DNA of 33,329 bases, from positions 1 through 33,329 of IMG/VR virus record IMGVR_UViG_3300043775_002731, one strand, 5' to 3'. Source of the stretch: a virus. Below the pieces are notes generated by a model. That model was given only the letters and a program-made list of their open reading frames with translations. It ran no database searches and was not told the DNA's origin. Both the position numbers and the translations under genes were made by a program. Shown here piece by piece: positions 1 through 33,329 of this stretch (position 1 is its first letter; each line of letters starts with the position of its first letter).

Positions 1-1293
1 AGGAGTTAGTGCGCTGTAGCCCGCTTGCGTGATCTGCATCATGTTTGTGATCGGCGTTGTGTTAGCGATCCCCGTTGTAAGCGACCCGACTGCGTTCGCG
101 ACATCGGCCACAGCGAGAGTGACAGCACCCGTGCGACCAGCCACAGAAGATACCCCCGCCGCCGCCGGGGTTGATGGAACCCATGCAGCCCCGTCCCATG
201 TGGCTACTTGGCCATTGATAGCATTAGACTGAGTGATCTCAGAAAGCGGGTGCGTGTGAGCGGCAGTTGCGTAATCAGTTGAATTGGTCCCCGCCGCCGT
301 GCCGAGGGTGGGCTTGTTGAGAATTTCAGAAGGCCCAGATGTGGAAGCCCAATTTGCTTGTGTGCCACCACCCAAAACCGAAGTTCCGCCGAGCGTTATA
401 TCTCCCCCGGAAGGCAACTCAAGAGTCCCGTCCGTCTTAAAACTCCATTGGTTCGTGTTATTATTATTCCCAATAACAATCCCGCCTGAGTTCCGCTCGA
501 TTTTTACAAATTGGTAATCATCCCCCAAGTAGAGATCAACATTGCCGGGGTCTGCTGTAACTAAGTGAAGATGTCCCGTTTCAGGGAGCATTGAGGTTGC
601 CCCAACAGTAAGCTCCAAATTAGGTGGGGTTGGATACCCTGAGTAAGCGGATGTGATCGGATCGTCTAATCGTATACTGAATCCTGTTCCCGTGCTGCCT
701 GCTGGGATGGTAAATACTTTTTGATTTACGTAATTCCCACCAGAAATAAACCAATCGCCAGCGGCAAAAATTCCAGTCAGAGCGGAGCCGAGATTGCCAG
801 AGGTGATTCCGGTGATGGTGTAAGCCCAGTTAGCATCCTTGCCGCCATTAGCTGTCCAATCGTCGGAGATATGGGAACCAGCGTCAGTAAGAGTGACTGT
901 TATGGTTGCTCCAGCAGAAAACCCAATATCGTTTGTGAGCGCGACGCCCACAGTTGGTCGAATGACAAGCCCTTGACCCGCAGTGGCGTTTGGAGGGGTG
1001 AGGGTGAGCGATCCTTCATCGGCGGCAGAATCCGAAATCGTGCCGCCGTTGGGTAAAGTTAAATCGCCATTATTTTGCAACTCAATGTGCTGGGACTTAT
1101 CGAGCGAATACAACTCGTCGTGGCTGTGCAAGGCAGGCGCACCGATTGCCACTACGGTATTCGAGGACGGGTGCTTGCCGTGCCAGACCTGATCGGCCCA
1201 GTTTACGGATACCTCTCCCCCCTCAAGTTGCTCTGGGAGAGGAACCTTGTCGGCAATAGTGCTCTTCTTCGGAATTATTTTTGGAGAAGCCAT
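1..1293 (-). CDS. Tail fibre-like structural protein, C-terminus off the left edge
   Basis: An open minus-strand frame begins with ATG at 1293 (MASPKIIPKK) and runs 431 codons to the window edge without a stop, so the protein is incomplete. It is rich in Gly, Thr, Ser and Asn, has no membrane segment, and near residue 395 has a segment reading SSVAGRTGAVTLAVADV. That segment type (xxVxGRTGAVxLxxxDV) is common in phage tail fibre and host-recognition proteins. A TAAHTHPLSEI stretch around residue 355 is also typical of fibre domains with H-x-H metal-site repeats. It follows another fibre-like gene in the late operon, which supports a virion role. The exact place in the tail is not visible. Plus-strand frames over this stretch are shadows. 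Confidence 0.72.
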   Translation of the reverse strand, partial: MASPKIIPKKSTIADKVPLPEQLEGGEVSVNWADQVWHGKHPSSNTVVAIGAPALHSHDELYSLDKSQHIELQNNGDLTLPNGGTISDSAADEGSLTLTPPNATAGQGLVIRPTVGVALTNDIGFSAGATITVTLTDAGSHISDDWTANGGKDANWAYTITGITSGNLGSALTGIFAAGDWFISGGNYVNQKVFTIPAGSTGTGFSIRLDDPITSAYSGYPTPPNLELTVGATSMLPETGHLHLVTADPGNVDLYLGDDYQFVKIERNSGGIVIGNNNNTNQWSFKTDGTLELPSGGDITLGGTSVLGGGTQANWASTSGPSEILNKPTLGTAAGTNSTDYATAAHTHPLSEITQSNAINGQVATWDGAAWVPSTPAAAGVSSVAGRTGAVTLAVADVANAVGSLTTGIANTTPITNMMQITQAGYSALTP

Positions 1294-1307
1294 TATAGAA
1301 TGGGTTG

Positions 1308-1334
1308 CCCTCGCGGGATTGGAACCCGCAAGGG
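1308..1334 (-). other. Intergenic hairpin between two fibre-like genes
   Basis: A 10-bp stem (1308-1317 with 1325-1334) closes a 7-base loop. In the minus-strand transcript all pairs form, one of them as a G-U wobble. On the plus strand that pair would be an A-C mismatch, so the structure suits the minus transcript. No T-run follows, so it is not a standard intrinsic terminator. It may be a processing or attenuation hairpin between the genes ending at 1354 and starting at 1293. Confidence 0.5.
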
Positions 1335-1353
1335 ACTTTGGGGTTAGGGATTT

Positions 1354-2718
1354 TTAGTAAACGCCGCCGTCGATAATGAATCCTTGAATTTCAAGGTCTG
1401 TGCCATCTGCAACCAAGTGACCGCTGGATTTCAAGCCAATCCAAGCGCCGGGGCCGCCCAATCCGCCACCTGCGTTAATGTCTAGAGTGCCAAAGCTCCT
1501 CACTGTTGCGCTATTAGTCGCGACATTAAGTTGGACTTGCCCGTTAAGAATTTTGAAATCGGGAAAAGAGGCGTTCCCGATACTAACATTCCCGTTGATT
1601 TGGGTCGTTCCCGCAGTCGTTCCAGCAAGATCAATGTTCTGCGTCTTGGCTTCGAGGTCGGTGATGTTAGTTCCGCTGACTGTGCCAGAAGCAACAATGT
1701 CGCCGCCAATATCGAGAAGAGTCCCGGTGCCAGAAAGCGTTAGTTTCCCCTCTCCCCAAATTTCCCCGTTAATCTCCGTCGAACCTGCCGCAACCGACCC
1801 GAAATTCTGCGTTAGGTTTTCGAGGTCGTCGATGTCACCTTCCGCAGTCGTAACCCGTCCTGAGAAAACAGAATCGATGGCAACTGTGTAGCCAGCATTC
1901 TCGTCGCCAGTTACGGAGATTTCGTTTGCGGTTCCGCTAACAACGGCATCCACATTGTCGAGCTTTTGCCAGCCTGTGCTGGTTTTGACGATGGCATCGC
2001 CAACTTTTAGGTCAAAGCTCACAGCAGGGTCGGGTGTAGAAGGATCGGCGCCACCAAACTGTGCGTTGTAAGTTCCAGCAACATCTACGCGGTAATACGA
2101 GCCAGTTGTGAGATCAATATCTACGTTATCAAGCTCAAATGGCCCATTAATAACGCTCATAAATGCGCTAAGATCGCCGACATAGTGGAACACCGATCCA
2201 AGAGCGGAAATGGCCGTATCGAGGTCGGTTTTACGAACAGAATCATTGTCGTTCACTGGCGCAGACAGATTAGTAATCCGTCCAGAATTCATGTCGATTA
2301 ACCCAGCGCCAGACATAGTAATGTCACTCACGGTGACATCAAGAGATGTAAATTTACCACTTGAAGCGATGTTTGCGCCAATAGCACAGTTATCAATAGG
2401 CGAGCTAGAAATCTCCGCACCGTTAATAAAGAGAGCGTTTACGCCATTGTTGAGCGAGCCGCCTGTGATCGCAACCGAATCGGCATTCTGCGTGGACATC
2501 GTGCCGAGATCGCCTGTGGCTGTGGTTATCGCGTCTGCAACGAATGCCTTGGTCGCGAATGTGCCTGAGCCGCCAACGATTTCGTTGATCGTGCCGCCAT
2601 TCCCGTCGTCTATGCCGACGTAAAGATTTTTAGCCGCTTGGTCAATCGCGATGCGTCCCGCCTCCAGAGTTGGGGGTGGGGTAATGCCGCGCAAGATTTT
2701 AATGATTGGATTTGCCAT
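1354..2718 (-). CDS. Phage tail fibre/appendage-like protein
   Basis: A 454-residue protein starting MANPIIKILRG. The N-terminus (TPPPTLEAGRIAIDQAAKNLYVG, here split for length: TPPPTLEAG then RIAIDQAAKNLYVG) resembles the start of phage appendage proteins that list grid or label-like modules. Residues about 72-90 read LGTMSTQNADSVAITGG, a motif repeatedly seen in phage tail fibre proteins. The middle contains recurring strand-rich segments with DLE.LTQN and GSTEINGEIWGEG / GTTQINGNVSIG, suggesting an internally repeated beta-rich shaft. No catalytic motif is seen. The leader is CAA-rich with no Shine-Dalgarno. It lies 30 bases downstream of a small accessory gene in the late block, so a virion function is inferred. 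The receptor or enzymatic role is unknown. Confidence 0.72.
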   Translation of the reverse strand: MANPIIKILRGITPPPTLEAGRIAIDQAAKNLYVGIDDGNGGTINEIVGGSGTFATKAFVADAITTATGDLGTMSTQNADSVAITGGSLNNGVNALFINGAEISSSPIDNCAIGANIASSGKFTSLDVTVSDITMSGAGLIDMNSGRITNLSAPVNDNDSVRKTDLDTAISALGSVFHYVGDLSAFMSVINGPFELDNVDIDLTTGSYYRVDVAGTYNAQFGGADPSTPDPAVSFDLKVGDAIVKTSTGWQKLDNVDAVVSGTANEISVTGDENAGYTVAIDSVFSGRVTTAEGDIDDLENLTQNFGSVAAGSTEINGEIWGEGKLTLSGTGTLLDIGGDIVASGTVSGTNITDLEAKTQNIDLAGTTAGTTQINGNVSIGNASFPDFKILNGQVQLNVATNSATVRSFGTLDINAGGGLGGPGAWIGLKSSGHLVADGTDLEIQGFIIDGGVY

Positions 2719-2748
2719 GATATTTATTTAGTTGTTTGTTGTTTGTTG

Positions 2749-3045
2749 TTAATATGTTCCTGCATCTAATGTGCTTACTAATAGGGTATATTCGCTTGTA
2801 TCTGTACTCCACCTCCACGCTTCTGCTGTATCAGAAGCGATGTAGATGAACGCCGCATCCCCGACCACGGGGAAGCTGGCTAGGTTTGGAAAAACAGTGA
2901 CCCCGCCACTGGATAACGGCTTAACAACTCCAGTTGAATCCACGGAACTGAATGTTCCGTCAGCGGCCAAAAATACCTTTGCGCCAGACGGCGGGGCACT
3001 AGGAGTTGACGGATGGTTCCCAAATTCAATAGAGGCGATAGCCAT
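2749..3045 (-). CDS. Small virion-associated hypothetical protein
   Basis: A 98-residue protein starting MAIASIEFGNHPSTPSAPPSG. The order of a Pro/Ser/Ala-rich start, a central GAKVFLAADGTFSSVDSTGVVKPL strip (a beta hairpin-like 'label plus value' pattern) and AEAWRWSTDTSEYTLL near the end is the style of short phage baseplate or fibre accessory proteins. No enzymatic motif, signal peptide or membrane segment is seen. It sits between the probable capsid gene and the fibre-like gene, in the same orientation, so it was most likely expressed with the virion genes. It is not recognised at family level. Confidence 0.6.
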   Translation of the reverse strand: MAIASIEFGNHPSTPSAPPSGAKVFLAADGTFSSVDSTGVVKPLSSGGVTVFPNLASFPVVGDAAFIYIASDTAEAWRWSTDTSEYTLLVSTLDAGTY

Positions 3046-3059
3046 TTAATTTTCCATAT

Positions 3060-3090
3060 GAGCGGCAGCGGGGTTTGCCCACTGCCGCTC
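3060..3090 (-). other. Hairpin downstream of the capsid gene
   Basis: A perfect 9-bp inverted repeat, GAGCGGCAG at 3060-3068 with CTGCCGCTC at 3082-3090, carries a smaller GGG/CCC pairing in the loop. It lies 17 bases after the stop of the probable capsid gene on the minus strand. No T-run follows in the minus transcript, so it may stabilise or partly stop the abundant capsid message rather than end it fully. Confidence 0.55.
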
Positions 3091-3107
3091 AGAGCGGGAT
3101 TGGCTAC

Positions 3108-4289
3108 TTAGGAGTTCGCAGGGCAGGCGGCGTCCTCGATTGGGAGGTTGCAGCGCAAGTGGCGAACGACGAACCCGTATTGTGGGAACACGGGCTTAGT
3201 GCCGCTGGCAAACACACCCCGGAAGAACCCGTAGTTGCCATCGGGATTTTCGGTGCGGTGTTGGATGTTCAGCCACCTCCAGTCTCCACGGTAGGACTGC
3301 GGATCGAACTTCAGTTGCCCGAAGTTCTTCGCGGGAGGCATGACAACATGGCGAACGGCTTCTTGGTGGAAGACGATCGTGTCTTCTGCCTGCGCGGTCT
3401 CATAGGCGGGGTTTTCGATCAGCTCCGCATTTGCGCCTGTTCCAGTCCAGATGTAAGGCGGGACTTCGGTCCATGTTTGGTTAGGCGAAGTGCCTGTGAG
3501 GTTGTAACGCGGAGGATGCACATCGTCGGCGAGCCAGAAGCCCTTGAACATCTTCTCAACGCCGAGCGGAAGAAGAAGTTCAGGAACGCGGTCGCTCCAA
3601 CGAAGGTCCTGACGATATTGGGTCTCCTGAGCGATCATCTCGCTGGCTTCCATACCGACGATAGCCATAAACGAAGGGCGTCCGTCCACGGTCCCGTAGG
3701 ATTTTTTGCCTGCGCCAGCACGAACTGAGCGTGCGTAGAGCCGTTTCAGAATGCCACCAGTCAGGCGAGCTGTAGGTGCTGTCTTGGCGAAATCGCTGTT
3801 GACAGGCTCCAGCCATCCGGAAGCGGTAGCGATGAACTTGTTCGGGCAAAGCCGGATATATTCAGCGCGGTTGCGGTTGATCCACACCTGACGGGTGTTC
3901 TCAGAGAGAATCTCCATCATGTGCGAGAGCTGCTGCTCGGCTTTGTAGGCCGTCATCAGGTCAGTCAAGCAAACGTCGGGAGACTCCAGCGAAGTCTGTT
4001 GGAGGTTATACTCCGCAAACTTGTTGGTGATTTCGAGACGTTGAACAGGAGGAATACAAGCTCCACCAGCCGTGCCGTCAGAGACTTCCACGTTCTCCCA
4101 CTCCAAAGCGTTCTTGGGAAGTGAGCGGCCCATGGTGAGGACACGCAGAGAAGTTCCCATACCTTCGGGCCATGACTCCTGTTTAGGAAGGTCAAGCCAG
4201 ATGCTGGTGTGAAGCCCGCGAGAATAGATTTCCGGAGAAATCTGGTTCTCCAGCCGGACCATGATGTCGTTAATGTTTGGTGCTGCCAT
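3108..4289 (-). CDS. Probable major capsid protein
   Basis: A 393-residue protein whose likely start is ATG at 4289 (MAAPNINDIMVRLENQIS). A longer frame to 4388 exists, but its extra 33 residues (MRWRIRLGLEP...) look like untranslated leader. It has no transmembrane segment and no enzyme motif. It is mixed alpha/beta, with an N-terminal helix, a QQTSLESPDVCLTDLMTAYK segment and long aromatic loops toward the end. It comes directly after the scaffold-like gene and after portal and terminase, which is the standard location of the major capsid gene. The 145-base space upstream contains a promoter candidate and the hairpin follows downstream, as expected for a highly expressed gene. The call rests on gene order and size more than on a recognised motif. 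Confidence 0.66.
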   Translation of the reverse strand: MAAPNINDIMVRLENQISPEIYSRGLHTSIWLDLPKQESWPEGMGTSLRVLTMGRSLPKNALEWENVEVSDGTAGGACIPPVQRLEITNKFAEYNLQQTSLESPDVCLTDLMTAYKAEQQLSHMMEILSENTRQVWINRNRAEYIRLCPNKFIATASGWLEPVNSDFAKTAPTARLTGGILKRLYARSVRAGAGKKSYGTVDGRPSFMAIVGMEASEMIAQETQYRQDLRWSDRVPELLLPLGVEKMFKGFWLADDVHPPRYNLTGTSPNQTWTEVPPYIWTGTGANAELIENPAYETAQAEDTIVFHQEAVRHVVMPPAKNFGQLKFDPQSYRGDWRWLNIQHRTENPDGNYGFFRGVFASGTKPVFPQYGFVVRHLRCNLPIEDAACPANS

Positions 4290-4486
4290 AATAGTAAATG
4301 CGTTAAAAGTTGAGGTTTTGGAAAATCCATTGGCCGACGCCCGAGTTGTTTGTTTTGGTTCCAACCCGAGTCGAATCCGCCACCGCACCTTGCGGGTCTG
4401 GGCGTTCCGTTTTTAATCTGTCAGCAATGGGTTTTCGGCCTCACGCGCACCGGATGGAGTAAGCAGCCCCAACTCGCAATATGTAA

Positions 4487-4515
4487 GGTTTAAACTATCT
4501 GCTTAAACCTGTCAA
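4487..4515 (-). promoter_or_regulatory. Promoter candidate with inverted repeat, upstream of capsid gene
   Basis: On the minus strand TTGACA (4515-4510) is followed after 17 bases by TAAACC (4492-4487), a weak -10. The spacer and -10 form an inverted repeat: AGGTTTAA, nine bases, TTAAACCT. An operator overlapping a promoter would look like this. The same GGTTTAAAC core occurs in the portal-gene promoter candidate. Surrounding bases 4516-4534 are AT-rich. The rest of the 4390-4534 gap shows no gene. The assignment is an inference from sequence match only. Confidence 0.4.
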
Positions 4516-4534
4516 AATAATATTTTATTTATTT

Positions 4535-5722
4535 TTAACGAGCGCCCATTCGCCTAATTTCGCTCAGGGCATTTTCCATAAAGCCGCCGTTGCCAAAGCC
4601 CATGGCCCCGGCGCTGTCACGGCCCGAACTGGACACCCCCGGCGTTGCGCTGTCATACTTGGAGAGCTTCTCTTGCGAGGATTGCAGTTCTTCGAGCGCG
4701 GCCTCTAATTCGGTTACGAGCACAGGGAACGCCGCCGCACGATGGAGGGCTTCCGCTCGCTCGCGAACGGTGAGTTTTTCAAAGCGGTCGGGAGTCGCGA
4801 AGCTCCGGACTGTTTCCATTTTTTTATTCCAGTCTTCGTCGCCATCTACATTAGAAAGGACGGGGAAATCGTCTTCAAGCTGCTTCCAAACATCAGAAAT
4901 AGATTTCTCCCACTGCCCGCGCTCCTCGGACATGCGGGCTTGTTGCTGCTCGCGCTGGCTGCGGTAAATGTTCTCTAAAGACTCTTTGGAATTCTCGCGC
5001 AGACTGCTCTCCCGGGCGTTGATGTCGTGATATTTTTCGACGTGTTGATAGAAGCGGTAGCGGTCGAACTCGCTCATGTCAGCCGTCACACGGCTCACGC
5101 GATCAGGGTCCCCGCTCCGCACTGCCGCTACGACCGCATCTTGGTCAATCTCCGCGTAGCGTTTGGCGATGTCTGAAATAGCCGAAGCAACTGTCTCGCG
5201 GGGTTGCGTGATTTCTTTGTGAAAAACCTCCGTGGATTCAAGTTTCGTCACATAAGCTTCCTTTTCGTAATCCGCCATTTTGGACTTCATGGCTTCGTAG
5301 TCCCCCCTCAAGCGCTCAAGCTCGGCATTAGCCTCTACATTTTCTGTAGGCGTTTGCGCGGCCTGCTTTTCTTCCGCAGCCGCCCTAAGCTGCCGCTTGA
5401 GGTCACGCGCCTCATAACGAAGCTTCGTAAAGGCAGCTCTCTGCGAAGCGGGCATATTGGCCGTCTCGCGTCGGATGTCCGCTTCGGCCTTGGAGTCTTC
5501 ATCATCCCGACCCTCCGGGGATTGAGAAGTCGAGACCTCCTGTGCGGGAGCTTCGGGGACGGGGGTAGAGCTTTTGGGGCTCTCCTCTCCTCCGGACAAC
5601 GCCGTGAGCGCGTTCGAAATAAACGAACTCCCGCTGCTGGAAGACTCGGAGGTCGCGGTGGATGTTTCGGGGGTAGATGCGGCAGGGGCCGCTACTGGTG
5701 CTGCTGGTGTTTCGGTTGGCAT
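4535..5722 (-). CDS. Scaffold-like coiled-coil capsid assembly protein
   Basis: A 395-residue protein. Residues 1-80 are low complexity (Pro/Ala/Thr/Ser, MPTETPAAPVAAPAAS...). Residues about 85-290 are charged and helical, rich in Glu, Arg, Lys and Gln, with coiled-coil stretches such as RDLKRQLRAAAEEKQAA and QREQQQARMSEERGQW. The last ~40 residues include a GVSSSGRDSAGAMGFGNGG linker. This architecture, an acidic helical protein immediately before the capsid gene, is that of phage scaffolding or head-assembly proteins, which are present in proheads and lost before DNA filling. It starts 3 bases after the preceding stop, so it is co-translated with the small protein upstream. No protease motif is seen, so it is not obviously a protease-scaffold fusion. 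Confidence 0.62.
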   Translation of the reverse strand: MPTETPAAPVAAPAASTPETSTATSESSSSGSSFISNALTALSGGEESPKSSTPVPEAPAQEVSTSQSPEGRDDEDSKAEADIRRETANMPASQRAAFTKLRYEARDLKRQLRAAAEEKQAAQTPTENVEANAELERLRGDYEAMKSKMADYEKEAYVTKLESTEVFHKEITQPRETVASAISDIAKRYAEIDQDAVVAAVRSGDPDRVSRVTADMSEFDRYRFYQHVEKYHDINARESSLRENSKESLENIYRSQREQQQARMSEERGQWEKSISDVWKQLEDDFPVLSNVDGDEDWNKKMETVRSFATPDRFEKLTVRERAEALHRAAAFPVLVTELEAALEELQSSQEKLSKYDSATPGVSSSGRDSAGAMGFGNGGFMENALSEIRRMGAR

Positions 5723-5725
5723 AGA

Positions 5726-6085
5726 TTATTCTGTCGGCACGAGGTCGCCCCATGGAGAGCGCTCGGCTCGCTTCAATACTCGTTCCCGCGTGAGGTTTCG
5801 GAGCGCGTTGGCGAATCCGAAATACCCAGCACGGTGAACGTGTCGAAGCGCAAGGAGGTTGTTCAAATCTGATTGGGAAGGAATGACCGAGCTGGATTCG
5901 CTAGCCACGTAGGAAGGAACGGAGGGGGCGTAGGCGGCTTCGAGAGTTTCCACAGCGTCCTGAAAAACAGGGTCTTCGAGAATCTCCACAAGTCTTTGGC
6001 GTTTGACTTCGTCTTTGGCCCATTGTTCAAGGGAAACGGGTTTCGGGAGTTCGCGCCTAGCGGCGACTCTGGTTTTTCTTGGCAT
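5726..6085 (-). CDS. Hypothetical protein in the head operon
   Basis: A 119-residue protein starting MPRKTRVAARRELPKPVSLEQW. It is basic at the N-terminus, helical (DEVKRQRLVEILEDPVFQDAVETLEAAY at about 26-53) and ends with an arginine-rich helical segment (NLTRERVLKRAERSPWGD). No membrane segment or catalytic motif is visible. It is packed between portal (3-base gap) and scaffold-like protein (3-base gap). An internal virion or head-completion role is possible but only from position. I do not recognise the family. Confidence 0.6.
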   Translation of the reverse strand: MPRKTRVAARRELPKPVSLEQWAKDEVKRQRLVEILEDPVFQDAVETLEAAYAPSVPSYVASESSSVIPSQSDLNNLLALRHVHRAGYFGFANALRNLTRERVLKRAERSPWGDLVPTE

Positions 6086-6088
6086 AAA

Positions 6089-8359
6089 TTATTTGCGCGG
6101 CCTGCTCAGGTCCAGAGCCAGCTTGGTGTCGGTTTGGAATTTGCGGAGGCTCGCCCGGTTTTGAACGTCTTGAGTTTTAAGCGCCATTTTCGCTTGGTGC
6201 TGCTCGGACATGATTTGCATTTTGAGCTGATGCTCCTGCATTTTCATTCCGAGTTTGCTCATCTGCTCTTGCTGGGCTTCGTCGCTTGGAGTGAGGCGCT
6301 GGGCGAGCTCGGCCATACTTTCGGCCCGCGCTGAAATTTGTTGGAAGGCTTTGCGGAATTCTGTGAACTGCCCCTCGCGGGTCGGGTCCTGCGACATCGC
6401 CTCGATGTGAGGCTGAGTGTGTTGCAGCAAGGTCTGTATGTAACCGAGCGCGGGCATGGCAGGAGTGGGATCGGTGTCCCCTTTTTGAGTGAGGAGCTCC
6501 TCGACCTGTTGCAACTCTTCATTCGCCTTACCGAGATGAATCTGGGCGTGGATAAGGTCGTTTTCCCCGGGCATCGGAACGATATTCGGGTCTGTGCGGA
6601 GCGAAGCGTTTTCTAGTTCGGCCATGCGGGCGTCCACGACAAAGCGGGGTTTCTGGGACCTCCCGACATACTGGGCGGAAAGATCGCGGCCAAATTTTTC
6701 GCTGTAGAAATCACGCAAAAACCGCCCGCGTCCTACTTCATCCAACATCCCCACAGTCTCCATGCCGCCATCATAAGCCCGCAGTCTCGCACCAACAGAG
6801 CCGCTTCCAGCCGAGCGGTACGGCTCGACACGCTCGATGGCGAAAACATCTTCCGGCATGACGCCCCGCAGAGCCAATCGGGTGTAGAAGCCTTGGATTT
6901 CAGGATACCTGTCGTTGTCGGGCCCGATCCGCTGAATGCGGCGGAACTGGCCGGAAAGCAACCTGCGCCAAGTTCTATAAAAACGCGTGACTTGCGCCCC
7001 GGTCAAAGTGCCTTCCCGAAGTTGTTGATAAGTTTGGCCGTACTTCGTATTCGCCTGCTGAAGCTCTCCCTGCGGGCCGGGGAGGCCGAGGTTGGTCCGC
7101 ATGACTGACGACAAATCCTGAATCATTGGCAGAGCGTTCTGTGCAAGATTCGGGTTGCTGCGCTGCTGGATAACATTGGCTTCGGGGGGCAACCAAGCCA
7201 CAGGCCCGTTGAGAACGAGGGCGAAATCCTCCATGGACTCCGGGTCGTTTGGCTGAAGCAGAATCGCCATGCTGTGTGCTGTCGAATCCAGCGCGGCACA
7301 GCGGAGACGGTTTAGCGCTTGGGCTTCGGGGTAGGCTCTCCACAAGTCCCCGCGCACGGAATGGTATTTTCCGTTGCGCCCGACGCGGGAGGTGAAAATT
7401 GCGAAAAGGTCTTCGTTGCCGGGGTAGCGGCTTGGGCGCTTGAAAAGGAAGTCCTCGCCCGTTCCATCTTCGTTGAAAATATAATGGGAATAAGCCCCGT
7501 CGAATTCCCGAACCAACGCGTGGACACAGTCCGCCTCCGAGGCTTTGGAGTAGGTGCTGCCAAAGTCGTTGTTCGTAAGTTCGTCCACGGTCTCGGCCCA
7601 GTAGCGGCCCCATGAGCGGGCTTTGACGGAGCTGTTGGTCGTGGCTCGCACCAATGTTGCGCGGGCCTCATCGACATTCCAGCCCGCCCCTTTCGCGATC
7701 TTTTCGTCTTTGACGAATTGGTAAAGGACATGAACGGGGATTTTGTCTCGGATGAACATGACATCGACCGAGTCCTCGGAGGCTCGGCACTGGCGGGCAA
7801 TCAGAAATTCATCAAGCCCCGCTGACTTCCACTTCCAAGTCGTCTCGTCAGGAAAATAAGCAAGCGACACCCCGTGCTGGGACAGCTCATTCACCAGCAT
7901 ATCCCAAAACGGGTAAAAATCCGACCAGTCGTGACGGTTAAGTTGCGTGAACTCTTCGCCAATGATCGCGGCCTTCTCCTCGCGCTCGCTGCCGCCAGCA
8001 TCGTCCACGGTCTCTGGAAAATAAAAACGGGCGAGGTCCGCCGTGGAGTCGATCAGGTCTGTGTATGTCGCGTTGCGCTCATCTAACAATCCGGACAAAT
8101 CGTGAAAGTTGAGATTGAACCTCCCCTCCTGCTCGATGCTCTCGTCCTCATACGGAGGAGCGCCGTCCGCTGCGTCCCGAACAAGGGAGCGGTTGTGAGC
8201 GCTTTTCTCGTCGTCTCGTAAGAACCGCGTGTAAACCGAGTGCAAGGATTTTAGATTTTTAACTCTGGCCCCGGGTTTTCCTGTCTCCGGAAATGGCTGT
8301 AAATCCAAGCTGGATGCCGACGACTCGTTTGATGATGAATTTTTACGGGGTCTTTTCAC
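6089..8359 (-). CDS. Portal protein (head-to-tail connector type)
   Basis: A 756-residue protein with a GTG start at 8359 (MKRPRKNSSSNESSASSLDL). Portals form the dodecameric ring through which DNA enters and leaves the capsid. The middle carries a portal-like core: NLNFHDLSGLLDERNATYTDL (about 82-102), HVLYQFVKDE, a MSQHG-type loop and QQANTKYGQTYQQLREG with RFYRTWRRLLSGQFRRIQR (about 435-475). The C-terminal ~130 residues are a Gln-, Lys- and Met-rich coiled coil (QEQMSKLGMKMQEHQLKMQ). Size and order after terminase match the large portals of podovirus-like phages. No tail or capsid motif argues otherwise. The start codon lies inside a short inverted repeat. No upstream ATG is in frame, so GTG is chosen. 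Confidence 0.72.
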   Translation of the reverse strand: MKRPRKNSSSNESSASSLDLQPFPETGKPGARVKNLKSLHSVYTRFLRDDEKSAHNRSLVRDAADGAPPYEDESIEQEGRFNLNFHDLSGLLDERNATYTDLIDSTADLARFYFPETVDDAGGSEREEKAAIIGEEFTQLNRHDWSDFYPFWDMLVNELSQHGVSLAYFPDETTWKWKSAGLDEFLIARQCRASEDSVDVMFIRDKIPVHVLYQFVKDEKIAKGAGWNVDEARATLVRATTNSSVKARSWGRYWAETVDELTNNDFGSTYSKASEADCVHALVREFDGAYSHYIFNEDGTGEDFLFKRPSRYPGNEDLFAIFTSRVGRNGKYHSVRGDLWRAYPEAQALNRLRCAALDSTAHSMAILLQPNDPESMEDFALVLNGPVAWLPPEANVIQQRSNPNLAQNALPMIQDLSSVMRTNLGLPGPQGELQQANTKYGQTYQQLREGTLTGAQVTRFYRTWRRLLSGQFRRIQRIGPDNDRYPEIQGFYTRLALRGVMPEDVFAIERVEPYRSAGSGSVGARLRAYDGGMETVGMLDEVGRGRFLRDFYSEKFGRDLSAQYVGRSQKPRFVVDARMAELENASLRTDPNIVPMPGENDLIHAQIHLGKANEELQQVEELLTQKGDTDPTPAMPALGYIQTLLQHTQPHIEAMSQDPTREGQFTEFRKAFQQISARAESMAELAQRLTPSDEAQQEQMSKLGMKMQEHQLKMQIMSEQHQAKMALKTQDVQNRASLRKFQTDTKLALDLSRPRK

Positions 8360-8372
8360 AAATGCGTTTGTG
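8357..8372 (-). promoter_or_regulatory. Inverted repeat enclosing the portal start codon
   Basis: CACAAA and TTTGTG (6 bp each way, 4-base loop) span 8357-8372. In the minus transcript the downstream arm contains the GTG start codon of the portal gene. Pairing would bury the start codon, so this could tune portal translation. It could equally be chance in a short interval. Confidence 0.3.
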
Positions 8373-8399
8373 CATACTCCAGTTTAAACCTTGTGTCAA
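8371..8399 (-). promoter_or_regulatory. Promoter candidate for portal-capsid genes
   Basis: On the minus strand TTGACA (8399-8394) is followed, with exactly 17 bases between, by TATGCA (8376-8371). The spacer contains GGTTTAAAC, as in the candidate in front of the capsid gene. The TTGACA overlaps the terminase stop codon. The -10 is poor, and transcription from it would leave a leader of only a few bases before the GTG at 8359. Confidence 0.38.
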
Positions 8400-10285
8400 C
8401 GAATTAAATTTAGCCCGCGAGCGCTGCCCATTCGCAAGGTGGGGCCGGAGCCCTCGTAAATCAAAGTTTTGAATGACTTCTTAGGGATGAGCCCGCCCAT
8501 TTTCAGCTTCTTTTTCCGGAACTCCGACCAGTTTTCATTTTTTTGTTTTCCTGTTTTAACTCCCGCTTGAGCGCGGAAGCCAAGCCGGGTGCGGCAAAGA
8601 TCGAATAATACAAGGAACGCATCCGCTATGTCCGGTGAAGCCCCCGTTCTACCTTTCATTTTTTTCTTCGGCTCGATGGCAACCGTGGCGTCCAAGCTCC
8701 CCGCAGTGGCCCCTGTAGTGTATCTGCGGGCCGTCAATTCCCGGGCGAGGTCCGGTTCTATCCCGCGAATTTGACCAAACTCCATGTAGTTTCGCGCTTC
8801 AAACCACAACTCGGTCACACGGTTTGCGTAACGGTCCTTCGCCATCGCACGGTCTTCACCAACGCGACTCATTGTGGACTTGCCCCCGAACTGGGAGCGG
8901 AACACTTCTGGGCTCCACTCTCGGGCCACAATATCCCCGAACGCGGGGGAGCCACTCACATCAACGCCCGCGTGCCTCGCGGTGACGCCCCTGCCCGTGC
9001 TCTCTTTTTTAAACGCCCGTGCGATCTGGAAATTTCGAGGGATGGTTTTCTCCGTCATATCGTCCTTTAAAATTTCGTAGCCCGTCAGAATCAGCACGCT
9101 GAGCCCCGTGTGCATCTCCTCCCCAAACAGACCAAAATAGGTCACTGTCCGATCTCCTTCGTTCGTGAACCCCGGGTCAGTCCCTGCGACGGGAACTGGA
9201 GGAGCAGCCCACTCCACATCCGCCCTCTCCGCGCCGAAGAAAATAATATCGGTCTCTGAAAATACGGTCTTCTCTCCGCCCTCGGGAGGGAAATAGCCGC
9301 GCCACTGACGCCAAAACCCGAACGAATCCTCGCCCATGTTTTTCTTCGCCTCCTCAAGGCGCTTGACGGTCGGGAGCCACGGATACAGAGAGTCGTCATT
9401 GTTTACAACATTGGGAGAGAGTGTGGCGTCGAAGCGGATCGCGTGCCCGTAGATCGTCTCCCACTCGAAGTCTTCGGGCGAGATGCTCTTCCAACCCGCT
9501 TTGGGAGTGGCAAAGATGCCGTGCGCGTCATAGTAGCTCGCAGGGTTGCCGAGGCCGATGGCTTGGCAATACGGGTTAGCAGTGAGGTTGGAAATCGCGG
9601 CCTGCATGATTGCGGGCGAAAGCTCCGGAAGCTCGTCGGCAATGAGGATCACCCGCTTGTTTTTGATGCCGATTATTTTTCCCGTCGCTTCCTTCTCCCG
9701 CTTCTTTTCTCCGGGGATCAGCTCGATACCGCACTTCTCGCTTCCACGAACGCCCATGGCATCACTCAGTCGAATCAGTCCGAAAGATGACGCGAGTTTT
9801 CCGACAACACGGATGCCGTCTGGAAGAGCGTTCCAATAGTCTTCAATCGAACCCCAGATGCGCTTGCGGCTCTCACGCAGAGTGGTGCTGGTGCAGAGGA
9901 CCTTGGTGTCGAGCGGAGCGGCCAGCCAGTTGACGATCCCCCACACAGCCGCCGTGTCCGTCTTGGAGCTGCTCGCGCACCCACTGACCGAAGAAAAGTT
10001 GTAGCTACACCACTCGTCAATCATGCGTTCACCCCATGGGTTTCTGAAAAAGGGTTTGCGGCTTGTGGCGGGCCACAGCATCGCGACGACATTCCAGAAG
10101 TGCTCGGCCTTCCCAAGCCCGCCGTCAGCGACTGAGAGGCCGGATAAAAAACAAACGAGTTCGATCTGAAGTTGGTTCATCTCACCCCAGTCTCGACCGT
10201 AAAAATAATTCCCGGGGATTGGGGGTTGCGCGGCGACTACGGGACTAACGGGTTTTTTCCCGGCTCTGGTTTTTTTATTTGCCAT
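8396..10285 (-). CDS. terL: Terminase large subunit
   Basis: A 629-residue ATPase-nuclease that packages DNA into proheads. Its N-terminal ATPase has a deviant Walker A, SGCASSSKTD around residues 101-110, and Walker B RVILIADELPEL around 211-222 with D217 and the catalytic E218. The C-terminal RNase H-like nuclease starts at VAGTDPGF, with D370. Further acidic candidates are D444 (HAGVDVSG) and D554/D557 (SPDIADAF). Length and order are normal for TerL. It is the first gene of the minus-strand late operon and diverges from integrase. No small terminase lies beside it. A candidate is 14 kb away. ATG at 10285 has no clear ribosome-binding site. Assignment is confident; the packaging type (cos or pac) is not visible. 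Confidence 0.93.
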   Translation of the reverse strand: MANKKTRAGKKPVSPVVAAQPPIPGNYFYGRDWGEMNQLQIELVCFLSGLSVADGGLGKAEHFWNVVAMLWPATSRKPFFRNPWGERMIDEWCSYNFSSVSGCASSSKTDTAAVWGIVNWLAAPLDTKVLCTSTTLRESRKRIWGSIEDYWNALPDGIRVVGKLASSFGLIRLSDAMGVRGSEKCGIELIPGEKKREKEATGKIIGIKNKRVILIADELPELSPAIMQAAISNLTANPYCQAIGLGNPASYYDAHGIFATPKAGWKSISPEDFEWETIYGHAIRFDATLSPNVVNNDDSLYPWLPTVKRLEEAKKNMGEDSFGFWRQWRGYFPPEGGEKTVFSETDIIFFGAERADVEWAAPPVPVAGTDPGFTNEGDRTVTYFGLFGEEMHTGLSVLILTGYEILKDDMTEKTIPRNFQIARAFKKESTGRGVTARHAGVDVSGSPAFGDIVAREWSPEVFRSQFGGKSTMSRVGEDRAMAKDRYANRVTELWFEARNYMEFGQIRGIEPDLARELTARRYTTGATAGSLDATVAIEPKKKMKGRTGASPDIADAFLVLFDLCRTRLGFRAQAGVKTGKQKNENWSEFRKKKLKMGGLIPKKSFKTLIYEGSGPTLRMGSARGLNLIR

Positions 10286-10320
10286 AGCCTTTTTGTAAGT
10301 CGCTGGCGGGGGGTATCAAC

Positions 10321-10503
10321 TTGTCCCCAGTTGTCCCCAGAGGAGTTAAGTCGTTGATTATCAAAGCGACCCTAACGGGATTCGAATGCCTTAGTTTTGT
10401 CATGCCAAGTGGCTGCTTTGCACTACAAAGCGGCTCCCAGATTGAGTTAGGTTATGCAGAGTGATGCAACCACATGAAGAAAAACTGAACGAATTTGTCC
10501 CCA
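10321..10503. repeat. TTGTCCCCA direct repeats flanking the attachment core (candidate arm sites)
   Basis: TTGTCCCCAG occurs twice in tandem at 10321-10330 and 10331-10340, and TTGTCCCCA again at 10495-10503. They flank the T-arm-like core at 10365-10390 and end 17 bases before the integrase start. Tyrosine integrases of the lambda type bind short repeated arm sites placed either side of the crossover core, so these repeats are good arm-site candidates. The 234-base gap 10286-10519 shows no gene. It also contains an imperfect hairpin near 10412-10434. Confidence 0.45.
10365..10390 (-). other. Candidate attP core resembling a tRNA 3' end
   Basis: On the minus strand the sequence reads GGCATTCGAATCCCGTTAGG and then GTCGCT. 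TTCGAAT is a standard tRNA T-loop, and the 3' side (CCCGT then a 7-base acceptor-like tract) follows with tRNA spacing. The 5' half of a tRNA is not present, because the upstream T-stem does not pair. A tRNA 3' fragment beside a phage integrase gene is the usual form of attP in phages that integrate in tRNA genes. The tRNA identity and the host attB cannot be read here. Confidence 0.4.
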
Positions 10504-10519
10504 CATTGTCAAACCCTGC

Positions 10520-11806
10520 ATGAGAGAAAAAACGTACGAAAAATTGGAGCAGGGGCTCAAAGCAAAAAAATCGGTTGTAATACGGATTGGGGGGCGGCGG
10601 CTCGCAGTTCACCCTGAAAAAGGTAGAGACAGATGGACGATATGCTGGCACGATGGGATTAAGCGCCAGAAGAAAAATGTCTCTGACGAGGCCGAAGTTC
10701 GCGGGCTGGTTAAAAAAGTTGTAGCGGCTTTTGAGCAAGGAGAAAAAGTTGTTGACAACCTTTCCGCAGAGAGGCTGAGCGACTATATTGACATTGACAC
10801 AACTCTTCGAGGTGTCAACCTCCACGAGCTAGTGGCACACTATAAAGCCCACCTCAATCAACAGTCAGCGCCTCTTTCGGAGGTCTGTGAAAAGTATAGG
10901 GAATCCATTTCCGATAAAAGCGAGCGCCATCAGAATACAGTTCGCTTACACCTTAAAAAGTTGTGCGCGGCATTTAAAGGCTCGATAGCTGCCATCAAGG
11001 CTACTGACATTGACGAGTACCTAAAAAGCTACCCGGGGGCTAAGACCAAGAAAAACCACCGAGTTAGTATTTGTTCTGTCTTTGCCTACGCCCAACGAAA
11101 AGGAATCCTACCAGTTGGGTTGACCGAGGCACAAAAATCTGAACGTCCGACGACTTCCATTGTCGAACCTTGTGTGGTATCATCACAAGACCTAACTAAA
11201 CTGCTAAGTGAATGCACCAACAAACGGCTATCCGCTTATATGGCAATCGCCGCGTTTGCTGGGGTCCGCTCAGCGGAAATCCAACGTCTTAGATGGAGAG
11301 ATATTCGCGAAGAGGTAGACGACGCTGGGTTTGGGGCAATTGTCCTCGGACCCAAAATCACCAAGACTAACCGCCGTCGAATAGCGGAGGTCTCCCCGAA
11401 CCTGAGAGCATGGATTGATAAACTGCGAGGAGAGCCGGATGAATTCGTTACTTACCCAGAAGAGGAATTTTACAGCTTGTATGAGCACCTCTCCAAGCTT
11501 TGTAAAAAACTTGGCGTCACGAAAGAGCAGAACGCATTCAGGCATACCTTCGTTTCGTGCCATATCGAGCTGCACCGAGACGGGCCGCGAACAGCTAAAA
11601 CCGCAGGGCACAGCCTCACGATGCTGGAGACTAATTATCTTAAATTAGTCTCGCGAAACGAAGCGGACGCTTGGTTCAAAATTTTTCCCCCAGAGACAAA
11701 AACATACGCCCCGGTGGTCCTTAAACCAAAAAGATCAAATCGTCGTATAAAAGACTTGGTAGCTGAGAGAAACACCAGCTTCCAACAACAACAAAAGAGA
11801 AAATAA
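10520..11806 (+). CDS. int: Tyrosine-recombinase integrase
   Basis: A 428-residue site-specific recombinase that would join phage and host att sites. The N-terminal ~100 residues may be an arm-binding domain. Residues about 118-205 are a SAM-like core-binding domain (YRESISDKSERHQNTVRLHLKK). The catalytic domain from about 220 has box I AFAGVRSAEIQRLRW (R250), a probable catalytic lysine near 279-282, box II NAFRHTF (N338 in the usual HxxR His position, R341), AGHS (H364) and the nucleophile Y373 in TNYLKLV. All key residues except the first box II His are present. It diverges from terminase and is followed after one base by a DNA-binding protein gene. ATG at 10520 has no Shine-Dalgarno. Confidence 0.93.
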   Translation: MREKTYEKLEQGLKAKKSVVIRIGGRRLAVHPEKGRDRWTICWHDGIKRQKKNVSDEAEVRGLVKKVVAAFEQGEKVVDNLSAERLSDYIDIDTTLRGVNLHELVAHYKAHLNQQSAPLSEVCEKYRESISDKSERHQNTVRLHLKKLCAAFKGSIAAIKATDIDEYLKSYPGAKTKKNHRVSICSVFAYAQRKGILPVGLTEAQKSERPTTSIVEPCVVSSQDLTKLLSECTNKRLSAYMAIAAFAGVRSAEIQRLRWRDIREEVDDAGFGAIVLGPKITKTNRRRIAEVSPNLRAWIDKLRGEPDEFVTYPEEEFYSLYEHLSKLCKKLGVTKEQNAFRHTFVSCHIELHRDGPRTAKTAGHSLTMLETNYLKLVSRNEADAWFKIFPPETKTYAPVVLKPKRSNRRIKDLVAERNTSFQQQQKRK

Positions 11807-11807
11807 A

Positions 11808-12152
11808 ATGCCAAACCAACTAAGTGAAAGCAAAATCCGCATGACTTATAGCGAGTTTTCGGATGTCTACGAAACCATAAAAGCCTTGGCCCTTCGCTCC
11901 CGAACCGATGTGAGCCAAATAGTCAGGAACGCGACCTCCGACTTCCTGCAAAAACACAAGCACGGGCGGTGGGTCCCGGCCCAGTATAAATCGCCCGCTG
12001 AAATCCGTGTCGATGTAATGAGGCGCATCAGCTACACTGAGTGGCGTGATGTGAACGAAGAACTAACGGCGATGGCCTCTGCCGAAAGGGTGGACAAAGC
12101 AGACCTCCTGAGAGCTGCGGTTCACACCTACCTCGCGAACCTGAAAAAATAA
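11808..12152 (+). CDS. Tandem-duplicated small DNA-binding (ribbon-helix-helix-like) protein
   Basis: A 114-residue protein built of two similar halves: residues about 9-50 (KIRMTYSEFSDVYETIK... then SQIVRNATSDFLQ) and about 65-111 (IRVDVMRRISYTEWRDVNEE... then ADLLRAAVHTYLA). Each half reads as a short strand with alternating residues followed by two helices, the pattern of Arc/MetJ ribbon-helix-helix repressors. These normally dimerise; a duplication would make a single-chain dimer. It lies between integrase (1-base gap) and the HTH gene (overlap), so a regulatory or recombination-directionality role is inferred. Family assignment is by pattern only. Confidence 0.55.
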   Translation: MPNQLSESKIRMTYSEFSDVYETIKALALRSRTDVSQIVRNATSDFLQKHKHGRWVPAQYKSPAEIRVDVMRRISYTEWRDVNEELTAMASAERVDKADLLRAAVHTYLANLKK

Positions 12153-12427
12153 TGGACCCTTTTCTGACTCCCCGCGATGTCTCAGTAAAGATGAAGGTGA
12201 GCGCTCGCACGGTTGCCACATGGTTGAAAAATGGGATGCCCCATTTTAAACTGGGCAAAACCGTGCGGGTCTCCCCCGACGATCTCAATTTATGGATAAA
12301 ACAAAACCGCAGAAAAAACTCGTTGCCATTGACCCGGGAGCTAGTGGAGGTCTTGCTTGGAGGACCGATACGAAAACGGAAAGTATCAAAATGCCAGAAA
12401 CAGAAGGAGACATTCTCAACGTGCTGA
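12152..12427 (+). CDS. Excisionase-like MerR-type helix-turn-helix protein
   Basis: A 91-residue protein starting MDPFLTPRDVSVKMKVSART. Residues 5-50 match the excisionase/MerR-like winged helix: LTPRDVSVKMKVSARTVATW is the helix-turn-helix, HFKLGKTVRVSPDDLNLWIKQ the wing and last helix. Such proteins act as recombination directionality factors or as simple regulators. The start overlaps the previous stop by one base. The last ~35 residues (from SLPLTREL) have no homology-like pattern and overlap the resolvase gene in another frame for 136 bases. The A AAA AAC heptamer at the domain end could shift ribosomes into that frame. Confidence 0.75.
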   Translation: MDPFLTPRDVSVKMKVSARTVATWLKNGMPHFKLGKTVRVSPDDLNLWIKQNRRKNSLPLTRELVEVLLGGPIRKRKVSKCQKQKETFSTC

Positions 12428-12756
12428 GAGGGTTTAATCATATTGATACTTGTGTAATCTTGGAAGAGGTTGGCGGGTATGTTGGCAAAGCCCAGCCGGG
12501 CTCCGCTATGTTCGTTTTTGGCCGTAACACAGGCTTCCTGATTGGCGCGATCATGGCTCTCGGATTCAGGCTGGAAATGGTGAGGCCCCAGACATGGCAA
12601 AAAAACCTCGGGATAGGCACGAGTCGAACCTGCGCTTCCAAGACCGAGTGGAAAAATAAATTGAAGGCGCTGGCTCAACGCAAATTTCCTGACGCAAAAG
12701 TGACGCTCGCAACAGCGGACGCGCTCCTAATTCTCGACTACGCCGAAAACCTTTGA
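12292..12756 (+). CDS. RuvC-like Holliday junction resolvase
   Basis: A 154-residue RNase H-fold nuclease starting MDKTKPQKKLVAIDPGASGG. Acidic residues expected for metal binding are D14 (AIDPGASGG), E58/E59 (VILEEVGG), D143 (LATADALLIL) and D149. Proteins of this type, RuvC-like and poxvirus A22-like, cleave branched phage DNA before packaging. It overlaps the HTH gene by 136 bases and ends within the start of the helicase gene. The ATG at 12292 has no ribosome-binding site. The frame is open back to 12250, so it could be made by frameshift from the HTH gene as well as from this ATG. Confidence 0.82.
   Translation: MDKTKPQKKLVAIDPGASGGLAWRTDTKTESIKMPETEGDILNVLRGFNHIDTCVILEEVGGYVGKAQPGSAMFVFGRNTGFLIGAIMALGFRLEMVRPQTWQKNLGIGTSRTCASKTEWKNKLKALAQRKFPDAKVTLATADALLILDYAENL
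12313..12319 (+). other. Possible -1 ribosomal frameshift heptamer (A AAA AAC)
   Basis: In the HTH gene frame the codons are AGA AAA AAC (12311-12319, codons 54-56), so the heptamer is in the exact X XXY YYZ phase. A shift to -1 enters the resolvase frame, giving HTH domain plus LVAIDPGASGG. No strong stem-loop is obvious downstream, and no Shine-Dalgarno stimulator upstream, so efficiency is unknown. Confidence 0.35.
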
Positions 12757-15212
12757 AACTTCTCCCATACCAGTCTTCACACGCTGAACGCATAGAATAC
12801 GCGTTACGTGACCGTGGGCTCGCCATCGACGGAAGTGACCCGGGCGTAGGTAAAACCTACGTTGCCGCGCACGTCGCCAAGTCCATAGGGGCTCGTGTTC
12901 TGGTAGTATGCCCTAAAGTTTCTATCCCTCCGTGGAAAAAAATACTGAACGGGTTTGGCGTCCCTATCCTCGATGTAGTGAACTACGAAAAACTGCGGAC
13001 GGGGAAAACTCCGCACGGTTGTTGGAACCAACGAAAACAATTTAGCTGGGATGTTCCGGAAGGCACTCTTGTTATTTTCGACGAGGTCCACCGCTGTAAA
13101 GGGAAAGACTCGCAAAATGCAAAAATGCTACGGGACATTCACACTTCAACAGCTCGGCCTTACGGGCCTGATTTATTGCTTCTGTCGGCGACACTGGCTG
13201 AAAATCCGATGGAGTTACGCGCTGTGGCCCATGTGGCGGGGCTCAGTGACTGGCACTCCTTCTGGAGTTGGCTGCTCCGCAACGGATGTAAGAAGGGGCG
13301 CTTCGGGCTTGAATTTAATAAGCACAGGCAGGATGTCCTGACCCGCCTGCACGATGAGTTTTTCGTTAAGCGCGGCTCTCGGATTCGCATTGCCGACTTG
13401 GGGGACCAATTTCCAGAAACGCAGATCACCGCCGACGCTCTGGACTTCGGGGATGAAATTGACCGCATTTACAAAGAAATGGATGCAGAATTATCCGCTT
13501 TGGAAGAAAAAGCGGAGAACGATAAGCCCGCTCAAGCCCTTACCATCGCGCTCCGTGCAAGGCAGCAAGTCGAACTGTGCAAGGTCCCGGGCATCGTCTC
13601 GCTGGCGCAAGATTTTTTAGACGAGGGAAAATCGGTCGTCGTCTTTACAAACTACCGAGCAACCCTTGATGCTCTATGCACAAAGCTAAAAACAAAGTGT
13701 GCGATTCATGGAGGGCAAGACGCGGACGAGCGACAAAACTGCATCGAAAGGTTTCAGGCGAACCAAGAGCGTGTGGTAGTCGTCAACATCGTGGCGGGGG
13801 GAGTCTCGCTGTCCCTCCACGACATACACAACACAAACCCGCGTGTCGCTCTTGTGTGCCCGACCTACAGCGCCACCGACCTCCGACAGGCTCTGGGGCG
13901 GGTTCATAGGTCAGGCGGATCGAAGTCTCTGCAACGAATTTTGTTCGCCGCAGGAACCATTGAAGAAAAAATTTGTGCTCGGGTTTCTGCAAAACTCGAA
14001 CGCCTCGACTTACTTAATGACGGGGACTTCAACACCTCGAAAAATACTTTGAACGAAATTCAAGATACCTCGTCTAAGGTTGAAACAGAAATCATGTCAA
14101 AGAATAAACCTGAAAACAAATTAGAGCATGAAGACAGAGCGCACAGCAAGCACTCCCCGTCTTCCTTGGAGAACAAAGCTCGTTGCCCCGGGTGGTTTAA
14201 CGACCCCGACCCAAACAAGGACCGCAGTGCGGCAGACCGAGGATCACTTGGGCACGAAATGGTGGAAAAAGACGACTTTGACATGGCCCCGGACGACCTA
14301 GAACTGACCGAGGCTGCGGTGCGGTGCAAGCAATTCATGGCCCGCTTTAACAAGCCGGGGACAGTCCATCACAAGGAGCTTCGCCTCCCTATACAAGACC
14401 AATTCGGACACCTCGATCACTTGTTCATTCACACGGACCCATACGCGGATTTAGTGGACTTGAAATTTGCTCGGAACTTCTACAGAGCCGATACGGGGCA
14501 GTTCTGGGCTTACATGATCGGAGTCTGGGACAAGTTTCCAAATGTCAATGAAATACGAGTATGGGTTCTACACCCATTCCTAGACCGTGTTGATACGGAG
14601 ACCTACACCAGAGAAGGAGACTACAACAGGCTCCACGCGACTGTCGCAAGTATCATCCAACGTGCCAACGAATGCGACCCCTCCACATTCCGAGTTGGCA
14701 AGCATTGCACCTACTGTGGCCGACTCTCAACCTGCCGTAGCTGGGCAGAGATCGGTGTGAGCATTGCTTCGCGCTACGGCAAGGAAGCGGAGAAATACAC
14801 TCTCCCGGCAACTGGTTCCACACAGGGCTCTGAAGTGGAAGATGTGGAGACGCTCGCGATTCTGTGGCGCATTGCTCCCCTTGTGAAAAAAGCAAGTGAA
14901 GGCTGGCGCAAGGCGGCTCTTCAAAAACGGCTGGAGGGTTTTGACATCCCCGGACTGACCCTCGCGGAGAGAGCTGGATCGCGGGAGATAACCAATGCTG
15001 CTGGAGCGTTCGAGGCTGTGGCAGACCGCGTAAAGCCGGAAGATTTTATTCAAGCGTGCGACGTAAAAGTCGGCGCACTCGAAAAGATTTTTGCGGAGAC
15101 CTATCCCCGTGGGGAGAAGGGTTCCTCAAAAAAGGAGCTAATGACGAGGCTAATTGACGCCTCTGCAATAAGCTCCGGAGCCCCTTCGCAGGAGCTAAGG
15201 GAACTCAAATAA
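12753..15212 (+). CDS. SF2 helicase fused to Cas4-like (DUF2800-type) nuclease
   Basis: An 819-residue protein starting with TTG at 12753, inside the resolvase stop. Residues 1-445 form a Snf2/DEAD-type ATPase: Walker A DPGVGKT (29-35), DEVH (110-113), SAT (145-147), VVVVNIVAGGVSLSL (341-355) and motif VI DLRQALGRVHRSGG (376-389). Residues about 465-670 form a PD-(D/E)XK nuclease: SKHSPSS, H501, GHLDHL (D555), VDLKFA (D569, K571) and QFWAY (583-587). Four cysteines (C479, C652, C655, C661) are arranged like the Cas4/AddB iron-sulphur cluster. It probably acts in phage recombination or replication. The two modules are usually separate genes. An in-frame ATG at 14094 (MSKNKPENK) could start the nuclease alone. 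Confidence 0.85.
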   Translation: MKLLPYQSSHAERIEYALRDRGLAIDGSDPGVGKTYVAAHVAKSIGARVLVVCPKVSIPPWKKILNGFGVPILDVVNYEKLRTGKTPHGCWNQRKQFSWDVPEGTLVIFDEVHRCKGKDSQNAKMLRDIHTSTARPYGPDLLLLSATLAENPMELRAVAHVAGLSDWHSFWSWLLRNGCKKGRFGLEFNKHRQDVLTRLHDEFFVKRGSRIRIADLGDQFPETQITADALDFGDEIDRIYKEMDAELSALEEKAENDKPAQALTIALRARQQVELCKVPGIVSLAQDFLDEGKSVVVFTNYRATLDALCTKLKTKCAIHGGQDADERQNCIERFQANQERVVVVNIVAGGVSLSLHDIHNTNPRVALVCPTYSATDLRQALGRVHRSGGSKSLQRILFAAGTIEEKICARVSAKLERLDLLNDGDFNTSKNTLNEIQDTSSKVETEIMSKNKPENKLEHEDRAHSKHSPSSLENKARCPGWFNDPDPNKDRSAADRGSLGHEMVEKDDFDMAPDDLELTEAAVRCKQFMARFNKPGTVHHKELRLPIQDQFGHLDHLFIHTDPYADLVDLKFARNFYRADTGQFWAYMIGVWDKFPNVNEIRVWVLHPFLDRVDTETYTREGDYNRLHATVASIIQRANECDPSTFRVGKHCTYCGRLSTCRSWAEIGVSIASRYGKEAEKYTLPATGSTQGSEVEDVETLAILWRIAPLVKKASEGWRKAALQKRLEGFDIPGLTLAERAGSREITNAAGAFEAVADRVKPEDFIQACDVKVGALEKIFAETYPRGEKGSSKKELMTRLIDASAISSGAPSQELRELK

Positions 15213-15245
15213 ACCAAACCAAAAATACACAACACAAATAATACT

Positions 15246-16001
15246 ATGGCATCAATGTCATTCAGCGATAAAACCCCCGAACCCGTAATTGAAGCGACCG
15301 CCGAGGAAATCCGCGACGTGCAAGAAGTGAGCGCCACCCTAGCTGTGCGACCCGCTGCGCCAGTTGCAGTCTATGTCGAAGGAGAGGACGCCGAAGGTGA
15401 GTTTTCTTCTCGCGACATCCAATGGCCCGGGCTCTCGCTCGTAACAAAAACATCGTCAGATGCCGAAATTTACGGCGTAGGCGCGTGGCTCATCGGCAAG
15501 GAGACGCCCGTTGGCAAATACACGGAGCCTCTAAAGGTCGTCGCTGTCAAAATCCAGAAAGCGTATCAGGAGCAAATTCCTTTTGGCACGGGCGCTCGCG
15601 CTCGCATGTTCCGCACAGCCGACGAAGTTCTTCAGGCTGGCCTGAGCCTTGAATGGGGCTCGGAAGCCCGCGCTGCCGAAGTCTTGGGAATCCGCTTCTG
15701 GCTTCCACAACCAGAGGGGGTGGATGCGCCTCACGTTTTTACGCTTGAGGGACCGGAAGGTTATGGCGCTATCGTTAAGTTTTTCGCGGCCCGGACCACC
15801 TACGGGACCGTTGGGAAGACGCTCATCAGCGCGAGCCAGAGCTTCCTACGCATGGATCGTGGAGGCTTGCCGTCCGGAGCGTGGGAGATGACGGCCACAA
15901 AAGAAGCGAAGAACGGGAACACTTGGCTGCTGCCCCGTCTCAAGCCCGCAGGCAAAACCTCCCCCGACTTGGCGGCGTTTCTTAGATCGCTCGGGGTTTA
16001 A
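15246..16001 (+). CDS. Replication-module protein, possibly a single-stranded DNA-binding protein
   Basis: A 251-residue soluble protein starting MASMSFSDKTPEPVIEAT. The N-terminal ~45 residues are acidic and disordered-looking. From about 55 it is strand-rich with many aromatics and basic residues (VGKYTEPLKVVAVKIQKAYQEQ; FFAARTTYGTVGKTLIS; NTWLLPRLKPAG). No catalytic motif is visible. In many phages the gene between DUF2800-type nuclease and DNA polymerase encodes a DUF2815-type ssDNA-binding protein. This gene holds that position, but I cannot match the family sequence, so the function is inferred from place only. Its A/C-rich leader (CCAAACCAAAAATACACAAC) is typical of the window. Confidence 0.5.
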   Translation: MASMSFSDKTPEPVIEATAEEIRDVQEVSATLAVRPAAPVAVYVEGEDAEGEFSSRDIQWPGLSLVTKTSSDAEIYGVGAWLIGKETPVGKYTEPLKVVAVKIQKAYQEQIPFGTGARARMFRTADEVLQAGLSLEWGSEARAAEVLGIRFWLPQPEGVDAPHVFTLEGPEGYGAIVKFFAARTTYGTVGKTLISASQSFLRMDRGGLPSGAWEMTATKEAKNGNTWLLPRLKPAGKTSPDLAAFLRSLGV

Positions 16002-16006
16002 ACACA

Positions 16007-16228
16007 ATGCATACACCATTACCGATTTTGCGTAAGCGGGCGGAAGTGGACCTCATGCACTTTGCAGCTTCCTCCGGGGCAGACCCGGAGGAGGTATGGG
16101 GGACGCTTATGACGGCACAAAGCAAGCCAGAAGTGCTTGAACACAGCGAAGCAGGGGAAGGCTTGTGGGAGTCGTTCCTCGTTCTTAGAAGCGCCGAAAA
16201 AGCGGCCCTCACAACTTTCGCTTCTTAG
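16007..16228 (+). CDS. Small hypothetical protein
   Basis: A 73-residue protein starting MHTPLPILRKRAEVDLMHFA. It is mostly helical and acidic (SSGADPEEVWGTLMTAQSK). No motif or membrane segment is visible. It begins 5 bases after the preceding stop, which itself lies in a GGTTTAAAC motif. Its stop codon lies inside a CGCTTCT/AGAAGCG inverted repeat. Function is unknown; the replication operon context is the only clue. Confidence 0.55.
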   Translation: MHTPLPILRKRAEVDLMHFAASSGADPEEVWGTLMTAQSKPEVLEHSEAGEGLWESFLVLRSAEKAALTTFAS

Positions 16229-16346
16229 AAGCGGCGGACAAACCGGGAGTGTCCGAAAAGCACCTTAGCGGTCTTGGCTTTCCGCTACTCATAGCAGCCT
16301 GCGCTCGGCTGTAGGTCAACCCCGGGGGAGCGCACCCCTTTTTTTC
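16229..16346 (+). promoter_or_regulatory. Structured leader before DNA polymerase with terminator-like end
   Basis: This 118-base gap has no gene. It contains CGGACA/TGTCCG and AGCGG/CCGCT short stems. It ends with a GGGG-7 bases-CCCC stem (16324-16338) followed by seven T (16339-16345) one base before the polymerase ATG at 16347. That is the shape of a weak intrinsic terminator or attenuator placed just before a gene that must be transcribed, so readthrough control is possible. The stem is short, so confidence is low. Confidence 0.35.
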
Positions 16347-18260
16347 ATGGAAACAATAGCATTCGACTTTGAAACATTTTACGACAACGAAACCAGCGCC
16401 TCCCCGCTTGGGACGCACGCCTATTTTGACGCGCTTTCGCTGGAGGACATTTACCGTGTCACTTTTGCCAGCACTTGTGGATTTGAGTGGGTGGGACACC
16501 CCAAAGACGCCGATTGGAGCGTGCTGACGGGCAAGATCGCGCTGGCCCACAACGCGGGGTTTGAAATTCAAGGCGTCCGGCGCTTGCGTGATCTTGGAGT
16601 CAAGATTCCAGACCCTGTAGCGTTACACGATACGGCTGACTTGTCTGCATACTGTGGATACCCAAGGGCTCTGAAAGGCGCTGCCCATGCGGTTCTCGGG
16701 GCTACCGTGGACAAAGGAATCCGAGACCGGGACATGAAGGGCAAGCACTGGCGCGACATGGATCAAGATTTGAAAAGCGCAGTAGATGAATACGCGCTGG
16801 AAGACGCCCGCCTCACTCTCAAGCTCTGGACCACGCTCAGCTCCAAGTGGCCCGAAGAAGAGCGTATTGCATCGCGCCTGTCCCGCGAGTGGGCGGCATT
16901 CGGAATTTATGCCGACCTCGACCAGATGGACGCCTCCATCAAACGCCTCAAGCAGACGGTTTGGGAGGCAGAACGCGGGCTCCCGTGGGTTGTCGCGGGT
17001 TCTACAAAGCCACTAAGTCCTAAAGCCCTTGGAATGGCTTGCCGTGAGGTGGGCATCCCTGCTCCAGCGTCTCTCGCTATCGGCAACGAAGACTGCGATG
17101 CGTGGATGGAGACATACGGGGACAAGTATCCTTGGGTGATGGCGATGAGAAACTGGAGGAGAGCAAACGCCCTCATCAAAAAGCTTGAGAGCATGAAAGT
17201 CCGGACCATCGACAACCGGATGCGCTACGAAATTAAATACTGGGGAGCGGGGATGACGGGCCGTTGGTCTGGAGCAGGCGGGGTAAACATTCAGAACCTT
17301 TCCGGCAAAGACCTTTTTGGCGTCAACATGAGGGATATGCTTGTCGCAGCTCCCGGGCATGTTCTCATCGCTGCCGACCTAGCTCAGATCGAGCCCCGAG
17401 TCGCATCATGGCTCGCTGGAGAAGATGAAGCTCTCGCTCAGATGGCCGCTGGAGTTTCCCCTTATATCGTTTACGCACGCCAAGCCATGGGCCTTGGAGC
17501 CGACGAGGTTTGGGCAAAGAACGACCCCCGCTACAAAATTGCCAAGATGTCGGTTCTCGGAGCTTCCTATTGCGCGGGGCACCACAGGTTCGGAGAACTC
17601 ATGCGAGCGAGCGGTATGAGTGATGTTTTGGACGCAGGCCCCCAATACGAAGACACCCCCGAGCGTTACGTCGAATACATCGAAGGCATAGGCAGAGGAG
17701 AATGGCTGAAAGCGTGGAGAGAAGCTGACGAACTTGGGAAAAAGCACCTCATGCGGAGCTGGGAAATTATTATGACGTTCCGCAATGGACGGCCAAAATT
17801 GGTTGCCCTCTGGAAGCAGCTTGGAGAAGTCGCGAAAAAATCTGCCGAGAGAGGGGAAGACTTGGTTCTTGGGCTCCCGAGCGGTAGGCAGCTCACCTAC
17901 AAGCACTGCCGTTTCCGCCGCATCCCGACAAAAGAAGGAGGGGGAAATGAAGTGGTAGCTGACATCGTTCGCAACGGGGTGGCGCAGTCCACCCGTATCC
18001 ACCAAGGAATACTCATTGAAAACCTCTGCCAAAGCATAGCCCGCGATTCTTTTAGAGACTGCCTGTTGGCGGTCCACAACTCCGGTTGGCGTGTGATCTT
18101 CCACGTCCACGATGAGCTAATTGTTGAAGTCCCCAAAGAACAGGCGGAGACCGCCAAACAGAAAATCCTCGCAGAGATGGCGAAGTCGCCTAAGTGGGCC
18201 CCCAACCTACCTGTCGAAGCCGAAGCAACCACCGCAGAAAAATACAGCCAAGCCAAATGA
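16347..18260 (+). CDS. DNA polymerase, family A (phage type, with 3'-5' exonuclease)
   Basis: A 637-residue replicative polymerase. Exonuclease domain: METIAFDFETF gives D7 and E9; LALHNAGFE-like region (ALAHNAGFEIQ, about 65-75) is Exo II; DEYALEDARLTLKLW (about 147-161) is Exo III. Polymerase: TGRWSGAGGVNIQNL (304-318), motif A ADLAQIEPRV with D344, motif B around K400 and Y408 (KIAKMSVLGASYCAGHH) and motif C FHVHDELIVEVP (H588, D589, E590). There is no 5' nuclease domain, as in T7-like and many phage enzymes. It copies phage DNA together with the primase-helicase three genes on. The downstream small gene overlaps by ATGA. Confidence 0.94.
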   Translation: METIAFDFETFYDNETSASPLGTHAYFDALSLEDIYRVTFASTCGFEWVGHPKDADWSVLTGKIALAHNAGFEIQGVRRLRDLGVKIPDPVALHDTADLSAYCGYPRALKGAAHAVLGATVDKGIRDRDMKGKHWRDMDQDLKSAVDEYALEDARLTLKLWTTLSSKWPEEERIASRLSREWAAFGIYADLDQMDASIKRLKQTVWEAERGLPWVVAGSTKPLSPKALGMACREVGIPAPASLAIGNEDCDAWMETYGDKYPWVMAMRNWRRANALIKKLESMKVRTIDNRMRYEIKYWGAGMTGRWSGAGGVNIQNLSGKDLFGVNMRDMLVAAPGHVLIAADLAQIEPRVASWLAGEDEALAQMAAGVSPYIVYARQAMGLGADEVWAKNDPRYKIAKMSVLGASYCAGHHRFGELMRASGMSDVLDAGPQYEDTPERYVEYIEGIGRGEWLKAWREADELGKKHLMRSWEIIMTFRNGRPKLVALWKQLGEVAKKSAERGEDLVLGLPSGRQLTYKHCRFRRIPTKEGGGNEVVADIVRNGVAQSTRIHQGILIENLCQSIARDSFRDCLLAVHNSGWRVIFHVHDELIVEVPKEQAETAKQKILAEMAKSPKWAPNLPVEAEATTAEKYSQAK

Positions 18261-18457
18261 CGAAAACAAAGCCAAAAAAACGCAAGCCCCCGCAATGGAA
18301 AGGGAACCCGGACATCCCCGGTTGGTATGTCGTGTTCCAACGAGGGCGGGGAGTAGACGTGCTCTTCTGGGGCGGCGTGGACTGCCCCGTCTTCGAGAAG
18401 TTCTCCGAGACTGAATCTCTTTACTTCGGACCTTTCCGCTTGCCCTTCGCTGTATGA
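18257..18457 (+). CDS. Small basic hypothetical protein
   Basis: A 66-residue protein starting MTKTKPKKRKPPQWKG. The start is chosen at 18257 because it gives the ATGA overlap with the polymerase stop; a longer frame from 18194 is a shadow. The N-terminus is Lys/Arg-rich. The rest, PGWYVVFQRGRGVDVLFWGG and YFGPFRLPF, resembles small strand-rich phage proteins that begin with a PGWY motif. Function unknown. It is translationally coupled both ways, overlapping the primase start by 4 bases. Confidence 0.65.
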   Translation: MTKTKPKKRKPPQWKGNPDIPGWYVVFQRGRGVDVLFWGGVDCPVFEKFSETESLYFGPFRLPFAV

Positions 18458-20655
18458 TTTATCTCGGCCTTAAAAATCTCGCTTCGCAAGAAGTCCGCAC
18501 TTTCTCAAACCCTCTGCAAGAGAACGTCCGAGTTCAGCCCAAGGAGCCAACAGGTATGGACAAGGAGGCAAGACGCAAGTGGCTCTCCGATTCATCCACC
18601 GACACCTGTGTTTTTTCCCTCTGGGAAGGTTTAAACACAAGTAATCGCATCAACGCAAAGGCCGAGAACCCGCCGTGGAAGATGCACGGACTGGTCGTCG
18701 ATTACGACGCCCCTTCCCCCGGCAACCTCCAGCAAATCCGCGCCAATGTGGAGCAGATTCTCAAAGACACGCCCGTCTTGCTCCCTCAGTGGGGGGTTAT
18801 CACTCCGAGCGGCAACCACCGACTCGTATGGGAGTTTGAATCCCCGCTCAATGTGGGGGACTCCGGAGACGCTTTTATTCTGGAAACGCTGGAGGCGCTG
18901 AAAAAACTCCTCAAGCTTCCCTTGTTGCTGGCTGGTCTGGACGAAGCGGCTTACAAGAAGCCCTCCACCTACTACGACATTGGTGGAATATGGGAGCGAT
19001 TCAATGCTGACCCTCTCCCATGCTCGGAAGTTCAAGGCGTCTTCTTCAAAGCCGTCAAAACAGTTTCTAAGGGGAAAGCGCCAAAAGGGTCCACGGAAAT
19101 CCCCATGGATTTGGTCTTCAAAGAAATCGAGGCGAAGTTCCCGGGCAAGTGGCCCAAAGATGTCCCATTTGAGGATGGCTGCTTGGGACCCGCCGTCTGG
19201 CATCCCGACGCAAAGAACCAGAAGACGACGGTTTACAGACCGTGGGGAATTTACTGCTTCAGCGCCGAGGACAGGCTGTTCAAATCCTACGCCGAGATTC
19301 TGGGTAAGGATTTCACACGCAAGTTCGAGGAGAACAAAATCGGAGCCGCCACAGAAGCCATCTACTACATCCCCCGCGTAGGCTACTACCGCAAATGGCC
19401 CGATGGGGCTTGGAGAGCGCAGCCGAAGGATGACTTGATCCTTTATCTCGCTGGGGCTCAGGGGTTGAGCCGCGCCAAGGGGCAAGGAAACAGCCCTTCA
19501 GAAGTTGAAAGTGCGCTACTACATATTCAACAAAGCCGAGTTCTCGACGGAGCCGTTCCTGTTGTCTACGACAACCGCGAGACCCTCCACATCGCGGGCA
19601 GGCGCTTCCTTAATCTGGCACGGGTGAAAGTGCTTGAGCCGGACACCACAACGCCAAACCCCCAGTGGGGCCAAGGGTTCCCATGGATCGCGGCGTGGAT
19701 GGGGTCCATGTTCACGCCCAAAAAGCAGCTTGTCTACTTGTTGGCTTGGTTGAAACTTTTTTATGAAGGAGCCCGTAATGGCTCCCTCAATCGAGGACAT
19801 GCGGTGTTCATGGTTGGAGGGACCAACCGAGGGAAAACGCTTATGAACGCTTTTTGGATTCCTCTTCTTATGGGCGGGGGCTCTGAAGCCGGGGACTTCC
19901 TCGTAGGTGGGGAGTCGTTCTGCAAGGAGCTCTTGGAGGTTGGTCACTGGCACATTGACGACTCTTTGGCTGCGAGTGACCGAATCCAGCACCAGAAATT
20001 CTCGGAGCGCGTCAAACGACTCATCGCTAACCCGATGGTCGCCTACCACCCCAAGTTCGTAGACCGCCAGATGGTCCCGTTCAACGGGCGGCTCATGGTT
20101 ACATTAAACGAAGACCCGATAAGCCTGCTGATGATACCGGACTTGGACCGGAACATCGAAGACAAGCTCATGGTGTTCGGGCTGAACTCTAAACCATTTG
20201 TGTTCCAAGGAAACGCCACCACTGAGCGCACTTTGCGTCAGGAAAGTCCTTTTTTCTTAAACTGGCTACTCAACTGGAGGCCCTTGAAGAGTTTAGTCAA
20301 CACGAACCACCGCTGGGGGATGCAAAACTACATCCATCCGGTTGTCCGCCGAGAAGCTGTTGCAAACTCCTACGACTCAGACCTCTCAGGCGTTTTGGAC
20401 ATTCTTTGGGAGACCGATAACGACTTGGTCGAACTGGCCGCGAAGAAGGAGCCGTGGGTGGGCACTGCGGCGGGCCTCACCAGCATCATTAACTCACACC
20501 CATCCGTGCGCGGGTTAGTCCACGCTATGACTGTGCGCTCCATAGGTATGCGCTTATCAAAACTGGCAAAAACCTCTGGCACGGGCGTCAAAGTCGTTCC
20601 GAGTCATTCAAAAGCAAAAACAGAATCCACAAAATACGCAATACACCATAGATGA
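18454..20655 (+). CDS. Primase-helicase (SF3/D5-like ATPase domain)
   Basis: A 733-residue protein. The N-terminal ~200 residues have HGLVVDYDAPSPG (D83, D85) and GVITPSGNHRLVWEFES (H122, R123), the arrangement seen in archaeo-eukaryotic-type primase or related phage N-terminal domains. The C-terminal part is a helicase: Walker A GGTNRGKT (455-462), HWHIDDSLAAS (Walker B-like acidic pair, about 497-507), then MVTLNEDP as a sensor-like segment (about 549-556). Together these would open and prime the phage origin for the family A polymerase. Primase activity is inferred; the helicase motifs are visible. ATGA overlaps link it to both neighbours. Confidence 0.8.
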   Translation: MIYLGLKNLASQEVRTFSNPLQENVRVQPKEPTGMDKEARRKWLSDSSTDTCVFSLWEGLNTSNRINAKAENPPWKMHGLVVDYDAPSPGNLQQIRANVEQILKDTPVLLPQWGVITPSGNHRLVWEFESPLNVGDSGDAFILETLEALKKLLKLPLLLAGLDEAAYKKPSTYYDIGGIWERFNADPLPCSEVQGVFFKAVKTVSKGKAPKGSTEIPMDLVFKEIEAKFPGKWPKDVPFEDGCLGPAVWHPDAKNQKTTVYRPWGIYCFSAEDRLFKSYAEILGKDFTRKFEENKIGAATEAIYYIPRVGYYRKWPDGAWRAQPKDDLILYLAGAQGLSRAKGQGNSPSEVESALLHIQQSRVLDGAVPVVYDNRETLHIAGRRFLNLARVKVLEPDTTTPNPQWGQGFPWIAAWMGSMFTPKKQLVYLLAWLKLFYEGARNGSLNRGHAVFMVGGTNRGKTLMNAFWIPLLMGGGSEAGDFLVGGESFCKELLEVGHWHIDDSLAASDRIQHQKFSERVKRLIANPMVAYHPKFVDRQMVPFNGRLMVTLNEDPISLLMIPDLDRNIEDKLMVFGLNSKPFVFQGNATTERTLRQESPFFLNWLLNWRPLKSLVNTNHRWGMQNYIHPVVRREAVANSYDSDLSGVLDILWETDNDLVELAAKKEPWVGTAAGLTSIINSHPSVRGLVHAMTVRSIGMRLSKLAKTSGTGVKVVPSHSKAKTESTKYAIHHR

Positions 20656-21125
20656 AAACCCTAATACAAGAAACCATAGAAGCGCACCTCGCAGATGACG
20701 AGGAGATTGTTCTCGCGGACGGCTTTGAAAAAGCCTTCGTCGGGATAGCGCGACAGTTCGGAAAACCCTTCGCCGTGTACGACCGGAGCCTCTGTTTAAT
20801 GGCTTTGACGGAGCAAGAAATGAGCAACGAAGAGGCGGAGGAATACATGGCATTCAACACCGAAGGGGCGTGGGTGGGGGAGAACACCCCCGCGTTTATG
20901 GAATTCGCGCCGACCGACGAAGAGAAACGCATTGAAAAATTCGTCACGGCCCTCATCCACCTAACTAAGACGGCGGAGCTTTTGGACGAAAAGACGCAGC
21001 TTCTGGAAAGCTTTGTGAGTGCCCTCGCTTATTTTTTAAAGGGCTACAATGAAATGGAGGGAATTCCCCACCTCCCGGGGGCACGAGACGCCCTTGAAGC
21101 CGTAGAATCCTTTTTAAAAGACTGA
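20652..21125 (+). CDS. Conserved-looking phage hypothetical protein
   Basis: A 157-residue protein. Residues 20-85 read ADGFEKAFVGIARQFGKPFA then VYDRSLCL, then EEAEEYMAFNTEGAWVGENTP. This pattern (DGFE.AF.G...QF..P.AVYD ... EEAEEY..FN..GAW.GE.TP) is found in many phage and plasmid proteins of unknown function. The C-terminal half is a separate helical segment. It starts inside the primase stop (ATGA) and ends one base over the next gene. No function is known to me. Confidence 0.75.
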   Translation: MKTLIQETIEAHLADDEEIVLADGFEKAFVGIARQFGKPFAVYDRSLCLMALTEQEMSNEEAEEYMAFNTEGAWVGENTPAFMEFAPTDEEKRIEKFVTALIHLTKTAELLDEKTQLLESFVSALAYFLKGYNEMEGIPHLPGARDALEAVESFLKD

Positions 21126-21364
21126 TGAAAAAAGTAAGTGAAGACTTAGAGGTCATGTTTACCCGGGAGGTGCTGGCGGCAATGATAAAGTGCGCGTACA
21201 TAGACGCTAAGCACGTTTCGGAAAATATGGACCCAGACATCCAAAGAGAGGCGGAGGTCAACCAAGAGTCGGCGTTAGCTTTTTTCTCAAGCCGCTTCTT
21301 CAGGGAATACTGTGAGATATTTAATCTACCCGCCAACTCGATTTATATAAACGCTTTAAGATGA
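21125..21364 (+). CDS. Small hypothetical protein
   Basis: A 79-residue helical protein starting MKKVSEDLEVMFTREVLAAM. It has no cysteine motif or membrane segment. Its start overlaps the previous stop by one base (TGATG) and its stop overlaps the next start by ATGA. The regular coupling supports it being a true gene. Function unknown. Confidence 0.65.
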   Translation: MKKVSEDLEVMFTREVLAAMIKCAYIDAKHVSENMDPDIQREAEVNQESALAFFSSRFFREYCEIFNLPANSIYINALR

Positions 21365-21558
21365 ACAAAGAATACCCAAAATGGGCGTGCTGGGACTGTG
21401 GAACCAAGCACGGCGCAAACAAGAAGCAAGACCGCATATCCTCTTGGCACTATGGAAAATGTGATGTCTGTGACGAAAATAAAAATGTTACGGAGCCCCG
21501 CGACTTTGGCCATTTTCCTAACTGGTTCAACCCAAAGGGGAAAAAAGTATGGGCATGA
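21361..21558 (+). CDS. Small zinc-ribbon-like protein
   Basis: A 65-residue protein starting MNKEYPKWACWDCGTKHG. Two CxxC pairs, CWDC near residues 10-13 and CDVC near 34-37, are spaced like a four-cysteine zinc ribbon. Such small phage zinc proteins often bind nucleic acid or RNA polymerase, but no target can be read. ATGA overlaps join it to the genes on both sides. Confidence 0.7.
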   Translation: MNKEYPKWACWDCGTKHGANKKQDRISSWHYGKCDVCDENKNVTEPRDFGHFPNWFNPKGKKVWA

Positions 21559-21944
21559 GTGAATCACTGCGCCAACTGGAACAAGAACGCGACGAGGCGA
21601 AAAAGCAACTATCTTCAACCCATAGATGGATTGAGCGGAATCATGCAGACGGGTTCATCGATTCGCTAAGTTATTCACAGAACTTAGAAAGAGTCGCGGA
21701 TAATTGGTATGGTCGCCTTGACATTGTGGAGCGCGAGCGAGACGAAGCGCGACAGGCATTTGTCATTGCAACAGATCAAATGGTTTTAGCGCAGTGCAAA
21801 TTGCGAGAGGCAAACACATTGGCCGAGAAAGCCAATGAACTCGTCGCTCGTTGGGACCAGCCATCGTGGAAAGACACCGCTCCGACTGCGGGGTTCATCA
21901 ACGCACTCCGAGATGCGGTAAAAGCCTACGAGGAGAAGCCATGA
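21555..21944 (+). CDS. Coiled-coil hypothetical protein
   Basis: A 129-residue protein starting MSESLRQLEQERDEAKKQL. The ATG at 21555 is preferred to the one at 21549 because it gives the operon's usual ATGA overlap with the previous stop. Two heptad-like segments, about 3-22 and 57-90 (VERERDEARQAFVIATDQMV), suggest a coiled coil. The C-terminus (AGFINALRDAVKAYEEKP) is a motif common in small phage proteins with a 'NALRxAVxxYE' ending. Function unknown. Confidence 0.68.
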   Translation: MSESLRQLEQERDEAKKQLSSTHRWIERNHADGFIDSLSYSQNLERVADNWYGRLDIVERERDEARQAFVIATDQMVLAQCKLREANTLAEKANELVARWDQPSWKDTAPTAGFINALRDAVKAYEEKP

Positions 21945-22435
21945 GTGAAGAAGAATTTAACGAAGCTGTGCGGCTGAACTTCCACGATCTCGTCAGAACC
22001 GCTTCGTCCGTGCTGCGCTGCGAAGCGGCAGCCGAGGATGCCGTGCAACAGACGCTTGTGCGCGTCTGGAAGAATATTGAAGCCTTCGACCCGAAGAGGG
22101 GCTCCATTGAAGCACTACTCCATGTCGCAGTGAAACGCCAAGCGTTGGATCACCTGACGTCCCTGAAGCGCAGGATCGCGGTTATGGAAGGTTTCTGGGG
22201 CGAATACATTACCGGGGAGCGTCCTAAAAGAGATGACCCACGGATGAACCGATTGATAGCCGCATTGGGGAAGCTCCCCGATAAGCCCCGCTCCCTCATC
22301 CAAAAACGCTTTTTCGAGGGCAAGGCTGTTGCGGTTATAGCGAATGAGGTGGGGCTGTCGAAAAGCGCCACGCAAGCCCGCATCCGCCGAGCCGAAGGAG
22401 CCCTCCGCCGCCTCGCACGAAAAGAGCCCTTATGA
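21941..22435 (+). CDS. ECF-type RNA polymerase sigma factor
   Basis: A 164-residue protein; the start at 21941 gives an ATGA overlap with the preceding gene. Region 2 spans about 10-75 (EDAVQQTLVRVWKNIEAFDP then RGSIEALLHVAVKRQALDHL), including the -10 recognition helix area. Region 4 is about 105-160 (LPDKPRSLIQKRFFEGKAVA, VGLSKSATQARIRRAEGALR), with the -35 helix-turn-helix. No region 1 or 3 is present, as in ECF factors. It would direct host RNA polymerase to phage promoters; late genes are a natural target but this is inference. No anti-sigma gene is beside it. Confidence 0.85.
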   Translation: MSEEEFNEAVRLNFHDLVRTASSVLRCEAAAEDAVQQTLVRVWKNIEAFDPKRGSIEALLHVAVKRQALDHLTSLKRRIAVMEGFWGEYITGERPKRDDPRMNRLIAALGKLPDKPRSLIQKRFFEGKAVAVIANEVGLSKSATQARIRRAEGALRRLARKEPL

Positions 22436-22629
22436 TACACGAATTTAGGGACCCCATCCCAGTAATAACCCCACTGGGAGGGGGATACGCAATATATGTA
22501 CGAGATTCCGGAGCTTTTGAAAACGACGTCTGGACTGTTGTTTTGGAAGACGGAGGAGAAGTCAGGCACTTCAGGACAGATCAGATAAAACTCTACAAAA
22601 ACGCAACCTTCGACATAGAACCAAAATGA
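22432..22629 (+). CDS. Small hypothetical protein
   Basis: A 65-residue protein starting MIHEFRDPIPVITPLGGGYA. It is strand-rich (WTVVLEDGGEVRHFRTDQIK), with no motif for an enzyme. ATGA overlaps join it to sigma and to the following gene. The opening FxxPIP pattern also occurs at the start of the next protein (FAGPIPRHLYVWVD), suggesting the two share a domain type. Function unknown. Confidence 0.65.
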   Translation: MIHEFRDPIPVITPLGGGYAIYVRDSGAFENDVWTVVLEDGGEVRHFRTDQIKLYKNATFDIEPK

Positions 22630-23168
22630 AGCATACATTCGCAGGCCCAATACCGAGACACCTTTACGTATGGGTTGACTCAAACTTCACACACAAAGAA
22701 CCCTGCGGGCTGGTCCGCGCTGTCTGGTTCGGCATGAACTCTTACCCCGGACGGGCGTGGGGTTTAAACATAATGTTTGAAAATGGAGCGATCTACCGCA
22801 ACCTGCCGCCGCACGCGATTACATTTTCCCCCGTCGTCCTCGTAGACTGGCCAGTAAACAAGGCGCAGTTCTGGGATTGCTACGGGTGGGAGTGGACAGC
22901 GCTCGTTTACCCATACCTAGACGGCTTGGCCTGCCGAACGATATGGGGTGATGAGGGGCAGTATTTGTTCTCAGTTGCCCCGGTGGGGGACGCTTTTTCA
23001 GCCTACCCTGAACAGGCAAAAGAGTTCCTTTTCATCCAGTTATCCAATAATCGGCTGACCATTCAACCCACGAATCATGTGTTCATGGAAGAAAAGTCGT
23101 TCACTCTGCCAAAAACATCACCCACGCCAAGGCTTGTCAGGCAGGACAAAGTGTGGCACTGCGAATAA
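22626..23168 (+). CDS. Hypothetical protein
   Basis: A 180-residue protein starting MKHTFAGPIPRHLYVWVDSN. It has many aromatics (WDCYGWEWTALVYPYLDGLA) and only a few cysteines, and no membrane helix or known motif. The N-terminal segment up to about 75 (GLNIMFENGAIYRNLPPHAI) resembles the preceding small protein in layout. A GGTTTAAAC motif lies within the gene at 22761. Position in the operon is the only functional hint. Confidence 0.65.
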   Translation: MKHTFAGPIPRHLYVWVDSNFTHKEPCGLVRAVWFGMNSYPGRAWGLNIMFENGAIYRNLPPHAITFSPVVLVDWPVNKAQFWDCYGWEWTALVYPYLDGLACRTIWGDEGQYLFSVAPVGDAFSAYPEQAKEFLFIQLSNNRLTIQPTNHVFMEEKSFTLPKTSPTPRLVRQDKVWHCE

Positions 23169-23172
23169 ACCT

Positions 23173-23394
23173 ATGATTGTTCCTAAACACGTATACTCAC
23201 ACTCAGCTATAACCCGCGTGTTCGCTGGGCAGGAGGAGAAATACCCAACCACCAAAGCCAAACTGGAGCATAGTCGAAAGTGCCTCGCCGTATGCGTCCA
23301 AAACAACTGGAGAACGTCGATGGTGCTGTGGGGAGAGACGGTGGTAGCCCTCGAAAACGCAATTTTCGCTGAAACAGTGCATTTCCAAGCCTAA
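23173..23394 (+). CDS. Small hypothetical protein
   Basis: A 73-residue protein with the chosen start ATG at 23173 (MIVPKHVYSHSAITRVFAGQ), 4 bases after the previous stop. A longer frame from 23077 overlaps the previous gene and is less likely. It contains no recognised motif. A helical middle (KLEHSRKCLAVCVQNNWRTS) is followed by a hydrophobic strand. Function unknown. Confidence 0.55.
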   Translation: MIVPKHVYSHSAITRVFAGQEEKYPTTKAKLEHSRKCLAVCVQNNWRTSMVLWGETVVALENAIFAETVHFQA

Positions 23395-23931
23395 ATGATT
23401 GTCTCAAACTCAGGAACATTGGCAGCGGTCGTCCGTCAGGGCGATTATCTGGTCTTTAAAAGCGAAAAATGGGGTGTCGCCGTGGAATACAGCCCCGACG
23501 CCGAGCCCGGGGCCCCGGTTGTCGGTGGTTTTGCTGCCCAAAACGGGCGAGCTACCTACTTTAGCGCCGAAGAAACCTCCAAATTGCTACAAAACCACCC
23601 CCTAACGGTGGAGGATGAGCTGGTTTTGGCGCTCGAAATAGGCTCCAAGCGCCAAAGACCGAAATCGACCGTGGATGTGATTATGGGGGCAATCCGAATA
23701 TACGCGGACTCCGGATACGAGACCACCGCGCAGGCCCCGGTTTGGGATGGAAGGCTCACGAGGTTCCACAAAGAGGTTGTCGGCCCTCTGACCGGGTTGA
23801 CCTACACCCGGTTCCTTGCGAAAACCTACAAACGCATTCCAGCCATGCTACCGGGAGTCGAAATGTTCTCGTTGAACTGCCAACATTGGATCAGGGTTGA
23901 CTGGCCGAGGGTGGAGTCTCGCGGAAACTAA
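23395..23931 (+). CDS. Hypothetical protein, last gene of the operon
   Basis: A 178-residue protein starting MIVSNSGTLAAVVRQGDYLV, immediately after the previous stop with no gap. The N-terminal half is strand-rich; residues about 60-95 (ETSKLLQNHPLTVEDELVLA) are helical. No membrane segment or catalytic motif is visible. It is the last gene before the strong terminator at 23952-23995. I do not recognise the family. Confidence 0.6.
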   Translation: MIVSNSGTLAAVVRQGDYLVFKSEKWGVAVEYSPDAEPGAPVVGGFAAQNGRATYFSAEETSKLLQNHPLTVEDELVLALEIGSKRQRPKSTVDVIMGAIRIYADSGYETTAQAPVWDGRLTRFHKEVVGPLTGLTYTRFLAKTYKRIPAMLPGVEMFSLNCQHWIRVDWPRVESRGN

Positions 23932-23951
23932 GTTAAAAGGGGAACCAGCTA

Positions 23952-23995
23952 CAGGCTCACAGTGAGACCACTCTCTGTGAGCCTGGCCTTTTTAG
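23952..23995 (+). terminator. Strong intrinsic terminator of the replication operon
   Basis: CAGGCTCACAG (23952-23962) pairs perfectly with CTGTGAGCCTG (23975-23985), an 11-bp stem with a 12-base loop, followed by GCCTTTTTAG. This is a classic rho-independent terminator and closes the plus-strand operon ending at 23931. Confidence 0.88.
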
Positions 23996-24053
23996 GGGGT
24001 CGGGCTGGTTTTTGCCGTATAGCAGACTTTATGTATAGGCAGACCGGAAAAAT

Positions 24054-24357
24054 TAGGGAACTCCCGAAGTTTTAGGGAACCATTAGGGAACCTAATTTTC
24101 AGCGTTAGCGCATGCCTTAGAGAACTTTCTACGTTTTTTAGGGAACTAGGGAACTAGGGAACCTTTAAAAAACCTTACGCTATACACAGCCCACACGGTG
24201 GGGAACAGGCTACTGGCTATATATAATATATATTTTATTTATAATTTAAAATATGGTTCCCTAGTTCCCTATTCCCTCACAGCGCTACTGTTTTTCAACA
24301 GTTTACAAAATAGGGGACTTTTTCGCGAGGTTCCCTAGTCCCCTAACTAGTTCCCTA
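24054..24357. repeat. TAGGGAAC iteron array around an AT-rich core, candidate origin
   Basis: Exact TAGGGAAC occurs at 24054, 24073, 24084, 24139, 24147 and 24155 (the last three in tandem). The inverted form GTTCCCTA occurs at 24256, 24264, 24330 and 24350. Several one-mismatch copies lie among them. The two halves flank an AT-rich tract at about 24218-24254. Iterons around an AT-rich unwinding region are the form of replication origins and partition sites. No gene is visible in 23996-24521. The GC-rich CCCCCGGGGG (24406-24415) lies just to the right. Confidence 0.6.
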
Positions 24358-24521
24358 CCCGCTCCCCCCTCCTGTTTACCGGATTTTTTTAGTGTGCCGC
24401 CCCGCCCCCCGGGGGCCCTGAAATCGGATTATTTTTTTACCTCCGATCATATACGTATGTCGCTCGGCGCAAAGGGTGGCAGGGGAGACCCCCGCCGTCG
24501 CAACCCATTGGAATAAGGATG

Positions 24522-24543
24522 CTTATCCGGAATTCCGGACAAG
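24522..24543. repeat. Palindrome copy 1 (CTTATCCGGAATTCCGGACAAG)
   Basis: A member of the TTATCCGGAATTCCGGATAA family, with one arm mismatch (GGACAAG). It lies between the iteron array and the stop of the HTH gene at 24586. The remaining 24544-24585 shows no further element. Confidence 0.7.
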
Positions 24544-24585
24544 CCGAGCAGGTTGTTGACCCGTTAGGACTATTTACACAAGGCG

Positions 24586-25080
24586 CTACTGCTCTGTGAG
24601 TTCCAACACCTCTGCCCGCCGCTCCGGTAGCTGTCCGGTAGACAGGATGCCCAGCGAGATGAGGGGCGCTGCTCTCTTGGCCTCGTTGCGGTTCAACACA
24701 TTACGGCTCATCTCCACCAGCTTGGCCACCTTGTCGGCCTTGGTAACTATATCCTGTGGAGAGAGTTGCTTGAGGATCATGGGCACAGAGCAGGCGAAGC
24801 GGTGCATGGCCTCGTCGTATTCTACCTCACGCTGCGAGCGAGGCATCCCCTCCATCCTCTTAACCAGTTGATCCAGAACGGGATCGACCACGATCCTCTG
24901 CTCCTGCACGCGCACCTGTCTTATAACATCCGGAATGACCCACTTGCGATCCTTCGCCCACCCGTGGATCACTTCCTTCGCAAGGCCCATGCGGCGAGCC
25001 GTTTCCGCAAGGGTGCATCCCTCGTCTTCCATCATTGCCCTTGCCTTCTCTTTAATCTCCTCGGGATGCGATGCAGCCAT
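24586..25080 (-). CDS. Helix-turn-helix protein resembling terminase small subunit
   Basis: A 164-residue protein starting MAASHPEEIKEKARAMMEDE. Residues about 20-45 (CTLAETARRMGLAKEVIHGW then AKDRKW) form the HTH of the kind at the start of small terminase subunits, which recognise phage DNA for packaging. The rest is helical with RSQREVEYDEAMHRF and a charged middle. Only the HTH supports a name; a transcription regulator is the alternative. It is alone on the minus strand, 14 kb from large terminase, with a degenerate palindrome 10-30 bases upstream of its start. Confidence 0.5.
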   Translation of the reverse strand: MAASHPEEIKEKARAMMEDEGCTLAETARRMGLAKEVIHGWAKDRKWVIPDVIRQVRVQEQRIVVDPVLDQLVKRMEGMPRSQREVEYDEAMHRFACSVPMILKQLSPQDIVTKADKVAKLVEMSRNVLNRNEAKRAAPLISLGILSTGQLPERRAEVLELTEQ

Positions 25081-25090
25081 GCACCCATGA

Positions 25091-25110
25091 TATCCGGAAT
25101 CGTGGATAAG
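25091..25110. repeat. Degenerate palindrome copy upstream of the HTH gene
   Basis: TATCCGGAATCGTGGATAAG keeps the TATCC/GGATA arms and the GAATCG centre found at 28883 and 33299, but has lost one base of symmetry. It lies just upstream of the minus-strand start at 25080, unlike the other copies that follow genes. Confidence 0.6.
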
Positions 25111-25541
25111 TCAAATCCCTCCCCCTCTTATACAGAGTCGTCTCCATACTAATTCTCAGCCCCCATGCAATAGAGAATGCCGACAGGGCAACCTGAACGG
25201 CACTGATCTAACGAATGCAGGGAGGACAAGTGGATGCGAGTGGCAAGACGCCATGCACGGGATGCCGTGCAGGATGCCGAACCTCTCCCCGAGCCGTGCG
25301 GATGGCCGTCCTTTAATCGGTCTTTGATAATTTAGTGGTCGAGTATCTTCTGGCTTACGCCAACCCCGCCTCCGGAAAGGCCGAGGGGAGGATGCAAGAA
25401 TCGCGGATGTTGGAGGACGGGATGGCACATAGTGTTGGAGTGCTACCAGTCAGCCAGTCAGCCCGCCCCTGCGACGAACAGGGTCTTGCCTCTTCCCTTG
25501 CAGTCGTAACACCTCTCCGAACGGGACGCATCGCCCCGCTC

Positions 25542-25570
25542 CTCAGCATCGCTGAGCCTTGCGGAAAGTG
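25542..25570. repeat. Direct repeat copy A (CTCAGCATCGCTGAG hairpin)
   Basis: CTCAGCATCGCTGAG is itself a 6-bp inverted repeat with a 3-base loop, followed by CCTTGCGGAAAGTG. The same block recurs 102 bases on. Confidence 0.6.
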
Positions 25571-25643
25571 AGGGACTCGATCCGAAACGCCATCGTGACT
25601 TTACGAGCCGTAGCCATGTAGCCCGAGTAGAACCTTCCCGCAC

Positions 25644-25672
25644 CTCAGCATCGCTGAGCATCGCGGAGAGTG
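25644..25672. repeat. Direct repeat copy B (CTCAGCATCGCTGAG hairpin)
   Basis: Second copy of the block at 25542, here followed by CATCGCGGAGAGTG, three differences in the tail. The conserved hairpin suggests a repeated RNA or protein-binding element. Confidence 0.6.
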
Positions 25673-25778
25673 GAACTCCAAGGGATTTATTATAGAACCG
25701 AGAGGTTAGCATGGGGAGAGGTGATCGGAGAGTCGATACCAGCGGCGCGGAATGCAAGGGATCACTACCCTGCACTGG

Positions 25779-25810
25779 CGGGAGGCTAAAGCTGAAAGAA
25801 GCCCCTCCCG
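25779..25810. other. Stable hairpin in the non-coding stretch
   Basis: CGGGAGG (25779-25785) pairs with CCTCCCG (25804-25810), with a further CT/AG pairing inside after a bulge. No T-run follows on either strand, so it is not a plain terminator. Confidence 0.5.
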
Positions 25811-25969
25811 AACGAGCGGATTAAGGACATTGGAAGCGTCAAACTCTACGGAGCGCGTCTTCCTCCGGCGATTAAAAGCCCCGCAATAAATCAGTGAGCG
25901 AGAGCAGAGCAGGTTAGCACCTGTGAAGATTGGTTTTCTGAATCTGCTCTCGGCTAAAAAACTTTCACG

Positions 25970-25997
25970 CCGCTTATCCGGAATTCCGGATAAGCGG
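25970..25997. repeat. Perfect 28-bp palindrome copy
   Basis: CCGCTTATCCGGAA and its exact reverse complement form a fully symmetric site centred between 25983 and 25984, with the outer arms extended as CCGC/GCGG. It lies about 95 bases upstream of the first gene of the right-hand gene train. Confidence 0.85.
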
Positions 25998-26091
25998 TGA
26001 CTAATGCAACCATGAAGCCATGTGGCTTTCATGCCTGTCCCAAGTCAGGAGCAAATGCAGAGGGGTCAATCAAATACAAACCAATACCAAT

Positions 26092-26538
26092 ATGAAAAAC
26101 GCAACATCCATCATCGCTTCCTTCGCAATCGTCAACGGCAACAACGCCCCCTTCCTCTCCAAGTGCGTTGAATACGCTCAACTCTCCTCGAAACGTGAGG
26201 TTCTCGGGGACACTCTCAAAGCCGAGTTCGCTGCCATACTCGCCACTGAAAACGTCAAGGAAGCCGTTGCGGCCAAGCAACTCGCAACCTCTCTCGCAGA
26301 TGCTTTGGAAGGCGTCGTAAAAAGCCCCGCCAAACGTGCCTCCGAAATCCTCTGTGCCCTCGGCATCCGCCAACGTGCCGAGAAGACCAAGGACGAGGGC
26401 GACGACGAACTCTCCAAGGAGCTTGCCCCTGTGATCGAAGCCCTCAAAGCGCTCGCCAAGGAGCAAGCCGCCGACAAAGCCGTCAACGCTCTTCGCCGCG
26501 CTTATCTCTCCCTCCAAGGCGAGAACAAAGCCGAGTAA
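26092..26538 (+). CDS. Ala-rich helical hypothetical protein
   Basis: A 148-residue protein starting MKNATSIIASFAIVNGNNAP. The ATG at 26092 follows the A/C-rich leader (ACCAATACCAAT) typical here; the longer frame from 26020 runs through non-coding DNA. It is rich in Ala, Lys and Glu and almost wholly helical (EAVAAKQLATSLADALEGVV; KELAPVIEALKALAKEQAAD). No motif is recognised. It opens the plus-strand train of small genes that ends with the AAA+/VWA pair. Confidence 0.65.
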   Translation: MKNATSIIASFAIVNGNNAPFLSKCVEYAQLSSKREVLGDTLKAEFAAILATENVKEAVAAKQLATSLADALEGVVKSPAKRASEILCALGIRQRAEKTKDEGDDELSKELAPVIEALKALAKEQAADKAVNALRRAYLSLQGENKAE

Positions 26539-26569
26539 GGTTTAATTGAAACGCAACGCCAACCAACAC

Positions 26570-26761
26570 ATGACATATCAAACACGCTTGAAGCTACGGA
26601 GAGTGGTCTCCGTAGCCTTCGCCATCACATGGTGCGGGGTTTACCCCGCTTCATACCTCGCCATCTGGTTCTTCAACCTCTCGGTTGGAGACGCCCTCGC
26701 AGTCCTCGCCGCATCAAGCGCCCTCGGCCTCGTTGCCGGACTGCTCAACGACCACCTCTAA
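26570..26761 (+). CDS. Small membrane protein with two predicted helices
   Basis: A 63-residue protein. The ATG at 26570 (MTYQTRLKLRRVVS) follows CCAACCAACAC, the local leader type, and is preferred to the upstream TTG at 26546. A basic N-terminus is followed by a hydrophobic helix at about 12-36 (VVSVAFAITWCGVYPASYLA) and another at about 40-58 (GDALAVLAASSALGLVAGLL). It probably sits in the inner membrane with both ends in the cytoplasm. Function unknown; holin-like size, but no lysis genes are beside it. Confidence 0.6.
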   Translation: MTYQTRLKLRRVVSVAFAITWCGVYPASYLAIWFFNLSVGDALAVLAASSALGLVAGLLNDHL

Positions 26762-26763
26762 TC

Positions 26764-26816
26764 CTTATCCGGAATTCCGGATAGCTCCTGCGGAGCCACG
26801 GGCTTCGCCGGATAAG
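26764..26816. repeat. Compound palindrome with nested hairpin
   Basis: CTTATCCGG (26764-26772) can pair either with the neighbouring CCGGATAG, giving the standard 18-bp core, or with a second CCGGATAAG at 26808-26816. Between them GCTCC TGC GGAGC (26084-offset 26784-26796) makes an inner hairpin. It directly follows the small membrane protein stop. Confidence 0.75.
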
Positions 26817-26836
26817 CAAACCAAACCAACACACCT

Positions 26837-27124
26837 ATGAATCAATTATACGCAACTCTAATCCGCTTCCGTGAAAACGAATACAAGAAAGACCACGACA
26901 TCTACGCTCTGCCGCCATCGCAGTGGGCCGCTGAGCGGGGTGCAACCCACTCCCTCTGGTGCGGAGACGGGCATGGCCGTGGAACTCGCCCCGTCATCAT
27001 CAAGAAAACCCGCATTTATGTCGGGGTTGATGAAACAATCGGCGGCGGTATCGAATGGCAAACTTGGACAGGGCGATTCCTGCATGAGTTTCCCGAGTGC
27101 CCCGTCCCTTTCACCCCGTTCTGA
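26837..27124 (+). CDS. Hypothetical protein
   Basis: A 95-residue protein starting MNQLYATLIRFRENEYKKDH. It is rich in aromatic and charged residues (SQWAAERGATHSLWCGDGHG; EWQTWTGRFLHEFPECPVPF), suggesting a compact fold. There are two Cys but no CxxC. No family is recognised. The leader is CCAAACCAACACACCT, with no Shine-Dalgarno, and a palindrome follows 3 bases after its stop. Confidence 0.6.
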   Translation: MNQLYATLIRFRENEYKKDHDIYALPPSQWAAERGATHSLWCGDGHGRGTRPVIIKKTRIYVGVDETIGGGIEWQTWTGRFLHEFPECPVPFTPF

Positions 27125-27127
27125 ATC

Positions 27128-27149
27128 CTTATCCGGAATTCCGGATAAG
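27128..27149. repeat. Perfect 22-bp palindrome copy
   Basis: CTTATCCGGAA plus its reverse complement, centred at 27138/27139, 3 bases after the stop of the preceding gene and followed by an A/C-rich leader. Confidence 0.85.
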
Positions 27150-27181
27150 CAAACCAAACCAACAACCAAACCAATACACCT

Positions 27182-27421
27182 ATGAGCATAAAACTAACCC
27201 CCGCCACGCTGGACGGCAAGTCCATCGCCTACTCCAACATCACCGAGTTCCTTGTCCAAGTAGGCAGGGGGCGCGGGGCTTACTCAACCCGATACAAGTT
27301 CGTCGGAGACTTGGCGCAAGCCGTCTTCTACTACCGCTGTATCAATATCGGCAACGGCTACAAGAAACGGCTGTTCGTCCCCTCGTTTAACAAGCCAACC
27401 CTTGCCCGATATATCTCATAA
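27182..27421 (+). CDS. Small hypothetical protein
   Basis: A 79-residue protein starting MSIKLTPATLDGKSIAYSNI. It is strand-rich and basic (EFLVQVGRGRGAYSTRYKFV; YYRCINIGNGYKKRLFVPSF). No motif is seen. Its stop overlaps the next start (TAATG), the only direct overlap in the right-hand gene train. Function unknown. Confidence 0.6.
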   Translation: MSIKLTPATLDGKSIAYSNITEFLVQVGRGRGAYSTRYKFVGDLAQAVFYYRCINIGNGYKKRLFVPSFNKPTLARYIS

Positions 27422-27654
27422 TGAGCAACCCAACCTGCAACCCTGCAACCAAGAAGCCAAGCCCCTGCTTCCAACATTATGTTGGTGTCGCCAACATGAT
27501 CCACTATGACGGGGCGCTTGGCTACGAAGCATTTATATGCCGCCAGTGCGGAGTATACTTCGACTACACCGAAGGGGAACACCCCGCTGATGAGTGGAGC
27601 CTCTCGTTTATCCCGAAGGAAAACATCGAACACTTTCCGGTTTGTTCTGTCTGA
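27421..27654 (+). CDS. Small cysteine-containing hypothetical protein
   Basis: A 77-residue protein starting MSNPTCNPATKKPSPCFQHY. A CRQC pair (FICRQCGVYFDYTEGEHPAD) and other cysteines at the ends (CNP, PCF, PVCSV) could bind zinc, but only one clear CxxC is present. It is translationally linked to the gene before it. Function unknown. Confidence 0.58.
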   Translation: MSNPTCNPATKKPSPCFQHYVGVANMIHYDGALGYEAFICRQCGVYFDYTEGEHPADEWSLSFIPKENIEHFPVCSV

Positions 27655-27674
27655 ACATACCAGATTCAACCCTG

Positions 27675-27694
27675 TTATCCGGAATTCCGGATAG
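27675..27694. repeat. Palindrome copy
   Basis: TATCCGGAATTCCGGATA core with short outer arms, 20 bases after the stop of the preceding gene. Confidence 0.85.
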
Positions 27695-27727
27695 CACAAC
27701 CCAACCAACCAACACACCAACACACCA

Positions 27728-27979
27728 ATGAGTAATACAACCGACAACCCAGCAGTTACATTCCACAACGACATCCAAGCCCTTCGAGCCAAGTATCCAA
27801 TGGTCTATCTGGAGGCATGGACGCCAGACGATTTCGTCGTAGATGAAGACGGCAACTCCCCCGCCCCCGTGGATTGGAACCACCCGTTCCATGAGATCAC
27901 AGCCGACAACCTGCATCGCCACTTCGACGCCGAGATTGGCACGAACTGGGATCGCATCAAGGAAGAGTCAGTCTCCTAA
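27728..27979 (+). CDS. Small hypothetical protein
   Basis: An 83-residue acidic protein starting MSNTTDNPAVTFHNDIQALR. Short strand and helix elements alternate (YPMVYLEAWTPDDFVVDEDG; NPFHEITADNLHRHFDAEIG-like end). No known motif. The leader is ACACCAACACACCA, and a palindrome follows one base after the stop. Confidence 0.58.
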   Translation: MSNTTDNPAVTFHNDIQALRAKYPMVYLEAWTPDDFVVDEDGNSPAPVDWNHPFHEITADNLHRHFDAEIGTNWDRIKEESVS

Positions 27980-27980
27980 C

Positions 27981-28001
27981 CTTATCCGGAATTCCGGATA
28001 G
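27981..28001. repeat. Palindrome copy
   Basis: CTTATCCGGAATTCCGGATAG begins one base after the preceding stop and is followed by the shared A/C-rich leader before the next gene. Confidence 0.85.
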
Positions 28002-28016
28002 CCCAAGCCAAACCAA

Positions 28017-28045
28017 CAACCCAACCATAGAAAACCAATACAATG
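28017..28045 (+). promoter_or_regulatory. Shared leader, copy 1
   Basis: CAACCCAACCATAGAAAACC then AATACAATG. Nearly identical to the leaders at 28272 and 28960, which end in the start codon. There is no Shine-Dalgarno. It may be a repeated translation-initiation region. Confidence 0.6.
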
Positions 28046-28255
28046 AGCAAACCCACCAACACCTACACCGTCGTCGTTCAAGCCCCCGCCGTGAACGAGT
28101 GGACATACGAAGTCAAAGCCTCCTCGAAAGAGGACGCCGAGAAACTCATCCAGCAAGGGCTGGATGGTGACATCGAACTCCCCGACCCCGTCAACTTCGA
28201 GCAGGGCAACGAGGTCGATGGCGCACTGACCATCGTGGACTCCTACGAAGGCTAA
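28043..28255 (+). CDS. Small acidic protein of common phage type
   Basis: A 70-residue protein. The form NTYTVVVQAPAVNEWTYEVK then ASSKEDAEKLIQ is the beta-alpha pattern of small DUF-type proteins often found in phages and plasmids, where YTVxV...A.S.EEA shows a strand, a strand and a helix. The C-terminus is very acidic (FEQGNEVDGALTIVDSYEG). Function unknown. No palindrome separates it from the next gene. Confidence 0.6.
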   Translation: MSKPTNTYTVVVQAPAVNEWTYEVKASSKEDAEKLIQQGLDGDIELPDPVNFEQGNEVDGALTIVDSYEG

Positions 28256-28271
28256 CCCAACCCAACAACAA

Positions 28272-28301
28272 CAACCCAACCATAGAAAAACCAATACAAT
28301 G
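28272..28301 (+). promoter_or_regulatory. Shared leader, copy 2
   Basis: The same leader as copy 1 with one extra A in the A-run (CATAGAAAAACC then AATACAATG), ending in the start codon of the 28299 gene. Confidence 0.6.
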
Positions 28302-28868
28302 AGCAAACAAAACACCACCACCATCGTCCCCGCCGCTTCAACCCGTGCGGTGACTCCCAAACCCACCAAGTCCGAGATCATCGAAGCGTTGACCCGCCTC
28401 AAGGTCGAGGAGATCAAGGCTGAGAATGACATCCGCGAAGCGGCAATCGCCGCGCAGCAAGAGGTCGTTAAGAAGCTGGCGCTCCAGCACATTGACACCT
28501 CTTGGGCAAAGTTTCCGGAGACCTTCTCGGTAGAGAACGCCGACGTCAGCACCGGATGCAATGAGAGCCATGTGGAGTTCGCCATCCGCATCAGCACCAA
28601 CCCCAAGGACACTTACGTCTACAACAACTCCTTGATTGTTGAAGCGCCAACAGAGCTCAAGAAAGCTCTTGAGAAACTGCATAAACTCCCGAACGCCCGA
28701 AATGTCCACAGCTACGGGATCGATGAAATCCGCAAGGAAATCCGCAAGTCTCTCACCCATGATGCGGCGGGACGAGTGACCCGATTGCTGGAGGATACCG
28801 CATCCCGTGCCGCCTTATCCGACCTGTTGAAGGTCGTCGAAGCGGGCGCGGAGAAGCGGGTCAACTAA
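28299..28868 (+). CDS. Hypothetical protein
   Basis: A 189-residue protein starting MSKQNTTTIVPAASTRAVTP. A Thr/Ala/Pro-rich start is followed by a helical segment (SEIIEALTRLKVEEIKAEND). The middle is strand-rich (HVEFAIRISTNPKDTYVYNN) and the end helical and basic. No catalytic motif. It is read from the shared leader and followed by a palindrome. Likely part of the same system as the neighbouring genes by context only. Confidence 0.62.
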   Translation: MSKQNTTTIVPAASTRAVTPKPTKSEIIEALTRLKVEEIKAENDIREAAIAAQQEVVKKLALQHIDTSWAKFPETFSVENADVSTGCNESHVEFAIRISTNPKDTYVYNNSLIVEAPTELKKALEKLHKLPNARNVHSYGIDEIRKEIRKSLTHDAAGRVTRLLEDTASRAALSDLLKVVEAGAEKRVN

Positions 28869-28882
28869 CGAACCAACCTCGG

Positions 28883-28912
28883 GGGGCTTATCCGGAATCG
28901 CGGATAAGCCCC
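28883..28912. repeat. Palindrome copy with GAATCG centre and extended arms
   Basis: GGGGCTTATCCG pairs with CGGATAAGCCCC around a GAATCG centre, a 12-bp stem. The copy at 33299 is identical over the whole 30 bases. Confidence 0.88.
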
Positions 28913-28959
28913 AAGCAGGCTTTAAAAGTGTGACAGTGAACAACAACAACAACAACCAA

Positions 28960-28989
28960 CAACCCAACCATAGAAAAACCAATACAATG
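28960..28989 (+). promoter_or_regulatory. Shared leader, copy 3
   Basis: Identical to copy 2 through the start codon, here preceded by a run of CAA triplets (28941-28959). It sets the start of the following gene at 28987. Confidence 0.6.
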
Positions 28990-29928
28990 ACAACCATCGA
29001 CTACACCAAAACCACCAGCACCAACACATTCGACATCGCCCGAGACTGCACCCTCGTTTCCGTAGAGGGGTCGCTCTACCCATGGGCCAAGAAGGATGAG
29101 GTTGCCGCCACCAACGCCGCCTCTGCCGACCACGCTGTGAGCGAACGCTTCACGGCCTATGTCCAACGCCTCAACAAGGAGGATCGCCTGCCCCCGCAAC
29201 AGATTCTCTCCGAGGCCCGCCGCTTCCTTGACTTCCCAACGGGTTTCCCTTGGAAGACAGGGCAGTTCGCCGTCTGCAATACCAAGCTGGACACCACGAT
29301 CTCCAAGCTGGAGGACTTCCGCGCCAAGTTCTACGATGCCGTAGATATTCTGTGCGCTGGGCTCCCTGCTCTGGAGGCTCGTGCCAAGGCCGAGTTGAAC
29401 GGGGCGTTCTCCCGCCTTGGTTTCCCTACGGAAGCCGAGGTTCGTGAACGCTACACCTTCACCATCAAGACGGGGGTCATACCCCATGCCGATGACGTAA
29501 GGCTCAACAACGTGTCGGCCAAAGCCAAGGCGTCCATCGAAGCCAGCATCCGCAAGGAGCAGGCCGAGAAGGTAACGGAGTTGCACCAGCAGGTTGTCGG
29601 CTCCTTGGAGGCGGCACTCAACCGAGTCGTCACCAACCTCACGCAGTTCACCGAGGGCAAGATCACCCGCTTCGAGGATTCCCTTGTCACCAACTTGGAG
29701 TCCCTCATCGAAGCCCTGCCGTCCCTCAATGTGACGCAGGATCGAGCCGTGGATGCCACCATCACCCGCTCCCGCTCCCTTGTAGCCGGACTCCAAAAAG
29801 CCCTGCAAGAGCAGACGCTCCGCGACAAGAAGTCCGAGGCTGGCCCCGCCGTCCGCAAGCAGATCGCCAAGGAGGCTGGGGACATCCTCTCCAAGCTCAA
29901 AGCTGGAGCCGTCAAAGCGGCGGTTTAA
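28987..29928 (+). CDS. Coiled-coil protein, DUF3150-like by context
   Basis: A 313-residue protein whose start at 28987 (MTTIDYTKTTSTNTFDIARD) follows the shared leader; the longer frame from 28930 reads through CAA repeats and is not used. After a short N-terminal part it is helical: IRKEQAEKVTELHQQVVGSL (about 196-216) and GKITRFEDSLVTNLESLIEA (about 232-252) look like coiled coils. It ends in GDILSKLKAGAVKAA. Proteins of similar size and helix content, called DUF3150, sit beside MoxR-type ATPases in phages and mobile elements. The match is by layout and context, not a sequence motif, so it is tentative. Confidence 0.5.
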   Translation: MTTIDYTKTTSTNTFDIARDCTLVSVEGSLYPWAKKDEVAATNAASADHAVSERFTAYVQRLNKEDRLPPQQILSEARRFLDFPTGFPWKTGQFAVCNTKLDTTISKLEDFRAKFYDAVDILCAGLPALEARAKAELNGAFSRLGFPTEAEVRERYTFTIKTGVIPHADDVRLNNVSAKAKASIEASIRKEQAEKVTELHQQVVGSLEAALNRVVTNLTQFTEGKITRFEDSLVTNLESLIEALPSLNVTQDRAVDATITRSRSLVAGLQKALQEQTLRDKKSEAGPAVRKQIAKEAGDILSKLKAGAVKAAV

Positions 29929-29951
29929 GAACCAGTAAACACAAACCCACG

Positions 29952-29979
29952 GGGCTTATCCGAAATTCCGGATAAGCCC
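29952..29979. repeat. Palindrome copy with AAATTC centre
   Basis: GGGCTTATCCG and CGGATAAGCCC flank AAATTC, so the centre lost exact symmetry while the arms remain perfect. Confidence 0.85.
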
Positions 29980-30022
29980 TGCAACCAAGCACCCAACAAC
30001 CCAACCATACCAGCAAACCAAT

Positions 30023-30400
30023 ATGAGCACTCCAACATACCCACTACGTATAGACCACGGCAACTCCAACTTCATCGACTACAAAATCAGTCACGAACTC
30101 CCGTCATTCGACTGCCCTGTGACCGACTCGGTAGCCAACGAACACTCCATTGTCGTTCGGCTCACCTACAACAAAAACCTGAAAAAAGCCTACGGCAGTG
30201 TCACTTATGAGCAGAATGGAGACCACTACGACATCGGTGGAGAACTCAAACTTACTGACGAGCAGTTCTACCGGATCACCAACCACCCTGCCCAACTCCT
30301 CCCCGAGGATAAGCTCGCCACCCTTCGCAGTGTGAAAGGCAGCGTCACCATCAAGGATGGAGTAGCAACCCTACCTGATGGATCACAAGTAACCCTGTAA
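30023..30400 (+). CDS. Hypothetical protein
   Basis: A 125-residue protein starting MSTPTYPLRIDHGNSNFIDY. It is mostly beta strands (SIVVRLTYNKNLKKAYGSVT; GDHYDIGGELKLTDEQFYRI) with an Asp/Gly-rich end (SVTIKDGVATLPDGSQVTL) that resembles a small beta-sandwich. No motif is recognised. It lies between the coiled-coil protein and the AAA+ gene. Confidence 0.58.
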   Translation: MSTPTYPLRIDHGNSNFIDYKISHELPSFDCPVTDSVANEHSIVVRLTYNKNLKKAYGSVTYEQNGDHYDIGGELKLTDEQFYRITNHPAQLLPEDKLATLRSVKGSVTIKDGVATLPDGSQVTL

Positions 30401-30412
30401 CAGCTAACTTTT

Positions 30413-30442
30413 GGGAGGGGTGCAATAGATAACACCCCTCCC
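30413..30442 (+). terminator. GC-rich hairpin after the 125-residue gene
   Basis: GGGAGGGGTG (30413-30422) pairs perfectly with CACCCCTCCC (30433-30442), a 10-bp stem. No T-run follows, so it is only terminator-like. It replaces the usual palindrome at this position. Confidence 0.5.
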
Positions 30443-30488
30443 CTTCAACCAAGCACCCAACAACAGCAGTAACCAAAACAACACCAAT

Positions 30489-31619
30489 ATGAGCACCACA
30501 ACACAACCCAACCAAGCCGTAGCATTCCCCCTCACAACCATCAAGCAGGCCATCGCCGTCTGCTTTACCCCGTCCCTCAACCTCGTCCCCGTCATCTGGG
30601 GGCCGGTGGGCTGGACTAAATCAGCGACCATCAAGAGCATAGCCGATGACCTCGGCCTGCCCCTCCATGATGTCCGCTTGTCGGACAAGGAACCCACCGA
30701 CCTCGGCGGTATTCCATTCCCCGTTGACAAGAAGATCAACGGCAAGGTTGAGAAGGTTCTCACCTACCTCGCCAACTCCCTGCTCCCATGGGCTGAACTA
30801 TACGGAGAGGACTACGAGTGCATCCTCTTCTTCGATGAGGTTGACCGCACCTCGGTTGACGTTCTTAACGTAGCCCTCCAAGTTCTCTTGGATCGCGGCG
30901 TCAACGGACGTAAGCTCTCCAAGGGAACCCACATCGTCTGTGCTGGCAACGGCACAACCGATACTGGCACAACCGAGTTGACCAGTGCCGCCGCTACCCG
31001 CCTCGCCCACCTCTATGTTGAGACGAGCGGAGCACGGGCGCTTGACCACTGGATCGACTGGGCTAACCGCTCCGGTATTGACCCCGCCTTGGTTGGCTAT
31101 GCCCGCTTCCGCCCCGATGTCTTCGGTGGCAAGAAGCAGGTTTACATCGAGCAGCAGAAGCCCAACCCCCGCACCTTTACTTGGGCGGCGGCGGCTCTTG
31201 ATCTTCTCGCTCAACTCCCCTTCGCTCCGGAGGTTGGTGACGCCATCGTGTTCGGCCTCGTTGGTCAAGCCGCTGGCCGTGAATACACCGCATACAGGGA
31301 GCAGTTGAGCAAATGCCCAACCTACGAGAAGGTCGTCAAGTCCCCGAGCACGGCTCCCCTCCCTCCCGCCGAGTCGGTTGGCATCCTGTATGCCCTCGGT
31401 GAATCCTACGCTGTCCGCCTGTTGGATGAATCCCGCACCGAGCGTGGCCTGTCCCCCGAAGTCAACCCCAACGAGACCGAGGCCGTGGCGAATTATTTCG
31501 CCCGCTGTGCTACGGAAATCCCATCGCACAGAGAAGCGGTCGCTTGGTTCTTCCGAGTGGCTGGATCGAAGATTCCCTCCCTCGCTGGACTCCCTGCCTA
31601 CAAGTCGGTCGTAGGCTAA
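30489..31619 (+). CDS. MoxR-type AAA+ ATPase
   Basis: A 376-residue ATPase. Walker A is GPVGWTKS (38-45), where the usual Gly before Lys is Thr; Walker B is CILFFDE (111-117); sensor 1 is HIVCAGN (N154); and LTSAAATRLAHLYVE holds the arginine that pairs with the next subunit (R171). The C-terminal half is a helical lid typical of MoxR. MoxR ATPases work with VWA-domain partners to remodel protein complexes, and such a partner is the next gene. The start is preceded by an A/C-rich leader (AAAACAACACCAAT). The exact target is unknown. Confidence 0.85.
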   Translation: MSTTTQPNQAVAFPLTTIKQAIAVCFTPSLNLVPVIWGPVGWTKSATIKSIADDLGLPLHDVRLSDKEPTDLGGIPFPVDKKINGKVEKVLTYLANSLLPWAELYGEDYECILFFDEVDRTSVDVLNVALQVLLDRGVNGRKLSKGTHIVCAGNGTTDTGTTELTSAAATRLAHLYVETSGARALDHWIDWANRSGIDPALVGYARFRPDVFGGKKQVYIEQQKPNPRTFTWAAAALDLLAQLPFAPEVGDAIVFGLVGQAAGREYTAYREQLSKCPTYEKVVKSPSTAPLPPAESVGILYALGESYAVRLLDESRTERGLSPEVNPNETEAVANYFARCATEIPSHREAVAWFFRVAGSKIPSLAGLPAYKSVVG

Positions 31620-31632
31620 CCAACCCGCCAAC

Positions 31633-31662
31633 GCTGGCTATCCGAAATTCCGGATAGCCAGC
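31633..31662. repeat. Palindrome copy with extended and compensated arms
   Basis: GCTGGCTATCCG pairs with CGGATAGCCAGC around AAATTC. The outer arm differs from the other copies at several places on both sides together, so the pairing is preserved. Confidence 0.88.
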
Positions 31663-31704
31663 AGGTAGCAACTAACTTCAACAACCCACGCAATAGATAC
31701 CAAT

Positions 31705-33329: not shown

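Follow-up and report, generated by a model that had tools for sequence, protein, structure and literature searches.

A likely replication origin with facing iterons around an AT-rich core, of PICI/SaPI-like layout, in a full-size tailed phage

We analysed a virus record of 33,329 bases, classed as linear (hereafter the window, meaning this whole stretch of DNA), and find that it carries an array of short repeats in two largely opposed groups around an AT-rich core, which is likely to be the replication origin of the phage, opened by a self-loading primase-helicase that the phage itself encodes and organised like the origins of PICI/SaPI elements, here in a full-size phage. This reading is supported by the conservation of the place and layout of the array in relatives, by the easily melted core, by the kind of helicase that the phage encodes and by the presence of the same layout near related helicase genes in other phages.

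Genome setting and architecture of the array

The rightward genes of the window (10520-23931) encode an integrase, a ribbon-helix-helix protein, an HTH protein, a RuvC-like resolvase, an SNF2/DUF2800 fusion, an unknown protein, a family A DNA polymerase (PolA), a primase-helicase, a sigma factor and small proteins. The leftward arm likely carries the genes for a portal and a large terminase (8396-10285), both named from sequence and both lacking a match in PHROGs and Pfam. The array sits between convergent genes, namely the replication operon and an HTH gene at 24586-25080, and, as the initial annotation had it, follows the probable terminator of that operon, a 15-bp inverted repeat with a run of T's. 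The helicase gene ends at 20655 and the first exact iteron begins at 24054, which places them 3.4 kb apart with several genes between. The features to which we refer below are as follows.

10520-11806: integrase gene
12753-15212, plus strand: SNF2-type helicase fused to a DUF2800 exonuclease-like domain
16347-18260, plus strand: family A DNA polymerase (PolA)
18454-20655, plus strand: primase-helicase of D5/DUF5906 type, proposed initiator
23952-23985, plus strand: stem-loop (15-bp inverted repeat) and run of T's, probably terminating the replication operon
24054-24125, plus strand: left outer iterons, TAGGGAAC at 24054, 24073 and 24084, and the one-mismatch copy TAGAGAAC at 24118
24139-24162, plus strand: left inner iterons, a perfect tandem triplet of TAGGGAAC
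24163-24217: spacer, mostly conserved with the relative L005, holding a one-mismatch copy (TGGGGAAC, 24199) that is absent in L005
24218-24257: AT core, the softest 40 bp and probable melting site, nearly the same in L005
24256-24271, minus strand: right inner iterons, a tandem pair of TAGGGAAC
24311-24357: right outer iterons, at 24311 (plus, TAGGGGAC), 24330 (minus), 24338 (minus, TAGGGGAC) and 24350 (minus)
24586-25080, minus strand: gene for an HTH DNA-binding protein, convergent with the operon

The ten-copy array that had been noticed from the sequence alone was borne out by a scan of the 33,329-base window, in which all 10 exact copies of TAGGGAAC fall within 24054-24357, while shuffled windows held a mean of 0.52 copies and none of 100 reached 10. 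Six copies lie on the plus strand to the left (24054, 24073, 24084, 24139, 24147 and 24155, the last three in the perfect tandem) and four on the minus strand to the right (24256, 24264, 24330 and 24350), as had been described. When one mismatch is allowed, four more copies bring the total to 14 in 23930-24420, where approximately 0.18 would be expected per 491 bp from the density elsewhere. Since the added copy at 24311 is on the plus strand within the right half, the two halves are not purely opposed. The AT-rich core was likewise found as claimed: 24216-24254 is 95% A/T, and no other 40 bp in the 33 kb is as unstable as 24218-24257 (-35.2 kcal/mol, against -42.5 for the runner-up and a mean of -58.7, s.d. 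4.0 kcal/mol). The core is off-centre, touching the right inner pair and lying 55 bp from the left inner group, and 93 bp separate the perfect inner tandems. Rfam gave no matches in the window or in its relatives L005 and L011, and blastn of the DNA at 23940-24560 found no match among 50,697 phage records.

The window holds further features on both sides of the array. A sigma-70-like factor gene (21941-22435) lies inside the replication operon, and its product may switch on the right arm. Over 24523-33323, from just right of the array to the end of the window and mostly between right-arm genes, a 20-bp palindrome, TTATCCGGAATTCCGGATAA, has ten sites within three mismatches (chance expectation 0), and a similar dispersed palindrome, built on TAACCGGA, is found at 27222-33486 of the relative G003; these palindromes are possibly operators or promoter elements. 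The gap between array and HTH gene (24430-24560) is conserved in both relatives, with a GGGGAGACCCC core and a CATATA box, and without a match in Rfam; it may encode a small RNA or act in regulation. Further to the right, a MoxR-like ATPase gene followed by a DUF2201 metallopeptidase-like and VWA gene (30489-33285) is kept in G003.

Conservation of the array in relatives

Direct relatives of the window primase-helicase were found in two records only of the viral_contigs set (L005 and L011) and in none of the genome_contigs set. One, L005, is a contig of 25,749 bases whose PolA is 91% identical to that of the window; it keeps the place of the array and, almost letter for letter, its AT core, and its softest 40 bp too lies between the inner groups, with the spacing and the copies of the iterons changed relative to the window (12 within one mismatch, 7 exact). 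The other, L011 or G003, is a contig of 74,189 bases whose primase-helicase is 56% identical to that of the window and which is syntenic with it over the span that begins with the structural genes and ends with the VWA gene; because it bears a 99-base direct terminal repeat, it is probably a complete genome of this lineage. At the syntenic place it has an array of an altered word, GGGGGAAA, of which 11 copies (one mismatch allowed) surround a soft stretch. Thus the place and layout are conserved more than the iteron word itself. Further, the right outer order (plus, minus, minus, minus) is common to all three sequences, and the HTH gene adjoins the array in G003 as well, the sole relative that covers that gene. 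The initial annotation had named loss of the array in close relatives as an outcome that would count against its reading; the array is kept in both relatives that cover the place.

A wider search with PolA brought nine more loci with a homologous primase-helicase, of which eight were tested and one (L017) was cut off. None of the eight, in which PolA is 30-40% identical, has an array directly after the helicase gene at p<=0.005. One of them, L016, shows three TAGTGTCC copies after the gene with no soft core between them and was not counted, and a TTCCAA array in L015 was set aside, as it overlies an open frame and differs in layout. Clusters of short repeats in two orientations were also seen in other PolA contigs, at L051:1-460, L087:100-430, L033:2440-2730 and L095:13822-13934 (words AATGTTCG, TGTCCCAA, GTTAGTAA and GTGGAAACTG), some of them around AT-rich DNA, and these are possibly further origins.

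GC skew, which had been suggested as a check, proved uninformative. The cumulative maximum falls inside the array (24159 in the window, 24790 in G003, 25325 in G001), but the array's own bases contribute to it, as their removal shifts the maxima to 24487 in the window and 25379 in G003, and its sign is that of a terminus by the usual rule, opposite to that of an origin. Moreover, third-position skew in the coding sense is alike in minus-strand genes (-0.127) and left plus-strand genes (-0.094) and differs only in right-arm genes (-0.379), and therefore the skew tracks codon use. We do not take it as evidence either way.

The primase-helicase as candidate initiator

A Walker A and B pair is present in the primase-helicase, which aligns over its length with 12 homologues, each from a PolA locus. 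Its match to Pfam PF19263 (E 0.00098) falls under the Pfam cut-off, and tblastn of the window and L011 proteins gave no match among 50,697 phage records. A structure model of the protein (pLDDT 80.6, pTM 0.54) resembles the C-terminal region of NrS-1 PrimPol (6lrb_C; Z 19.2, 358 residues at an rmsd of 6.5) and, with lower Z scores, both the primase-helicase of SaPI5 (7ola_A; Z 14.6, 351 residues at an rmsd of 6.0) and PriRep1 with DNA (7pds_C; Z 12.2, 288 residues at an rmsd of 4.5). In SaPI and SCCmec helicases of this type, the C-terminal domain is described as recognising iterons just downstream of the helicase's own gene (excerpts of PMC7581432), and PICI origins as having two iteron sets around an AT-rich region, an organisation stated to be found only in PICIs (excerpts of PMC6092414).

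We propose that the primase-helicase (18454-20655) most likely binds the TAGGGAAC iterons, and that the two facing iteron groups would load two opposed helicase rings. The rings would then melt the AT core (24218-24257) ahead of the remaining DNA, and the site would fire, with primers being made and extended by the PolA encoded in the same operon.

The same layout beside helicase genes in other phages

A search with the 16-base pattern TAGGGAACTAGGGAAC brought a different phage contig, L009, in which ten TTAGGGAA-like copies lie directly after a DUF5906-like helicase gene. As L009 was found through its iterons, its array is not an independent discovery; two other contigs that matched the pattern, L007 and L008, look like chance and are without a facing array. 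The helicases of the window and L009 have no direct similarity by BLASTP (E 0.77) and are linked by the PF19263 model only (E 0.00098 vs. 7.8e-6, both under the cut-off).

We then turned to named phages, for which 19 loci (L106-L124) were chosen for variety before their arrays were examined, 17 of them from the 40 listed tblastn matches of the L009 helicase (127 records) and two from PolA matches. Eighteen were tested, with L112 omitted as its D5 gene is on the other strand, and L109 and L118 are near copies. The test covered a 600-bp region spanning the end of the helicase gene at p<=0.005, that is, 1 in 201, the smallest possible value. An array was found directly after the gene in 8 of these 18 phages, whose helicases are all of this broad type (E. 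coli phage 683R1, Mel-JY33, JS26, SS2019XI, AXY1, Vibrio phage 1.017.O, Nsp-JY18 and PibeRecoleta), whereas only 3 of 343 other windows in the same eight loci score as high. The remaining ten (L106, L108, L110, L111, L114, L119-L122 and L124) are without an array at this threshold. The words of the eight arrays differ: AGGTGACG, CCCGGGTC (twice), CCTACGCA, CCCGGATA, AACTAGGA, GTATCCGA and GGTAACAA. For 683R1, the helicase gene and the array are part of an E. coli prophage that also carries DNA polymerase, DUF2800 and DUF2815 genes; a prophage of this type is present in 47 of 5,426 complete E. coli genomes, 43 of them matching over most of the query.

Ten arrays with a directional word (window, L005, L011, L009, 683R1, JS26, SS2019XI, AXY1, Vibrio 1.017.O and PibeRecoleta) were compared by splitting the copies of each at its softest 40 bp and scoring the two nearest on each side; L109 and L118, with a palindromic word, and L016, with three copies, were left out. 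The inner copies face the soft core, with the left two plus and the right two minus, in 9 of the 10, the exception being the Vibrio phage, in which the second right copy exceeds one mismatch. Under random orientation the chance is approximately 6.6e-8, a figure to be read with the partial dependence among the ten arrays in mind. Seven arrays have an inner gap of 71-108 bp; the gap is 60 in SS2019XI, 223 in JS26 and 49 in the window, the last owing to the one-mismatch copy at 24199, which served there as the nearest left copy. A right outer plus followed by minus is seen in six of the ten (window, L005, L011, 683R1, Vibrio and PibeRecoleta), and the mirror order on the left also in six (L005, L009, 683R1, SS2019XI, AXY1 and Vibrio). 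In half of the arrays (window, L005, AXY1, Vibrio and PibeRecoleta) the softest 40 bp is also the softest of the whole locus.

Alternative explanations

The HTH gene beside the array raises the question of a packaging (pac or cos) site, at which the HTH protein, as the small terminase subunit, would bind the repeats to start packaging. The protein has an N-terminal HTH, its L011 homologue weakly matches small terminase subunit PHROGs (best E 0.0038), the gene stays beside the array in G003, and the L009 array is followed, after approximately 1 kb, by genes for a small-terminase-like protein and a large terminase. However, the HTH protein matches regulators and other DNA-binding proteins better (E 5.8e-6 vs. 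0.0038), the likely large terminase gene of the window is 14 kb from the array, and one would not expect a pac site to have facing sets around the softest DNA, while elsewhere the layout follows a helicase gene; we consider packaging improbable. Least probable of all, in our judgement, is that the array is an integrase attachment site (attP) with arm-type repeats, serves partition or is a set of repressor operators. The window does encode an integrase and a ribbon-helix-helix regulator, and arm-type sites, too, consist of short repeats in the two orientations, as in the annotation of P4, but the integrase gene is approximately 12 kb away, and none of the three predicts recurrence beside helicase genes. 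The initial annotation had left the choice between origin and partition site; of the two, the origin has good support from the conserved place and layout, the soft core, the type of helicase and the same layout elsewhere, and the partition site is not supported, as none of three records (the window and two relatives) matches ParB_N (PF02195) or ParA-type AAA_31 (PF13614). As for an operator, the array lies between convergent genes, where no promoter is needed, and a promoter scan of 23800-26100 gave 2 sites vs. 1.7 in shuffles.

The array could also be an origin whose initiator is a host factor, the HTH protein or a small protein of the operon, with the primase-helicase merely recruited. The array adjoins the HTH gene and is 3.4 kb from the helicase gene, and L009 has a near-identical word, yet a helicase without direct BLASTP similarity. 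On the other hand, the modelled fold of the primase-helicase is that of self-loading initiator helicases, and elsewhere arrays sit directly after this kind of gene, which makes a different initiator rather unlikely. The distance from the helicase gene, in place of a position directly after it, also weighs against our own reading of an origin opened by the primase-helicase, as do the absence of an array after the gene, at p<=0.005, in 10 of 18 named phages and in all eight tested homologue loci, and the lack of direct BLASTP similarity between the helicases of the window and L009.

Discussion

Whether these arrays belong to one widespread class of phage origin, in which the layout is fixed and the word free to change, tied to D5/DUF5906 primase-helicases in tailed phages and satellites alike, is in our view evenly balanced. 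The class so conceived would run from outer copies through an inner tandem pair, a soft AT core and a facing inner pair to outer copies that are often plus, minus, minus, and its tailed-phage members would include Casjensviridae, marine Vibrio phages and E. coli prophages. If it is real, the origin described as peculiar to PICIs would be an invention of phages in general: helicase and word would co-evolve, and the geometry by which two opposed rings are loaded would be kept. The results predict where the origin lies in an uncultured phage lineage and offer a recognisable layout by which origins near D5-type helicases may be located whatever the iteron word, and they speak against the PICI-only claim for this organisation as it is worded in the excerpted text (PMC6092414). 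The E. coli prophage with the same helicase type and an array is a test case ready for laboratory work. We found no prior description of this layout in D5/DUF5906 tailed phages in the titles and abstract openings of the open-access papers examined.

Among known systems, the P4 alpha protein with crr and ori is similar in having a primase-helicase and, according to its annotation, 8-bp iterons in both orientations directly downstream of the P4 gene; unlike here, crr consists of two 120-bp direct repeats, both with the order ++--+, and there is a second iteron region, while 23900-25150 of the window holds no long direct repeat of that kind. In SCCmec, the C-terminal domain of the D5-type helicase Cch2 binds direct repeats just downstream of its gene, but the putative origin has three iterons only, and no facing sets are described in the excerpted text (PMC7581432). 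NrS-1 PrimPol offers the closest solved fold for the modelled helicase part (Z 19.2). The origins of PICI/SaPI elements with Rep or Pri-Rep (SaPI5, EcCICFT073) resemble the array in having two sets of short iterons around an AT-rich probable melting site, a comparison that leaves iteron orientation aside (excerpts of PMC6092414), and they too have a D5-type (primase-)helicase as initiator (excerpts of PMC7581432), a role proposed here from the fold match to SaPI5 (Z 14.6) and a weak PF19263 match. Unlike those elements, the present phage is no satellite but a tailed phage of full size that carries structural genes and a PolA of its own: G003 measures 74 kb with its 99-base terminal repeat, and the window has likely terminase and portal genes, named from sequence. 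Further, the PICI/SaPI origin lies immediately 3' of the rep gene, a position also taken by the arrays in other phages of our survey, whereas the array of the window is 3.4 kb away from the helicase gene. Iteron origins and D5-type initiators are thus already known; new are the PICI-like layout in full-size phages, its persistence despite a changing word and, in this lineage, its position away from the helicase gene.
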